Positions 1 through 58,819 of a stretch of 58,819 bases of DNA are shown here, one piece after another. Each line of letters begins with the position of its first letter. Positions within the stretch are counted from its first letter, which is position 1. The stretch is taken from the NCBI RefSeq assembly GCF_004104015.1, contig NZ_RYFV01000021.1:1-58819 (forward strand), in the 5' to 3' direction. Below the pieces are notes generated by a model that saw only the letters and a program-made list of their open reading frames with translations, ran no database searches and was not told the DNA's origin. This stretch comes from Actinomyces oricola. Lineage in GTDB: Bacteria; Actinomycetota; Actinomycetes; Actinomycetales; Actinomycetaceae. The translations under genes and the position numbers were made by a program.

Positions 1-96
1 TTCTACAACCACGACCGCCGACACAGCACAGCCGACATGCAGAGCCCCATCGACTACGAGACCAACACGGCCCAGGGCCTGCCCAAAACCGCATAA
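1..96 (+). pseudogene. IS3-family transposase OrfB, C-terminal fragment (cut by window edge)
   Basis: The frame open from base 1 encodes about 31 residues and stops at 94-96. It begins FYNHDRRHSTADMQSPIDYE, the conserved C-terminal end of the DDE integrase core of IS3-family OrfB proteins (FYNxxRRHSxL...SPxxYE). Only the tail is visible, so whether the element is complete upstream cannot be told. It abuts a broken IS630-type gene on the other strand, so two different elements are nested or juxtaposed here. Confidence 0.8.
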
Positions 97-119
97 GGAA
101 GCCCTCCACGATTCGGGGG

Positions 120-312
120 GAACCACACTCCGTATTGGCCACCCCCTGGGAGGCCAGCAGCACAATCCGCGCCCGCCGCACATAACCGGCAGGCATCGTC
201 GAAGAACGCAACCAACGCCCAAGCTCCTCACCATCACCATCACGAAGCACAAGACCAGGAGCACCAGGATGAGCCATACCCACATACTCCCAAACACCCA
301 ACCGTCTAGACA
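120..312 (-). pseudogene. IS630-family transposase, N-terminal fragment
   Basis: On the minus strand an open frame reads MAHPGAPGLVLRDGDGEELG, then RWLRSSTMPAGYVRRARIVL, then LASQGVANTE (ATG at 277-275). This is the N-terminal helix-turn-helix region of IS630-type transposases, whose typical form is LERW.RS.T.PA..VRRARIVLLA.EG.SNTEIA. The match ends near base 130, where the frame runs into the IS3 tail, so only about 55 residues remain and the catalytic DDE part is missing. The gene was probably truncated by the IS3 insertion. Exact ends are approximate because terminal repeats could not be defined. Confidence 0.65.
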
Positions 313-460
313 CTAACGACACGCGACACTAGGAGTGGGCACAGTGATCACCGCCCCGATTCTGACTGCGTTCTTGACCTGGTGGGCAGTGCGGGCCATT
401 GAGCGCCACACCTGCCTGCGCTGAGGCCACCGGCCATTAACCGGGGCGGCCCTGCGGCAT

Positions 461-1636
461 TCACATGCCGTTTGCCGGGGGCCGCGCCGGGCCGGCCACA
501 GTCGCCTGGGCCAGGACCTGGACGCCGTCGCGCCCGCCGTAGACGACGATGCTCTGGCCCGCCGCCAGGCCCCGCAGGGGCTGGGCCAGGTCCGCGTGCA
601 ACCTCCCCGCCGCCGGGTCGACCACCACGCGCGCCGGCACCGTGCGGCCGTGGGCCCGCACCTGCACACTCACGTTCTCCCAGCCCAGGGGGCCGGAGTC
701 GGCGGGGTAGGGGCCGGCGGCGTTAAGCGGTGCGGTGTCAGACAGGAGGACCAGTCCATCCCCGTCCACGCTGCGCCTGCTCAGCAGCTCTGCGGGGCCC
801 ACGACGACCTCGTTGGTCTCCGGACGGGTCTCAATGACGTAGCGCGGACGGCCGTCAGGGGCGGGGCGCGTCAGCCCCAGGCCCCGGCGCTGCCCCACAG
901 TGAACCCGTAGTAGCCGTTATGAGAGCCCAGCACCTCGCCCTCGGGCGAGACCAGCGCCCCCTTGTCCGTGCCCAGAGCCCGGGTGAGGAATCCTCGCGT
1001 GTCGCCGTTGGCGACGAAGCAAATGTCGTAGGAGTCCGGCTTGTCCGCCACCGGCAGCCCCCGGTCCCGCGCCTCGGAGCGCACCTCCGCCTTCGAGGGG
1101 ACCTCGCCCAGGGGGAACAGGGCCCGGGACAGGCCCTGGCGGCCGGAGACGGCCAGCACATAGGACTGGTCCTTGGCGCTGTTTCTGGCCCGGAGCAGTT
1201 CCAGGCCGGTCGCCTGCCCTGGGCATCCCGCGCTCGCCCCACCGCGCAGGCGCGCGTAGTGCCCGGTGACCACCGCGTCGAAACCCAGGGCCAGGGCGCG
1301 CTTAAGCAGGGCATCGAACTTGACTCGCTCATTGCAGCGCACACACGGGTTGGGGGTGCGTCCGGCCCGGTACTCCGCCAGGAAGTCCGACACCACCCGC
1401 TCCTCGAACTCCTGACTCAGGTCCCACACGTAGAAGGGGATCCCCAGGATCTGCGCGGCCCAGCGGGCGTCGGAGGCGTCCTCAATGGAACAGCATCCGC
1501 GCGAGCCGGTGCGGGTGGCGGCCCGGTTGCGGGTCAGCGCCATGTGCACGCCGACCATATCGTGCCCGGCGTCAAGCACCCGCGCCGCTGCCACAGCCGA
1601 ATCAACGCCCCCTGACAGGGCCGCCAGCACGCGCAT
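461..1636 (-). CDS. mnmA: tRNA-specific 2-thiouridylase MnmA
   Basis: MnmA thiolates U34 of tRNA-Lys, -Glu and -Gln in the cytoplasm, using ATP and a persulfide sulfur donor. The 391-residue product opens [20 protein letters not shown], carrying the PP-loop SGGVDS. It has the two catalytic cysteine motifs NPCVRCNE and SYDICFV, plus GHYARL and [10 protein letters not shown], in the family order. The ATG at 1636 was chosen because the PP-loop always starts within a few residues of the N-terminus; the frame stays open upstream to 1723 but that part is not conserved. It is divergent from the hydrolase gene at 1773. Insertion-sequence debris lies immediately downstream. Confidence 0.95.
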
Positions 1637-1760
1637 ACACACGCACCTCCTCTCGGACAGAACGGGGCCGAGCCCCGTCGGCGGCAGGCGGGCCGCCGAG
1701 CTCACCGGGACATTGTGTCCCACCGCGAGGGCATCGTGCGCCTGTGCCTCAGGCTGTGCC

Positions 1761-1766
1761 TAGAGT
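1761..1766 (+). promoter_or_regulatory. Likely -10 element of a leaderless promoter
   Basis: TAGAGT lies six bases before the GTG start of the hydrolase at 1773. With normal -10 to start-point spacing, transcription would begin at the GTG itself, so the mRNA would be leaderless, a common arrangement in actinobacteria. No convincing -35 box and no Shine-Dalgarno sequence are visible, which fits this reading but does not prove it. Confidence 0.45.
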
Positions 1767-1772
1767 TGCCGC

Positions 1773-3071
1773 GTGCCTGTCTCACCCGACCTGTTGACCA
1801 GCCCCTGGTCCCCGGCCACTGCCGGGCTGCTGACCCGCGACCACCACCTGACCGTCCCCCTGGACCGCAGCGGGAACGGGGATCGCCTCCCCGACGGTAG
1901 GGCGACCATGACCATCTACGCCCGTGAGATCGCCCTGGTCGCGGACCGCGACCCGACCGCCAAGCCACCGTTGGTCTTCCTTCAGGGCGGCCCCGGATTC
2001 GAGGCGCCCCGCCCCAGCCCCGACGCCGGTCTGGGGTGGATTGGCGCCATTTTGGAGCATCACCGTCTCATCTTGATCGACCAGCGCGGCACCGGCGCCT
2101 CCACTCCCATTGACCGCCCCGACGCCGGAGGGGACGCGGCCGGCACCGCCCGCCTGCTCACCCATCTGCGTGCTGACGAGATTGTCGAGGACTGTGAGGA
2201 TCTGCGCCGCGCGTTGGGCCTGGAGCGCTGGAGCGTGCTGGGCCAGTCGTTCGGGGGCTTCTGCGTCACTCGATACCTGTCCGCCCACGCTCAGAGCCTG
2301 GAGCACGTCTATTTCACCGGCGGCCTGCCCGCCGTGGACCGGGGCATTGAGGACGTCTACGTTCTGACCTATGAGGCGATGCGCGCCAAGAGCGAGGACT
2401 TCTACGCCCGCCACCCCGCCGACCGCGACCGCATGGCCGATCTCACGGAGCGGGCTGCGCGCGGGGATCTGCTCACCCCGACGGGCAAGCCCATTAGCCC
2501 CGCCCGCCTGCGCTCCATCGGCGTCGTGCTGGGCGCCAGTGGTGGCGTCGACTCCTTGCACCACCTCCTGGAGGCCGATCCCGACTCCATGCGCTTGCGT
2601 CACGACCTGGTCGCCGCCCTGCCGTTTCAAGCCCGCAACCCGCTCTACCCCGTCCTACTCGACTCCTGCTGGGCCAATGGCGGGGTCACCGCCTGGGCGG
2701 CCGAGGGCGCCCTCCCGGCGGACTTCCACGCCGACCCCACCCTGCTCACCGGTGAGCACGTGACCCGCACTCACCTGGCCGAGGACCCGCTCCTGGCGCC
2801 CTGGCTGCCGGTGGCCCAGGCCCTGGCCGAGCACGAATGGCCCCGCCTCTACGACGAGGCCGCCCTGCGCTCGGCCCAAGTGCCCGGAGCGGCCGCCGTC
2901 TACGCGCGCGACGTCTTCGTGCCCATGAATTGCTCGCTGGCCACTGCGGCCCTCATGCCGCGTCTGCGCACCTGGGTGACCAGCGAATACGAGCACAACG
3001 GCTCGCGGGCCTCCGGCGGCGCCGTCTTCACCAGGCTGCGGGCCCTGGCCACGGGCGCGGTTATCCGCTGA
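1773..3071 (+). CDS. Alpha/beta hydrolase, proline iminopeptidase-like (peptidase S33 family)
   Basis: The 432-residue protein has the S33 fold signatures: the oxyanion segment VFLQGGPGFE, then LIDQRGTGAS, then the nucleophile elbow GQSFGG with its serine, followed by the variable cap region. Members release N-terminal proline or other residues from small peptides in the cytosol; the exact substrate cannot be read from sequence. The start is a GTG with a putative -10 six bases upstream. No signal peptide is seen. It is a single gene between divergent mnmA and convergent cysE, closed by GC-rich hairpins at 3151-3197. Confidence 0.85.
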   Translation: MPVSPDLLTSPWSPATAGLLTRDHHLTVPLDRSGNGDRLPDGRATMTIYAREIALVADRDPTAKPPLVFLQGGPGFEAPRPSPDAGLGWIGAILEHHRLILIDQRGTGASTPIDRPDAGGDAAGTARLLTHLRADEIVEDCEDLRRALGLERWSVLGQSFGGFCVTRYLSAHAQSLEHVYFTGGLPAVDRGIEDVYVLTYEAMRAKSEDFYARHPADRDRMADLTERAARGDLLTPTGKPISPARLRSIGVVLGASGGVDSLHHLLEADPDSMRLRHDLVAALPFQARNPLYPVLLDSCWANGGVTAWAAEGALPADFHADPTLLTGEHVTRTHLAEDPLLAPWLPVAQALAEHEWPRLYDEAALRSAQVPGAAAVYARDVFVPMNCSLATAALMPRLRTWVTSEYEHNGSRASGGAVFTRLRALATGAVIR

Positions 3072-3150
3072 CCGTTCCGACCGTTTTCTGATCGTCTTCC
3101 GACCGTTTTCGGTCCCCGGTCTCGGTCTTCCCTGGTCTGCCGACCGGCCG

Positions 3151-3197
3151 CCGCGGAGGCGCGCGCCTCCGCGGTACCCCGGCGATGCGCGCCGGGG
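3151..3197. terminator. Pair of GC-rich hairpins between convergent genes
   Basis: Bases 3151-3174 are a perfect 24-bp palindrome with arms CCGCGGAGGCGC / GCGCCTCCGCGG. Bases 3177-3197 form a second stem (CCCCGGC, seven-base loop, GCCGGGG). They lie between the hydrolase and convergent cysE and could end transcription from both sides. There is no strong T-run. Confidence 0.55.
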
Positions 3198-3257
3198 CGC
3201 ACACGTCGAGGACTCAGATGTAAATCTGATAAATCAGATAAATGGGTGTCAATGGGC

Positions 3258-3833
3258 TCAGATGTAGATGGTGGGATCGAGCATGAGCTCGGGGTCGGTC
3301 TTGGGGTCGCGCACCCGACTGGGGACCCCTACGGCCACATGACCCTGAGGCACATTCTTAATCAGCACCGCATTGGCCCCGATCTTCGCCCCGTCCTGCA
3401 CCGTGACCGGGCCCAGCACCTTGGCCCCGGCCCCGATCTGCACATTGTTGCCAATGGTGGGGTGGCGCTTGCCCGGATTCATGGAAACCCCGCCCAGGGT
3501 GACGCCGTGGAACATGAGGACGTCGTCGCCGACCTCAGCGGTCTCCCCAATGACCACGCCCATGCCGTGGTCGATGAAGAAACGCTCTCCAATAACCGCC
3601 GCGGGATGGATTTCAATGCCGGTGGCATTGCGGGCGGCCTGGGACAGGGCCCGGGCGGCGAAGCGGTGCCCCTTGCGCCATAGGCGGTGGGCGGCGCGGT
3701 GAGCCCACAGGGCGTGCACCCCCGGGTACAGCAGGGCCACCTCGAAGCTCGAGCGTGCGGCGGGGTCGCGCCTGCGGGCCGTGGCCAGGTCCTCACGGGC
3801 CAAATCGAGGAAGGACCGGTGCGAGTTGTGCAT
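3258..3833 (-). CDS. cysE: Serine O-acetyltransferase CysE
   Basis: CysE makes O-acetylserine from serine and acetyl-CoA, the first step of cysteine synthesis, and feeds CysK encoded just upstream in the same transcript. The 191-residue product has left-handed beta-helix hexapeptide repeats running through [19 protein letters not shown], then [17 protein letters not shown] and HPTIGNNV, with the catalytic His in the IDHG motif. It is the short bacterial form. The ATG at 3833 is preceded by AGGAG; the open frame extends further upstream but that part is not conserved. The C-terminus ends in isoleucine (DPTIYI), as usual for CysE tails that dock into the CysK active site. Confidence 0.93.
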
Positions 3834-3946
3834 GGTGCTCCTGTCAGGAGAGTCGTCACGGGCGCCGCGCCGGCGGCCCCCGAGGGACAACGCCGCCGGC
3901 GGCGCCGGTGTTCCCGGGCGCCGCCGACAGCCGGCCGACTCATGAC

Positions 3947-4876
3947 TCAGTTGAGGTAGTCGGCGTACAACGGGGTGGACAGGTAGCGCTCGCCGGTGTC
4001 CGGGAGCACGGTGACAATGGTCGTGCCGGCCAGCTCGGGGCGCTTGGCCAACTGCGCGGCGGCCACGAGGGCCGCACCCGAGGAGATGCCCACCAGCAGG
4101 CCCTCCTCGGCGGCGGCACGACGGGCGTAAACCAGGGCGTCGTCGGAGCGGACGTGCAACAACTCGTCCCAGATGCCCTGGTCCAGGACGTCAGGGATCA
4201 CATTGGGGCCCAGTCCCTGGATCTTGTGGGGGGCGGCGTGGCCCTCACTGAGCAGCGGGGACTCGGCGGGCTCCACGCCGAAGATCTTAATGCCGGGCAC
4301 CTCCTGACGCAGTACGTGCCCGACGCCAGTCAGCGTGCCGCCGGTGCCGATACCGGCCACGAAAACGTCGATCTTGCCCTCGGTGGCCTCCAGGATCTCC
4401 CTGGCCGTGGTCTCGCGGTGGATCTTGGGGTTGGCGGGGTTGGAGAACTGGGAGGCCAGGATCGAGTTAGGGGTGATCGCCTGAATCTCTTCGGCGCGCT
4501 TGACCGCCCCGGCCACGCCGCCCTCGGTGGTCAGAACCAGGTCGGCGCCGAAGGCGCGCATAATGGCCCGGCGCTCCTTAGACATGGTCTCCGGCATGGT
4601 GATGACGACCCGGTAGCCCAGGGCGGCGCCGACCATGGCCAGGCCGACCCCGGTGTTACCGCTGGTCGCCTCGATAATGGTGCCCCCCGGCTGGAGCGCC
4701 CCGGAGGCCTCGGCGGCGCGCACGATCGACAGGGCGATGCGGTCCTTGACGCTGCCGGCGGGCTCGAAACCCTCGAGTTTGGCCAAGACGGTGGCCGGTG
4801 CTCCGTCGGTGACGCGGTTAATGCGCACCAGGGGGGTGGAGCCGACAAGGTCAGTGATGTTGGAGGCGAAAGCCAT
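3947..4876 (-). CDS. cysK: Cysteine synthase A (O-acetylserine sulfhydrylase)
   Basis: CysK joins O-acetylserine and sulfide to cysteine with pyridoxal phosphate. The 309-residue protein carries SVKDR with the PLP lysine at about residue 44, the substrate loop TSGNTG at 71-76, and the phosphate loop GIGTGGT. Length and motif order are those of CysK. It is transcribed ahead of cysE with a 113-base gap, so the two form one operon. The start ATG has AAGGAA upstream. A short cysteine-rich leader ORF sits about 190 bases upstream (5067-5117), suggesting cysteine-responsive control. Confidence 0.95.
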
Positions 4877-5066
4877 GGTGGTTCCTTATGGTTGTTGGGT
4901 CCCTCGTCCATGAAGCTCCGGGAAACGGGGTGCGGCATGGAGGCGTTGAGGGGGCGGGCGTGTGCCGGTGACGGTTCGCCGCCGTCGGGTACGGGTCGGC
5001 GGGGCGTGCGCCCCAGGCGCCGGGCATGCGCGTGGCGAGACGCGCACAGTGTCATGGCCGGGCGCC

Positions 5067-5117
5067 CTATTGACACATGCAGCAGGAAAGGGGCATCGCG
5101 CACATGACGGTGGTCAT
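5067..5117 (-). CDS. Cysteine-rich leader peptide upstream of cysK
   Basis: A 16-codon ORF reads MTTVMCAMPLSCCMCQ and stops at TAG (5069-5067). It starts at an ATG (5117-5115) placed four bases after a strong AGAGGAGGA ribosome site. Four of 16 residues are cysteine, against a very low frequency elsewhere, and it lies in the 358-base leader of the cysteine operon cysK-cysE. Actinobacterial upstream ORFs with cysteine tracts are known to act as cysteine attenuators: ribosome stalling at Cys codons when Cys-tRNA is scarce opens downstream translation. Function here is inferred from position and composition. The rest of 4877-5234 contains no other gene I can support. Confidence 0.7.
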   Translation of the reverse strand: MTTVMCAMPLSCCMCQ

Positions 5118-5234
5118 GGGGTCCTCCTCTCCCGGGCTGCGGGCCCATCCCGGGAACCGCAATGAGCGGACCATACCGCTGCCCGTGGCGCCGCCGTCAA
5201 GTCCAGTCCACCAGCCAGTCCACTTAGGCGGCTC

Positions 5235-5915
5235 TCAGAGCGGACGTTCCACTACTCGGCTCCCGGCCGGCTCAGGGGTCACCCGCCCCTGAGTCAGGGA
5301 GGCCAGCAGCTCTCCCAAGGGTCGAGGGTCGGGGGAGTTCGTGGATACGACGACGACGGCGTGGGTGGAGCCCCAGCGCGTCTCCTCCACGGTGAGTCCG
5401 CCGACCGAGCCGACCGATTCGGGGTGCCCCCTGGTCGCACCCGGGTTCCGCAGCCCCGCTTCCAATCGTCCGGCCTGAGACACTGGCGTGCGCAGTTCCC
5501 ACAGGTGGCGGCGCTCCAGGCGCACCCGGGTGGCCGCGGCCAGGGCCTGGGCGGTGGCCTGGGAGTAGGCGCGCACCAGGCCGCCGGTGCCCAGGAGGGT
5601 GCCCCCGAAGTAGCGGGTCACCACCACGGTCGTATTGGTCAGGCCCGTGCCGCGCAGCACCTCCAGCATGGGCTGGCCGGCGGTGCCCGAGGGCTCGCCG
5701 TCGTCGTTGGAGCGTTCGACCGGCCGGGCTCCGGGGGCGTCCACCACGAAGGCCGAGCAGTGGTGGCGCGCGTCGGGGCGGGCGGCGCGGATGCGGGCAA
5801 TGAAGGCGCGGGCGGCCTCCTCGTCGTCGGTGCGCTCGGCGCGCCCCAGGAAGTGGGAGCGCTTGACCTCCAGGTCGACCTGTGGCTGCTCGCCGCGCGA
5901 GAGGGTCAGTGGCAT
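5235..5915 (-). CDS. YigZ/IMPACT-family protein
   Basis: The 226-residue protein matches the UPF0029/IMPACT family. It has an early KRSHFLG segment, RHHCSAFVV, the conserved SNDDGEPSGTAGQPMLEVL (the family DDGEPxGTAG box), then VVVTRYFGGTLLGTGGLVRA. The C-terminal half is the shorter DUF1949-like ferredoxin fold. Members are implicated in translation-associated processes, but no reaction is established. It starts with ATG at 5915 and is divergent from the rpmF region. It ends about 120 bases before the cysteine leader ORF, so it could share upstream transcription with cysK. Confidence 0.88.
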   Translation of the reverse strand: MPLTLSRGEQPQVDLEVKRSHFLGRAERTDDEEAARAFIARIRAARPDARHHCSAFVVDAPGARPVERSNDDGEPSGTAGQPMLEVLRGTGLTNTTVVVTRYFGGTLLGTGGLVRAYSQATAQALAAATRVRLERRHLWELRTPVSQAGRLEAGLRNPGATRGHPESVGSVGGLTVEETRWGSTHAVVVVSTNSPDPRPLGELLASLTQGRVTPEPAGSRVVERPL

Positions 5916-5985
5916 AGCCGTATGGTTTCATGCCCCTGGTGTTCGGTGAGGCGCCTCGAGCGGAAACTGGTTCTCCGCCTCCGAA

Positions 5986-6031
5986 TTCCCGCCCCGGGGG
6001 CCCGGCGGTTCCCGCCCCGGGGGCCCGGCGG
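5986..6031. repeat. Perfect 23-bp tandem duplication
   Basis: Bases 5986-6008 are repeated exactly at 6009-6031. The unit starts TTCCCGCCCCGGGGG and ends CCCGGCGG. It is noncoding, lying between yigZ and rpmF. Each unit contains the palindromic core GCCCCGGGGGC, so the pair can form alternative hairpins. A simple replication-slippage duplication is the likeliest origin. Confidence 0.9.
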
Positions 6032-6197
6032 GGAGCCGAGGCCCGGTCAGCCCGGCGGGGGCTCTCAACGGGAGCGATGTCACACGGTAGGGGCTGGCTC
6101 TGGGCTGGTAGCGACTCGCGTCAAGTCGTTATGGTGTCCCTTGGTCCAGTTTTCGACGGATCGCTAGATCCCCTAGACGCTTGAGAGGAGCGGGTCC

Positions 6198-6362
6198 ATG
6201 GCAGTGCCGAAGCGGAAGATGTCCCGCAGCAACACCCGTACCCGCCGTTCGCAGTGGAAGGCCCAGCTCACCGAGCTCAACACCGTCCGCGTGGCGGGCC
6301 GCGAGATCACCGTGCCCCGCCGCCTGGTGAAGGCGTACAAGACTGGCCTGATCGAGCCCTGA
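6198..6362 (+). CDS. rpmF: 50S ribosomal protein L32, zinc-free form
   Basis: The 54-residue product begins [20 protein letters not shown], the invariant start of L32, a component of the large ribosomal subunit. It lacks the CxxC...CxxC zinc ribbon of the cysteine-containing paralog, so it is the C-minus form that needs no zinc. In many actinobacteria this form is induced under zinc limitation; here it may simply be the only copy. A GAGAGGAG ribosome site lies 11 bases upstream of the ATG. tRNA-Gly begins 36 bases after the stop. Confidence 0.93.
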
Positions 6363-6398
6363 GGGCGTCCTCCCGGGCGGCGACTGCCGCCTGATCGC

Positions 6399-6472
6399 GC
6401 GGGTGTAGCTCAATGGTAGAGCCTCTGCCTTCCAAGCAGATTGCGCGGGTTCGATTCCCGTCACCCGCTCCA
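6399..6472 (+). tRNA. tRNA-Gly (anticodon TCC)
   Basis: The 74-base cloverleaf includes an encoded CCA end. The acceptor stem GCGGGTG pairs with CACCCGC, the discriminator is T, and the anticodon loop CTTCCAA holds TCC. The T-arm is GCGGGTTCGATTCCCGT. It reads GGA and, by wobble, GGG codons. Confidence 0.97.
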
Positions 6473-6478
6473 CGGGTC

Positions 6479-6508
6479 GGGTAGGGGCTGCGTCGGCAGC
6501 CCCTACCC
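6479..6508 (+). terminator. Strong hairpin between the two tRNAs
   Basis: GGGTAGGGGCTG and CAGCCCCTACCC form a perfect 12-bp stem with a six-base loop between tRNA-Gly and tRNA-Pro. It may terminate the rpmF/tRNA-Gly transcript or act as a processing element. No T-run follows. Confidence 0.6.
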
Positions 6509-6515
6509 ACTCTCA

Positions 6516-6592
6516 CGGGCTGTGGCGCAGTTTGGTAGCGCACCTGCTTTGGGAGCAGGGGGCCGCGGGTTCAAATCCCGCCAGCCCGACCA
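6516..6592 (+). tRNA. tRNA-Pro (anticodon TGG)
   Basis: The 77-base cloverleaf includes an encoded CCA. The acceptor CGGGCTG pairs with CAGCCCG with discriminator A, and the C-N first-position character is typical of bacterial tRNA-Pro. The anticodon loop TTTGGGA holds TGG, and the T-arm is GCGGGTTCAAATCCCGC. Intergenic sequence of about 230 bases follows before tig. Confidence 0.97.
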
Positions 6593-6738
6593 TTGAAGCT
6601 GCACGCCGAATCGACGTTAGCCCATGTCATGGATGCTCCATGGCGTGGGTTTTCTCGAGCCCGGCGCCAGGCGGCGCCTGTGGCCAGGGTCATCGACCAT
6701 GCCCCGGTCGTGCTTTCACTGCGCCGGGGGCGGTGCCC

Positions 6739-6744
6739 TAAGAT
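6739..6744 (+). promoter_or_regulatory. Candidate -10 for trigger factor
   Basis: TAAGAT lies 76 bases before the GTG start of tig. A weak -35 candidate, TTTCAC, lies 19 bases upstream of it. It is the only good -10 in this gap, but the spacing is loose. Confidence 0.3.
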
Positions 6745-6820
6745 GACACGGATTGACGCCGCACAAGGCGTCCACCGCGCAGCCGGTGCCACCTGTACCC
6801 CAGTTTCGGAGTAGACACTC

Positions 6821-8218
6821 GTGAAGAGCACTGTCGAGAACCTTGACCCCACGCGCATCAAGCTGACCGTGGAGGTCCCCTACGAGGAGCTCAAGCCCAG
6901 CCTCGACGCCGCCTACAAGGAGATCGGCTCCCAGATCCAGGTGCCCGGCTTCCGTCGCGGCCACGTCCCCGCCCGGGTCATTGACCAGCGGGTGGGGCGC
7001 GCCTCCGTCATCCAGGAGGCCGTCAACAACGCCCTGCCCGATATCTACCGCGACGCCATGACCCGGGCCGAGCGCGTCCCCATGCTTCAGCCCGAACTCG
7101 AGATCACCGAGCTGCCCAATGTCTCCGGCCCCCAGGGCGGCCAACTCGTCTTCACTGCCGAGGCCACCGTCCGCCCGGTCTTCGATCTGCCCGCGCTGGC
7201 CGACGCCGAGATCACGGTCGACACCATCGAGGTCGCCGACGAGGATGTGGACGCCGAGCTCGACTCCCTGCGCGCCCGCTTCGGCTTCCTGCGATCCGTG
7301 GCCCGCGAGGCCCGGACCGGCGACTTCGTCACCATTGACCTCAAGGCCGTCATCGACGGGGAGGAGGTCGACTCCGTGGCCGGTGTCTCCTACGAGATCG
7401 GCAAGGGCAACATGCTCCCGGGTCTGGACGACGCCCTGAGCGGACTCAAGGCCGAGGAGTCCACCACCTTCACCACCGAGCTGGCCGGGGGCGAGCACGC
7501 CGGCGAGCAGGCCGAGGTCACCGTCACCGCCACCGCCGTCAAGGAGCGGGAGCTGCCCGAGGCTGACGACGAGTTCGCCCAGATGGCCTCCGAGTTCGAT
7601 TCGGTTGACGAACTGCGCGATGACCTCAAGGGACAGGTCGCCAGCCGCAAGGCCGGCGACCAGGCCGTCGCCGCCCGTGACGCCCTCCTGGAATGGCTGC
7701 ACGCCGAGGTCTCCTTCGATGTCCCCGCGGCAGTCGTTGACGTCGAGGTCAAGCAGCACCTCACCGCTGAGGGCAAGGAGGAGGACGACGCCCACGGTGA
7801 GGAGATCCGTGAGAAGGTCGTCGGTTCTGTGCGCGAGCAGATCCTCCTGGATGCTCTGGCTGAGGCCCTCCAGGTCGAGGTCACCCAGGATGAGGTCTTC
7901 CAGTTCCTCGTCCAGACCGCCCAGCAGTACGGCATGGAGCCGGCCGAGTTCATGCAGGGCGCCCAGAAGGCCGGCCAGATCCCGGCCTTCGTCTCCGAGA
8001 TCGCCCGCAATAAGTCCCTGGCCCTGGCCCTGCGCCAGGTCAGTGTCAAGGACTCCGCCGGCCAGGCCGTCGACCTCACCGAGTTCATTGGCTCAGATGA
8101 GCTCGACGCCCAGAACCTCGTCACCGAGGTTGAGCATGTCGCCGACCCGACTGACGCCGAGGACTCCGCCTTCTCGCCATCCTCCGCCTCCTCGGCCTCT
8201 GCTGACTCGGCGCAGTGA
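6821..8218 (+). CDS. tig: Trigger factor (ribosome-associated chaperone, peptidyl-prolyl isomerase)
   Basis: Trigger factor binds L23 at the ribosomal exit tunnel and shields nascent chains. The 465-residue protein starts MKSTVENLDPTRIKLTVEVP and has the ribosome-docking loop PGFRRGHVPARVID near residues 43-56. A central FKBP-type domain follows (TGDFVTIDLKAVIDGEEVD ... NMLPGLDDALSGL), then a long helical C-terminal chaperone domain. The last 20 residues are a Ser/Ala-rich tail. It starts with GTG. A strong terminator follows at 8254-8294. In actinobacteria tig commonly precedes clpP-clpX; here a TetR/ABC unit and a minus-strand operon sit between them. Confidence 0.96.
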   Translation: MKSTVENLDPTRIKLTVEVPYEELKPSLDAAYKEIGSQIQVPGFRRGHVPARVIDQRVGRASVIQEAVNNALPDIYRDAMTRAERVPMLQPELEITELPNVSGPQGGQLVFTAEATVRPVFDLPALADAEITVDTIEVADEDVDAELDSLRARFGFLRSVAREARTGDFVTIDLKAVIDGEEVDSVAGVSYEIGKGNMLPGLDDALSGLKAEESTTFTTELAGGEHAGEQAEVTVTATAVKERELPEADDEFAQMASEFDSVDELRDDLKGQVASRKAGDQAVAARDALLEWLHAEVSFDVPAAVVDVEVKQHLTAEGKEEDDAHGEEIREKVVGSVREQILLDALAEALQVEVTQDEVFQFLVQTAQQYGMEPAEFMQGAQKAGQIPAFVSEIARNKSLALALRQVSVKDSAGQAVDLTEFIGSDELDAQNLVTEVEHVADPTDAEDSAFSPSSASSASADSAQ

Positions 8219-8253
8219 GAGCGGTGAGATAACCCTCTTCAGCACCGACCCGC

Positions 8254-8294
8254 ACGGGCCCCGCACCGGTTTACCGGTGCGGGGCCCCGTTTTG
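8254..8294 (+). terminator. Rho-independent terminator after tig
   Basis: A 15-bp perfect stem (GGGCCCCGCACCGGT / ACCGGTGCGGGGCCC) with a two-base loop is followed by CGTTTTGT. It lies 40 bases after the tig stop. This is one of the few hairpins here with a clear T-run. Confidence 0.85.
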
Positions 8295-8315
8295 TCGCGC
8301 CCTCATCTCGTGGTC

Positions 8316-8375
8316 TTGTGCACGGCGCCGCCCCGCCCTAGTATGTGACTGACCAGTCATATGACTGAGCAGTCA
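8316..8375 (+). promoter_or_regulatory. tetR promoter with double operator
   Basis: TTGTGC (8316-8321), a 17-base spacer and TAGTAT (8339-8344) make a good promoter. Two 14-bp dyads follow directly: TGACTgaccAGTCA (8346-8359) and TGACTgagcAGTCA (8362-8375), spaced 16 bases apart. The pair covers the predicted start point and ends just before the regulator's start codon, as expected for autorepression by a TetR-type protein. Confidence 0.8.
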
Positions 8376-8388
8376 CATGGAGGCGGCA

Positions 8389-9036
8389 ATGCCCAAACAG
8401 ACGTTCTTCAACCTCTCCGGGCGCAAGCGCACTCGGCTCATGGACGCCCTCAAAGCCGAGTTCGCCGCCCACCCCTACTCGCGGGCCTCCGTCGAGCGCG
8501 TCACGGTCGCTGCGGGAGTCTCCAAGGGGAGCTTCTACCAGTACTTCGAGGACAAGCAGGACGCCTACACCTACCTGGTCACTGAGCTCATGAGCAGCCG
8601 CATTGACGTGGTCGGCGCCCCAGTGCCCCAGGAGTCCTTCCGCGACGTGCTCCTGGCTCAGATCGGGGCTTCTCGCGACTTCCAGGCGCGCGACCCCCTG
8701 GGGTGGGCGGTACTTTCCCGCTCCTACGCCGAGGACGCCTCCATGGCGCTCGCCTCCCGGGCGCCCCTGGCCGACGAGGTCCGCGCCTGGGCCGTCGTCG
8801 CCATTACCGCCGGACAGGCCGAGGGCTCCCTGCGCGACGACGTCGACCCCCGCACCGCCGCGTGGCTGGTCGAGCGCGCGCTCATGGGCCTGCCGGAGCA
8901 CCTCATGTCCCGCTTCCCAATCGACGTCGCCGCCGCGGCGTCCCGGGGCAGCGCCATGAATCGACCGGAGATAGCGCAAGTCGCTCGGGAGGTGGTCGAC
9001 ATGCTTGTCGCTGCCCTGGCCCCGAGGCGGCCATGA
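8389..9036 (+). CDS. TetR/AcrR-family transcriptional regulator
   Basis: The 215-residue protein has an N-terminal TetR helix-turn-helix containing YSRASVERVTVAAGVSKGSF and ending YQYFEDKQDAYTYLV, followed by an all-helical ligand domain without a recognisable subfamily. I chose the ATG at 8389 because GGAGG stands six bases before it; an in-frame ATG at 8377 lies inside the operator and lacks a ribosome site. It overlaps the downstream ATPase gene by ATGA, so it is translationally coupled to the exporter it presumably represses. The ligand is unknown. Confidence 0.9.
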   Translation: MPKQTFFNLSGRKRTRLMDALKAEFAAHPYSRASVERVTVAAGVSKGSFYQYFEDKQDAYTYLVTELMSSRIDVVGAPVPQESFRDVLLAQIGASRDFQARDPLGWAVLSRSYAEDASMALASRAPLADEVRAWAVVAITAGQAEGSLRDDVDPRTAAWLVERALMGLPEHLMSRFPIDVAAAASRGSAMNRPEIAQVAREVVDMLVAALAPRRP

Positions 9037-9887
9037 GCGCGCCGGCGCTGCGCCTGCGCGCACTGGGGTTCACCTACCAGGGGGCCGCCGCCCCCGCCCT
9101 TGACCGCGTCAGTCTGGAGCTTCCCACTGGCGGGGTTCTGGGCCTGCTCGGGCCCAGCGGCGCCGGAAAATCCACTCTTCAGCGCGTTCTCACCGGACTT
9201 CTACCGGGCTATCGAGGCTCCGCCCAGGTTCTGGGCGCAGAGGTGTCGGCGTGGGGGCGCGCGCTCTATGAGCGCATTGGGGTGAGCTTCGAGACCCCCA
9301 TCTCCTTCGGGCGGCTCACCCTGCGGGAGAACCTCCGCTACTTCGCCGCCATGTACACCCGCCCCACCCGCGATCCCGACGAACTGCTGGAGGCCGTAGG
9401 ACTCGAGGACGACGCAGACACCCTCGGAGCCCATATGAGCAAGGGCATGGGGGTGCGCCTCAACCTCGCCAGGGCCCTGCTGTCCGACCCCGAGCTCCTC
9501 TTCCTCGACGAGCCCACCTCCGGGCTCGATCCGGCCCGGGTTGCCCAGGTCGAGGCGATTATTGGACACCAGCGCCGGCGTGGCCGAAGCGTCGTGGTGA
9601 CGACCCACGACATGGTCCTGGCCCAGCGGGCCTGCGACCGCATTGGCTTCATCGTCGACGGGCGCCTGCTGGAGACCGGTGAGCCCGACGCCATGCGGCG
9701 CCGCCATGGCGCCCCGGAAGTCTTAGTGACCTGGGAGGGCGGTGGCGCCCGCTTCCCCCTGGACGGACTCGCCGACGACGAGGATTTCCGCACCGCGCTG
9801 CGCACCCACCGGATCCAGTCCATCCACAGCCAGGAGGCCGACCTGGCCGCCGTATTCCTGGCCGTCACTGGTCGGAGCCTGCAATGA
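9033..9887 (+). CDS. ABC transporter ATP-binding protein (exporter)
   Basis: The 284-residue nucleotide-binding subunit has Walker A GPSGAGKS, an altered signature MSKGMGVRLNLARALL in place of LSGGQ, Walker B LLFLDEPTSGLDPAR, and the H-loop VVTTHDM. The non-canonical signature and the C-terminal extension resemble drug/antibiotic ABC-2 exporters such as the Rv2688c fluoroquinolone-efflux type. It is encoded between the TetR gene and two permease genes, with ATGA overlaps on both sides. It would power the two permeases at the membrane. The substrate is unknown. Confidence 0.9.
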   Translation: MSAPALRLRALGFTYQGAAAPALDRVSLELPTGGVLGLLGPSGAGKSTLQRVLTGLLPGYRGSAQVLGAEVSAWGRALYERIGVSFETPISFGRLTLRENLRYFAAMYTRPTRDPDELLEAVGLEDDADTLGAHMSKGMGVRLNLARALLSDPELLFLDEPTSGLDPARVAQVEAIIGHQRRRGRSVVVTTHDMVLAQRACDRIGFIVDGRLLETGEPDAMRRRHGAPEVLVTWEGGGARFPLDGLADDEDFRTALRTHRIQSIHSQEADLAAVFLAVTGRSLQ

Positions 9888-10609
9888 TCCCCGCCCTCAG
9901 GCGCACGGGCGCCACCCTGCGGCTCAACATAGGGCGCCAGGCCAGGGGAGGGTTTTGGCTGGTCGCCCTGGCAGTGGGGGTGCTCAACGCCGCACTCATT
10001 CGGGCCCTGCCCCAAGGACCGGGCCCGTGGTGGCCCGTCATAATCCTGGCCGAATTGGCGGTGACCGGTTATTACTTCGCCGCCGTCCAGGTCCTGCTCG
10101 AGCAGGCGGAAGGGACCCTGGCGGCGCGCGCGGTCACGCCCATACGGCCGGCGGAGTACCTGGTCGCCCTGGTTGTCTCCCTGGTGGGCCTGGCGCTGGC
10201 GGAATCCGTGGCGCTGGTGCTCATTGGGCACGCCGGCGGCGTGCAGTGGGCCGCGCTGGCCGCCGGCGTCACCTTCCTGTCGGGCCTCTACGTGCTCTAC
10301 GGAGTCATTGCGGTGGCCGAATACGACTCCATAGGCGGTTTCCTGCTGCCATCGGGGGTGTGGACACTAGTGCTCATTGTCCCCGCCCTGCCGCTCCTGG
10401 GACTGCCGGGCGGGTGGTGGCTCTGGCTCCACCCGCTTCAGGGCGCCTTCACACTCATCCAACTCGGCTTCGGCCAGGCGCGCCCGCAGGCGGCCCTGCC
10501 CGCGACGCTGGCCGCAAGCGCCTGGCTCTGCGGAGTTCTGGTGCTGGCGCGCCACCGGCTCGCCGGCATTGCGGCCGGGTCTCGAGGACGCTCATGGCAT
10601 CGCCCGTGA
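9884..10609 (+). CDS. ABC-2-type exporter permease, subunit 1
   Basis: The 241-residue membrane protein has about six hydrophobic segments (for example WLVALAVGVLNAALI, VIILAELAVTGYYFAA and YLVALVVSLVGLALAESVAL) and the EGTLAARAVTPIRPAEYL loop typical of ABC-2 efflux permeases. It overlaps the ATPase gene by ATGA and the next permease gene by 16 bases. The architecture (short ATPase plus two unlike permeases) matches the mycobacterial fluoroquinolone exporter family, but similarity was judged by eye only. Confidence 0.85.
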   Translation: MIPALRRTGATLRLNIGRQARGGFWLVALAVGVLNAALIRALPQGPGPWWPVIILAELAVTGYYFAAVQVLLEQAEGTLAARAVTPIRPAEYLVALVVSLVGLALAESVALVLIGHAGGVQWAALAAGVTFLSGLYVLYGVIAVAEYDSIGGFLLPSGVWTLVLIVPALPLLGLPGGWWLWLHPLQGAFTLIQLGFGQARPQAALPATLAASAWLCGVLVLARHRLAGIAAGSRGRSWHRP

Positions 10610-11340
10610 TCGTGGCTCTGGTCGACGCTGACCGTCGCCGACTCTCGCGCGACGGCCTCCTTGCGTGGATGTCAGCACTTCCGCTGGTCATGGCGGCCGC
10701 CGCCCGGACCGGCCTGCCGCAGTTGGCCGCAGCGCTGGGACGACGCGGCATCGACATCGGGCCCTGGCTCCCACGGGTGCAGGCCCTGGCCTTCGCCGTC
10801 GTCGTCCCACTCATGATCGGCGTGGTCGTGGGCTTTATGCTCCTGGAGGAGAAGCAGGACCGGGTATGGCAGGCCCTGGCGGTCACTCGGGTGTCTTTGC
10901 GGCGCTACCTGGCGTGGCGGGCGGTGACCTGCCTTGGAGTGGCGGTGGTGGTGACCCTGGCCGGCCTCCTTGTCGGCGGGCCCACCGGACTGACCGCGGC
11001 GCAGAAGGCCTGCCTGGCCCTGGGGGCAGCGCCCCTGGCGGGAATGGCGGCCTTGGCGCTGGCCGCGTGGACGCGCAACACCATCGAAGGATTCGCGGTG
11101 GTCAAACTGGCTTTCGCGATCCTGGTCCTGCCCGTTGCCGCGCCTGTGATGGGATCCCCCTGGCGGGAACTGCTCGCCCTTCTGCCCAGCTGGTGGGTCC
11201 TCCGGGCAGCGGAGGCCATGCAGGCGGGTGAGGGCTGGCAGCTGCTCGTCATCGGCGCCATGAGCGTCAACCTGGTGCTCATGGGGGCGGCGGCAGCCAC
11301 CGCGGTGCGAGTCGGGGCACCAATCGGCGCCACTGCTTAG
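10594..11340 (+). CDS. ABC-2-type exporter permease, subunit 2
   Basis: The 248-residue membrane protein has roughly six transmembrane helices and an amphipathic N-terminus (MASPVIVALVDADRRRLSRD). The loop VGFMLLEEKQDRVWQALAVT is the counterpart of the EGTLAARAVTP loop in subunit 1; the EExxxVxxALxVTP-like element is typical of this ABC-2 group. The ATG at 10594 lies inside the end of the previous gene, so translation is coupled. It closes the TetR-exporter operon. The following 200 bases hold direct GC-rich repeats and no gene. Confidence 0.85.
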   Translation: MASPVIVALVDADRRRLSRDGLLAWMSALPLVMAAAARTGLPQLAAALGRRGIDIGPWLPRVQALAFAVVVPLMIGVVVGFMLLEEKQDRVWQALAVTRVSLRRYLAWRAVTCLGVAVVVTLAGLLVGGPTGLTAAQKACLALGAAPLAGMAALALAAWTRNTIEGFAVVKLAFAILVLPVAAPVMGSPWRELLALLPSWWVLRAAEAMQAGEGWQLLVIGAMSVNLVLMGAAAATAVRVGAPIGATA

Positions 11341-11352
11341 AACAGGCTCCAG

Positions 11353-11450
11353 CCCCCGGGCTCCTGGGGCGACCGGGTCCCGCCGCGCGGGGGCATGGTG
11401 ACTGGGTCGCCCCTGCCCCCGGGCGCCTGGGGCGGCCGGGTCCCGGCGCG
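11353..11450. repeat. Imperfect 35-bp direct repeat, two copies
   Basis: Bases 11353-11387 and 11416-11450 match at 32 of 35 positions (both begin CCCCCGGG and contain CCGGGTCCC). They lie between the exporter operon and the convergent cupin gene. Each copy can fold on itself, so they may serve as bidirectional terminators. No other feature is seen in 11341-11542. Confidence 0.75.
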
Positions 11451-11542
11451 GGATCACCGGCCGCCCGACTCCCCTCCCGGCGCCCCCGGGAGAGGGTGAC
11501 AACCCCGATGAATCTTAATGAATGCGGGGGCGGGTCGGGCCC

Positions 11543-11884
11543 TCAGCCCTGGCCGACCTCCACCAGGACCAGCTGCATGCGGCAGGCGGTGACGGCCTTC
11601 AGGGCGTGGCGCGCACCAGGAGCGAGGTAGATGACGTCGCCGGCCTTCATGCGCTCGGTGCGCTGACCGACGGAGAAGTCCATCTCACCCTCCAGAAGGG
11701 TGACGACCACGGCCTTGGTCGAGGCGTGCTCGGTGAGGAGCTGACCGGCGTCAAAGGTGAAGACGACGGTGCGCAGCACCTCGTTGTTGACCACGACGCG
11801 GGAGGTGGTGGCCTCCTCGCTCACCGGCAGGGCCTCGTTCAGGCCCAGACGGAAGAGGGACTCGGTGACAGGTGTCGTAGTCAT
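11543..11884 (-). CDS. Small cupin-domain protein
   Basis: The 113-residue single cupin begins MTTTPVTESLFRLG. It contains a first cupin motif region around FDAGQLLTEHASTKAVVVTL, EGEMDF, and a second motif MKAGDVIYLAPGARHALKAV with a conserved His. The first motif has only one obvious histidine (TEH), so a metal centre is possible but incomplete by eye. The ATG at 11884 has AAGGAA upstream. It is the last gene of a minus-strand run after an ABC transporter and methyltransferase-like gene, 73 bases downstream of the permease. A role in binding or sensing a small ligand is inference. Confidence 0.8.
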   Translation of the reverse strand: MTTTPVTESLFRLGLNEALPVSEEATTSRVVVNNEVLRTVVFTFDAGQLLTEHASTKAVVVTLLEGEMDFSVGQRTERMKAGDVIYLAPGARHALKAVTACRMQLVLVEVGQG

Positions 11885-11957
11885 GAGTGATTCCTTTCGA
11901 TGGCGTACTCGTGTTTCATATGTGTTACAGATTGTCAGGTGTGTTCCGGGACTGACT

Positions 11958-12728
11958 CTATCGCCAGGGGCGGGCCAGTCGACGCCGCAGCGGTCCCAGG
12001 ACGCACAGCTCCAGGACAAGTGTGAGCGCCGCCATGACCACGGACAGGGCGAACACGTCGTCGGTGTCCAGGTTGGTGCGCGCCCGCTGGACCATGGCGC
12101 CCAGGCCCGTTGTCGTGCTCAGCAGCTCGGACATGACGGTGACCCGCACGCTCTGGCCCACGGCCACTGTCAGGGCCGAGAGCACCGGCGGGGCGACGGC
12201 GGGGAGGATGACTCTGCGAACGGTCCACGCCCGCCCCCTGGCGAACACCCGCGCCATCTCCAGCAGGTCGGCGTCCACGCCGGCCACGGCGTCGCGCACG
12301 GTGGTGGTCAGCAGCGGCAGGGTCACCAGTGCCACGACCAGGACCACGACCCCGGCGGTGGGACCGAGCCAGATCATGCCGACCACCACGACGACGATCG
12401 GCGGTACGGACAGGAGCACCTGCATCCAGGAGTCCAGCAGCTCGCGCAGCCACACCCAGGTGCCCATGGCCCAGCCCAGTGGTATCCCCACCAGGCACGA
12501 CAGCCCCAGCCCGGTGGCGCCGCGCCCTGCGGTCAGCACAAGGGCGTCGCCCAGGCGCCCCCGGTCGACGAGGTCGACCAGCGCCTCCCAGGTGGCCCGG
12601 GGGCCGGGCAGGACGTAGGCGGGCTGGGAGCGGGCCACCAGGTGCCAGATGAGGACCGCCAGGAGGATGCCGGCCCACCACAATACGGCCGAGCGCAGCC
12701 GCTCGGTACGGGACCGCGGCTCGTGCAT
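11958..12728 (-). CDS. ABC importer permease (nitrate/sulfonate/taurine-like)
   Basis: The 256-residue inner-membrane protein has an N-terminal TM helix, the PGPRATWEALVDL segment common to SsuC/TauC permeases, five to six TM helices, and the EAA-like coupling loop ARVFARGRAWTVRRVILPAV. The start ATG (12728) overlaps the stop codon of the lipoprotein gene by one base (TAATG). It works with the lipoprotein and ATPase encoded upstream. The substrate cannot be assigned; family members carry sulfonates, nitrate, thiamine precursors and other anions. Confidence 0.88.
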   Translation of the reverse strand: MHEPRSRTERLRSAVLWWAGILLAVLIWHLVARSQPAYVLPGPRATWEALVDLVDRGRLGDALVLTAGRGATGLGLSCLVGIPLGWAMGTWVWLRELLDSWMQVLLSVPPIVVVVVGMIWLGPTAGVVVLVVALVTLPLLTTTVRDAVAGVDADLLEMARVFARGRAWTVRRVILPAVAPPVLSALTVAVGQSVRVTVMSELLSTTTGLGAMVQRARTNLDTDDVFALSVVMAALTLVLELCVLGPLRRRLARPWR

Positions 12729-13762
12729 TAGCGCGGGTCGGCGAGGTAGAAGTCGTTCGCCGGCAGGGAGCCTCCAATAATGTCGGAGTTGAGGGTGGAC
12801 AGCCTGGTGTAGTAGTCCTCCAGTTCGTCCTGGGCCGTGGCGGCGGGGACTATCTCGAGCTGGAGGCGCGGGATGACCTCCTTGACCACCGGCACCGGTA
12901 CGTCGTTGGCCTCCGAGATCGCCTGCACCGTCGCATCGGGCACGGCGTTCACGTCGGCCACGGCGGCCTCCAGCTCGTTCAGGACGGCGCCCACGAGCTC
13001 GGGGTGGGAGTCGGTGAGCGTCTGCGGCATGACCAGGCCCGCCATGGGGAAGCGGGCCTTGCCGCCGGTGACCTCGGCCCACAGCTCCTGAAGGTTGACC
13101 GTGCGCTCCAGGGTGCTGCCCTGCTGCTCGGCCTTGGCCAGGCAGGCGCTCGCGGCGTGCTCGGGCAGCACGGCGTACTCGACCTCCCCGGTCAGCATGG
13201 CGTTGAGCGCCTCCTGGCCCTCGGTGTAGGACCTGATGCTCAGGTCGGTGTCGGCGTTCCAGCCCTTCTGCCCGATCAGGTACCGGAAGATCAGGTCAGG
13301 CGTGTTGTTCGGCATGGGTACGCCCACGGTCGCGCCGCGCAGCGCCTCCAGGCCCTGGGCGGAGGAGTCGGCGGGGCCGACGATGTAGAGCATGCCCCAC
13401 ACCTGTATGGCGATCAGGCGCAGTGGCACGCCCTTGGTGAACAGGTTCGCCGCCGCGTAGGAGGGGGTCGCCGCCAGGTCCGTCTCGCCGTTGACGAGCA
13501 GGGACTTGAGTACGTCGGCGCTGGCCCAGGTGTCCTTCTTGACCTGCCCTACGAGGGCGTCGAGGTTGCCGTAGGTGCCGAAGGAGGTCATGGGGGCGGC
13601 GTAGGCCAGGGTGGTGGGGGTGTGCACGCGCAGGACGTCGAGGACCGTGGCCCCCGACCCCGAGGGCTGCGAGGTGTTGGCGGAGTCGGACGAGCAGGCG
13701 CTCAGGGCCCCCGGTGCCAGGAGGCCGAGCCCGGCCAGAGTCAGGAGGGAACGGCGCTTCAT
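12728..13762 (-). CDS. ABC transporter substrate-binding lipoprotein (NrtA/SsuA/TauA-like)
   Basis: The 344-residue protein starts MKRRSLLTLAGLGLLAPGAL with lipobox LSAC, giving a lipidated Cys at 23; the twin arginine at 3-4 makes Tat export possible. The mature part has the periplasmic-binding fold of the NMT1/SsuA group (GEVEYAVLPEHAASACLAKA, VGVPMPNNTPDLIFRYLIG). It captures the cargo for the permease and ATPase genes on either side. Ligand residues cannot be assigned. It follows the ATPase gene after an 81-base gap with its own AAGGAA ribosome site. Confidence 0.88.
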   Translation of the reverse strand: MKRRSLLTLAGLGLLAPGALSACSSDSANTSQPSGSGATVLDVLRVHTPTTLAYAAPMTSFGTYGNLDALVGQVKKDTWASADVLKSLLVNGETDLAATPSYAAANLFTKGVPLRLIAIQVWGMLYIVGPADSSAQGLEALRGATVGVPMPNNTPDLIFRYLIGQKGWNADTDLSIRSYTEGQEALNAMLTGEVEYAVLPEHAASACLAKAEQQGSTLERTVNLQELWAEVTGGKARFPMAGLVMPQTLTDSHPELVGAVLNELEAAVADVNAVPDATVQAISEANDVPVPVVKEVIPRLQLEIVPAATAQDELEDYYTRLSTLNSDIIGGSLPANDFYLADPR

Positions 13763-13843
13763 GGTGTGATTCCTTTCGCGGAGTTCGTACAGGTGGTGCG
13801 GTGGTGGCTGAGGCCCTGGGCGGCCGGGACCGCGGGAATGCGA

Positions 13844-14476
13844 TCAGGTGTCCAAGCGCCAGGTACCGGGCGGGCCGTCCAGGTGCAGGTGGAGGTGGGA
13901 GACCTCCTCCGCCTCCTGCGGATCGTGCGTGACCCACACGGTCACCACGTCCTGGTCGGCCAGGAGCGCCATGAGGTCGGCCCTCAGGGAGGCGGCCAGG
14001 GGCCTGTCCAGGGCGGAGAAGGGCTCGTCGACCAGCAGCAGGGCGGGTGAGGCGGCCAGCGCCCGGGCGATGGCCACCCTCTGGCGCATGCCGCCGGACA
14101 GGCGGGCCGGGGGCAGGTGGCCCGCCGAGGCCAGGCCCACCCGCTCCAGCCACTGCACGGCCACCAGGTCCGGGGCGGGGCCGTCCGCAATGAGGGAGAT
14201 ATTGCGATGCGCGGAGTACCAGGGCAGCAGGCGGGGCTCCTGGAACACCTGGGACAGCCGGCCCGAAGGGCGCCTGATGCTGCCGGCGTCGGTGGGCGAC
14301 AGGCCGGAGACGGCGCGCAGGAGAGTGGTCTTGCCCGCGCCCGAGGGGCCGGTGACGGCCAGGGTCTGGCCGGGACGGACGGTGAGGGACAGGTCCGTCA
14401 CCAGGGTCAGGCCCCGGCGCACCATGGTGACGTGGTCGAGAACCAGGTCAGCGGTTGTGGAGGTCGTGGCGGTCAT
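13844..14476 (-). CDS. ABC importer ATPase (SsuB/TauB-like)
   Basis: The 210-residue ATPase has Walker A GPSGAGKT, Q-loop VFQEPRLLPW, signature LSGGMRQRVAIARAL, Walker B LLLVDEPFSALD and H-loop TVWVTHDPQEAEEV. The VFQEPRLLPW and MRQRVAIARA wording is typical of the nitrate/sulfonate/taurine importer ATPases. The ATG at 14476 overlaps the methyltransferase-like stop codon (ATGA). It is shorter than the usual 240-260 residues, ending soon after the H-loop. Confidence 0.9.
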   Translation of the reverse strand: MTATTSTTADLVLDHVTMVRRGLTLVTDLSLTVRPGQTLAVTGPSGAGKTTLLRAVSGLSPTDAGSIRRPSGRLSQVFQEPRLLPWYSAHRNISLIADGPAPDLVAVQWLERVGLASAGHLPPARLSGGMRQRVAIARALAASPALLLVDEPFSALDRPLAASLRADLMALLADQDVVTVWVTHDPQEAEEVSHLHLHLDGPPGTWRLDT

Positions 14477-15105
14477 GCCGTAGACGGCCTCCGGGCCACT
14501 ATGCCCACGGCGCTGAGCAGCTCGCCTTGCAGCGCAAAGGCTTGGCGCATGGCCCGTATCCGGTCGCGGGCCCCGGGGGTGCGACGCGCGTTGCGCCAGA
14601 AGCGGGCGGCACCGAGCAGGCCCTCGTCCTGGATGAGGCGACCCGGTTCGAGCAGGTGCATGGGGGCGGTGCCGGTCCACTCCACGACCAGCCCGGCGTT
14701 GGTGAGCAGCTCCTTCCAGGCCTCCAGCGGCAGCGGGCGGGCGCCGACCCGGATGGTGCGGGAGAGCTCCTTGCGGGTTGCCTCGAGCTGCGCGGGGGAG
14801 CGGTCCCCGCGCAGAGCCAGCTCGTGGATGGCGTAGCGGCCCTCCGGTGCCAGGAGGCGCACGGCCTCGGCGACTATCTCGCGCTTGTGCTGGTCGGACT
14901 GGATGGTGAGCATGGCCTCACCTACCACCAGGTCGGCGCTGGCAGCGGGCAGGCCCGTGGCGGCGGCGTCGGCCACCACGTACTCGGCCCCGGGGTGCCG
15001 CGCCAGGACGGCGGCCACCTGCTCGCGGCCCTGTCCTGCCGGGTGCAGAGGCGCGGGTCCCGGGGCGGGGCCGGTGACCCGGGACGGGTCTTGTATGGCA
15101 TCCAT
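14473..15105 (-). CDS. Methyltransferase-like protein lacking SAM motif I
   Basis: The 210-residue protein resembles the C-terminal two thirds of class I SAM methyltransferases. The acidic motif-II area GAEYVVADAAATGLPAASAD, motif IV-like LVVGEAMLTIQSD and post-motif LLAPEGRYAIHELAL are present. The glycine-rich motif I (LDxGxGxG) that should precede them is absent: the N-terminus is only a Pro/Ala-rich stretch. Either it is N-terminally truncated and inactive, or it binds its ligand differently. No upstream frame on this strand restores motif I. It is the first gene of the operon with the ABC importer and cupin, directly behind a DtxR-like box. Confidence 0.7.
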   Translation of the reverse strand: MDAIQDPSRVTGPAPGPAPLHPAGQGREQVAAVLARHPGAEYVVADAAATGLPAASADLVVGEAMLTIQSDQHKREIVAEAVRLLAPEGRYAIHELALRGDRSPAQLEATRKELSRTIRVGARPLPLEAWKELLTNAGLVVEWTGTAPMHLLEPGRLIQDEGLLGAARFWRNARRTPGARDRIRAMRQAFALQGELLSAVGIVARRPSTA

Positions 15106-15139
15106 GTCATTTGATCCTGTTTTCTTCGGTATAAATTGG

Positions 15140-15158
15140 TGAGGTTAGACTATCCTCT
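15140..15158 (-). promoter_or_regulatory. Candidate DtxR/IdeR iron box before the methyltransferase-ABC-cupin operon
   Basis: TGAGGTTAGACTATCCTCT matches the DtxR/IdeR consensus TTAGGTTAGsCTAACCTAA at 14 of 19 positions and is itself an imperfect dyad. It lies 35 bases upstream of the operon's first ATG on the minus strand, near AT-rich sequence (TTATAC) that could be a -10. Regulation by iron or manganese is inferred from the motif only. The rest of 15106-15386 contains the clpP1 upstream region and no gene. Confidence 0.5.
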
Positions 15159-15386
15159 TCCGGTCCCGTAGCGCCAGGGGTCGACCCGCCCCGGTCGGAG
15201 CGGCGCCCCTCCTCGACCCCTCGCCCGCCCGTCGCCCGCCCCCGGTTGTGCCCGGTCCCCGCCGCTCGCGCAAAGGGTCCCTGTTGGTGACGCTAACCTG
15301 CGCCGTGGGCGAAAAGCCCAGGACGGTGGGCATGGGCCCGCCTGGCCCCGCGTTAGCGTTGGCACGACCAACACGAGAGGACTGAC

Positions 15387-16022
15387 GTGAGCGAGCTCTA
15401 CACGCCTGCGCCGGCTGTGCCCCAGGCTACTGACGGCCCCAGCGCCAGCCTCGGGCTGACCGATTCCATCTACAACCGCCTCCTGAAGGAGCGGATTATC
15501 TGGCTCGGCTCCGAGGTGCGCGATGACAATGCCAACGCTATTTGCGCGCAGATGCTGCTGCTGGCCGCCGAGGACCCCGACCGCGACATCTACCTGTACA
15601 TCAATAGCCCTGGCGGCTCGGTGACTGCGGGCATGGCCATTTACGACACCATGCAATACGTCCAGCCCGACGTGGCCACCGTGGCCACGGGCCTGGCGGC
15701 CTCCATGGGCCAGCACCTGCTCAGCGCCGGAGCCAAGGGCAAGCGTTATCTCACCCCGCATGCGCGGGTGCTCATGCACCAGCCCTCCGGCGGCGCCGGC
15801 GGGTCGGCCACAGATATCCGTATCAATGCGGACCTCATTATTAAGATGAAGCAGGAGTTGGCGGAGATCACCGCCGCTAATACCGGCCACACGGTGGAGG
15901 AGATCATTGCCGACTCCGATCGAGACCACTGGTTCTCCGCCCAGGAGGCCCTGGAGTACGGCTTTGTCGACCACATTGTGCGCTCAAGCCGCGAGATCGG
16001 CCGGCAGAACGGGGAGAACTGA
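15387..16022 (+). CDS. clpP1: ATP-dependent Clp protease proteolytic subunit ClpP1
   Basis: One of two serine-protease subunits forming the mixed ClpP1P2 barrel in the cytosol. The 211-residue product starts [20 protein letters not shown]. It carries the catalytic serine in [14 protein letters not shown], the histidine in [13 protein letters not shown] and the downstream aspartate region [10 protein letters not shown]. The start is GTG. It is followed after three bases by clpP2, a paired arrangement typical of actinobacteria. An inverted repeat (ACGCTAAC at 15290-15297, GTTAGCGT at 15352-15359) lies upstream. Confidence 0.96.
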
Positions 16023-16025
16023 GAC

Positions 16026-16688
16026 ATGACCACCCGCCCCTACTTCGAGGCCGTCGCCCGCCAGATGCCGCAGTCGCGCTACGTGCTGCCCCAGTTCGAG
16101 GAGCGCACCGCCTACGGATTCAAGCGCCAGGACCCCTACGCCAAGCTCTTCGAGGACCGGATCGTCTTCATGGGCGTGCAGGTGGACGACGCTTCCGCCG
16201 ACGACATTATGGCCCAGTTACTTGTTCTGGAGTCCCAGGACCCCGACGGGCTGATCACCATGTACATCAACAGCCCAGGTGGTTCCTTCACGGCCCTGAC
16301 AGCCATCTACGACACCATGCAGTACATCAAGCCGCAGGTGCAGACCGTTTGCCTGGGGCAGGCGGCCTCCGCCGCCGCCGTGCTGCTGGCGGCGGGCAGC
16401 CCCGGCAAGCGCCTGGCGCTGCCCAATGCGCGGGTTCTCATTCATCAGCCCGCCATGGAGGGCATGCACGGTCAGGCCAGCGACATCGAGATTGTCGCCG
16501 ATGAGATCGACCGCATGCGCGCCTGGCTGGAGGACACGCTGTCCTTCCACACCGGCCGCGACCGCGACCTGATCCACCGCGACCTGGAGCGCGACAAGAT
16601 CCTCACCGCGCATCAGGCCCTGGAGTACGGCATCGTCGACCAGGTGCTCTCCTCGCGCAAGGCCGCGCCGTCGCCGCACTCGGCCTGA
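16026..16688 (+). CDS. clpP2: ATP-dependent Clp protease proteolytic subunit ClpP2
   Basis: The second ClpP paralog, 220 residues, has catalytic serine in LGQAASAAAVLLAAG, histidine in RVLIHQPAMEGMHG and the QASDIEIVADEI segment. It presumably assembles with ClpP1 and docks ClpX or other AAA+ partners. It has an ATG start three bases after the clpP1 stop. It ends before a 13-bp-stem hairpin (16716-16761), so clpX is probably also transcribed from its own promoter. Confidence 0.96.
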   Translation: MTTRPYFEAVARQMPQSRYVLPQFEERTAYGFKRQDPYAKLFEDRIVFMGVQVDDASADDIMAQLLVLESQDPDGLITMYINSPGGSFTALTAIYDTMQYIKPQVQTVCLGQAASAAAVLLAAGSPGKRLALPNARVLIHQPAMEGMHGQASDIEIVADEIDRMRAWLEDTLSFHTGRDRDLIHRDLERDKILTAHQALEYGIVDQVLSSRKAAPSPHSA

Positions 16689-16715
16689 CCCCGGCCGCTG
16701 TCCCAACGCCGCCCC

Positions 16716-16761
16716 GTGGTGCCCGACGCCATCCGCCCGCTGTTGCGCCGTCGGGCACCAC
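16716..16761 (+). terminator. Hairpin after clpP2
   Basis: GTGGTGCCCGACG and CGTCGGGCACCAC form a perfect 13-bp stem around a 20-base loop, starting 28 bases after the clpP2 stop. No T-run follows. The remaining gap to clpX contains TATATG (16776-16781), a possible -10 for a separate clpX transcript. Confidence 0.6.
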
Positions 16762-16969
16762 TGCGGCCGCTCATATATGCTGTGAGTCCCAGGGGCGGCC
16801 TTCTCTAAGCATGTCCTCTCGTCAGGGCGCCAGTGATGGCGTCTTGTACACGGCATGATGATTACGAGCCGGACACACCATCATCTCTTGGCGCGATTGC
16901 GCCTTCGCGCCGTAGGCTGGGATCGCTGCGGGACGGCCCGCAGGCTCGCAAGGATTTGGGGGAAACCGG

Positions 16970-18267
<1,298 letters not shown>

Positions 18268-18271
<4 letters not shown>

Positions 18272-18594
18272 GCGCACCCGAGGCCGTGGAGAAGAACATT
18301 CCGGGGGTGCCTCCCCAACTCGCCGAATACCGCGCCACCATTGACAACTTGGACGCCGCTCTCGTCCACCTGCTGGCCGAGCGCTTCCGTTGCACCCAAC
18401 AGGTGGGGGTCCTCAAGGCCGAACTCAACCTCCCGCCCTCGGACCCGGCGCGTGAGGAGCGTCAGGTGGCGCGTCTGCGTTCCCTGGCTGAGGATTCTGG
18501 CCTCGACCCGGTCTTCGCCGAGAAGTTCTTCACCTTCATAGTCGCCGAGGTCATTCGCCACCACGAGGCCATACGCGAAGGACACGAACTCTGA
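18268..18594 (+). CDS. Chorismate mutase (AroQ type)
   Basis: It converts chorismate to prephenate in tyrosine and phenylalanine synthesis. The 108-residue all-helical protein reads [20 protein letters not shown] with RCTQQVG and [21 protein letters not shown], then [16 protein letters not shown], the AroQ helix pattern with the conserved Arg, Lys and Gln positions. Its ATG overlaps the clpX stop, so it is co-translated with clpX, a linkage seen in other Actinomycetales. No signal peptide is seen, so it is cytoplasmic. Confidence 0.9.
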
Positions 18595-18725
18595 GGGGTT
18601 GAGCCCCGCGCCGGGAGAGCCCTCGGCGCAGGCTGCGGCATGGGGCCGGCCCGGCGCCGCGAAGCGTCGGCCCGGTGCGGATCCAAGAACGCCCTGCCCG
18701 CCGCCGGGCCTCCGGGTACGGTTCC

Positions 18726-20618
18726 TCAGCCGGCCTTCGGCGTGGTGGGCGCCTTGGCGTAGAGCCTCTCAATCTCCTCGGCGTACCGGGCCGTCGCCTG
18801 GGCGCGGCGCACTTTCATGGTGGGGGTGAGCAGACCATTGGCCACCGTGAAGTCCCCGGGCAGAATGGTGAAAGTGCGAATGGACTCCGCCCGGGAGACC
18901 GCCTCATTGGCGCGGGCCACCGCTCGCTCCAGGGCGGCGCGCACGCGCGGGTCCTTCGTCGCCTCAACCGGGTCCATGTCCTCCAAGCCGTGGGAGGTCA
19001 ACCACAGGGGCAGCATTTCGGCGTCCAGGGTTACCAGGGCCCCAATGCAGGGCCGGTTGTCGCCGACAACAAGCACCTGGGAGACCAGTGGGTGTCCGCG
19101 CAGGCGATCCTCCAGGACGGCGGGGGCCACGTTCTTGCCACCGGCGGTGACAATGATCTCCTTCTTGCGGCCGGTAATCCGCAAGAACCCGTGCTCGTCG
19201 AAGGAGCCAATGTCCCCGGTGCGCAGCCAGCCCCGCTCGCCCGGAGCGTCAGCGGCCCCGGGCACGAAGGCCTCTTCTGTGGCCTGCGGATTATTGTGAT
19301 AGCCGGCGAATAGGCCAATGCCGCGAATAAGGATCTCCCCGTCGTCGGCCAGTCGCACCTGTGTGCCCGGCAATGGCCCGCCCACGGTGCCAATGCGCAT
19401 GGAGGCCGGCAGGGTCACGGTGGCCGGCGCCGCGGTCTCGGTGAGCCCATAGCCCTCCAGGACTGTGACCCCCGCGCCCCGGTAGAAGTGCCCCAGGCGC
19501 TCTCCCAAGGGTCCACCGCCGCTAATGACGTGCGTGGCCCGGCCACCGATAATGGTGCGCAACTTGGCGAAGACGAGCCGGTCGAAGAGTTTGTGCTGGG
19601 CGCGCAGGGCCCGGCTCGGGCCGGCCGGCGTGTCCAGGGCGCGCGAGTAGGCGATAGCGGTCTTGGCGGCAATACGGAAGATCTTCTGCTTGGCGCCCGT
19701 AGCGCGGGCGTCGGCGGCGTTATAGATCTTCTCGAAGACGCGTGGAACCGCGATAACAAAGGTCGGGCGGAATGTCTCCAGGTCGGACACGAGGTTGCGG
19801 ATATTGGGGGCGTGCCCCATGACGCCCCGCGGTGAGCACACAATCGCCACCTCAATGAACCGCCCCAGGACATGCGCCAAGGGCAGGAATAGGAGGGTGC
19901 GAACCTCGTCCTGGTCGAGGACCTCGGGCACATGGGCGACCGTGTTGACCGGCAGGTGCACCAGGTTGCCGTGCGTGAGCTCGGCTCCCTTGGGCCGACC
20001 AGTGGTGCCCGAGGTGTAAACAATGGTGGCCAGATCTGAACTGGTCAGGTGCGAAGTACGTAGGTCCAACTCCGTGTGATCCACTCCCTTGCCGCCGGCA
20101 ATCAGCTCGGTGATCGCTTCTCGGGCGAGGTTGAGGACCTCAAGGTCCGCCAGCTCTGATGCGGTCTTCTTCAGGGCCAGGACCATGGTCTCCATGGCCT
20201 CGTCCTCCACGACCACGAGACGCACATCGGCGTCGCTGAGGATCCACTGGGCCTGCTCGGGCGACGAGGTCTCATAGATGGGGACGACAACGCAGCCCGC
20301 CTCCCAGATCGCAAAGTCCAGGAGCGTCCACTCAAAAGAGGTGTGCGCCATAATGCCGACGGAGTCCCCGGGCTTGAGCCCCCGGGCCACCAGGCCGGCA
20401 GCGACCTCGCGCACCTGGGCCCGGAAGGACTGCGCACTCATGTCCCGCCAGCGGCGCCCCAAGGAGGCCTTGCGGGCAATAAGGGTGCCGGTGGGATTGC
20501 GGTTGACGCGCTCGGCCAGCGCCCAGGGCGTGGTCATGCCGGCGTGGATGGGAACAAGGAGGTTGGTGGAGTACTCGCGGGCAGAAGTGGGGCCCAAGGG
20601 GGCGGCGTCGTGGGTCAT
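18726..20618 (-). CDS. Long-chain acyl-CoA synthetase (AMP-binding), copy 2
   Basis: It activates fatty acids to acyl-CoA through an acyl-AMP intermediate. The 630-residue protein has the AMP-binding P-loop TIVYTSGTTGRPKGAELTHG, the YGLTETAAP motif, the FAGYHNNPQ region, the GWLRTGDIG motif and the C-terminal KEIIVTAGGKNVAP segment. It is closely similar to its upstream neighbour (both contain SGGGPLGERLGHFYRG), separated by 77 bases, so the two are tandem paralogs and probably co-transcribed. The start ATG is at 20618 with an AGGAGA-type site upstream. Confidence 0.92.
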   Translation of the reverse strand: MTHDAAPLGPTSAREYSTNLLVPIHAGMTTPWALAERVNRNPTGTLIARKASLGRRWRDMSAQSFRAQVREVAAGLVARGLKPGDSVGIMAHTSFEWTLLDFAIWEAGCVVVPIYETSSPEQAQWILSDADVRLVVVEDEAMETMVLALKKTASELADLEVLNLAREAITELIAGGKGVDHTELDLRTSHLTSSDLATIVYTSGTTGRPKGAELTHGNLVHLPVNTVAHVPEVLDQDEVRTLLFLPLAHVLGRFIEVAIVCSPRGVMGHAPNIRNLVSDLETFRPTFVIAVPRVFEKIYNAADARATGAKQKIFRIAAKTAIAYSRALDTPAGPSRALRAQHKLFDRLVFAKLRTIIGGRATHVISGGGPLGERLGHFYRGAGVTVLEGYGLTETAAPATVTLPASMRIGTVGGPLPGTQVRLADDGEILIRGIGLFAGYHNNPQATEEAFVPGAADAPGERGWLRTGDIGSFDEHGFLRITGRKKEIIVTAGGKNVAPAVLEDRLRGHPLVSQVLVVGDNRPCIGALVTLDAEMLPLWLTSHGLEDMDPVEATKDPRVRAALERAVARANEAVSRAESIRTFTILPGDFTVANGLLTPTMKVRRAQATARYAEEIERLYAKAPTTPKAG

Positions 20619-20695
20619 ACCTCGTATTCTCCTGATGAATGCAAATGGAGTCGCCGGAACACCTGGCGCCCCGGTGCCGGTGGCGCCGCGGGCCC

Positions 20696-22615
20696 CTACT
20701 CGGCCGGCCCCTTCTTAGTGGTGCGATAGATATCGGCGACCGCATCCGCGTGGACCTCCATCACCTTGCTGCGCTTGACCTTCATTGAGGGGGTGAGCAG
20801 GCCATTGGCCTCGGTGAAGTCGGTGGTCAGCACCCGGTAACTGCGAATGGATTCGGCCCGGGAGACCGCCCGGTTGGTACGTGCCACCGCCCGGTCCAGT
20901 GCGGCCAAGACCTGGGGGTTGGTGGAGGCCTCGACAACATCCATCTCCGGCAGGCCGTGGTTGTGCAGCCACTGGGGCAGCATCTCGCGATCCAAGGTGA
21001 TCAGAGCGCCAATGAAGGGCTCCTTGTCCCCAACAACAACAACCTGGGAGACCAGCGGGTGTCCGCGCAGACGGTCCTCCAGAATGGAGGGGGCCACGTT
21101 CTTGCCGCCGGCGGTGACAATGATCTCCTTCTTACGGCCGGTAATGCGCACCCAACCATCGGCGTCAATGGTGCCAAGGTCCCCGGAGCGGAACCAGCCG
21201 TCCTCCGTGAAGGCCTCCGCCGTCGCCTCTGGATTATTGCGGTAGCCCTTGAAGACGCCCACGCCGCGGATCAAGATCTCGCCATCGTCGTCCACGCGCA
21301 TCTCATTGCCGCACACCGGCGGGCCCACGGTGCCGATCTTGTTGTTAATGTCCAGGTTGACGCAGCTCGGCCCAATGGTCTCGGTCAGGCCGTAGCCCTC
21401 GAGGATGATCAGGCCCAGGCCGCGATAGAAGTGCCCCAGGCGCTCACCCAGGGGGCCGCCGCCGGAGATCGCGTACCTGGCGTTGGGGCCGAGCAGGTTG
21501 CGAATGGTGCGGTAGACGAGCGTGTCGGCGACCTTGTGCGCCGCCACCAGGGCAGGGGCGGGGCCGGCCGGCGTGTCCAGGGCCCGGGAGTACTCGATGG
21601 CGACCTTCGCCGCCCAGCGGAAGGTCTTGAGCTTGAAGCCCGAACCGGCCTTGGCGTCCGCGGCGTTATAGATCTTCTCCATAACGCGGGGGACGGCCAG
21701 GACGTAGGTCGGACCGAAGGTCTTGAGATCGGGCAGGAGGGTCTTGGCGTCGGGCGTGTGACCCAGGACCCCTTGGCCGGCGATGGCGAGCAGTTCCAGG
21801 AAACGGGCGTAGGAGTGGGCCAGCGGCAGGAAGAGCAGCAGGCGGGTGTTGGTGGAGAACAGCAGGTCGGGCAGCCAGCGCACGCCGTTCCAGGCCAGTC
21901 CGGCGGCGTTGGTGTGCGTTAACTCCACACCCTTGGGGCGCCCGGTGGTGCCCGAGGTGTAAATAATGGAGTAGGTGTCCTGGCCGCGCAGCGCCTTGGA
22001 TCGCTCGTCGAGCACGTCCCGTGGAATCTCACTTCCGGCCTGCGTAATGGTGGTCAGCGCATCGCGGTCCAGGGAGAGGATCTGGACGGCAGGGGCCTGG
22101 GGGTTCGCGGCGGCGAGGGCTGCGGCTCCGGCGCGCACGACCTCAGCCAGGACTGAGGTCTCGGCAATGACCAGGCGCACATCGGCGTCGGAGAGAATCC
22201 ACTCGATCTGTTCGGCGGAGTCCGTCTCGTAGATGGGAACCGAGACCAGGCCGGCGCGGGCGATGGCCATGTCCAAGAGCGTCCACTCGTAGCAGGTGCG
22301 CGCCATAATGGCCACGCTCGTACCCGGCTCCAGGCCCATGCCCACCAGGCCGGCGCCCACACGGGCGACCTCCTCACCGAAGGAGCGGGCTGAGATCTTC
22401 ACCCAGGTGTTGCCCAGCGGGGACTTGCGCTCAATGATCGGCGCGTCGGGGCGCCGCTCAATGCGATCGGCGAGCAGCCACGGCACGGTCCAGGTCGGCG
22501 CGGGGACCTTGATGTAGGGGCTGGAGACAACGCCGTCGACCATGGTCGGCGGGCCTGCAATGGATGGTGTTCCCGTGGACATCACGGGGCGAGAGGCGGA
22601 GGAACGTGCAGTCAC
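20696..22615 (-). CDS. Long-chain acyl-CoA synthetase (AMP-binding), copy 1
   Basis: First gene of the tandem pair. The 639-residue frame has SIIYTSGTTGRPKGVELTHT, EGYGLTETIGPSC, the KGYRNNPEAT region, DGWFRSGDLG, and KEIIVTAGGKNVAPSILEDR. The sequence is that of FadD15-like long-chain acyl-CoA ligases. The frame opens with GTG at 22615; later methionines at residues 12 and 25 are also possible, since conserved sequence begins only around YIKVPAPTWTVPWLLADRI. Substrates may include membrane-lipid fatty acids; chain length cannot be told. Confidence 0.92.
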   Translation of the reverse strand: MTARSSASRPVMSTGTPSIAGPPTMVDGVVSSPYIKVPAPTWTVPWLLADRIERRPDAPIIERKSPLGNTWVKISARSFGEEVARVGAGLVGMGLEPGTSVAIMARTCYEWTLLDMAIARAGLVSVPIYETDSAEQIEWILSDADVRLVIAETSVLAEVVRAGAAALAAANPQAPAVQILSLDRDALTTITQAGSEIPRDVLDERSKALRGQDTYSIIYTSGTTGRPKGVELTHTNAAGLAWNGVRWLPDLLFSTNTRLLLFLPLAHSYARFLELLAIAGQGVLGHTPDAKTLLPDLKTFGPTYVLAVPRVMEKIYNAADAKAGSGFKLKTFRWAAKVAIEYSRALDTPAGPAPALVAAHKVADTLVYRTIRNLLGPNARYAISGGGPLGERLGHFYRGLGLIILEGYGLTETIGPSCVNLDINNKIGTVGPPVCGNEMRVDDDGEILIRGVGVFKGYRNNPEATAEAFTEDGWFRSGDLGTIDADGWVRITGRKKEIIVTAGGKNVAPSILEDRLRGHPLVSQVVVVGDKEPFIGALITLDREMLPQWLHNHGLPEMDVVEASTNPQVLAALDRAVARTNRAVSRAESIRSYRVLTTDFTEANGLLTPSMKVKRSKVMEVHADAVADIYRTTKKGPAE

Positions 22616-22731
22616 CCGGTCATTGTGTCAGGACCGGGGGTGCGCATCCGCCCATTAGACCGAATGAGAACTAGCTTCACACCTTGGAGGAAACCACAGC
22701 TGAGGGGGGAGTCGATCATAGAAAGCCACGA

Positions 22732-22765
22732 CAGCGCCCGCTCGCCGGTCAGGCGTCGGGCGCTG
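22732..22765 (-). terminator. Hairpin downstream of valS
   Basis: CAGCGCCCG and CGGGCGCTG form a perfect 9-bp stem with a 16-base loop, 25 bases past the valS stop on the minus strand. Purine-rich sequence follows rather than a T-run. Confidence 0.55.
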
Positions 22766-22789
22766 CCGCACCGCATACGGGGTGGCCGC

Positions 22790-25564
22790 TCAGGTTCTCG
22801 CCGGCTTGGCGGGGGATTGACCGAGCTCGACGGCGGTGACCGTCGCCGGCGCCGCCTCGGCCCCGTCGCAGACGGCGACCTCCAGGGGGCCGGTAACTTT
22901 GGCGGCCTCGATCAGGTCCGCGCGCACGAGCGCGACGGCGGGCCCGACCTGAGGGGACACCGCTAGGGTGGCTGACAGGATGGGCGTCTTCTGGCTGGTC
23001 TTGGCCTCCGACTTCACCTTGCGCAAGGCCGCCAGGGCCAGTCCCGCGTGTGCGACCAACTCCGCGTCGGCGTCGCCCGCGGCCGCGCGCAACCACCCCG
23101 CCTGTGGCCAGGGGGCGCGGTGGACGCTCCCGGTGCGGTACCAGCTCCACACCTCCTCGGTGACAAAAGGCAGGAAGGGGGCGAACAGGCGCACAAAGGT
23201 GTCCACCGCGATTGCCAGTGCCGTGCGGGCGCTGCGCACGGCGGCCGGGTCGTGCGAGCCGTTGAGATTGTTGGCGCGGTCTTTGACCAGCTCGATGTAG
23301 TCGTCGCAGAAGGCCCAGAAGAAGGCCTCGGCGGCCTCTAGGGCGCGGGCGTGCTCAAAACCATCAAAGGCGGCAGTAGCGGTCTCCACGACGTCGGCCA
23401 GGGACGCCAGCACGGCCCGGTCGATCGGCTCGCTGACCTGCGAGGCGTCCAGGCTGGGCGCCGGGGCGGCCGCGCGGGTCTCCTCATCGGCATCCCAGGG
23501 GATACCCATGGACAGGGCGAACTTGGAGGCGTTGAGGATCTTAATGGCCAGGCGGCGGCCAATCTTGATCTGGGTCTCCTCGAAAGCGGCGTCCATGCCC
23601 AGGCGAGCCGAGGCCGCCCAGTAGCGCACCGCGTCGGAGCCGTACTGCTCCAGCAGGGCCATGGGGGTGACCACATTGCCCTTGGACTTGCTCATCTTCT
23701 TGCGGTCCGGGTCCAGGATCCACCCCGAGATGCCCGCATGCCGCCACGGCAGGGCGCCGAACTCCAGGTCTGCGCGCACCACGGTGGAGAACAGCCAGGT
23801 GCGGATAATGTCCTGGCCCTGGGGGCGCAGATCCATGGGATAGGTGGTGGCGAACAGGGCGTCGTCACCCAGCCAGCCGGTAGCGATCTCAGGGGTCAGG
23901 GAGGAGGTCGCCCAGGTGTCCATAATGTCGAGTTCGCCGACGAAGCCGCCGGGCGCCCCGCGCTGATCCTCAGTGAAACCGGGGGCCGGGTCTGAGGAGG
24001 GGTCGACCGGAAGAGCCGCCTCCTCGGGGACGATGACCGTCTCATAGTCCACCTGCCCGTCGGCTCCCACGCCGTACCACACGGGGAAGGGGACCCCGAA
24101 GAAGCGCTGACGGGAGATGAGCCAGTCGTTGTTCAGGCCCCGCACCCAGTTCTCGTAGCGCACGCGCATGAAGTCGGGGTGGAAGGCCAACTCGCGCCCG
24201 CGCTCGAGCAGCTCATCGGCCAAGTTCATCCCGGAGGCTGGGTTGACCCACTCCTTGCCGCCATTGCGGATGTACCACTGGCGTGAGGTCACGATCTCCA
24301 GGGGCTTGTCCCCCTTCTCGAAGAAGTTCGTCTGGCGCACGGTCTTGACCGGCTCCCCGCGCATCTCCCCACTGGCGGCCAGCTCGGCCACGAGGACCTT
24401 GCGGGCCGAGAAAGTGGTTTTGCCGGCCATCTCGCCGTAGACCCGGCGGCCCTCGCTGCTGGTGATCCACTCGGGGACCTCGGTCTCAATGCGCCCGTCC
24501 TTGCGCAGGATGGCGCGCAAGGGCAGGCCCAAATCCCGCCACCAGTCAATGTCCGTGGTGTCGCCGAAGGTGCAGCACATGGCAATGCCGGCGCCCTTGT
24601 CCATCTCCGCCGAGGGGTGGGCCAGGACCGGGACCTCCACGCCGAAGACGGGGGAGGCCACCGTGGCGCCGAACAGGGGCTGGTAGCGCTTGTCATCGGG
24701 GTGGGCCACCAGGGCCACGCAGGCGGCCAACAGCTCGGGGCGCGTGGTCTCCACGCACACGTCCACGCCGTTCTCAAGCGGTGCCCCCGCAGCCTCGGCG
24801 GCGGCCGCGGCCCCGGCGTCAGTAACATGGAAGGCCAGGCGGTGGTAGAAACCGGGGTACTCGCGCGACTCCAGCTCCGCCTGAGCGACAGCGGTGCCGA
24901 AGGTCACATCCCACAGGCCCGGGGCGGCCGCCTGGTAGGCCTCCCCGCGGGCGAGATTGCGCAGGAAAGCGGCCTGAGCCACTTTGCGGGCCCGCTCTCC
25001 AATGGTCTGGTAGGTGTGCGACCAGTCCACGCTCAGCCCCAGGCGGCGCCACAGCGCCTCGAAGAGCTTCTCGTCCTCCAGCGTCAAGCGTTCGCACAAC
25101 TCCACGAAGTTGCGTCGGGAGATCGGCACCTGATCCCTGGCCTTCACGGACTTGCCCTCCCCGCCTTCGTGCGGCGGGGTGAAGTTCGGGTCATAGGGCA
25201 GGGAGGGGTCGCAGCGCACCCCGAAGTAGTTCTGGACGCGACGCTCGGTGGGCAGGCCATTGTCATCCCAACCCATGGGGTAGAACACGGCCTTGCCGCG
25301 CATGCGCTGGTAACGGGCGACAGTATCGGTGTGCGTGTAGGAGAAGACGTGACCCACGTGCAGGGAGCCGGAGACCGTGGGCGGCGGGGTGTCGATGGAG
25401 AAGACCTCGGGGCGCTTCGCGGCGGCGTCGAAAGCGTAGATGTGCTGGTCCTCCCAGCGCTCGCCCCAGGCGGCCTCCAAGCCGTCGGCGCTCACCTTGG
25501 CCGGCACGCGCGGGCTGTGGAGCTCGGAGGGCAAGTGGCGGGGGGAGTGGTCGGTCTCAGACAT
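22790..25564 (-). CDS. valS: Valyl-tRNA synthetase
   Basis: It charges tRNA-Val in the cytosol. The 924-residue class I enzyme has the HIGH-type motif in PPPTVSGSLHVGHVFSYTHT and the KMSKS loop in DRKKMSKSKGNVV. The editing (CP1) domain lies between them, and an anticodon-binding helical domain follows. The SYTHTDTVARYQRMRGKAVF wording matches the actinobacterial ValS branch. I chose the ATG at 25564 (MSETDHSPRHLPSELHSPRV); the frame is open for 11 more codons upstream. It is divergent from the iron-box-controlled ECF operon. Confidence 0.96.
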   Translation of the reverse strand: MSETDHSPRHLPSELHSPRVPAKVSADGLEAAWGERWEDQHIYAFDAAAKRPEVFSIDTPPPTVSGSLHVGHVFSYTHTDTVARYQRMRGKAVFYPMGWDDNGLPTERRVQNYFGVRCDPSLPYDPNFTPPHEGGEGKSVKARDQVPISRRNFVELCERLTLEDEKLFEALWRRLGLSVDWSHTYQTIGERARKVAQAAFLRNLARGEAYQAAAPGLWDVTFGTAVAQAELESREYPGFYHRLAFHVTDAGAAAAAEAAGAPLENGVDVCVETTRPELLAACVALVAHPDDKRYQPLFGATVASPVFGVEVPVLAHPSAEMDKGAGIAMCCTFGDTTDIDWWRDLGLPLRAILRKDGRIETEVPEWITSSEGRRVYGEMAGKTTFSARKVLVAELAASGEMRGEPVKTVRQTNFFEKGDKPLEIVTSRQWYIRNGGKEWVNPASGMNLADELLERGRELAFHPDFMRVRYENWVRGLNNDWLISRQRFFGVPFPVWYGVGADGQVDYETVIVPEEAALPVDPSSDPAPGFTEDQRGAPGGFVGELDIMDTWATSSLTPEIATGWLGDDALFATTYPMDLRPQGQDIIRTWLFSTVVRADLEFGALPWRHAGISGWILDPDRKKMSKSKGNVVTPMALLEQYGSDAVRYWAASARLGMDAAFEETQIKIGRRLAIKILNASKFALSMGIPWDADEETRAAAPAPSLDASQVSEPIDRAVLASLADVVETATAAFDGFEHARALEAAEAFFWAFCDDYIELVKDRANNLNGSHDPAAVRSARTALAIAVDTFVRLFAPFLPFVTEEVWSWYRTGSVHRAPWPQAGWLRAAAGDADAELVAHAGLALAALRKVKSEAKTSQKTPILSATLAVSPQVGPAVALVRADLIEAAKVTGPLEVAVCDGAEAAPATVTAVELGQSPAKPART

Positions 25565-25655
25565 GGTCCGAATTCTGTCATGGGCCGGTGGTGCCACTGC
25601 GGCACGGGTGGGTCTCGCCCTATGAGGTGGGCCACGGGGCTCCTCGCAGCCTGTG

Positions 25656-25697
25656 TTAGGTTAGGCGCGCCTAATTCAGTATTCGAACCTGGTTCGA
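25656..25697 (+). promoter_or_regulatory. DtxR/IdeR-type iron box (and second dyad) before the ECF island
   Basis: TTAGGTTAGGCGCGCCTAA (25656-25674) matches the DtxR/IdeR consensus at 16 of 19 positions and contains a perfect 14-bp palindrome, TTAGGCG/CGCCTAA. A second dyad, TCGAACC-t-GGTTCGA (25683-25697), lies nine bases further. Both are between divergent valS and the first ECF gene. Iron-dependent repression of the ECF/exporter operon is the natural reading; it is inference from the motif and the gene content. Confidence 0.75.
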
Positions 25698-25732
25698 CTC
25701 GAGCTCGGGCGCCCCCAGCGAAAGGAATGAGC

Positions 25733-26338
25733 ATGACCGGTACCAGCGCCGCAGGCGACCGCATCACCACTCCGCGCAACCTCATTAACGTCGGCGTCTT
25801 CACCGCGGTCTACTTCGTCGCCCTTTTCGCCACCGGCATGCTCGGAGCCATCCACCCGACCATGATCTTCATAGGAGGGCTGCTCGGCTCCCTCATCAAT
25901 GCCATGGTCTGCATGCTCTACGTGGCCAAGACGCGGGCCCTGGGCGCCTACACCCTCCTGGGGCTCATTATTGGCCTGCTCATGGTGGCCACCGGTCACG
26001 CCTGGGTCACCCCGATCCTCTCCACAGTCCTGGGCGCCCTGGCCGACATCATCACCCGCAGCGGAGGGTATGTAAGAACCTCGACGAACTGCTTGGGCTT
26101 CGCCGTGTTCTCCATGTGGGGCATTGGCCCGATGCTGCCGATCCTGTGGGCCTCGGACGAGTACTTCGCGAAGACGGCCTCCTCCATGGGGCAGGACTAT
26201 GCGGACAAGTTCCAGGCGCTCGTCTCGCCACCGGTCATCGGGGGCTGGCTGGTCCTCAGCCTCCTGGTCGCCTACGCCTGCGCACTGCTGGGCATGAAGG
26301 TCCTCCACAGGCACTTCGAGCGCGCCGGCGTCGCCTGA
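25733..26338 (+). CDS. MptD-family ECF transporter S component (substrate binding)
   Basis: The 201-residue membrane protein has about six helices. It resembles the MptD/Trep_Strep family of ECF S components, with an N-terminal RNLINVGVFTAVYFVALFAT, the PTMIFIGGLLGSLINA region and ADIITRSGGYVRTSTNCLGF. The S component determines cargo. Related streptococcal and lactobacillal ECF systems next to iron boxes take up haem or iron ligands; that precedent is the basis for the iron assignment. The ATG at 25733 has AAAGGA six bases upstream; an in-frame ATG sits at 25727. It is followed after four bases by the T component. Confidence 0.85.
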   Translation: MTGTSAAGDRITTPRNLINVGVFTAVYFVALFATGMLGAIHPTMIFIGGLLGSLINAMVCMLYVAKTRALGAYTLLGLIIGLLMVATGHAWVTPILSTVLGALADIITRSGGYVRTSTNCLGFAVFSMWGIGPMLPILWASDEYFAKTASSMGQDYADKFQALVSPPVIGGWLVLSLLVAYACALLGMKVLHRHFERAGVA

Positions 26339-26342
26339 GCCC

Positions 26343-27071
26343 GTGTCCGCCATCGCCCCGGCGTCCTTGGACGCCTCCTCGACCGTGCGGATTGCCGCCG
26401 ACCCGCGCAGCAAGTTCCTCCTCCTGTTGGTGGCCAACGTGATACTCATGACGTCAGGGTCCGGCCACGTCGTGTGGCTCGTACTCGTGGTTGCGGCGAT
26501 CCTCGCCGCGGTCGACCTGCGTGCGCGCCTGGCCGCGGGCCTGGTCGCGCTCAGTGTCCTGTTCTGGTTCGCCGCGGGGCTGCCGCGCCTGTGGCACCAC
26601 GGGGCGGCCGTGGTGGTCGGCGTCGTCGCCTACTGGCTGCTGCGCTTCGGGCTGTCCATCGCCCTGGGCACCTGGTTCATCTCCTCGACTCGAGTCAGCG
26701 AGCTGACCGCCTCCGCCAGCGATATGAGGATGCCCCGCGTCCTCACCACCCCCCTAGCGGTCCTCTTCCGCTTCCTGCCGGTGGTCATTGACGAGACCAA
26801 GGGCGTTATGGAAGCCATGAGCCTGCGCGGCTACACCGGTTCCTACCTGTGGCGCCACCCCGTTGACGGCGTGGAGAAACTGGTGGTCCCGGTTCTCACC
26901 GCCTGCGCCCGGATCGCCGATGAACTCTCCGCGGCCGCCCTCATTCGGGGGCTGGGGGTCAGCGGGCGGCCAACACTCGTGGACAAGCCGCGCTTCCGGA
27001 CGGCCGACGCCGCCCTGCTCGGCCTGTCTCTCATACTCCTGGTCTACCGGTACTGGGGGGCGAAGCCATGA
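26343..27071 (+). CDS. ECF transporter T component (CbiQ/EcfT-like transmembrane coupler)
   Basis: The 242-residue membrane protein with five or so TM segments transmits ATPase movement to the S component. It has the EcfT coupling motifs: the first Ala-Arg-type motif appears as MSLRGYTGSYLWRHPV and the second as AALIRGLGVSGRPTL, both near the C-terminal half. GTG start four bases after the S gene stop; it overlaps the ATPase gene by ATGA. The arrangement S-T-A in one run makes a dedicated (group I) ECF transporter. Confidence 0.88.
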   Translation: MSAIAPASLDASSTVRIAADPRSKFLLLLVANVILMTSGSGHVVWLVLVVAAILAAVDLRARLAAGLVALSVLFWFAAGLPRLWHHGAAVVVGVVAYWLLRFGLSIALGTWFISSTRVSELTASASDMRMPRVLTTPLAVLFRFLPVVIDETKGVMEAMSLRGYTGSYLWRHPVDGVEKLVVPVLTACARIADELSAAALIRGLGVSGRPTLVDKPRFRTADAALLGLSLILLVYRYWGAKP

Positions 27072-28639
27072 CCATCAGCGTTAAGGGGGTTTCCTACACC
27101 TACCCCACTGGTGCCAAGGTGCTCGACGACATCGACCTGGCCCCCGCCGAGGGCTCCCTGACCCTGGTGTGCGGGGCCAGTGGCTCGGGCAAGTCCACGT
27201 TGGTGCGTCTCATGAATGGTCTCATCCCGCACTTCCACCACGGTGAGCGGGACGGAGAGGTCACCGTGGAGGGTCGTGAGGTCGCCGGGACCCCCATTGA
27301 GGAGATGGGCAGGCTGACGGCCACCGTCTTCCAGAACCCCGCCTCCCAGTTCTTCACCACCACTGTGGCTGACGAACTCATCTTCGCGGGCCAGAACTAT
27401 CAGGTCGAGGCCAAGGAGATCCGACGACGTCGAGCTCAGGCCGTCACTGAGCTCGGCATTGAAGACCTCCTGGGCCGTGATCTCAAGGGTCTGTCCGGAG
27501 GGCAGCTCCAGAAGGTGGCCTGCGCCCAGGCCCTGGCCCAGGCCACCCCCGTTGTTCTCCTGGACGAGCCCACCTCCAACCTCGATCCCGAGGCCATTGA
27601 GGATGTTCGTGCCGCAATCCAGCGCCTTAAGGAGCTTGGGCGCACCATTGTCGTGGCCGAGCACCGTGTTTATTTCCTTCAAGGCCTGGTTGACGAGGTC
27701 GTTCTTATGAGCAAGGGGCGGATTGTCGGGCGTATGGACGGGGCCTCCTTCTACGCCATGGGTGAGGAGGAGCGTCGCGCCCTGGGCTTGCGCACCTTGG
27801 AGCGCCCTGAGCTGGACCTGCCAGTCAGGGTGATCCCCGCTCGGCGCGGCGCGGAGGAGCCCGCCGGGAACAGTGGCGGGCGAGTGCCGTCATGGGCGGG
27901 CCGAGCGCAATGCGTAACGTACCCCGCGTACTCCGCCCAGCGCGGCGGGGAGGGGCCCGCCGGGGGCAAAGGGGGGCGGGAGGCGATGGCGTCGAGCGCC
28001 GGCGCCTCCCCGGGGCCGAGGTCGAGCACCCTCACGGACGACCGCTCGTCGCGCCCCGAAGGGGCCGGCGCCCCCAGCGGCGCTCTCCTCATTGAGAACC
28101 TCGTCGTCGAAGGCGGCGGTCGCCGGATCTTGGATATTGACTCCCTGTCCTTCACCGCCGGCGCCATTACCGGCGTGGTGGGGGCCAATGGCATTGGCAA
28201 GACCACCCTCGCCCGCGCCGTCTGCCGCCTGCAACGGGCCCGGCGCGGGGTGCGCATCACCCTTGACAACAAGCCCTTGCGCCGGGGTCAGGCCTTCTTA
28301 GTCATGCAGGACGTCCACCGCCAGCTCTTCGCCGAGTCCGTGAGCGACGAGGCCAGCGCCCCTCAGCTGGGCCGCCTCGACCTGGCCGCTCTCGCCGACC
28401 GCCACCCCCTCTCACTGAGCGGCGGGCAAAAGCAGAGGCTCGTCATAGCCACCGCCATGGATCAAGACGCCCGCGTCCTCATCCTCGATGAGCCCACCTC
28501 TGGCGTCGACAGACATCACCTGGACTCCATTGCCGCTGAGCTGCGCGCACTGGCGGACGAGGGGCGTGTGGTGATCGTCATCAGTCATGACATGGAGTTC
28601 CTCAATGAGTGCGCAGACAGTATGGTTGCCCTCATCTGA
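27068..28639 (+). CDS. Two-domain ECF ATPase with an unusual long linker
   Basis: Both energising ATPases of the ECF module are fused in 523 residues. Domain 1 (about 1-250) has Walker A GASGSGKS (36-43), LSGGQ (142-146) and Walker B VVLLDE (162-167). Domain 2 (about 340-523) has Walker A GANGIGKT (372-379), LSGGQ (450-454) and Walker B VLILDE (470-475). Domain 2 lacks much of the helical region and is shorter than usual. Between them, residues about 256-338 are a Gly/Ser/Ala/Arg-rich low-complexity linker that looks like inserted noncoding DNA kept in frame. It works with the S and T subunits encoded just upstream. Confidence 0.88.
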   Translation: MTISVKGVSYTYPTGAKVLDDIDLAPAEGSLTLVCGASGSGKSTLVRLMNGLIPHFHHGERDGEVTVEGREVAGTPIEEMGRLTATVFQNPASQFFTTTVADELIFAGQNYQVEAKEIRRRRAQAVTELGIEDLLGRDLKGLSGGQLQKVACAQALAQATPVVLLDEPTSNLDPEAIEDVRAAIQRLKELGRTIVVAEHRVYFLQGLVDEVVLMSKGRIVGRMDGASFYAMGEEERRALGLRTLERPELDLPVRVIPARRGAEEPAGNSGGRVPSWAGRAQCVTYPAYSAQRGGEGPAGGKGGREAMASSAGASPGPRSSTLTDDRSSRPEGAGAPSGALLIENLVVEGGGRRILDIDSLSFTAGAITGVVGANGIGKTTLARAVCRLQRARRGVRITLDNKPLRRGQAFLVMQDVHRQLFAESVSDEASAPQLGRLDLAALADRHPLSLSGGQKQRLVIATAMDQDARVLILDEPTSGVDRHHLDSIAAELRALADEGRVVIVISHDMEFLNECADSMVALI

Positions 28640-28661
28640 TCCGATGATGATAATCATTCCT
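28626..28661 (+). promoter_or_regulatory. Internal promoter overlapping a Fur-like box
   Basis: TTGCCC (28626-28631), 17 bases, then GATAAT (28649-28654) make a promoter at the end of the first ECF ATPase gene. GATGATGATAATCATTCCT (28643-28661) matches the classical Fur box GATAATGATAATCATTATC at 15 of 19 positions and covers the -10. Fur and Zur sites share this core, so iron or zinc control are both possible. It would let the second ECF module be regulated separately from the DtxR-like box 3 kb upstream. Confidence 0.6.
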
Positions 28662-28744
28662 ATTTAAGGATGGAGGTGAAGTGATAAGCCACCGCGAACC
28701 CCGGCGCCACTGCCGCATTGCCCACCCCAGATAAAGGACGAACC

Positions 28745-29359
28745 ATGACTCAGTCCAACCCCGCGACCACAGATCCCCGCCCCATCCACTCCTCGGCCCG
28801 CCAGGGCCAGGCCGACTCGGTGCTGGGCACCCGCAACCTCATGACCGTTGCCGCGCTGAGCGTTGTCGGCATGATCATCCTGCTGCCCCTGAACTACCTC
28901 GCCCCGGCCACCGGGGTGACCAGCACCGGAGCGGTGTTCGCCGGCGTGGCCATTATGGGCCTGTGGGTCATCCCCTACCTGCTGCCCGCCACCGTTGTGC
29001 GCCGCCCCGGCGCCGTCATCATCGCCGCGCTCATTATGGGCATTATCAGCGTATTCACCACCCCCTCCGGCCCCGGCGCCCTTGTGGGGAACCTCCTGGG
29101 CGGTGCCTTCATAGAGGTGCCGTTGGCCCTCATGCTGTACCGCAAGTGGACCTGGTGGTCCTTCCTCATCTCGGCGGCCGTCTTCGGCCTGATCAACGGG
29201 ACGATGTACATCATGCTGCTCAAAGAGGCCGTCGGGCTATCCGTCTCCCTGCCCCTGGTCGTCGTCTCCATTATCTCGGCCCTGGTCGGCGGCGCTATCA
29301 CCATTGGGCTGACCCGTCTGCTCAACAACGCCGGCGTCGGCATCGACAACCGTGCCTGA
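28745..29359 (+). CDS. Second ECF transporter S component (YkoE-like)
   Basis: The 204-residue membrane protein begins with a hydrophilic 30-residue tail, then five or six helices. It contains VGNLLGGAFIEVPLALMLYR and WTWWSFLISAAVFGLINGTM, which recall the YkoE/ABC_cobalt group of S components. YkoE members carry thiamine precursors, but here the gene sits in a metal-regulated island, so cargo is open. The ATG at 28745 has AAAGGA upstream. Its stop overlaps the GTG start of the following fusion gene by eight bases, so the two are coupled. Confidence 0.82.
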   Translation: MTQSNPATTDPRPIHSSARQGQADSVLGTRNLMTVAALSVVGMIILLPLNYLAPATGVTSTGAVFAGVAIMGLWVIPYLLPATVVRRPGAVIIAALIMGIISVFTTPSGPGALVGNLLGGAFIEVPLALMLYRKWTWWSFLISAAVFGLINGTMYIMLLKEAVGLSVSLPLVVVSIISALVGGAITIGLTRLLNNAGVGIDNRA

Positions 29360-31823
29360 GCAGATGGTGGCCGCCATCACCGCCGAATCCCCCGGGGGCG
29401 CCCCGGCCCCCGGCGGCGCCCAGGACGGCCTCGTCGTCACGGTCAAGGACCTGTCCGTCCACTACCTCGGGCGTCGCGGTTGGGTTCTGGACTCCGTGGA
29501 TCTGACCCACCTGCGCGGCCGCGTCACCGCCGTCATCGGCCCCTCCGGCTGCGGCAAGACCACCCTTGTGCGCACCTTGTGCGGCCTCGTCCCCCACTGC
29601 CTGCCCTCCCGGTACGCCGGCAGCGCCTGCCTGTCGGGAACCGAGATCGCCGACGCCACCGTGCGCTTCCTGGCCGAGCGGGTGGGCTACGTCGGGCAGA
29701 ACCCCGACGCCGCCGTCGTCACCCGCACCGTCCACGACGACGTCGCCTTCCCCCTGGCCAACCTGTGCCTGGGGCGCGAGGAGATCGAGGCGCGCGTCAT
29801 TGACTCCCTGTTCCGCGTGGGCCTTCTGGAGCGGATCTGGGAGGACCCCTGGACCCTGTCCGGGGGGCAGCGCCAGCGCCTGGCCGCGGCCGCCGCCCTG
29901 GCCATGCGCCCGGGCCTTCTCATCCTGGACGAACCCACCTCCACCATTGACACCACCGGCCGGGCCGAGTTCTACGGGCTTATCGCCCAGCTCGTCTCCA
30001 CCGGCACCGGTGTGATCGTCATCGACCACGACCTTGATCCGATTCTGCCCCTGGTCGACCAGGTTCTGGCCCTGGACGCCTCCGGGCGCACCATAGCCAC
30101 CGGCAGCCCCCGCGATGTTTTCATGACCCACCGCTGTGAGCTCATCTCGGCCGGAGTATGGATGCCCCGGGCTTTGCGCAGCGCCCCTACGGGCCCCGGG
30201 AGCCCGCTGACCTGCGCCGAGGCGGGCATCACCGTCCCCGCGCTGTCGGACCTGTGCGCCCCGGGAGCCGTCCGGTGCCTGCGGCGCGGGGAGGCCGGCT
30301 GGCAGCAGGTCGAGTCCATTGATACTGCTGATACCGCCGATACTGCTGATACCGCCGATACCGCCGCCCACCCGCCCCCCGGAGAGCCGGCCCCTGTCGA
30401 CCTGGTGGACCTGGAGGTCCCCGGCCGCTGCCCGCCCGTGACCATGCGCCTGGGGGGAGGAGAACTCCTCGCCCTCGTCGGACCCAACGGCGCGGGCAAG
30501 TCCTCTCTGCTGTCGGCTCTCGGCGGCCTCATCGACTCCACGGCCACGCGCGCCACAGTCTGCGGCAGGCCCATTAAACGCGGACGCCACCGCGTTGGCT
30601 ACGTCTTCCAGAACCCCGAGCACCAGTTCGTCACCACCACGGTGCGCCGCGAGTTGGCCGTCGGGGGCGCCACCCCCGAGCGGGTCGAGGAGCTTCTGAC
30701 CCAGTTCCACCTCACCGAGCACGCCGACCACCACCCCTTGACCCTCTCCGGCGGGCAAGCCCGGCGCCTGTCGGTGGCCACCATGGTCAGTGAGGAGCGA
30801 CAGGTCATTGTCCTAGACGAGCCCACCTACGGGCAGGACTGGGACAACACCTGTGAACTCATGGCCTTCATTGAGGAGCTCAGGGGGCAGGGCCGCACCA
30901 TTATTGTGGCCACTCACGACCTGGAACTGGCGCTGGACCACTGCACCCACGTCCTGGCCCTGCCCGCGCCCGAGGCTCCTGGCGCCACCCCCGTCTCGGG
31001 CACCACCAGTGGCGGCAGCACCGCCCCCAGCGTCAATAGCCCCCGACCTCGGTCCCAGGGCCATGGGGCCCCGGAGGGCGGACTCATGCCGCCCCCGCGC
31101 CCTCGGCAGCGCCCCGGCCTGTTGACGGGCCTGAATCCCCTGACCCTTTTCGGCGCCCTCATTCCCGCCATGGTCATGATCTTCGCCCTCAAGGAGCCCA
31201 GTCTCAACGTGACCGTCCTGGCCTCGGCCAGTCTTCTCATGGTCGCCGCCCGGGCCCCCCGCAGACGCACCATTGCCTCGGTAGCAGGCGTGTGGGCCAT
31301 AACCGGGCTCCTAGCCTGGGTGTTCTCCGGCCGCTCCTCCCTGGGAGAGGCTTCCAAGGTCTACGACCTCGGCACGGCCGCCGCCGGCGCCACCGGCATT
31401 GGCGCCCTGGTCGCCCTGGTGCTCCTCTCCGGCATCTCCACCGATCCCGAGGCCCTTATCCGCACCCTGACCAGCACCTTCCGCATGCCGTACCGCATTG
31501 GATCGGCGGGAACGGCCGCCATCGCCTTCACCACCCGCTTCCGGCAAGATTTCGCCACCCTGCGCACCGCCCGCGCCCTGCGCGGCATTGGGAAGCGCTG
31601 GGGCCCGCTCGCCCCGCTGGTGCGCTGGGCGGGCTCGTTGGTGCCCCTCATGATTCTGGCGGTCCAGCACGCAGAACGGGTCGCCCTGTCCATGGACTCA
31701 CGCGCCTTCGGGGCCTATCCGCAGCGCACCGAGCTTGCGGACACCCCATGGCGCCGACGTGATTGGGCCGTCATGGCCTGCACCTGGGCGGCAACCGCCT
31801 GCACCTGGGCCTGGCTCCTATAG
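29352..31823 (+). CDS. Single-chain ECF energising module: ATPase-ATPase-T fusion
   Basis: One 823-residue polypeptide carries all three energising parts of an ECF transporter. ATPase 1 (about 28-270) has Walker A GPSGCGKT (63-70), LSGGQ (169-173) and Walker B LLILDE (189-194). A linker includes five DTA repeats (324-338). ATPase 2 (about 348-540) has GPNGAGKS (377-384), LSGGQ (465-469) and VIVLDE (485-490). After a Pro/Ser/Gly-rich linker comes a T-component domain (about 590-823) with several TM helices and coupling motifs ARALRGIGKRWGPL and MDSRAFGAYPQRT. ECF ATPase pairs are often fused, but A-A-T on one chain is uncommon. It starts with GTG inside the S gene. Confidence 0.88.
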   Translation: MPEQMVAAITAESPGGAPAPGGAQDGLVVTVKDLSVHYLGRRGWVLDSVDLTHLRGRVTAVIGPSGCGKTTLVRTLCGLVPHCLPSRYAGSACLSGTEIADATVRFLAERVGYVGQNPDAAVVTRTVHDDVAFPLANLCLGREEIEARVIDSLFRVGLLERIWEDPWTLSGGQRQRLAAAAALAMRPGLLILDEPTSTIDTTGRAEFYGLIAQLVSTGTGVIVIDHDLDPILPLVDQVLALDASGRTIATGSPRDVFMTHRCELISAGVWMPRALRSAPTGPGSPLTCAEAGITVPALSDLCAPGAVRCLRRGEAGWQQVESIDTADTADTADTADTAAHPPPGEPAPVDLVDLEVPGRCPPVTMRLGGGELLALVGPNGAGKSSLLSALGGLIDSTATRATVCGRPIKRGRHRVGYVFQNPEHQFVTTTVRRELAVGGATPERVEELLTQFHLTEHADHHPLTLSGGQARRLSVATMVSEERQVIVLDEPTYGQDWDNTCELMAFIEELRGQGRTIIVATHDLELALDHCTHVLALPAPEAPGATPVSGTTSGGSTAPSVNSPRPRSQGHGAPEGGLMPPPRPRQRPGLLTGLNPLTLFGALIPAMVMIFALKEPSLNVTVLASASLLMVAARAPRRRTIASVAGVWAITGLLAWVFSGRSSLGEASKVYDLGTAAAGATGIGALVALVLLSGISTDPEALIRTLTSTFRMPYRIGSAGTAAIAFTTRFRQDFATLRTARALRGIGKRWGPLAPLVRWAGSLVPLMILAVQHAERVALSMDSRAFGAYPQRTELADTPWRRRDWAVMACTWAATACTWAWLL
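30321..30365 (+). repeat. Five 9-bp in-frame tandem repeats
   Basis: Five copies of GATAC(T/C)GC(T/C) encode (Asp-Thr-Ala)5 in the linker between the two ATPase domains of the fusion protein. Copies alternate GATACTGCT and GATACCGCC, so an 18-bp unit also repeats. Copy number may vary by slippage without breaking the frame. Confidence 0.92.
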
Positions 31824-31888
31824 GCCGGACCCCGTCCCACACCCCGGCGCGCCCGCCGCGCAACCGACCCCACAGGAGGGGGACCTCA

Positions 31889-33703
31889 ATGAAAGTGACC
31901 ATAAGCGATCTCATAAGGCCCGCGCGCGGATCCATGATCCTCTCCGGCATCCTCACCGCCATCGGGGCGGTCCTGTCAATCGTGCCCTTCGTGGCGCTGC
32001 GGAACATGGCCGCCATCTGGTTGGACGAGTCCGACGCCCAGGGATGGGCCGCCGACCCCCGGGCGTGGGCGGTAATCGCCGTCCTGGCCCTCTTCGCCGC
32101 CCAGTTCCTGTACCTGCTGGGCCTGGGTCTTACTCACCTGGCTGAGGCCAAACTGCGTCACTACTTGCGCGGCCGGGTGGTGGACGCCCTGAGTCGCCTG
32201 CCGCTGGGCCGTGTTGCCGCCATCCCTCACGGCGCCATCCGCAAGATGGTTTGCGACGACACCTCCTCCATCCACACCCTCGTCGCCCACGTCCCCGGGG
32301 ACGCCACCTCCGCCGTGGCCACGGCACTGGTCGGCATCGCCTACCTGCTGTGGACGGACTGGAGGCTGACCCTGGCGATCCTGGCCGTGTGGTGCGTGGT
32401 CTTCGCCGTCGTCGCCTCCGCAATGCGCACCTTCGGCGGTATTACTGAGCGCTTCGGCGCCGCACAGACCGCGCTCGCCGCCGCCACCGTTGAGATGCTC
32501 GAAGGCATTAAGGAGATCAAGAACTTCCAGGCCACCGACGCCTCCCGGACCCGTTTTAACGCCGCCCGGGAGCGCTTCTCCGCCATCTCCTACGAGTGGA
32601 CGAGTCAATCCGGCAAGATGGTGAGCCTCATGGGGGCGCTGCTGCGCCCGGCCACCATCTTCGCCACGGTGGCGCCCCTGGCGGTCCTCTTCGTTTGGCA
32701 GGGCTGGACCCAACTCTCGGCCACCCTGCCCTTCTTCCTGGTCGCCCTCGGGCTGCCTGAGGGCTTTCTCACGCTCGTGAGCATGATGCAGCAGATGTAC
32801 GAGTCCAAGATGGCCGCGCGCACCACCGCCGAACTGCTTTCCGAGGAGCCCATGCCCGAGGGGTCCTTCAATGAAGGGGAGGGCTCCGCCCCGGGGCTGG
32901 TCGAGGTCGACGACGTGACCTTCGCCTACGAGCCCGGCTCGCCGGTGCTCCATGGCGTGTCCTTCACCGCCCAACCCGGTACCGTCACCGCGCTCGTGGG
33001 GCCCTCCGGCGGGGGCAAGTCAACGCTCGCCCGCCTCATCGCCCGCTTCTACGACGTCGAATCCGGGGCGGTGCGGATCAGTGGCGTTGACGTGCGCGAG
33101 GCCGCTTTCCCCTGGCTGCTCTCCCGGGTGGCCATCGTCTTGCAGGACGTGGCCCTATCCCACGACTCGGTGCACGACAACATCGCCCTGGGACGCCCGG
33201 GCGCCACCCGCGCCCAGGTGGAGGACGCCGCCCGCGCCGCCTGCATCCATGAGCGCATTACCCGTCTGCCTCAGGGGTATGACACGGTTCTGGGAGAGGA
33301 GGGCGGCTTCCTGTCCGGCGGCGAACAACAGCGAGTGACCCTAGCGCGCGCCTACCTGCAGAACGCGCCCATTCTCATCCTCGATGAGGCGACCGCACAG
33401 GCCGATCCCGCTTCCGAGCGGGACATCCACCTGGCCCTGTCCCGCCTCGCGGCCGGGCGCACCGTCATTATCATTGCCCACCGCCTGTCGACTATTCGCG
33501 ACGCGGACCAGATCCTCGTCGTCGACGACGGACGGATTATCGAGAGGGGCGCCCACCCCGAGCTCTTGGCCGCGCAGGGGCGCTACGCCTCCATGTGGCA
33601 CAGCCAGGACCTGGGGCGGGTGAGCGCGGGCACCCGCACCGGCGAAGAAACCGGCGAAGAAACGGACCGCGCCATTATGGACGCTACCGGGGAAGGAAAA
33701 TGA
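31889..33703 (+). CDS. ABC half-transporter (TM + ATPase), IrtA/YbtP-like
   Basis: The 604-residue protein has an N-terminal six-helix domain (about 15-310) and a C-terminal ATPase domain with Walker A GPSGGGKS (371-378), signature LSGGE (475-479) and Walker B ILILDE (495-500). The fold is that of exporters, but half-transporter pairs beside siderophore systems (IrtAB, YbtPQ) actually import metal-siderophore complexes. The ATG at 31889 follows GGAGGGGGA. Its stop overlaps the next gene start (ATGA), which argues for a heterodimer with that product. The C-terminal tail has repeated TGEETGEETD. Confidence 0.9.
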   Translation: MKVTISDLIRPARGSMILSGILTAIGAVLSIVPFVALRNMAAIWLDESDAQGWAADPRAWAVIAVLALFAAQFLYLLGLGLTHLAEAKLRHYLRGRVVDALSRLPLGRVAAIPHGAIRKMVCDDTSSIHTLVAHVPGDATSAVATALVGIAYLLWTDWRLTLAILAVWCVVFAVVASAMRTFGGITERFGAAQTALAAATVEMLEGIKEIKNFQATDASRTRFNAARERFSAISYEWTSQSGKMVSLMGALLRPATIFATVAPLAVLFVWQGWTQLSATLPFFLVALGLPEGFLTLVSMMQQMYESKMAARTTAELLSEEPMPEGSFNEGEGSAPGLVEVDDVTFAYEPGSPVLHGVSFTAQPGTVTALVGPSGGGKSTLARLIARFYDVESGAVRISGVDVREAAFPWLLSRVAIVLQDVALSHDSVHDNIALGRPGATRAQVEDAARAACIHERITRLPQGYDTVLGEEGGFLSGGEQQRVTLARAYLQNAPILILDEATAQADPASERDIHLALSRLAAGRTVIIIAHRLSTIRDADQILVVDDGRIIERGAHPELLAAQGRYASMWHSQDLGRVSAGTRTGEETGEETDRAIMDATGEGK

Positions 33704-35436
33704 CCATGTGGACTATGTTGATGCGCCTGGTCAACGCGCGCGAAATGCGGATAATCGTCGTTTGGTTCATTGTCTCCGCCGTCCTCCAGGGGCTCACCCT
33801 GGCCCTCATGATTCCCTTCCTGCGGGCCGTCTACGCCGAGTCGGAGTCGTTGGGGGCCTGGCTGGTGGCGGTCCTCGTGCTGGGAGCGATCACCCTGGTG
33901 GTCGACACCATCGCCATGTACCGCTCCTACCGGGTCAGCGTCTACGAGATCTGCGACATCATGATCGATCGCGTCGCCGAGCACGTCCTGACTCTGCCCC
34001 TGGGCTGGTTCAACGCCGAGCGGGAGGCGGCCGTGGTCAACGCGACCTCCAAGGAGGTCAACACCCTGTCGCACCTGGCTTCCATGGTCATCCCGAACCT
34101 GTGCAACGCCTTCATTGTGCCCCTGGTCATGCTGGGGGCCACCGCTTTTATTGAGTGGCCCCTGGCGCTCATTATGGCCATCGCCATTGGGCCGCTGGTC
34201 CTGATCTGGCGGAGCATGGGCGCGGCCACCACCCGCGCCAACGAGATGGAGGACTCCGCCTCGGCGGCGGCCGCCGGGCGCCTGGTCGAGTTCGCCCGCC
34301 TTCAGCCGGTCCTGCGCGCCGCTGGGGTCACTCAGACCGGGTGGGAGCCGGTTCGTCAGACCCTCCAGGTCGACTCTGACGCCACCTTGAGCGGGCTGCG
34401 CGTCAAGGGGCGCCCCGCCCAAGCCTTCAACTTGGTGGTCAATATCGCTTTCGCCCTGGTCATGGCCCTGGGGCTGTCCTTCGTCAGCGGGCACCGGCTC
34501 GACGTCGTCGCCTACCTGGCGATTATGGCGGTCACCGCGCGCATGCTCCTGCCCCTGACCAAGGCCGCCATGTTCTCCTCCGAGGCCGACAATGCGAAGG
34601 TCGCCCTGAAGGCCATGAGCTCCATCCTCGACGCCAAGCCCCTGCCCGACCCCGCCCCGGGACAGGAGGCTCATCCCGAGGGCACCACCATCGCCCTGTC
34701 CGGGGTCTCCTTCGCCTACGACGAGGGTCGTCCCGTCCTGACCGATGTGTCATTGACCGCGCCCCAGGGCCGGGTCACCGCCCTCGTGGGGCCCTCGGGT
34801 GCGGGCAAGTCGACCATCCTGCGTCTGGCCGCCCGCTTCTGGGATGTTGGCGGCGGGTCGGTGAGCATTGGCGGCGCCGATGTGCGCCAGATGCCCGCCG
34901 CACGGGTTATGGAGATGATCTCCATGGTTTTCCAGGACGTGTACCTCTTCGACACCACCATCCGCGAGAACCTGCGTGTGGCTCGCCCCGAGGCCACCGA
35001 CGAGGAGTTGACCACCGCCGCGCGCCGGGCCCGCCTGGACCGAGTTATTGACGCCCTCCCGCACGGCTGGGATACGCGGGTGGGGCCCGGCGGCCTGAGT
35101 CTGTCCGGCGGTGAGCGCCAGCGCGTGTCCATTGCCCGCGCCTTCGTCAAGGACGCCCCCATCCTGCTCCTCGATGAGATCACCTCCGCCCTGGACGGGG
35201 AGAACGAGTCGGCCATTACCGAGGTCATCCGCGAGCTGTCCCACGGCCGCACAGTCATGGTGGTGGCTCACCGTCTGTCTACGGTGCGCCATGCCGACGA
35301 GGTGGTCTTCCTGGAGCCCACCCCCCGGGGCGCCCGGGTGGCGCAGCGCGGCGCACCGGAGGACCTCGCACAGGCACAGGGTCCCTTCCGCGACTTCGTG
35401 GAGGCTTCGACCGCCTCATCCCGCTGGCGGCTGTAG
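33700..35436 (+). CDS. ABC half-transporter (TM + ATPase), IrtB/YbtQ-like
   Basis: Partner of the preceding gene; 578 residues. The TM domain occupies about 15-300, followed by an ATPase domain with Walker A GPSGAGKS (364-371), signature LSGGERQRVSIARAF and Walker B ILLLDEITSALD. Both partners have consensus catalytic sites, so neither looks degenerate. Direction of transport cannot be read from sequence. It is the last gene of the island; a long hairpin at 35478-35523 ends the transcript. Heterodimer formation is inferred from the ATGA overlap and pairing in siderophore loci. Confidence 0.9.
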   Translation: MTMWTMLMRLVNAREMRIIVVWFIVSAVLQGLTLALMIPFLRAVYAESESLGAWLVAVLVLGAITLVVDTIAMYRSYRVSVYEICDIMIDRVAEHVLTLPLGWFNAEREAAVVNATSKEVNTLSHLASMVIPNLCNAFIVPLVMLGATAFIEWPLALIMAIAIGPLVLIWRSMGAATTRANEMEDSASAAAAGRLVEFARLQPVLRAAGVTQTGWEPVRQTLQVDSDATLSGLRVKGRPAQAFNLVVNIAFALVMALGLSFVSGHRLDVVAYLAIMAVTARMLLPLTKAAMFSSEADNAKVALKAMSSILDAKPLPDPAPGQEAHPEGTTIALSGVSFAYDEGRPVLTDVSLTAPQGRVTALVGPSGAGKSTILRLAARFWDVGGGSVSIGGADVRQMPAARVMEMISMVFQDVYLFDTTIRENLRVARPEATDEELTTAARRARLDRVIDALPHGWDTRVGPGGLSLSGGERQRVSIARAFVKDAPILLLDEITSALDGENESAITEVIRELSHGRTVMVVAHRLSTVRHADEVVFLEPTPRGARVAQRGAPEDLAQAQGPFRDFVEASTASSRWRL

Positions 35437-35477
35437 CCCCCCGCCTCCCTTCCTCCCCCCTCCCCGCCCCTTCGACA

Positions 35478-35523
35478 AAATCCTCACAGCACAACGTCCA
35501 CGGACGTCGTGCTGTGAGGATTT
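35478..35523. terminator. Long bidirectional terminator
   Basis: Arms AAATCCTCACAGCAC-a-ACGTCC and GGACGT-c-GTGCTGTGAGGATTT pair over 21 of 22 positions around a two-base loop, between the convergent ABC exporter gene and proC. The A-run before and T-run after serve both directions. Confidence 0.88.
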
Positions 35524-35546
35524 CGTTGGAGGGGAGGGGTGAGGGG

Positions 35547-36371
35547 TTAGGCGCCGAGTTGCCGGTCCCGGGCCACGGTCGCCTCGAAGCCGCGTATGAC
35601 GGCGTCGGAGAACCCGGCCCGCTCCATGGCCACCAGTCCAGCCACCGTGGTGCCCCCGGGAGAGGAGACTGCGTCAATGAGGTCGGCAGGGGTGCGTCCT
35701 GGGTCGCCGGCCGCGCGCCGGGCCGCCTCGACCTGGACGGTGCGCGCCGAGCCGAGCACCGCTTGGGCAACGATGTCGACCGCCTGGGCCTTGGGGATGC
35801 CGCCGAGCACGCCGGCGCGTGCCAGGGCCTCGATAAAGGCGAAGACGAAGGCGGGGGAGGAGCCGGACAATGCGGTGAAGGTGGAGAAGTCCTTCTCCTC
35901 CAAGACGATGGTGCGCCCCACCGAATCCATGAGTGCGCGCGCCCTGGCCAGGTCACCGTCGCTGGCCTGCGATCCTGCGCAGAGGGCGCTCATGGCCTCC
36001 CCGACCGTGGCCGCCATATTCGGCATAACGCGCACTACCCGGGCGCCCTCGGGCAGGATCCCCTCCAAACGTGTTGTCGTGATCCCCGCGGCGATGGAGG
36101 CGATCAGTGGATTGTGGAGGCGGACCGCCTCGCTGATCTCCGTGGCCACAAGTGGGACCACGTGCGGCTTGACCGCGAGCACGACGACGTCGCTACCCGC
36201 GACCACGTCGCTGTTCGAGGCGGCCTCGATGGCGCCAGTGGCCTGCGCTAGGCGGGTGGCGGTGCCCTCGGTGCCGGTCAGGAGGATGTGGTCGGCCGGG
36301 GTTCCCGCCGCGATCGTTCCACGCACGATCGCGCCCGCCATTGCCCCCGCTCCAATGAATCCAATGCGCAC
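35547..36371 (-). CDS. proC: Pyrroline-5-carboxylate reductase
   Basis: It reduces P5C to proline with NAD(P)H. The 274-residue protein starts VRIGFIGAGAMAGAIVRGTI (dinucleotide fold) and has RVMPNMAATVGEAMSALC and SGSSPAFVFAFIEALARAGV. The ProC signature around DAVSSPGGTTVAGL closes it. The start is GTG at 36371 behind GGAAGGAG; the frame is open 16 codons further upstream. It lies next to an Lrp-type regulator and ornithine cyclodeaminase, so the cluster appears devoted to proline supply. Confidence 0.94.
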   Translation of the reverse strand: MRIGFIGAGAMAGAIVRGTIAAGTPADHILLTGTEGTATRLAQATGAIEAASNSDVVAGSDVVVLAVKPHVVPLVATEISEAVRLHNPLIASIAAGITTTRLEGILPEGARVVRVMPNMAATVGEAMSALCAGSQASDGDLARARALMDSVGRTIVLEEKDFSTFTALSGSSPAFVFAFIEALARAGVLGGIPKAQAVDIVAQAVLGSARTVQVEAARRAAGDPGRTPADLIDAVSSPGGTTVAGLVAMERAGFSDAVIRGFEATVARDRQLGA

Positions 36372-36494
36372 GGCGGCTCCTTCCAGTAGACGGCCCGGTT
36401 CCGAGGGGATCGGCGCCAATGTACCGCGCGCCCATCCAGTTCCAGGGTCAGGCGGCCTCGACCTGCCGTTGGACCCGGCCCGCGGCGGCCGCGC

Positions 36495-36935
36495 TCACAG
36501 GAGCACACTGCGCAGCAGCAGGTTGGTTTCAGAGCGGTGCACGCCCTCGATCTCCCGGATGCGCCCCAGTGCCCGGTCAATGTCCGCCAGGTCGGTCACC
36601 GTGAGCTCGGCGATAAGATCCCACTCCCCATTGGTGGCGTGCAGGGCCGTGACGGCGGGCAGGCCCCGCAGCGCCGTGATCGCCGCCCTCATGGTGCGGC
36701 CCTCAATCGCCAGGTGGCAGATGGCACGGATTGCGTGCGGGTCGGCGTCCTGGGCCAGGCGCACCGTGAACCCCAAGATGATGCCGCGCTCTTCCAGTCT
36801 GGCGATTCGCTTGGTGACGGTTGCCCGAGTCACGCCTAGTTCCCGGGCCAATTCGGCGACAGGGGCCCGTCCATCGGCCCGCAGGGCGGTAATCAACGCA
36901 TGGTCAAGTTCGTCGAGCACATCGAGTGCAACCAT
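36495..36935 (-). CDS. Lrp/AsnC-family transcriptional regulator
   Basis: The 146-residue protein has the N-terminal winged helix LDHALITALRADGRAPVAEL with ARELGVTRATVTKRIARLEE, then the RAM ligand domain (FTVRLAQDADPHAIRAICHL ... VTALHATNGEWDLIAELTV). Such regulators sense amino acids. The ATG at 36935 was chosen; the frame extends 13 codons upstream. It is divergent from ornithine cyclodeaminase (37125) and upstream of proC on the same strand, so it is likely to control one or both. Three ATTGTG copies lie in the divergent region (36942, 36986, 37002). Confidence 0.9.
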   Translation of the reverse strand: MVALDVLDELDHALITALRADGRAPVAELARELGVTRATVTKRIARLEERGIILGFTVRLAQDADPHAIRAICHLAIEGRTMRAAITALRGLPAVTALHATNGEWDLIAELTVTDLADIDRALGRIREIEGVHRSETNLLLRSVLL

Positions 36936-37002
36936 GTGCATATTGTGTCTTTCTGATGTGCTAACTGCAAGCATATAGGGCGCAGATTGTGCAGGCAGCT
37001 CA

Positions 37003-37032
37003 TTGTGAGGGCACGCGGGCTCGCCCTACTCT
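37003..37032 (+). promoter_or_regulatory. Promoter for ornithine cyclodeaminase
   Basis: TTGTGA (37003-37008), an 18-base spacer and TACTCT (37027-37032) lie about 93 bases before the ATG of the cyclodeaminase gene. One of three ATTGTG repeats overlaps the -35 box, a possible binding half-site for the divergent Lrp-type regulator. Confidence 0.5.
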
Positions 37033-37124
37033 GGCAGTCAGGACCAAGGCCCTGGGACACCGTCGGGCGCCGTCCTCATCCCCTACGTCCAGTGGCCGTC
37101 CGCCGCCTTAAAAGGAGGGCTCCT

Positions 37125-38144
37125 ATGCGCTTCGTCGATGTCCCCCACATGGCCCGTTGGATCACCGAGTCCGGCCCCGAGGCCGTTATCGCCGGCATGA
37201 TCGACGCACTGGAGGCCGACTTCGCGCGCTGGGAGTGCTTTGAGCTGCGTCCTCGGATCGCCTCCCACTCCACTGAGGGCGTCATTGAGCTCATGCCGAC
37301 ATCCGACGGCGCGACCTACGGCTTCAAGTTCGTCAATGGCCACCCGATCAACCCCTCCCGGGGCTACCAGACCGTGACCGCCTTTGGCGTCCTGGCGGAC
37401 GTCCACAACGGCTATCCGCGCCTCCTGGCCGAGATGACGCTCCTGACCGCCCTGCGCACCGCTGCCGTTTCAGGCCTGGCCACACGCCTCCTGGCGCCGG
37501 CCGGCGCCACGCGCCTGGGCCTTGTCGGCGCCGGGTCCCAGGCCGAGTTCCAGGTCCTGGCCGTGTGCGCCGTGCGCTCCATTCAGCAGGTCGCCGTCTA
37601 CGACGTCGACCCCGCCGCATCGGCCAAACTCGCCCGCAACCTGGCCCGCCACGGCATTGACGTGCGCATTGCCGCCAGTGCGGCCCAGGCCGTCGCCGGC
37701 GCCGACGTCATCACCACCTGCACCGCCGATAAGCGCAACGCCATTGTCCTGGAACGCCAGGACGTCCGCCCCGGAGTCCACATCAATGGCATTGGCGGGG
37801 ACTGCCCCGGCAAGACTGAACTTGATCCGGCGATCCTCGACATGGGACCGGTTTTCGTTGAGCACGCCCCGCAGACACGCGTCGAGGGCGAGATTCAAGC
37901 CAAAGACTCCGACTACCCCGTCACCGAGCTGTGGGAGGTTGTTGCCGGGCGCGAACCAGGACGCACCAGCGAGGAGCAAACCACGATCTTCGATTCCGTG
38001 GGCTTCGCGGTTGAGGATTTCTCCGCGCTGTCCTATCTCGATCGGGTGCTCGATACCCCCGGGGGGAGGCGTTTCTGCCAGCAGATCAATCTGCTCGCCT
38101 CCCCAGCGGACCCCAAGGACCTCTACGCCCTCCTCGGGCAGTGA
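37125..38144 (+). CDS. Ornithine cyclodeaminase family protein (mu-crystallin fold)
   Basis: Family members convert ornithine to proline and ammonia using NAD as an internal redox cofactor. The 339-residue protein has a substrate domain with HSTEGVIELMPTSDGATYGF and KFVNGHPINP, AEMTLLTALRTAAVSGLAT, then the Rossmann motif LGLVGAGSQAEFQ and INGIGGDCPGKTELD. The length suits ornithine cyclodeaminase. The ATG at 37125 follows AAAAGGAGG. With proC next door it gives two routes to proline; other family members act on other imino acids, so the substrate is inferred from context. Confidence 0.9.
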   Translation: MRFVDVPHMARWITESGPEAVIAGMIDALEADFARWECFELRPRIASHSTEGVIELMPTSDGATYGFKFVNGHPINPSRGYQTVTAFGVLADVHNGYPRLLAEMTLLTALRTAAVSGLATRLLAPAGATRLGLVGAGSQAEFQVLAVCAVRSIQQVAVYDVDPAASAKLARNLARHGIDVRIAASAAQAVAGADVITTCTADKRNAIVLERQDVRPGVHINGIGGDCPGKTELDPAILDMGPVFVEHAPQTRVEGEIQAKDSDYPVTELWEVVAGREPGRTSEEQTTIFDSVGFAVEDFSALSYLDRVLDTPGGRRFCQQINLLASPADPKDLYALLGQ

Positions 38145-38313
38145 CCGGGTGCGCGGTGCCCGCATGCCGGGCCGCGGGTGCGGGCACCCAGGGCACCACT
38201 GCGCAGCGCGATCGGCAGGGGCCGGGATCGCGCTGATCAGGGGCTGCACCGTCGAGTCTCATGAAGGACGGGCAACCCGTCCCGAGACCGCGCTGATCGC
38301 GGGCCGCACCCGC

Positions 38314-39735
38314 TCAGGCCAGCACCGCCCAGCCCAGGGAGGGCACCACCACGCCGTCGCGCTCAGCGCGCACTGAGCCCCCACCCGCCGCAAGCACCTG
38401 GTGGCGCCCGGAGGTGGGCAGCCACGCCTCGTGCTCCTCCAAGGAGAGCACCAGCACGATCTCTTGCTCCTGGCCCCCTTCAGCCCCCTGCTCTCGGGGC
38501 GCACTCAAGGATAGGCTCAGCAACCGATTGTCCAGGTGCAGGGTCTCCAGCCCGGCCCGGTACAGCCACGGCAGGCGGCGGCGCAGGGCGATGAGCTCCT
38601 GATAGAGGCGCAGTGTCCCCTCGCCCAGCGTGGACAGTTCGGCGGGGGAGCTGGGGAACGCCGGACGAATCGCGTCATCCCCGCCCAGGCGCTCCTCCTT
38701 GACGCCCCGGAAGGCCTGCTCGTCCCCGTAGTAGATGGCCGGCAGCCCCGGCAGCGTGAGCAGCAGGGCAATAGCGTGCGGTAGTCGGGCCGGATCGGTG
38801 AGCTGGGAGGCGATACGGGTGGTGTCGTGATTGCCCAGGAACGTCCAGGGCACGAAGTGGGCCAGCATTGCCTTGTGGCGCTTGAGGGTCCAGGTGAGCT
38901 CGTAGAAGTTCGAGGTTTCCAGGGAGGACCAGATTGCCTTCCACAACTCGTACTGGGTCACCGAGTCCATGCCGGACGTATCCGCGATCTGCGCGTAGTC
39001 CCCGTGAATGACCTCGCCAACGAAGAACACGTCCTCAAAGCGCTCGCGCACGCGCGGCAGGACTCGGGTCCAAAAGGCGGGGTCGACGGCGTAGGCGGCG
39101 TCCAGGCGCCAGGCGTCCGCTCCGCGCTCCAACCAGAACTCCATAACCTCCACGACCAGGTCGGCCACCGCCGGGGAGGCGTGGTTGAGGACGGGCAGCC
39201 AGTCCTGCCCTTCGAAGCGCTGGTAATCCGGGGCGGTGCCCGGGGCCCAGTCTGCCGGCCAGGTCAGGTGGAAGAAATCGGCCTCGGGGGAGTCCGGGCC
39301 TAGGCCGGGCAGGGCGGCGAAGGCGGGAAAGCCCTTGCCCACGTGGTTGAAGACGCCGTCGAGGATAAGTCGGACACCGCGCTGGTGGGCGGCGGCGGCC
39401 AGGGCCTCGAAGTCCTCGTTGGTGCCCAGGCGCGGGTCAATCCGGAAGTAGTCCACCGTGTCGTAGCCGTGCGACATGGAGGCGAAGATCGGACCGAGCG
39501 CCAGGGTGTTGCAGCCGAGCTCCACCAGGTAGTCCAGCCAGTCGATCAGGCGCAGCAGGCGATGCTCGCCGGCCAGGGCCCCGGCCGGCGAAGCGGGGTC
39601 CGCGGGGTCGCCCTCAGGAGCCAGGACCGGGGCGCCAGTGAAACCAAGGGGGAAGACCTGCCAGACGATGGCGTGCTTCGTCCAGGCGGGGGGTGTCGGG
39701 GCAGTGGGAGTGGCGGCTGGAGTGGCGTCGGTCAT
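38314..39735 (-). CDS. Alpha-amylase family glycoside hydrolase (GH13)
   Basis: The 473-residue cytoplasmic enzyme (no signal peptide) has the GH13 barrel motifs: LILDGVFNHVG (region I), GADAWRLDAAYAV with the nucleophile Asp (II), FFVGEVIHGDY with the acid/base Glu (III), and TFLGNHDTTRIAS (IV). The C-terminal beta domain is short. The ATG at 39735 (MTDATPAATPTAPTPPAWTK) is the first plausible start; the upstream open frame is not conserved. It probably trims maltodextrins or glycogen-derived oligosaccharides. It is divergent from the SDR gene. Confidence 0.92.
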   Translation of the reverse strand: MTDATPAATPTAPTPPAWTKHAIVWQVFPLGFTGAPVLAPEGDPADPASPAGALAGEHRLLRLIDWLDYLVELGCNTLALGPIFASMSHGYDTVDYFRIDPRLGTNEDFEALAAAAHQRGVRLILDGVFNHVGKGFPAFAALPGLGPDSPEADFFHLTWPADWAPGTAPDYQRFEGQDWLPVLNHASPAVADLVVEVMEFWLERGADAWRLDAAYAVDPAFWTRVLPRVRERFEDVFFVGEVIHGDYAQIADTSGMDSVTQYELWKAIWSSLETSNFYELTWTLKRHKAMLAHFVPWTFLGNHDTTRIASQLTDPARLPHAIALLLTLPGLPAIYYGDEQAFRGVKEERLGGDDAIRPAFPSSPAELSTLGEGTLRLYQELIALRRRLPWLYRAGLETLHLDNRLLSLSLSAPREQGAEGGQEQEIVLVLSLEEHEAWLPTSGRHQVLAAGGGSVRAERDGVVVPSLGWAVLA

Positions 39736-39837
39736 GGTTGTAAGTGTGTCACCCCTCGGCCAACTCCGCGTCGGCGCGGCGAGTTCGACTGCCGACGCCG
39801 GGTGCCGCGCGCGGCCTGGGCCGGGCACACTTGTTCC

Positions 39838-40617
39838 ATGAGCCTTGCAACCGCATCCCCCGCCACGGCCGCCGCGCCGCGCCGCGCCCTCGTCACCGGC
39901 GCCTCCACCGGTATTGGAGCCGCTACCGTCCGCCTCCTGCGGGCCTCGGGTTGGGAGGTGATCGCCACCGCCCGACGCGTTGAGCGTCTGCGGGCCTTGG
40001 CCCAGGAGACCGGCTGCACCTGGGTAGCCGCCGACCTCCAGGAGGCCGACGACGTCGCCCGACTTGCCACCGAGGTCCTCAATGCCGGGCCAGTGGACGC
40101 CGTGGTCAACAATGCGGGCGGAGCCCTGGGCGTGGACCCGGTCGCGCAGGGCGACCCTCAGGAGTGGCTCACCATGTATGAGCGCAATGCCCTGGCGGCT
40201 CTGCGGGTGACCCAGGCCTTCCTGCCCGGCCTGCGGGAGCACGGCGGGGACGTACTTTTCCTGACTTCAACGGCGGCCCACGGCACCTACCCCGGAGGTG
40301 CCGGGTATGTGGCCGCCAAGCACGCGGAGCGGGTCGTGGCCAACACCCTGCGCCTGGAGCTCGTGGGGGAGCCGGTTCGGGTTATCGAGATCGCCCCGGG
40401 CATGGTGCGCACTGAGGAGTTCAGCCTCAACCGGCTGCACGGGGACGTCGCCAAGGCGAACGCCGTCTACGCCGGGGTTGCTCAGCCCTTGAGTGCGCAC
40501 GACGTCGCCGAGTGCATTGTGTGGGCCCTGGAGCGACCCGCCCACGTCAACATTGATTCTATGACCGTGCGCCCGCGCGCCCAGGCCTCTAATACCCTCG
40601 TGGCCCGGGAGGGTTGA
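39838..40617 (+). CDS. Short-chain dehydrogenase/reductase
   Basis: The 259-residue SDR has the cofactor motif TGASTGIGAATVRLL, the ATARRVERL stretch (Arg pair suggests NADP), NNAGGALG, and the active-site triad in LTSTAAHGTYPGGAGYVAAKHA (Ser, Tyr-x-x-x-Lys). It resembles YdfG-type serine/3-hydroxy acid dehydrogenases; the substrate is not assignable. CACACT lies six bases before the ATG, a possible leaderless -10; no Shine-Dalgarno is present. It stands alone, divergent from the amylase. Confidence 0.9.
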   Translation: MSLATASPATAAAPRRALVTGASTGIGAATVRLLRASGWEVIATARRVERLRALAQETGCTWVAADLQEADDVARLATEVLNAGPVDAVVNNAGGALGVDPVAQGDPQEWLTMYERNALAALRVTQAFLPGLREHGGDVLFLTSTAAHGTYPGGAGYVAAKHAERVVANTLRLELVGEPVRVIEIAPGMVRTEEFSLNRLHGDVAKANAVYAGVAQPLSAHDVAECIVWALERPAHVNIDSMTVRPRAQASNTLVAREG

Positions 40618-40681
40618 GAAAAGGCGTCCGGGCCCAGCGGGGAGCCCCACGGCAGGCGCCGCTGCCGCAGCGATCTTTCTG

Positions 40682-40710
40682 TTGACGTACTACGCCTGAC
40701 GTAGTACGTT
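40682..40710 (+). promoter_or_regulatory. padR promoter with embedded operator
   Basis: TTGACG (40682-40687), 17 bases, then TACGTT (40705-40710). Inside it, ACGTACTACG (40685-40694), five bases, CGTAGTACGT (40700-40709) form a perfect 10-bp inverted repeat that overlaps both boxes. This is the expected arrangement for autorepression by the PadR protein encoded 43 bases downstream. Confidence 0.82.
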
Positions 40711-40752
40711 TGTCGTGTCGGAGCGGGTGTGCTCAAGGAAGCAAGGAGCCTC

Positions 40753-41079
40753 ATGATCAGTTCGGACGCCATCCGTGGCTATGTCGATCTCATCATTCTT
40801 GCTCTCCTGCGCCGTCGGCCTTCCTATGCCTACGAGCTCTCAAAGACCATTGCGGAGGTGTCACAGGGTGACTACGTCATTAAGCAGACCACTCTCTACT
40901 CCGCTCTCAAGCGCCTCGAGGTCAGTGGATTCGTTGCATCGTCCGCCCGAACCTCCGCTTCCGGCAAACCCCGCACCTACTACCATCTCACCGAGGATGG
41001 CGCCGCCCATCTAGACCGCAAGGTCAGTGAGTGGGAAAGCACCAAGACCCTTGTGGACCGATTCGCGAAAGAGCTTTGA
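40753..41079 (+). CDS. PadR-family transcriptional regulator
   Basis: The 108-residue protein has the PadR winged helix: GYVDLIILALLRRRPSYAYE, LSKTIAEVS, YVIKQTTLYSALKRLEVSGF, then RTYYHLTEDGAAHL. It has only a short C-terminal helix, so it is the small PadR-s2 type. The ATG at 40753 follows CAAGGAG. TGATG overlap couples it to the downstream HAAS-type membrane protein, a common partner of small PadR regulators. The inducing signal is unknown. Confidence 0.92.
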   Translation: MISSDAIRGYVDLIILALLRRRPSYAYELSKTIAEVSQGDYVIKQTTLYSALKRLEVSGFVASSARTSASGKPRTYYHLTEDGAAHLDRKVSEWESTKTLVDRFAKEL

Positions 41080-42248
41080 TGGACGCGATTGACACTTTTC
41101 TGACCGCCATGTTCGCCCCGTACCCGTCCACTGCGCGCCTACTGGAGGCCAAGGGGGAGTTGCGGGCAATGATGGAGGACGCCTACAACGATGCCCTCGC
41201 CCGGGGTCGCAGTCACAACGAGGCTGTCGGCCAAGTCATTACCGACTTCGGCAACCTTGAAGAGCTCGCTCCTGTTCTGGGGATCGTCCCCGATCTCCAC
41301 GCGGCGCAGTCGGACAATGCCGCCCCCCAGCCGGGTCCGGGCTCCTACTCAGAACACTCAGAAGGTACAGCCCCCCAGGGCGGGGGAGCCGCACCTCACC
41401 CCGAGGGCGGCGCCCACCAGGCGTTCGCCTCTGACGGTCCTGCCCCAGTGACTATTGCGGAGGCGCAGGAATTCGCCGAGGCCTACCGGCGCACCGGATC
41501 GACTCTCGGCAGGGCGATCGCCCTCTTCGTCATCGCCGGAGCGCCCCTCATCGCCCTGACCTCCGCGGATAATGGGCACAACCCGTGGGGCCTGGATGAG
41601 GACGTGGCCACCGGGGTGGGGCTGCTTTTCGCCCTGCCGTGCATTGCCGTCGGAGTCCTGCTCATGATCCGCAGATCCCAGGCCTTCGCCGGGGTCCAGC
41701 GGCTGCGCGCGCGCCAATTCCTCCCCAACCCGGTCGTCACCGCCTGGGCCGCCCGCCTGCGTGCCGAACACGAGGCCGAGCGCAGTCGCCGCCTGTCTCT
41801 GGCCGTGCTCCTGTGGGTCCTGGCCGTGCTCCCACCAGTCCTGAGCAGCCTTGTTTTCAGTTCCCTGTTCGAGAGCCTGCGCCTTGAGGGCACGGGTATC
41901 GCCCTGAGCCTTATTCTCGTGGCGGCGGGCCTCTACCTCTTCCTCCCCTCGAACTGGGCCGCCGCCACCTACGAACTCCTGACCCAGAACCAGACCCCGA
42001 GCACCGCCGGCGCTGACACGTCCCGGGCCAACGCCTCCCAGAGCAATCCGGTCATTGGCATGATCGGGAGCGTGTACTGGCCGCTGTGCACCATCATCTA
42101 CCTGGTGTGGAGCTTCCTGGGCAACGCGTGGGACACCTCGTGGATTCTCTGGCCCGTGGCGGGCATCCTTTTCGGCGCCCTCGCCGCGGTCTCAGGTTCC
42201 TGGCGCGACTGGCGCGCCTGGCGCCATGACCAAGGTCGCGCGCGTTGA
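41079..42248 (+). CDS. HAAS/permease-prefix-domain membrane protein
   Basis: The 389-residue protein has an N-terminal helical domain (FLTAMFAPYPSTARLLEAKG ... DALARGRSHNEAVGQVITDF) of the HAAS/DUF1700 kind that follows PadR genes. A Gly/Pro-rich linker and about six TM helices in two groups (around IALFVIAGAPLIALTS, VGLLFALPCIAVGVLLM, LAVLLWVLAVLPPVLSSLVF) follow. Catalytic motifs are absent. It is probably a membrane-stress or sensing partner of PadR; the function is unknown. It starts in the PadR stop codon. Confidence 0.82.
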   Translation: MDAIDTFLTAMFAPYPSTARLLEAKGELRAMMEDAYNDALARGRSHNEAVGQVITDFGNLEELAPVLGIVPDLHAAQSDNAAPQPGPGSYSEHSEGTAPQGGGAAPHPEGGAHQAFASDGPAPVTIAEAQEFAEAYRRTGSTLGRAIALFVIAGAPLIALTSADNGHNPWGLDEDVATGVGLLFALPCIAVGVLLMIRRSQAFAGVQRLRARQFLPNPVVTAWAARLRAEHEAERSRRLSLAVLLWVLAVLPPVLSSLVFSSLFESLRLEGTGIALSLILVAAGLYLFLPSNWAAATYELLTQNQTPSTAGADTSRANASQSNPVIGMIGSVYWPLCTIIYLVWSFLGNAWDTSWILWPVAGILFGALAAVSGSWRDWRAWRHDQGRAR

Positions 42249-42302
42249 GGGTGATCCCGCGCGTCGAGGGTGATCCTTAGTCCTCATCTCCGAGATCTCC
42301 GA

Positions 42303-42365
42303 GCCCTCGCCTCAGGGACGTGGACCGCCACCAGTTGCTGTGGGGTCCACGTTCTTGGGCGAGGG
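42303..42365 (+). terminator. Nested long hairpin after the PadR-HAAS operon
   Basis: ACGTGGACC (42318-42326) pairs with GGTCCACGT (42344-42352), with further CCAC/GTGG pairing in the loop. Outer arms CCCTCGCC and GGCGAGGG flank this. It starts 55 bases after the stop codon. It is most simply a terminator, though without a T-run. Farther on, 42451-42474 holds two tandem 12-bp copies of GCGGACG(T/C)ATAT. Confidence 0.6.
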
Positions 42366-42549
42366 GCCGTTCATGCGCAGGGGCCCGAGACTTGGGGCCC
42401 GCCGTCATCTCGTAGCCCGATAGCCCGAGTCGAACCGGCGCCCGGCCATCGCGGACGTATATGCGGACGCATATGTGGTAAGGATGACGCCCGGGAGGGG
42501 CCTTCTCATGTGGTTCTGGCCCACAGCCCCCATTAGACTCCCGCACACA

Positions 42550-42850
42550 AGGCAGCGACCCGGCTATCACCGGTGAGCCTCCGGAAGAACCGGCCCCGCG
42601 CCGCCCCGCCCCGCAGGGGCCAACGGCGCAGCCGCAGTAGAACCGGACGGGTCAGCCCGTCACAGCTGACAATGAAGCGGTCACGCACCGCCGGAGCAGG
42701 ACCGCCCTATGGCGGTCCCGACCGGTCCGCCAACCGGGCCCACCTCGCCAGGTGGTCGCGCTGCTGGGGCCGGGGCCGGAGGGGCGCGGCAAGCGAGGTG
42801 GTACCGCGGCCCGCCGTCCACCACCGGCCCTGCGCCGGGAGGTGAGTGAC
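42550..42850 (+). ncRNA. T-box leader (isoleucine) upstream of ileS
   Basis: The leader carries the canonical T-box AGGTGGTACCGCGG at 42796-42809; its TGGT bulge can pair with the ACCA end of uncharged tRNA-Ile. A stem I region has a specifier candidate ATC (42566-42568, Ile) followed by ACCGGTGAGCCTCCGGAAG, as in other actinobacterial ileS leaders. No terminator with a T-run follows. Downstream, CCCGGGC/GCCCGGG and TCGTG/CACGA pairing lies just before the start codon, so translational control is likely. TAGACT (42534-42539) is a possible -10. Limits are approximate. Confidence 0.88.
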
Positions 42851-42917
42851 GTCGTCGTCCTCGTGGCGCCCCGGGCATCCGCCCGGGAACGCAGGCACGA
42901 GCGAGACGAGACACCCC

Positions 42918-45900
42918 ATGGCCGACCCCACTGCCCCCGCCGGCGCCGCCTTCTTCCCCCTGCACCGCCCCGGTGAGACGGTCCCCCCTTCCCCATCCTT
43001 CCCGGCCATTGAGCAGGACGTCCTGGCCTACTGGAAGAACGACGCCACTTTCCAGGCCTCCATTGACGCCCGCCCCGCCCACGACGCCGAGGGCCACTCC
43101 AACGAGTTCGTCTTCTACGACGGCCCTCCCTTCGCCAATGGCCTGCCCCACTACGGCCACCTGCTGACCGGATACGTCAAGGACGCCGTCGGCCGCTTCC
43201 AGACCCAGATGGGCCGCCGCGTCGAGCGCCGCTTCGGCTGGGACACCCACGGCCTGCCCGCCGAGCTGGAGGCCCAGCGGCTCCTGGGCATTGACGACGT
43301 CACCGAGATCACCCGACCCGGTGGTATCGGGATCGAGGCCTTCAACGCCGAGTGCCGCTCCTCCGTGCTGCGCTACACCAAGGAGTGGGAGGACTACGTC
43401 ACTCGCCAGGCGCGCTGGGTCGACTTCGAGGGCGACTACAAGACCCTCGACCCCACTTACATGGAGTCCGTCATCTGGGCCTTCAAGACCCTGTACGACA
43501 AGGGCCTGGCCTACCAGGGTCACCGCGTTCTGCCCTACTGCTGGCACGACCGCACCCCGCTGAGCAATCACGAGCTCAAGATGGACGATGAGATCTACCA
43601 GGACCGCCAGGACAACACCGTCACGGTGGGCCTGCGCCTGGTCGAGCCGCTGCGCCAGGGCGCTGAGCGCCCCGAGCTCATCCTCATCTGGACCACCACC
43701 CCGTGGACTTTGCCCTCGAACTCCGCTATCGCGGTGGGAGCCGACATTGAGTATGCGCTCGTCCACGTCGACGAGACCCTGACCTCTCCGGTTGCCGGCG
43801 AGGACGTCCTCCTGGCTGCTGATCTGCTGGGCTCCTACGCCCGCGAGCTTGGCCAGGAGCCCGAGGTCCTGGCCCGCTACACCGGCGCCGAGCTGGTCGG
43901 GCGCCGCTACACTCCGATCTTCGATTACTTCGATGACGCCGAGCATCGCGCCGACGGCACCGCCCCCGGGCCCCAGGCCTGGCAGATTCTGGCCGCCGAC
44001 TACGTCACCACCACCGACGGCACCGGCCTGGTCCACCTGGCCCCGGCCTTCGGTGAGGACGACATGATCACCTGCCAGGCCGCCGGCATTGGCACCGTCA
44101 TCCCGGTGGACGACGGCGGCGTGTTCACCTCCGAGGTCCCCGACTACGCCGGGATGCAGGTCTTCGAGGCCAATAAGCCGATCATCACCGACCTTCGCGA
44201 CGGCTCGGGCCCTCTGGCGGGCCGCGACGAGGCCACCCGGCCCGTCCTCGTGCGCCAGGCCTCCTACGTCCACAGCTACCCGCACTGCTGGCGCTGCCGC
44301 CAGCCGCTGATCTACAAGGCCGTGGGGAGCTGGTTCGTACGGGTCACCGCTATCCGCGACCGCATGGTCGAGCTCAACCAGGAGATCTGCTGGGTGCCCG
44401 ACCACATTAAGGACGGCATCTTCGGCAAGTGGTTGGCCGGGGCGCGGGACTGGTCCATCTCCCGCAACCGCTTCTGGGGCGCCCCCATCCCGGTGTGGGT
44501 GTCGGACAACCCCGACTACCCTCGCACCGACGTCTACGGCTCCTTCGCCGAGTTGGAGCGCGACTTCGGGGTGAAGGTCACCGACCTGCACCGCCCGTTC
44601 ATTGACACCCTGGTGCGCCCCAACCCGGACGACCCCACGGGCCAGTCCATGATGCGGCGCATCCCCGACGTTCTGGACTGCTGGTTCGAGTCCGGCGCCA
44701 TGCCCTTCGCCCAGGTCCACTACCCCTTTGAGAACGTCGACTGGTTCGAATCCCACAACCCCGGCGACTTCATCGTGGAGTACATCGGTCAGACCCGTGG
44801 CTGGTTCTACACCCTGCACGTGCTGGCCACCGCCCTGTTCGACCGGCCCGCCTTCACCACCTGCGTCTCCCACGGCATTCTCCTGGGCGATGACGGGGCC
44901 AAGATGAGCAAGTCCCTGCGCAACTACCCCGACGTGTCAGCGGTCCTGGACCGCGACGGCGCCGACGCCATGCGCTGGTTCCTCCTATCCTCCCCAGTGG
45001 TGCGCGGCGGCAACCTCATGGTCACTAACCGGGCCATCCGTGACACGGTGCGCCAGGTGCTGCTGCCCCTGTGGAACACCTGGTACTTCTTCGCCCTCTA
45101 CGCCCGGCAGGCGCGGGCCGGGGCGGGCTATGTCACCGCCGGAGTGGACCTGGATGACGCCTCCCTGTTCGGGGCCGACGGCGGCCTGCACGTCATGGAC
45201 CGCTACATTCTGGCCCGCACCAAGGACCTGGCGACCACTGTCGGCGCCCAGATGGCGGACTACGACATTACTGGAGCCACCGCCACGGTGCGCGAGTTCC
45301 TCGACGTGCTCACCAACTGGTACCTGCGCACCTCGCGGAACCGGTTCACCGACGGCGCCGCCGCCACGGTCTGCCAGCCGGCCTTCGACACCCTGGCCAC
45401 GGTGCTGCGGGTCCTCATGGAGGTCATTGCCCCGCTCGCCCCGCTGGTGAGCGAGGAGATCTGGCGGGGCCTGACCGGCGGGCGCTCCGTGCACCTGACC
45501 GATTGGCCGGTGCTGCCCGCGCACGCGGCCGACCCGGAGCTGGTCGCCGGCATGGACGAGGCCCGGGCCACCGTCTCGGCGGCACTCGGCCTGCGCAAGG
45601 CCCACAAGTTGCGCGTGCGCCAGCCCCTGCGCTCCCTCACCGTGGCCACGGCCACCCCCGAGGCGCTGGCCCCGTTCCGCGGACTCATAGCCGAGGAGGT
45701 CAATGTCAAGGAGGTGCGCGTCCTGGACGCTGCCGACGCCGGCTACCGGGCCCGCCAGGACCTCACCCTCAACCCGCGGGCCTTCAGCCCCGCGGTCCGT
45801 AAGGCCACCTCCCGGCTGTTCGCCGCCGTCAAGGCCGGCCAGTGGGAGGTCACCGAGGACGGCAACGTGCGCTTTGACGACGTGCTGGTCGACGGTGCCG

Positions 45901-46271
45901 CCGTGGTGCTGGAGGCGGGGGAGAACGCCTTCTCCCTGACCACCCGCATTGAGGTCGACGACGACGCCCTGGCCGCTACCGTCCTGGGCTCGGGCGCCTT
46001 CGTGGTGCTGGACACCGCCCTGGATGAGGAACTGGAGGCAGAGGGGTGGGCCCGCGACCTGGTGCGCCTCGTCATGGACGAGCGCAAGGCCGCAGGCATG
46101 CAGATCGGTGAGCCGATTGCCCTGACCCTGGCCGTGCCGGCGGACAAGGGCGCCTGGACCGGCGCCCACCTGGAGCTCATCAAATCTGAGACCAGCTGCG
46201 CGGAGGTCTCCCTCATTGCCGATCCCGGCCTGGCCGAGCCCACGGTCACCGTCACCACGGTGACCTCCTGA
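42918..46271 (+). CDS. ileS: Isoleucyl-tRNA synthetase (long, eukaryote-like type)
   Basis: It charges tRNA-Ile. The 1117-residue class I synthetase has the HIGH-type motif in [18 protein letters not shown], the WDTHGLP motif, the editing domain and the KMSKS loop in [13 protein letters not shown] long C-terminal region follows. The length and HYGHLL wording match the IleS2 group, which includes naturally mupirocin-tolerant enzymes; resistance here is untested. The ATG at 42918 (MADPTAP) was chosen downstream of the T-box; the open frame extends into the leader. The first gene after it on the plus strand is folC. Confidence 0.95.
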
Positions 46272-46392
46272 CCGCCGCCGCGGCAGCGCCGGAGACAACG
46301 AGGAGCCCAATGAGCCCCTGGCCCGGCGGCGGTATCGGGATCGGCCGGACCCGGGGCCGTTGAGCCCGGCTCCGCGCCCGAGCCCGGGCGCG

Positions 46393-46472
46393 AGCGCCTG
46401 CGGGGAGCCGGCTCGCCCACGGCGCGCGCCATCGTGAGGACCAGCCAGGTTTAGCGCCTGCGGGGAGCCGGC
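46393..46472. repeat. 20-bp direct repeat flanking and including the tfoX-like 3' end
   Basis: AGCGCCTGCGGGGAGCCGGC occurs at 46393-46412 and again at 46453-46472, exactly 60 bases apart. The second copy encodes the C-terminal Arg/Pro-rich residues of the TfoX-domain protein; the first is noncoding. A local duplication is likely. Confidence 0.8.
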
Positions 46473-46765
46473 ACCTGGGACCACATGGCCTCAAGCAGCT
46501 CTATGAGCGCGCCCGCCTCCTGCTCGTCAGTGGGCAGCGGCAGGCGGCGGGCCGGCCTCGCCCCCGGGTAGGGCTCCTCCAGCGGCGCCTGCGGCACCGC
46601 CTCCCGCACAGCGGCCACGTCCTTGAGCAGGAGCCGCTCATCGTAGAGGCCGCCAACTACCCGCTCCCGCCAGTACAGGACGTACTCGCCCATCATGGCG
46701 CGACTCCGGGCTCCCGGGCCCAGGAGCTTTGTGAGCGATTCGATGGTCTGCCGGGAGGTCGCCAT
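46451..46765 (-). CDS. TfoX N-terminal-domain protein
   Basis: The 104-residue protein reads SLTKLLGPGARSRAMMGEYV and LYWRERVVGGLYDERLLLKD, the TfoX/Sxy N-terminal domain pattern (RxMMGEYxLYxxGKxVGGIYDDRLLxK). Only this domain is present; the C-terminal competence part of Sxy is not. In firmicutes and actinobacteria such lone domains have no established function. It lies between ileS and folC on the opposite strand, with its ATG 60 bases from the folC start, so the two are divergent. Confidence 0.85.
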   Translation of the reverse strand: MATSRQTIESLTKLLGPGARSRAMMGEYVLYWRERVVGGLYDERLLLKDVAAVREAVPQAPLEEPYPGARPARRLPLPTDEQEAGALIELLEAMWSQVPAPRRR

Positions 46766-46825
46766 GCGCCTAGTCTAGGTACGGCGTCGCTAGGCTGTGC
46801 CCGGTCCACTGAAGGGGAGCAGCAC

Positions 46826-48700
46826 ATGAGCAGCGAACGCAATCGTGACGCCGACCAGGCCGGCAAGACGGCAGACGGCAGCCACCCCGGTGCCGCCTTC
46901 GGCATCCCTGCCGGGGCCACCGGTGAGGAGGTCATTGACGCGCTCTTGGCCGCCGAGGGCGCCAACGGGGACGTAGACCCCGAGCTCCTGCCCTACCTGG
47001 AGGCAGCTGACTCACACGATGGCCAGTCCATTGCCGAGGTGCGCCAGGCCGGCCGCGCCGATATCGAGCGCGAGGAGGAGGTCGAGGCCGAGCGCCTGGC
47101 CGCCCTGCGTGAACTGGTAGCCCACAATATGATCCCCGGCGGGGACCTGGCCCGCCTCGACGAGCTCCTCATGGAGGTGGACGCCGACGACTCCGATGAC
47201 TGGAACGAGTGGGACAGTGTCCTGCCGGAGACCACCGATCCCGCTGCTTCAGCGGAGGAAGTCGAGGACGTCGAGGAGGGCGGCGGCGGGGCCCACGCCG
47301 CCGCCCTCCGGGAGGCTCACCATCGCACCACTGTGGCCCAGCGCATGCGTGAGGTGGAGGCGGAGATCCTCTCCCGCGCCCCGGAGCACACGATCCAGCC
47401 CTCCCTGGAACGGGTCGAGGCCGTCCTCGACATTGTGGGCAACCCCGAGCGCAGCTACCGGGTGGTCCATGTTTCCGGCACCAATGGCAAGACCTCCACC
47501 GCCCGCATGATCGAGCGGCTCGCGGCAGCGTCCGGCATGCGCACCGGGCGCTTCACCTCCCCGCACCTGGCCACCATCCGCGAACGCATTAGCCTGGACG
47601 GCGAGCCCATTACCGAGGAGGGGTTCATCGCCGCTTGGGAGGACGTCGCCCCTTACATAGCCATGGTCGACGAGCGCTCCGTGGCCGACGGCGGGCCGCG
47701 CCTGAGCTTTTTCGAAGTGCTTACCGTCATGGCCCTGGCCGCCTTCGCCGACCATCCGGTCGATGTCGCCGTGGTCGAGGTCGGCCTGGGGGGGCGCTGG
47801 GACTCCACCAACGTTGTTGACTCCCAGGTCGAGGTCATTACCCCCATTGGCCGGGACCATGAGCGTTGGCTGGGGTCAAGCATTGAGCACATTGCCGCCG
47901 AGAAGGCGGGTATTGTCAAGAATGGCGCCACCCTCGTCACTGCTCTCCAACCTGAGGCCGCCCGCGCCCCCATTGCCGCGGCTGTCGCCGAACATCAGGT
48001 CGTGTGGCGCCGCGAGCTCGACCCGGAGGAGGACCCGGAGGATCCCGGCGCCGGTGACCTCGCCGTCGTCGACCGACAACTCGCCGTCGGCGGTCAGCTG
48101 GTGACCCTGCGCACGGCCGCCGCCCGCTACGAGGACGTTTTCGTCCCCCTGCACGGGGAGTATCAAGCGCACAACGCCCTGCTCGCCCTGGCCGCGGCTG
48201 AGGCCCTGTTCGGTGGTAGGCCGCTGCCCCCCCGGATTGTGGAGAACGGTTTCGCCTCAGTGACCTCACCGGGGCGGCTGGAGGTACTGCGCTCCTCGCC
48301 CACGGTTCTGGTCGACGCCGGGCACAACCCGCACGGCATTGAAGCGCTCGCCGGCGCCATTGAGGAGGTTTTCGGCTTCCAGCACCTGGTGGCGGTGGTC
48401 GGCATTATGGCGGACAAGGACGTTGAGGGCGTCTTGGCGGGGCTGGAGCCCCTGTGCGACGCCGTCGTCTGCGTCCCTATTGACTCCCCACGTGCTCTGG
48501 GGGTCGACGAACTGGCCGAGGTGGCCACGGAGGTCTTCGGGGCGGACCGGGTTCACCGCGCCGATACGTTGGCCGAGGGGGTGGAGCGGGCCGCGACCCT
48601 TTCAGAGGGGTTCGACGCCCCTTTGACGACCTCCGGCGTGCTCGTCGTGGGTTCTGTGGTGCTCGCCGCTGAGGCGCGCGCCCTGTTCGACAGGTCCTGA
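46826..48700 (+). CDS. folC: Folylpolyglutamate/dihydrofolate synthase with long acidic N-terminal extension
   Basis: FolC adds glutamates to folates, and often also makes dihydrofolate. The 624-residue protein has a FolC core from about residue 171: P-loop VVHVSGTNGKTSTARMIE (GTNGKTS at 218-224), TSPHLATIRERISLDG, VEVGLGGRWDSTN, ERWLGSSIEHIAAEKAGI and DAGHNPHG. The usual length is 430-480 residues. The first 170 residues are extra, strongly acidic (runs of Glu and Asp such as EREEEVEAE and DADDSDDWNEWD) and helical in character. The ATG at 46826 has GGGGAG upstream. Confidence 0.93.
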   Translation: MSSERNRDADQAGKTADGSHPGAAFGIPAGATGEEVIDALLAAEGANGDVDPELLPYLEAADSHDGQSIAEVRQAGRADIEREEEVEAERLAALRELVAHNMIPGGDLARLDELLMEVDADDSDDWNEWDSVLPETTDPAASAEEVEDVEEGGGGAHAAALREAHHRTTVAQRMREVEAEILSRAPEHTIQPSLERVEAVLDIVGNPERSYRVVHVSGTNGKTSTARMIERLAAASGMRTGRFTSPHLATIRERISLDGEPITEEGFIAAWEDVAPYIAMVDERSVADGGPRLSFFEVLTVMALAAFADHPVDVAVVEVGLGGRWDSTNVVDSQVEVITPIGRDHERWLGSSIEHIAAEKAGIVKNGATLVTALQPEAARAPIAAAVAEHQVVWRRELDPEEDPEDPGAGDLAVVDRQLAVGGQLVTLRTAAARYEDVFVPLHGEYQAHNALLALAAAEALFGGRPLPPRIVENGFASVTSPGRLEVLRSSPTVLVDAGHNPHGIEALAGAIEEVFGFQHLVAVVGIMADKDVEGVLAGLEPLCDAVVCVPIDSPRALGVDELAEVATEVFGADRVHRADTLAEGVERAATLSEGFDAPLTTSGVLVVGSVVLAAEARALFDRS

Positions 48701-48749
48701 ACCTCCTCGTGGCGGCAGGGGGTGCAGGGGTTAAGGAGAGCACCGCGTT

Positions 48750-49424
48750 TCAGCCCGCGTCCGAGGAGGGCCCCACGGACTGGTTGGAGATGACGAACTG
48801 GGTACCGTCCCAGGTGAGATCGGCGCTGCCGACTCCCGATCCGGTGTGTATGCCCCCGGTGTCGCCGGGCAGGACCTCATTGCGCCAGGTCACGTGCAGG
48901 CTGGTGCCATTGTCGGTCAGGGTCTCGACCACCGGCTCAAAGGAGTCAGGACCGCCGAGCTGCGACAAATTGAACTCGACGACCAGCCGGTAGTCCGCAT
49001 CGTAGAAGGCGAGTCGTGGGAATGCGCCGCTGCCACCGCCGGAACAAGCAAGGCTGAGCACCCGCGTGGGCCGACCATCGATGACGAAGGCGGCAGTGGG
49101 CTCCTCGATCTTCACGAATCCGGTGCTCCCCAGGGTGGCCTGTCCGTCGACGAAGGACAGCGTCCCATCCTTCGGGCGACAGGACTCCGGCATCTCCAAG
49201 GTGGCGTTGAGCAGTTCTTCTCGGCTAGGGGCCGTGGGGGCCGCCGACAGCGGGGCGGGCGATTGCAGGGCGTCTGATGAATCGGAGGTGGCGCTCTGGG
49301 AACCTTCCGAGGAGAAGGACGGGCCGCAGCCACCCAGGATGAGGCAGCCGCTAATGATCAGGGTAAGGATGAGGGCGCGTCGGCGATGAGGTCTGGAAGG
49401 GGCGACCTGGGATTGGGGCGGCAC
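48750..49424 (-). CDS. Putative secreted lipoprotein of unknown function
   Basis: The 224-residue protein has a short basic N-terminus (PHRRR), a hydrophobic segment ALILTLIISGCLILGGC with lipobox ILGGC, a Ser/Ala/Pro-rich spacer (about 50 residues), and a globular beta-rich region with two or three cysteines. No family is recognised. The GTG start at 49424 has AAGGAGA six bases upstream; a longer frame to 49619 is open but adds an unlikely 65-residue hydrophilic tail before the signal peptide. It converges on folC. Confidence 0.7.
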   Translation of the reverse strand: MPPQSQVAPSRPHRRRALILTLIISGCLILGGCGPSFSSEGSQSATSDSSDALQSPAPLSAAPTAPSREELLNATLEMPESCRPKDGTLSFVDGQATLGSTGFVKIEEPTAAFVIDGRPTRVLSLACSGGGSGAFPRLAFYDADYRLVVEFNLSQLGGPDSFEPVVETLTDNGTSLHVTWRNEVLPGDTGGIHTGSGVGSADLTWDGTQFVISNQSVGPSSDAG

Positions 49425-49831
49425 AGGGTCTCCTTGGTCGGTGAGTGAAGGCGCAGCACCCACTCTATGAGCCTCCCTGCTGCCGGTCGTCGAAGTCGGA
49501 CGGACTTTCTCTTCCTTCTCCTCCTCCCCCCGACGGCAGGGCGCTGACGGCGCCTGCGCAGAGCCGCACAGCGGTGGGGCGCGTCCCACACGGCAAACGG
49601 GCGGCCGCGTCCCGGCCACCTGGTAACAGCGTCACGCCGCGCCACGGCCTTGCCCAGATGGGCGCCTTAAAACCTGTGGGCCCCCGGCTCCCATCGCGCC
49701 AGGTCCGGACGCGTGGGAGACTGCCTTCTAAGGGCCGCACGCCGGCGGTCCCGGGAATGGCTGTGAGGGACTGACCTCATGCCACCACATGCAGCCCGCT
49801 TCCGACGACGTCGATACCTGGAGGAATCGCC
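49425..49831. other. Intergenic region without a supported gene
   Basis: This 407-base gap separates the divergent lipoprotein and dhaL genes. It contains a bulged hairpin at 49688-49719 (CTCCCA-t-CGCG / CGCG-TGGGAG). On the minus strand TAGAGT, about 40 bases before the lipoprotein start, is a possible -10. Open frames are GC-rich shadows with no conserved motif and no ribosome site. Confidence 0.6.
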
Positions 49832-50482
49832 ATGCCTCTGGATGCAGCATGGGCCATAGCCTGGACCCGCCTGGCTGCCGCCACCATATCCGAGCACCGG
49901 GAGGAGTTGAGCGAGCTCGATCGGCTCATTGGGGACGCCGACCACGGCGACAACCTCGACCGGGGCTATCGTGCCGCCGTATCGCGGCTCGACAGCACTG
50001 AGGACCCCGGCGCATACACGACGCCAGGGGCGGTTCTCAAAGCAGTCGCCACGACGCTGCTGGCTACTGTCGGCGGTGCTGCTGGACCGCTCCTGGGCAC
50101 CGCCTACCTGCGCGCCTCCCGTGTCGCCGACGCCGAGGAGCTTGGACCCCAGGGCATTGCCGACCTGCTGGAGGAGGCCACCTCCGGCATTGAGGTGCGG
50201 GGCCGCGCCGAGGTGGGGGATAAGACCATGATTGACGCCTGGCGACCCGCTGCCCGTGTTGCCGCGGCGAAGGCCGCCGCCGGCGCCACCACTGCGGAGG
50301 TCCTTGAGGCCGCGGCAGCTGCCGCGGCCCAGGGTGCGATTGATACCGAGCCGCTCGTGGCCCGCAAGGGAAGGGCCTCCTACCTGGGGCCCCGGTCCAA
50401 AGGGCATCGGGATCCTGGAGCCGCCTCCTGCGCACTAATCCTGGCCGCCGCCGCGGCGGCGGCCAGGGGCGAGGCGGCGTGA
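49832..50482 (+). CDS. Dihydroxyacetone kinase ADP-binding subunit DhaL-like, orphan
   Basis: The 216-residue all-helical protein has the DhaL nucleotide-binding signature LIGDADHGDNLDRGYRAAVS near residue 32, then VGGAAGPLLGTAYLRAS (GGxSGPLxG motif) and VGDKTMIDAWRPA (GDKTMLDAL motif). The three Asp ligands for Mg-ADP (GDADHGDN) are intact. DhaL normally works with DhaK and the phosphotransfer protein DhaM, but neither is encoded nearby. The ATG at 49832 follows TGGAGGAA. An ndk gene follows after 105 bases. Confidence 0.9.
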   Translation: MPLDAAWAIAWTRLAAATISEHREELSELDRLIGDADHGDNLDRGYRAAVSRLDSTEDPGAYTTPGAVLKAVATTLLATVGGAAGPLLGTAYLRASRVADAEELGPQGIADLLEEATSGIEVRGRAEVGDKTMIDAWRPAARVAAAKAAAGATTAEVLEAAAAAAAQGAIDTEPLVARKGRASYLGPRSKGHRDPGAASCALILAAAAAAARGEAA

Positions 50483-50587
50483 AGCGGTCGAGCCGGCCCT
50501 CCTTGCGCCCGCGTGGAGCGATCAGTCACCCTGGGCCTGACACCGTGCCCCACGGACTAACCGCTTCGCGCCTCGAAAGGACCCGCC

Positions 50588-51022
50588 ATGACCAATCAAG
50601 CACCCGGCCGCATTCTGATCCTCGTCAAGCCCGACGCCGTCGAACGCCGGCTCACTGGTGAGATCCTGCGAAGGGTTGAGGCCAAGGGGTACGACCTGGT
50701 GGCGCTCAAGGTGGTGACTCCCACCCCAGAGCTCCTGGCCGAGCACTATGCGGAGCATATTGCCAAGCCCTTCTACCCCTCTATTGTGGAGTACATGACC
50801 TCCGGTCCGGTCGTGGCCGCGGTGGCCAGTGGCCACCGGGTGGTCGAAGGGTGCCGCTCGCTCATGGGCCCCACCGAGCCGACTCTGGCCGCTCCGGGCA
50901 CGATCCGCGGTGACCTTGGCCGCGACTGGGGGACTGACGCCATGAAGAACCTCGTGCACGGCTCGGACAGCGATGAGTCCGCCGCCCGGGAGATCGCCAT
51001 CTGGTTCCCCGAGTTGGTCTGA
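50588..51022 (+). CDS. ndk: Nucleoside diphosphate kinase
   Basis: It balances nucleoside triphosphate pools by phosphotransfer through an active-site histidine. The 144-residue protein has ILVKPDAVERRLTGEILRR near the N-terminus and NLVHGSDSDESAAREIAIWF with the catalytic His. The ATG is preceded by GAAAGGA. folC and ndk are close in many actinobacteria; here a lipoprotein and dhaL are inserted between them. It is followed by a 280-base gap with a terminator at 51242-51277. Confidence 0.96.
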   Translation: MTNQAPGRILILVKPDAVERRLTGEILRRVEAKGYDLVALKVVTPTPELLAEHYAEHIAKPFYPSIVEYMTSGPVVAAVASGHRVVEGCRSLMGPTEPTLAAPGTIRGDLGRDWGTDAMKNLVHGSDSDESAAREIAIWFPELV

Positions 51023-51241
51023 GTCCCGGCCCGGGCCGCCCAGGCGCATGGGCGGGTGGTCCCCGGCATGAGGCGGCCCGGTAAGCGGTCGGCCCGTCGT
51101 GGCCGTCGGTCACGGCCATGCCGTGGACCCCCAGGGCCGCCTCCTCGCCCCGACCCGAACGAAACGAACAGGAGGGCCACGCAGGCGCTCCGGGGCCGCT
51201 CCGGGTCTCTCTTCCTGGCCGGCGGGATCTTGGAAAAGCCC

Positions 51242-51277
51242 TCGGGGGTGCCCGCCGCCTTGGGCGGGCACCCCCGA
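51242..51277 (-). terminator. Rho-independent terminator for the L,D-transpeptidase gene
   Basis: A perfect 15-bp stem, TCGGGGGTGCCCGCC / GGCGGGCACCCCCGA, surrounds a six-base loop 29 bases past the stop codon at 51306. On the minus strand GGGCTTTTCC follows. It may also stop ndk transcripts from the other side. The rest of 51023-51305 has no gene. Confidence 0.8.
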
Positions 51278-51305
51278 AGAAGAACTGGAGTCCAGGTCAG
51301 TAGTG

Positions 51306-53063
51306 TCAGTAGTGGCTGACCACCGTAGTTCCGATCTCGGTCCAGTTGTAGAACCACAAGGCCTGGTCAACAGGCATATTGACACAGCCGTGAGAGCCGG
51401 AGTAGCCGAAGCTTGAGCGCCACGGAGCACCGTGAAGGGCGTAACCGGAGTACCAGTAGGTCACCCACGGCACGTCCTCAGAGACGTAGGGCGTGCCATC
51501 GGCGTTCTCGCCGCGCATCGTCTGCGACTCGTACTTGAGGTAAACGTGGTAGGTGCCGGTCACCGTGGGGGTTTCGGCAGCGCCGTCGACCATGAGGACC
51601 GGGCCGCGCACGACCGTGGCCCCCTCGTAGGCGGTGACGGTCTTGTTGGACAGGTCGACATCCACCCACTTCTCATTCGGCGCCGCCGGATAGGCCAGAT
51701 TCTCGGCACCATCAGCGATGGTCCGCTCCTCCCAGGTCGCCGGGGTCACGGTCATCTCGAAGGTGCCGGAGTAGGCGGTCCCGGAGTTGAGGGCGGAGGC
51801 AATGGCCTCGGCCACGGCGGTCGCATTGTTCACCGACTGACCGTCCTCGGCCTCGACCGGGGTGGCCACGACCTCGCCACGAGAGTTGACGTTGCGCTGA
51901 CCGGTGATCGGCTCGGTGTTGACCTCCGTGGCCTGCTCGTTGACCCAGGTGGCGACTTTCGTGGAGTCCACCGACAGAGTCGGCAGGTCCCGATCCTTGG
52001 CGGTCACCGTAATCCAGGAGGCCTTGGTCGGCGCATCCGCGGTGAAGCTCTCCTCGCCGTCGGCCGAGGTCACCGTGACGTCCTGGGCGACCCATTCATT
52101 GGCGGTGTCGGCGACCTTCTGGGCCTCCTCGTCGCTGACGGCCGGGTCCGCGGCCTGGAACTGCATGGTCACTGAGGTCGAGGTCAGGGTGCTGGCCGCC
52201 TGCTGGGCGGCGTCGCGAAGAATCGACGCATCCAAGCTGGTGCCGCTGGAGGCCGGTGTAATCTCGAAGGTCTCATTGTCGGCGCCGAGCACGACGGAGG
52301 CGTTCTTGGCCTTACTAATGTCATCGGGGATCAGAGAGATCGCGTAGTCCACGGAGGCGGCCTCGTTGTTAGAGGAAACCACGCTGATCTCCTGGCTGCC
52401 GAACAGGGCGCGGAAACGGTCCGTGACGCTCGCGCCACGGGCCATGGCCGCGTCCGCGGTCGCCTCGGCGTCCACGGTGGTGCCAATATCCGTCAGCGTG
52501 GCCGTGGCCTGCACGTCACCGGAGATTGCGACCGTGGCGTTAGACGCCTTGTCCTCGACGAGAGTGATGATCTGCTCACGGCTCATCCCTGACACATCAG
52601 TGCCGGCAATGCTCGTGCCCGGCACGGCCAGGTCCGAGTAATGGCTGGCGTAGGCGAAGCCGCCCACGCCCACGGCGCCGAACAGCACCAGAAGGGCGGC
52701 CGCGGTCCACAAGGGCCAACGACGACGGCGGGCGGGCCGGGGGGCGCCGCCATACGACGGGTTCGTCATGTCGGAGAAGGGGGCCCTCGCGGAGGTCGCG
52801 ATGGCCGCTTGCGCATCCCGGGAGAACTGGGGCGGAACAGTCATGGAGGAGGTGGGGGCGACACTGTCGGTCGCCGCGGCAGGAACGGAGCCGACCTCCT
52901 GAGTGGAAGTCGCGTCCAAATCTTGAGGCGCGACGGGCGCGGCCGCCGGGGCGTTGTCGAACTCCTCCGGGGTTGTCCCAGTGGGGAACTCTTCGCTGTG
53001 CATGGGGTCCTTGTCCCGGACGGTGCCATTGACTTGCCTGCCATGCACGGACTTGCTCGTCAT
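51306..53063 (-). CDS. L,D-transpeptidase (YkuD), membrane-anchored
   Basis: It forms 3-3 cross-links in peptidoglycan or attaches proteins to it, outside the membrane. The 585-residue protein has a long cytoplasmic N-terminus rich in Pro, Ala and Thr, basic ARRRRW, one TM segment (about 117-138), a large PG-binding-4-like repeat region rich in Thr/Ser, and a C-terminal YkuD domain. The catalytic motif is HGAPWRSSFGYSGSHGCVNM, Cys near 560. The ATG at 53063 has AGGACGGAG upstream; an alternative ATG is at 53003 with AAGGA. It is divergent from gatC. Confidence 0.93.
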   Translation of the reverse strand: MTSKSVHGRQVNGTVRDKDPMHSEEFPTGTTPEEFDNAPAAAPVAPQDLDATSTQEVGSVPAAATDSVAPTSSMTVPPQFSRDAQAAIATSARAPFSDMTNPSYGGAPRPARRRRWPLWTAAALLVLFGAVGVGGFAYASHYSDLAVPGTSIAGTDVSGMSREQIITLVEDKASNATVAISGDVQATATLTDIGTTVDAEATADAAMARGASVTDRFRALFGSQEISVVSSNNEAASVDYAISLIPDDISKAKNASVVLGADNETFEITPASSGTSLDASILRDAAQQAASTLTSTSVTMQFQAADPAVSDEEAQKVADTANEWVAQDVTVTSADGEESFTADAPTKASWITVTAKDRDLPTLSVDSTKVATWVNEQATEVNTEPITGQRNVNSRGEVVATPVEAEDGQSVNNATAVAEAIASALNSGTAYSGTFEMTVTPATWEERTIADGAENLAYPAAPNEKWVDVDLSNKTVTAYEGATVVRGPVLMVDGAAETPTVTGTYHVYLKYESQTMRGENADGTPYVSEDVPWVTYWYSGYALHGAPWRSSFGYSGSHGCVNMPVDQALWFYNWTEIGTTVVSHY

Positions 53064-53332
53064 GCGCTCCGTCCTAATTGCCAGATCCCGCTCCTACCGC
53101 GGAATCCTCATGGCCCCATGACACCGGTCGCCCGAACGAAAGTCAATGCCGCTCGCGCCCTCCGACCTGTGAGATCTTGCATGAGAGCCCGGGAATACCG
53201 CGGATTCGCTGGGTGTGGCCCGGTTGGCGCCGGGCAGCAGTGCCCAGGCTGTGGACAACAACGGGCGCGGGGGTTCTCCTCCGATGGTGCAGCGGGTGCC
53301 GGGCCGGTCGCGGCGCCGTCGTCCAAGGTGGC

Positions 53333-53338
53333 TACACT
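53333..53338 (+). promoter_or_regulatory. Likely -10 of leaderless gatCAB promoter
   Basis: TACACT stands seven bases before the gatC ATG at 53346, and there is no Shine-Dalgarno sequence in between. Transcription would start at or within one base of the ATG. No clear -35 is seen. The remainder of 53064-53345 contains no gene. Confidence 0.6.
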
Positions 53339-53345
53339 CGGCCCC

Positions 53346-53651
53346 ATGTCAGCCATCTCCAAGGATGAGGTCGCCCGCGTCGCGGCGCTCGCACGCGTGG
53401 CCCTGAGCCAGGAGGAGGTGACGCGCCTGGCCGGTGAGCTGGACGCCGTCGCCTCATCCTTCGCCCGGGTCGCCAGCGTGGTCACGCCCGATCTGCCCGC
53501 CACCTCCCACCCGGTCCCGCTCACCAACGTGCTGCGCGAGGATGTCCCCGGTCCGACGCTCGATGTCGCCGAACTCCTCGCCGGCGCCCCGAGGGCCGAG
53601 GATTCCATGTTCCTCGTGCCCCAGATCCTTGGAGAGGACTCCGCCTCATGA
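53346..53651 (+). CDS. gatC: Asp-tRNA(Asn)/Glu-tRNA(Gln) amidotransferase subunit C
   Basis: GatC stabilises the GatA-GatB complex that amidates mischarged tRNAs. The 101-residue protein reads [29 protein letters not shown], then [15 protein letters not shown] and the C-terminal [10 protein letters not shown], the usual GatC pattern (RVPxIL). It overlaps gatA by ATGA. First gene of gatCAB, with all three subunits encoded in order. Confidence 0.95.
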
Positions 53652-55168
53652 GCGACCTGCCCCTCCTTCGGGCCACGGCCGCCGAGCAGGCCGCCGCCCT
53701 GGCCGCCGGGGAGATCTCCTCCCGTGAACTTACCGCCGCCCACCTGGAGCGCATTGGCGCCGTCGATGCCGCCGTGGGGGCCTTCCTGGACGTGGACGCC
53801 GCCAAGGCCCTGGCCGACGCCGATGCCGCTGATGCCGCCCGCCGCGCGGGCAAGGCCGGTCATGAACTGACCGGTGTGCCAGTGGCCGTCAAGGACCTCT
53901 TCGTCACCCGTGGGCAGGTCACCACGGCCGCCTCCAGGATCCTGGAGGGGTGGGTCCCGCCCTACGACGCTACCGCCGTCGCCAATCTGCGCGCCGCCCA
54001 CTTGCCCATTGTGGGCAAGACCAACCTCGACGAGTTCGCCATGGGGGGCTCCACGGAGCACTCCGCCTTCAAACGCACCGCCAATCCCTGGGACCTGGGC
54101 CGTATCCCCGGCGGTTCCTCCGGTGGCTCGGCAGCCGCGGTGAGCGCCTTTGAGGCCCCCCTGGCCCTGGGCACGGACACGGGCGGATCAATCCGCCAGC
54201 CCGCCGCGGTCACCGGCACCGTGGGGGTCAAGCCCACCTACGGGACGGTGTCCCGCTTCGGCGTGATCGCCATGGCCTCCTCCCTGGACACCCCCGGCCC
54301 CATGGCGCGCACCGTCCTGGATGCCGCACTGCTCCACGACGTCATTGCCGGCCACGACCCGCTGGACTCCACCAGCCTGCCCGACGCCCCCCGCAATATG
54401 GCCGGTGTCGTGCGGGCCGCCCGGGCGGGGCGGGACCTCACAGGCCTGCGCGTCGGGGTCGTTAAGGAACTTGACGGCGGTGAGGGCTATTACGATGGCG
54501 TCGTGGCCTCCTTCCACACGGCCCTGGAGCTGCTGGAGGCCGCCGGCGCGCAGCTGGAGACCGTCTCCCTGCCGCACCTGGAGTACGCGCTGGACGCCTA
54601 CTACCTGATCATGCCGGCGGAGGCGTCCTCGAACCTGGCCCGCTACGACGGTATGCGTTACGGCCTGCGAGTGGAGCCCTCGCACGGACCGGTGACAGCG
54701 GAGACCGTCATGGCGGCCACCCGTGGCGCGGGCTTCGGCGATGAGGTTAAGCGCCGCATTATCCTGGGCACGCACGTGCTGTCCGCCGGGTACTACGACG
54801 CCTATTACGGCAGCGCCCAGAAGGTGCGCACGCTGATCCAGCGGGACTTCGCCGCCGCCTGGGAGGACTTCGACGTACTGGTCTCGCCCACCGCCCCGGT
54901 GACGGCTTACCGCTTCGGGGAGAAGGACGACCCGTTGGCCATGTACAAGCTGGACGTCACCACCATCCCGGCCAACCTCGCCGGCGTGCCGGGCATGAGC
55001 CTGCCCTCGGGCCTGAGCGACGACGGGCTGCCCGTCGGCTTCCAGATCCTGGCACCGCAACGCGCCGACGACCGCCTCTACCGCGTCGGCGCGGTGCTGG
55101 AGGCGGCCCTGGAGGAGAGCTGGGGCGGGCACCTGCTCGCTCGGGCTCCTGAGTTGGAGGAGAAGTGA
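53648..55168 (+). CDS. gatA: Asp-tRNA(Asn)/Glu-tRNA(Gln) amidotransferase subunit A
   Basis: GatA is the amidase that releases ammonia from glutamine. The 506-residue protein has the Ser-cisSer-Lys triad: Lys in [14 protein letters not shown], cis-Ser in [14 protein letters not shown] and the nucleophile Ser in [13 protein letters not shown]-terminal substrate region motifs ([11 protein letters not shown]) are present. The start overlaps the gatC stop, and the stop overlaps the gatB start, so translation of the operon is coupled. Confidence 0.96.
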
Positions 55169-56664
55169 TGAGCGAGCAGCTGATGGACTTTCAGGAGGCC
55201 GTGCGCCGCTACGACCCGGTCCTGGGCCTGGAGGTGCATGTCGAGTTGGGCACCGCCACGAAGATGTTCGACGCAGCCCCCAACACCTTCGGCGCCCAGC
55301 CCAACACCATGGTGACCCCCACCTCGGTGGGCCTGCCCGGGGCTCTGCCGGTGGCCAACGCCAAGGGCGTGGAGTACGCCATCCGCATCGGCTTGGCCCT
55401 GGGCTGCAAGATCGCCGAGACCTGCCGCTTCGCGCGCAAGAACTACTTCTACCCGGACCTGTCCAAGGACTTCCAGACCTCCCAGTCCGACGAGCCCATT
55501 GCCTACGACGGCGCCCTGGAGGTCGAGCTGGAGGACGGCTCCTTCTTCACCGTCCCCATTGAGCGGGCCCACATGGAGGAGGACGCCGGGAAGAACACCC
55601 ATGTGGGCGGGGCCGACGGGCGTATTGAGGGCGCCGACTACTCCTTGGTGGACTACAACCGCGCCGGCGTTCCCCTGGTCGAGATCGTCACCCGGCCCAT
55701 TGAGGGCGCGGGCGAGCGGGCCCCGGAGGTGGCGGCGGCCTATGTGCGCACCCTGCGCGACATCTTCCGGGCCCTGGGGGTCTCCGAGGCGCGCATGGAG
55801 CGGGGCAATGTGCGCGCCGACGTCAACGTTTCCTTGCGCGAGAGTCCCAGCGCCCCCTTGGGAACCCGTACCGAGACCAAGAATGTCAACACCTTCCGCG
55901 GCATTGAGCAGGCGGTGCGCTACGAGATCCAGCGTCAGGCGGCGGTGCTGGCATCGGGTCGTGAGGTGCTTCAGGAGACCCGCCACGGTCAGGCCGACGG
56001 CACCACCCGCCCCGGGCGGGTGAAGTCCGACGCCGACGACTACCGCTACTTCCCCGAACCCGACCTGGTGCCGGTGGCCCCCAGCCGGGCGTGGGTCGAG
56101 GAGATTAGCGCCTCACTGCCCGAGATGCCGGCTGTTAAGCGCCGTCGCCTCAGGGCCGAGTGGTCGCTGTCCGATGTGGAGATGCGCGACGTGGTCAATG
56201 CTGGTGCCCTGGAGCTCATTGAGGCCACTGTGGCCGCCGGTTCCAGCGGCCAGGCCGCCCGCAAGTGGTGGATGGGGGAGCTGGCCCGTGCCGCCAAGGA
56301 GCAAGAGGTCTCTTTGGAGGAACTGGCGGTCACCCCTGTCCAGGTGGCCCAGCTCCAGGGGCTGGTCGACTCCGGGCGCCTGACGGACAAGCTGGCCCGT
56401 CAGGTTCTCCAAGGCGTGCTCGCCGGTGAGGGCGACCCTCAGGAGGTGGTCGCCGCCCGGGGGCTGGAGGTTGTCTCCGACGACTCCGCCCTCCTGGAGG
56501 CAGTTGATGAGGCCCTGGCCGCCAACCCGGATGTGGCTGACAAGATCCGGGGCGGCAAGGTTCAGGCCGCGGGCGCGATCGTCGGGGCAGTGATGAGGGC
56601 CACGCGAGGCCAGGCGGACGCTAAACGGGTGCGCGAACTGGTCATGAAGCGCGTTCAGGGCTGA
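55168..56664 (+). CDS. gatB: Asp-tRNA(Asn)/Glu-tRNA(Gln) amidotransferase subunit B
   Basis: GatB phosphorylates the tRNA-bound acid and binds the tRNA. The 498-residue protein has [20 protein letters not shown], the [16 protein letters not shown] motif, [14 protein letters not shown] and the [13 protein letters not shown] region, followed by a helical YqeY-like C-terminal tail. I took the ATG at 55168 (TGATG overlap with gatA); a GTG directly before it is in frame. A strong terminator closes the operon at 56685-56722. Confidence 0.96.
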
Positions 56665-56684
56665 GAAGCCGCATTGCCGGACGG

Positions 56685-56722
56685 GATCGGCTTCTTCCCC
56701 GTTTCCGGGGAAGAAGCCGATC
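56685..56722 (+). terminator. Rho-independent terminator after gatB
   Basis: GATCGGCTTCTTCCCC and GGGGAAGAAGCCGATC form a perfect 16-bp stem around a six-base loop, 21 bases after the gatB stop. A short T-rich stretch (TCGCTTTG) follows. Confidence 0.88.
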
Positions 56723-56831
56723 TCGCTTTGTGGGCGTTCGACGTCGGTATCCGGGCGGTGGCGGGTTAGGGTCACACCGATACGGGCCGTCGCATTCAGT
56801 GCGCGCCCAGAACGCTCACGGAGGGAAGTTC

Positions 56832-58220
56832 ATGGCCCAGCCCAGCCCTAGCTACACCGTCGCCCTGCACCTGGAGGTGCCGGCCTCGCAGAAGGCCGTC
56901 GCCTCCCTCGTGGACACGGCGACCGCCACCGGTGCTGTCGTCAACGGTGTTGACGTCGCCGAGGCTGACGGTGACCACCTTATTGTTGATCTGACAGCGG
57001 ACACCCGCGACTCGGTGCACCGCGGCGAGCTTGTCGCGGCCCTGCGTGCGCTGGACGGCGTGGTCGTCCGGAACGTCGGCGACTCGACCTTCATGGCCCA
57101 TGTGGGCGGCAAGATTGAGATCGCCGCCCGCTACCCCATCCACAACCGCCGTGACCTGGCCCGGGTCTACACCCCCGGCGTGGCCCGGGTGTGCAAGGCG
57201 ATCCACGACCACCCGGAGCGCGCGCGCCTTCTGACCATTAAGAAGAACACGGTGGCCGTGGTCACCGACGGCACCGCCGTCCTGGGGCTGGGGGACATCG
57301 GCCCGGCGGCCGCAATGCCCGTCATGGAGGGCAAGGCGGTGCTGTTCAAGCAGTTCGGCGGCGTCGACGCCTGGCCGGTGGCCTTGGACACCAAGGACCC
57401 CGAGGAGATCATCGCGATCTGCAAGGCCATTGCCCCGGCGTACGGCGGTATTAACCTGGAGGACATTGCCGCGCCCAAGTGCTTCGACATTGAGGCCCGG
57501 CTGCGCGAAGAACTCGACATCCCCGTCTTCCACGACGATCAGCACGGCACCGCCATCGTTACCCTGGCCGCCCTCATTAACGCCCTGAGGATCGTGGGCA
57601 AGCGGATCGAGGACGTGCGGATTGTCCTGTCGGGCGTGGGCGCCGCCGGCTCGGCCATTGCCAAGCTCCTCATGGCCCACGGCGCCACCGACATTGTGGG
57701 CTACGGCCGCACCGGGGCGCTCTCGGCGGAGGACACCGAGGGCATGAACGAGCACCGTAAGTGGCTGGCCGAGAACACCAACCCGCGTCGGGTCACCGGT
57801 ACTCTCAAGGACGGGCTGGTGGGAGCGGACGTGCTCATCGGAGTGTCTTCGGGCAACCTGCTGCAACCGGAGGACCTGAAGGCCATGGCCCCGAACGCCA
57901 TCGTCTTCGCCATGGCCAACCCGGTCCCCGAGGTCGACCCCATTGCCGCCGGTGACTACGCCGCCGTCGTGGCCACCGGCCGCTCGGACTTCCCCAACCA
58001 GATCAACAATGTCCTGGCCTTCCCGGGACTCTTCCGCGGTCTGCTGGACACCGGCATCACCAATATCTCCACCGAACTGCTGCGCGCCGCAGCGACCGGC
58101 ATCGCCTCAGTGATCTCCGAGGAGGAGCTCAGCCCCGTCTACATCATCCCCGGCGCTTTCGACACCCGTGTGTCCAAGGCCGTTGCCGGGGCTGTTCGCC
58201 GTTTTGCCGACGACGCCTGA
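56832..58220 (+). CDS. NAD(P)-dependent malic enzyme with N-terminal ACT domain
   Basis: It oxidatively decarboxylates malate to pyruvate. The 462-residue protein has an N-terminal ACT-like regulatory domain (1 to about 80), then the malic N-terminal fold (AARYPIHNRRDLARVYTPGV and GLGDIGPAAAMPVMEGKAVL). Metal-binding FHDDQHGTAIV, the dinucleotide loop LSGVGAAGSAIAKLL and FAMANPVPEVDP follow. No C-terminal phosphotransacetylase domain is present. The ATG at 56832 follows GGAGGGA; the frame is open upstream but unconserved. A hairpin follows at 58223-58250. Confidence 0.94.
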   Translation: MAQPSPSYTVALHLEVPASQKAVASLVDTATATGAVVNGVDVAEADGDHLIVDLTADTRDSVHRGELVAALRALDGVVVRNVGDSTFMAHVGGKIEIAARYPIHNRRDLARVYTPGVARVCKAIHDHPERARLLTIKKNTVAVVTDGTAVLGLGDIGPAAAMPVMEGKAVLFKQFGGVDAWPVALDTKDPEEIIAICKAIAPAYGGINLEDIAAPKCFDIEARLREELDIPVFHDDQHGTAIVTLAALINALRIVGKRIEDVRIVLSGVGAAGSAIAKLLMAHGATDIVGYGRTGALSAEDTEGMNEHRKWLAENTNPRRVTGTLKDGLVGADVLIGVSSGNLLQPEDLKAMAPNAIVFAMANPVPEVDPIAAGDYAAVVATGRSDFPNQINNVLAFPGLFRGLLDTGITNISTELLRAAATGIASVISEEELSPVYIIPGAFDTRVSKAVAGAVRRFADDA

Positions 58221-58222
58221 GG

Positions 58223-58250
58223 CTGCGGCCGCAGTAGGCCGCGGCCGCAG
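58223..58250 (+). terminator. Hairpin after the malic enzyme gene
   Basis: CTGCGGCCGC and GCGGCCGCAG form a perfect 10-bp stem around an eight-base loop, three bases after the stop codon. No T-run follows. Confidence 0.6.
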
Positions 58251-58470
58251 TTGCCCCTGGCTGCCCCCGGCCGTTGGTCAATGGGGGCCGACAGCGGGTT
58301 GATGGCTAAGCGCATGAGATTCATTCGGCCGGGTTGCGTGTCCCGTCAGGGGCGCGGAACCCGGCCGAACGCGGACGGGACGCCCGCGGGAAGGCGCGCG
58401 CCGTGGGCCAGTGGCGGGCCAGTGCGGAGCCACCGTGGAGCCGGTGTGCCGAGCGTCATTCGCCCTGAAA

Positions 58471-58501
58471 TTGACGCCGCTCCCGGGGCGCCCCGTAGAG
58501 T
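58471..58501 (+). promoter_or_regulatory. Candidate rRNA-operon promoter P1
   Basis: TTGACG (58471-58476) and TAGAGT (58496-58501) are separated by 19 bases. It lies about 130 bases upstream of the better P2 match. Tandem promoters are usual for actinobacterial rrn operons. The spacer is slightly long. Confidence 0.55.
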
Positions 58502-58604
58502 AGTGGCCGTTGCGCCGGCCGCCCCCGCAGGGCGAGGGCCGGCACGGCGAACAGGAGAACTCAACAGCCGGATCCGAATGAGGCGGAGGTCACTGACCTC
58601 TGGT

Positions 58605-58634
58605 TTGACAGTGTGGTCCGGGTGCTTTTAGAGT
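58605..58634 (+). promoter_or_regulatory. rRNA-operon promoter P2
   Basis: A perfect TTGACA (58605-58610), an 18-base spacer and TAGAGT (58629-58634). It is the best promoter match in the window and directly precedes the rRNA leader motif. Confidence 0.85.
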
Positions 58635-58819
58635 TATCTCCGCTGCCTGCGAGGGCGGGGTGCCATCCTTCAGGGAGGCGCAATAATCTCGCTGGGTGTG
58701 TTGTTTGAGATCTCGATAGTGTGTCATGTTTTTTGTGCCTTTTTGTTGGGTTTGTGGTGCTGGGTTTTTGGCTGTGGTCCTGGGGTTGTTGTTCTGGGGT
58801 TGTGGTTGGGGGTCTGGTG
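58635..58819 (+). other. Leader of a ribosomal RNA operon (16S gene beyond window)
   Basis: TTGTTTGAGATCTCGATAGT (58703-58722, continuing GTG) is the actinobacterial rrn leader/spacer motif, usually TTGTTTGAGAACTCAATAGT, thought to act in antitermination and processing. It is followed by a T- and G-rich stretch with much lower GC than anything else here (TGTTTTTTGTGCC, then repeated GGGTT/TGTGG). The mature 16S start is not reached at base 58819, so no rRNA gene is claimed. No coding gene is seen in 58251-58470. Confidence 0.8.

Follow-up and report, generated by a model that had tools for sequence, protein, structure and literature searches.

The window, that is, the whole 58,819-nt stretch of Actinomyces oricola DNA that was analysed, contains on its forward strand a confirmed run of two ECF blocks and one ABC half-transporter pair. 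The seven genes proposed at 25733–35436 are all there with open frames, and the parts assigned to them in the preliminary description, namely an S-T-A module, a second S component with an A-A-T chain, and a half-transporter pair, are each borne out by Pfam/TIGR families and domain matches. In the first block, S1 (25733–26338) is an ECF S component of the MptD family, which scores 174 bits with PF09605 (Trep_Strep) and 112 bits with TIGR02185 (MptD family; cut-off 76), above both cut-offs. It is followed by T1 (26343–27071), a T component of the CbiQ family (PF02361, 56 bits against a cut-off of 25), and by A1 (27068–28639), a fused double ECF ATPase (A-A) with two ABC_tran stretches and the motifs of both domains. 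S1-T1-A1 fits a group I ECF transporter, with an S component of a recognised family, a T component and two ATPase domains within the run. An in-frame ATG at 25727 offers an alternative start for S1. The predicted S1 structure is too poor for use (pLDDT 52, with the window sequence and four homologues as input), and we know of no ligand for MptD-type S components.

The second block consists of S2 (28745–29359), an S component of the YkoE fold (PF09819), and E (29352–31823), its single-chain A-A-T energising module, in which two ABC_tran stretches are followed by CbiQ at residues 603–793. S2-E likewise fits a group I ECF transporter, having an S component with dedicated A, A and T parts. The run ends with the half-transporters F (31889–33703) and G (33700–35436), each composed of ABC_membrane and ABC_tran. 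All six ATPase domains carry the Walker A, signature and Walker B motifs. The ATGA-type packing ascribed to the run holds in part: genes overlap at three joints, by 4 nt at T1/A1 and at F/G and by 8 nt at S2/E, whereas the coordinates leave gaps of 4 nt (S1–T1), 105 nt (A1–S2) and 65 nt (E–F) at the others.

Affinities of the S2-E block and the half-transporter pair

YkoE (5edl) is the S component of the thiamine-precursor ECF transporter YkoEDC and contacts thiamine through Tyr46, Trp49, Glu77, Gln95 and Asp131, according to the available part of the published account (PMC5037267). S2 shares its Pfam family and fold (PF09819, 5edl), yet retains only Trp49 of the five contacts, and its A, A and T partners are fused into one chain, E. 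Specifically, in a low-identity alignment of 39 S2 homologues to YkoE, the Trp49 equivalent is conserved in 39/39, Tyr46 is replaced by M, L or I, Gln95 by Gly in 39/39, the Glu77 position is never acidic and the Asp131 position is never Asp. hhalign gave the same result for Tyr46, Trp49 and Gln95, and placed Glu77 opposite a gap and Asp131 beyond the aligned part. On these contact residues, four of five of which are missing, we reject the reading of S2 as a thiamine importer. A TPP riboswitch stands upstream of the thiamine/HMP importer YkoEDC, whereas DtxR boxes are seen here in its place; in the window, only two tRNAs reach threshold at Rfam gathering scores and no TPP riboswitch does. Vitamin uptake by the run, with S2 importing thiamine or HMP, S1 importing another vitamin and F-G acting as an unrelated exporter, is thus very improbable in spite of the family and fold match of S2.

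The half-transporters are supported as an adjacent pair of the IrtA/YbtP plus IrtB/YbtQ kind, as had been proposed. Among the best 60 of 580 PDB matches, the best half-length relative of F is IrtA (368.6 bits, against 268.0 for MsbA); among the best 60 of 583 for G, they are YbtQ (259.3 bits) and IrtB (248.2 bits), with higher scores in both cases going to double-length ABCB proteins scored across two stretches. F-G thus resembles YbtPQ and IrtAB as adjoining half-transporters, nearest to these among the best half-length matches. It differs from both in being linked to ECF importers, and from IrtAB in F having no reductase part. IrtA carries an N-terminal siderophore-interacting reductase domain; apart from an SMC_N by-match, Pfam finds in F nothing beyond ABC_membrane and ABC_tran, and residue 6 of F aligns to residue 320 of the 908-residue IrtA (6tej).

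Candidate metal-responsive elements

The box TTAGGTTAGGCGCGCCTAA at 25656–25674, a candidate operator of the run, matches the DtxR/IdeR-type pattern at 16/19 positions, exactly as the preliminary description claimed. In 60 random sequences of window length, sites of 14/19 occurred at 0.07 per window and better ones not at all. The whole 2.93-Mb genome holds two sites with at most three mismatches, this box included, compared with none for a reversed-pattern control. The second site, at C34:132226, is flanked by methyltransferase-like and citrate-synthase-like frames, as judged by eye. Boxes of at least 14/19 stand at the front of 41/71 related clusters, or 35/65 once six near-copies are dropped, against 4/380 upstream regions of other genes and 9/1509 random segments; 30/71 clusters have no box of 14/19. 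The box is present whichever cassette stands first. Additionally, the host genome carries a DtxR/IdeR homologue (224 bits against IdeR). Because boxes are kept in related clusters and a DtxR/IdeR homologue is encoded, the suggested DtxR/IdeR-type control of the run is likely.

We doubt that this is the only metal switch: a conserved palindrome of Fur/Zur-like type, together with a promoter-like match, sits inside the run, between the two ECF blocks. This putative element, on the forward strand at 28626–28660, comprises a TTGCCC-17-GATAAT match at 28626–28654 overlapping the palindrome GATGATGATAATCATTCC at 28643–28660. It bears on the reading of the run as a zinc or mixed-metal chelate system, in which S2-E-F-G would have its own Zur-controlled promoter and serve zinc besides iron. 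The palindrome, with the core ATGATAAT(C/G)ATT, lies 5' of S2 in 10/10 loci compared, although these are mostly close relatives and the window copy is the weakest. A Zur-type pattern is matched at 11/12 fixed positions in nine of these loci and at 10/12 in the window, with controls of 2/1509 random segments and 0/380 upstream regions at 11/12; however, the pattern was set only once the sequences had been inspected, and 11/12 is reached by only 3/80 cluster fronts, all of this group. In the genome, a related 15-mer with at most three mismatches gives 30 sites, compared with six for the reversed pattern. One pattern site lies at the start of a ZnuA-family gene, directly downstream of which stands the genome's only Fur-family gene, yet of the six genomic sites whose surroundings were inspected, the five others do not precede an evident zinc gene. 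The element also overlaps the promoter-like GATAAT and could be merely a promoter. Its reading as a Zur site stays a lead, and we regard the zinc system as decidedly unlikely.

Distribution and separability of the ECF blocks

The full seven-gene run is rare, occurring in 7/49 genomes of the genus. The preliminary description counted it against its own model if the two modules proved unrelated and rarely adjacent; this is partly borne out, because the families of S1 and S2 differ and the two adjoin each other in only 8/49 genus genomes. Even so, each of the two is found separately next to an F-G-type pair. In particular, the S1-T1-A1 block (2.97 kb) and the S2-E block (3.29 kb) are each cleanly present or absent next to the same F-G lineage, and the ECF partner switches within a single F lineage. 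The ECF blocks are discrete, separable cassettes around a shared F-G pair. F and G both adjoin S2 in 30/39 S2 loci; S2-E stands without F-G in 8/39, and one further locus is cut by a contig end. Since F-G in turn occurs without a linked ECF block (6/56 tree rows), each part may act alone.

Cassettes of this kind also occur far from the genus. An ECF block with the pair lies on a Corynebacterium plasmid, and an S2-E-F-G island of one Actinomycetaceae genome shares more than 99% DNA identity with copies in four other actinobacterial genera. None of the plasmid records holds this mobile island; eleven match it at its downstream end only, and for eight or nine of these the matching part is an IS256-type gene.

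A chance neighbourhood, in which independent iron-regulated transporters lie side by side with no common ligand, would accord with the full run being present in only 7/49 genus genomes and with the gain and loss of ECF blocks beside F-G. Such random parking could hardly account for the repeated occurrence of an ECF block with the pair: the order of the genes varies, the F lineages involved are divergent, one example sits on the Corynebacterium plasmid, and a similar form is seen in the equibactin locus described below. We consider it improbable, with the proviso that our estimates for the alternative explanations are not mutually exclusive.

Known systems, likely ligands and significance

The accessible portion of the account of the equibactin locus of Streptococcus equi describes a three-gene ABC importer, EqbHIJ, the YbtPQ-like EqbKL and a DtxR-like repressor, EqbA, whose suggested operator, a palindrome of 36 bp, resembles no known iron box (PMC3672683). 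Deletion of eqbHIJ lowered equibactin-dependent iron accumulation, whereas deletion of eqbKL did not abolish the iron-toxicity phenotype, and a role of EqbKL in returning stripped chelator was suggested (PMC3672683). By these described parts, the run in the window is alike in placing an importer with permease and ATPase parts beside a YbtPQ/IrtAB-like pair; its box and the DtxR/IdeR homologue are candidate counterparts of the DtxR-like control by EqbA. It differs in having two ECF blocks in place of one such importer; we infer that EqbHIJ is itself an ECF transporter. A related cluster of Clostridioides difficile RT023 has, within its corresponding gene set, one gene labelled "cobalt transporter, Ecf" in the part of the report available (PMC6814731). 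In both loci, as far as the available texts describe them, a linked NRPS makes the siderophore, whereas the host genome of the window has no Condensation domain. The combination, which the preliminary description did not recognise, has a precedent in the equibactin locus and a relative of it in C. difficile: a three-gene importer with a YbtPQ-like pair is a known kind of metal-uptake system, and the layout of two ECF blocks around a shared pair is new. No title or abstract opening among those searched, mostly outside the subscription literature, describes a pair of this kind accompanied by two ECF blocks. A metal-dependent repressor and a siderophore operon are known from Actinomyces.

We lean towards reading the run as an iron-starvation metal-chelate uptake system built of exchangeable cassettes. 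Siderophores of other bacteria are likely cargo, because the host genome has no match to the Condensation (NRPS) or IucA_IucC domain, and iron siderophores of foreign origin are the likeliest ligand class. A home-made siderophore was rejected on these two families, the ones searched. Counting against the uptake reading, no siderophore synthesis gene was noticed among the flank gene families shared between clusters (532 flank ORFs grouped by similarity, of which 11 groups in at least four loci were inspected by eye); the groups comprised valS, ABC ATPases, a Pup-ligase-like frame, an aminotransferase-like frame, a MerR-like regulator and spurious frames.

Haem is another candidate, with S1 and perhaps S2 importing it and F-G handling haem or a related porphyrin. 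Staphylococcus lugdunensis uses an ECF-type haem importer, Lha, under iron limitation, as far as described in the part of the source available (PMC7299338). By this description, the ECF blocks of the window resemble Lha as ECF importers tied to iron supply, and a DtxR box would be consistent with haem uptake. However, no half-transporter pair is described there for Lha, the main text consulted mentions neither MptD nor Trep_Strep (PMC7299338), and siderophore transporters rank first among the best half-length PDB matches of both F and G. Haem import is accordingly an unlikely reading.

Under the favoured uptake of foreign metal chelates, scarce iron would take a DtxR/IdeR-type repressor off the box at 25656, and the run would be transcribed; an internal promoter may additionally serve S2-E-F-G. 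S1 would bind one small ligand, with T1 and the A-A protein supplying the energy, and S2 would bind another or the same ligand, with E, the A-A-T chain, in that role. Both systems would import scarce chelates, most likely siderophores from other bacteria. F-G would act on the same ligand class, either importing metal-siderophores as YbtPQ and IrtAB do, or handing back stripped chelator as suggested for EqbKL.

A more far-reaching proposal, which we put forward only tentatively and regard as unlikely in its entirety, is that the ECF blocks are interchangeable specificity heads on a shared F-G, traded between bacterial families by IS-linked and plasmid routes. If true, the ECF block plugged in front would set which foreign metal chelate gets collected, the second step, either import or recycling of the chelator, would be shared and fall to F-G, and DtxR for iron and Zur for zinc would jointly switch the run.

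ECF transporters are known chiefly for vitamins and Ni/Co, and their role in iron uptake has so far been based on few cases. Here, two S-component families are repeatedly linked, as discrete cassettes, to YbtPQ/IrtAB-like pairs behind DtxR-type boxes, and one cassette is nearly unchanged across distant Actinobacteria. In commensal strains, the cargo of MptD- and YkoE-like S components thereby becomes testable, as does the role of a pair next to an ECF importer, which may either take up that importer's chelate or recycle it.

A co-directional seven-gene run

The stretch from 25733 to 35436 encodes seven co-directional genes. What was noticed in the preliminary description is real and was well described. 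Pfam and NCBIfam assign S1 to the MptD-family S components of ECF importers, T1 to CbiQ-type T components and A1 to fused double ATPases; S2 is an S component of PF09819, E a CbiQ domain fused to a double ATPase, and F and G are ABC half-transporters. All six ATPase domains contain Walker A, signature and Walker B motifs. By coordinates, the successive junctions are a gap of 4 nt, an overlap of 4, a gap of 105, an overlap of 8, a gap of 65 and an overlap of 4. Among the best 60 PDB matches, in which the entries ranked above IrtA and YbtQ are ABCB proteins of double length whose scores cover two stretches, the top half-length relative of F is IrtA (368.6 bits, with YbtPQ chain A at 283.9 and MsbA at 268.0), and that of G is YbtQ (259.3), followed by IrtB (248.2). 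The alignment of F begins at residue 6, opposite residue 320 of full-length IrtA, and F therefore lacks the N-terminal part of IrtA.

A1 is 523 aa long compared with 482–493 aa in close relatives, the surplus lying by eye in a GC-rich linker (27820-28080), and the linker that joins the two ATPase domains of E carries a short tandem repeat coding for (DTA)5 (about 30315-30370). Upstream, two neighbouring paralogous frames resemble, by eye, long-chain acyl-CoA synthetases (18726-22615). The downstream genes for a pyrroline-5-carboxylate reductase, an Lrp/AsnC regulator and an ornithine cyclodeaminase-family protein (35547-38144) look like proline metabolism unconnected with the run.

Two separable ECF modules beside a constant half-transporter pair

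Direct DNA comparisons show that each ECF block can be present or absent within otherwise shared sequence. Between genomes G100 and G112, the DNA aligns at 85% on either side of one break, at which G112 carries 2,970 bp (S1-T1-A1) and G100 only 86 bp. The window and G131 have valS in common at the left and proC-region DNA at the right; the difference between them is 3,287 bp (S2-E) versus 166 bp. G062 has S1 and S2-E on one strand but about 16 kb apart, S2-E having a separate 15/19 box. Each ECF block is thus a module of its own that can be separated from the other, with F-G as the constant pair.

The fetched neighbourhoods display the same variety. Among 71 clusters, a non-random sample because they were selected for holding S1, S2 or F, 30 combine S2-E with F-G, 12 combine S1 with F-G and six combine both with F-G; eight were scored as F-G without a linked ECF block (including the misanchored loci L054 and L076), and 15 are partial. 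At 39 S2 loci selected independently of F-G presence, both F and G stand beside S2-E in 30 and neither does in eight; the remaining locus, at a contig end, shows F but no G. Gene order also varies, with F-G before S1-T1-A1, F-G before S2-E, and T1-A1 before S1. A phylogeny of 56 F proteins, with the labels of L054 and L076 assigned manually and L055 on a very long branch of unsure placement, locates the window in a 10-member group (support 97/94) of six loci with both blocks, two with S2 only and two with S1 only, nested in a 22-member group (98/98) with 12 S2-only members.

Some of these modules appear on near-identical islands or on plasmids. The S2-E-F-G block plus flank, about 8.4 kb, is 99.1–99.6% identical among the pairs compared from Brachybacterium timonense, Gulosibacter hominis, Pseudoglutamicibacter albus, [Zimmermannella] alba and G096, a genome from the window's own family; [Zimmermannella] bifida and Z. 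alba are 99.3% identical over 10.1 kb. Islands with more than 99% DNA identity occupy L085:6981-19982, L086, L087, L088, L091 and L064. Mis-binning is unlikely, since the copies of G096 and B. timonense sit on megabase contigs. The shared block of B. timonense contains an IS256/Mutator-type transposase downstream of G, and an ISL3 transposase is present upstream. Of the two outermost ORFs, one matches the N-terminal portion of MmeI and the other its methyltransferase/recognition portion, so an MmeI-type gene appears to be split by the island. In addition, a 20,681-bp mobilizable plasmid of Corynebacterium aurimucosum carries relatives of S1-T1-A1-F-G in one run (L145:8184-14528, NZ_CP068167.1) behind a 15/19 box, with S1 37% identical; PLSDB lists three records of this length under two species. 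A Salmonella enterica subsp. salamae plasmid (CP053317.1) holds F-G-S1-T1-A1 relatives at L146:4600-10650, where the matches to S1 and G spread over more than one frame.

Both blocks rarely occur together. Of 151 family genomes, 59 match S1 and 30 match S2 (some weakly), and a comparison of the two match tables places S1 and S2 within 5 kb of each other in three, all of the window's genus. Among 49 genus genomes, S2 is found in 28 (E up to 1e-20), S1 in 20 (E up to 1e-15) and both in 14, adjacent in eight. Seven of these eight have all seven genes in order; in the eighth, F-G was not found within the stretches fetched. The carriers of the full set that have a strain name are A. oris S64C, A. 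oris WE8B-23 and A. johnsonii CCUG 34287. The combination had been thought unfamiliar; its novelty narrows to a variant within a known kind of system, in which a small group of Actinomyces has both cassettes together. The cassette behaviour itself is the stronger result.

Candidate metal-responsive elements

The sequence at 25656-25674, upstream of S1, matches 16 of 19 positions of the DtxR/IdeR consensus. In 60 first-order random sequences of window length, 14/19 sites occurred 0.07 times per window and higher scores never. The 2.93-Mb genome contains two sites with at most three mismatches, this box and one other, and none for the reversed pattern at the same threshold. It has two DtxR-type genes, one of which scores 224 bits to IdeR and 217 to DtxR, with SH3 and FeoA model matches both below cut-off. 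A box of at least 14/19 fronts 45 of 80 clusters in all fetched neighbourhoods, 41 of 71 after removal of nine genome-repeating loci (the other 30 have none at the front), and 35 of 65 after six near-copies were also removed, a set still containing the near-identical pair L064 and L085. The controls gave 9 of 1509 random segments from the same loci and 4 of 380 regions upstream of other ORFs, one of the four being actually an S2 gene. These counts leave out the boxes before S1 and S2 (16/19 and 14/19) in L054 and L076. A perfect 19/19 box (L051:4097-4115) precedes another frame (4125-5078) near an S1 cluster, followed by an ABC-ATPase-like frame.

The 105-nt gap before S2 contains a Fur/Zur-like palindrome overlying a promoter-like match (28626-28660). 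A plain promoter is one reading of this element; promoter-like matches number two in 25500-35700 against 0.9 expected. The palindrome core ATGATAAT(C/G)ATT is retained in 10 of 10 loci compared (eight both-block, two S2-only), and outside this core the gaps of the window, G175 and the A. oris group are very different from one another. Of the 12 fixed positions in a Zur-type pattern, set only after the sequences had been seen, nine of the 10 loci match 11 and the window matches 10; at 11/12 the pattern occurs in 2 of 1509 random segments, in 0 of 380 control regions preceding other ORFs and at 3 of 80 cluster fronts, each within this group. The single Fur-family gene of the genome is directly downstream of a ZnuA-family gene and its apparent ATPase and permease genes. 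A second, zinc-controlled promoter before S2 is possible as judged from sequence. Paired metal-type boxes recur in G124 (L054), where S1 is preceded by both a Zur-like 15-mer (13/15) and a DtxR box of 16/19.

Relation to the equibactin locus

The equibactin locus of S. equi encodes a DtxR-like repressor, EqbA, a putative ABC importer, EqbH-J, and YbtPQ/IrtAB-like EqbK-L; loss of eqbHIJ lowers equibactin-dependent iron accumulation, and upon loss of eqbKL the iron-toxicity phenotype is still present, leading its authors to suggest efflux (PMC3672683). A related C. difficile cluster is listed, beside the synthetases, with two ABC proteins, an AraC regulator, an ABC ATPase, a membrane protein and a "cobalt transporter, Ecf" (PMC6814731), from which we infer that EqbHIJ may likewise be an ECF transporter. 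A search of the host genome for Condensation and IucA_IucC domains returned no match. In the light of the S. equi and C. difficile loci, the window may be read as an equibactin-kind system without synthetases. We propose that its ECF importers would take up foreign metal chelates, and that the F-G pair would import or recycle.
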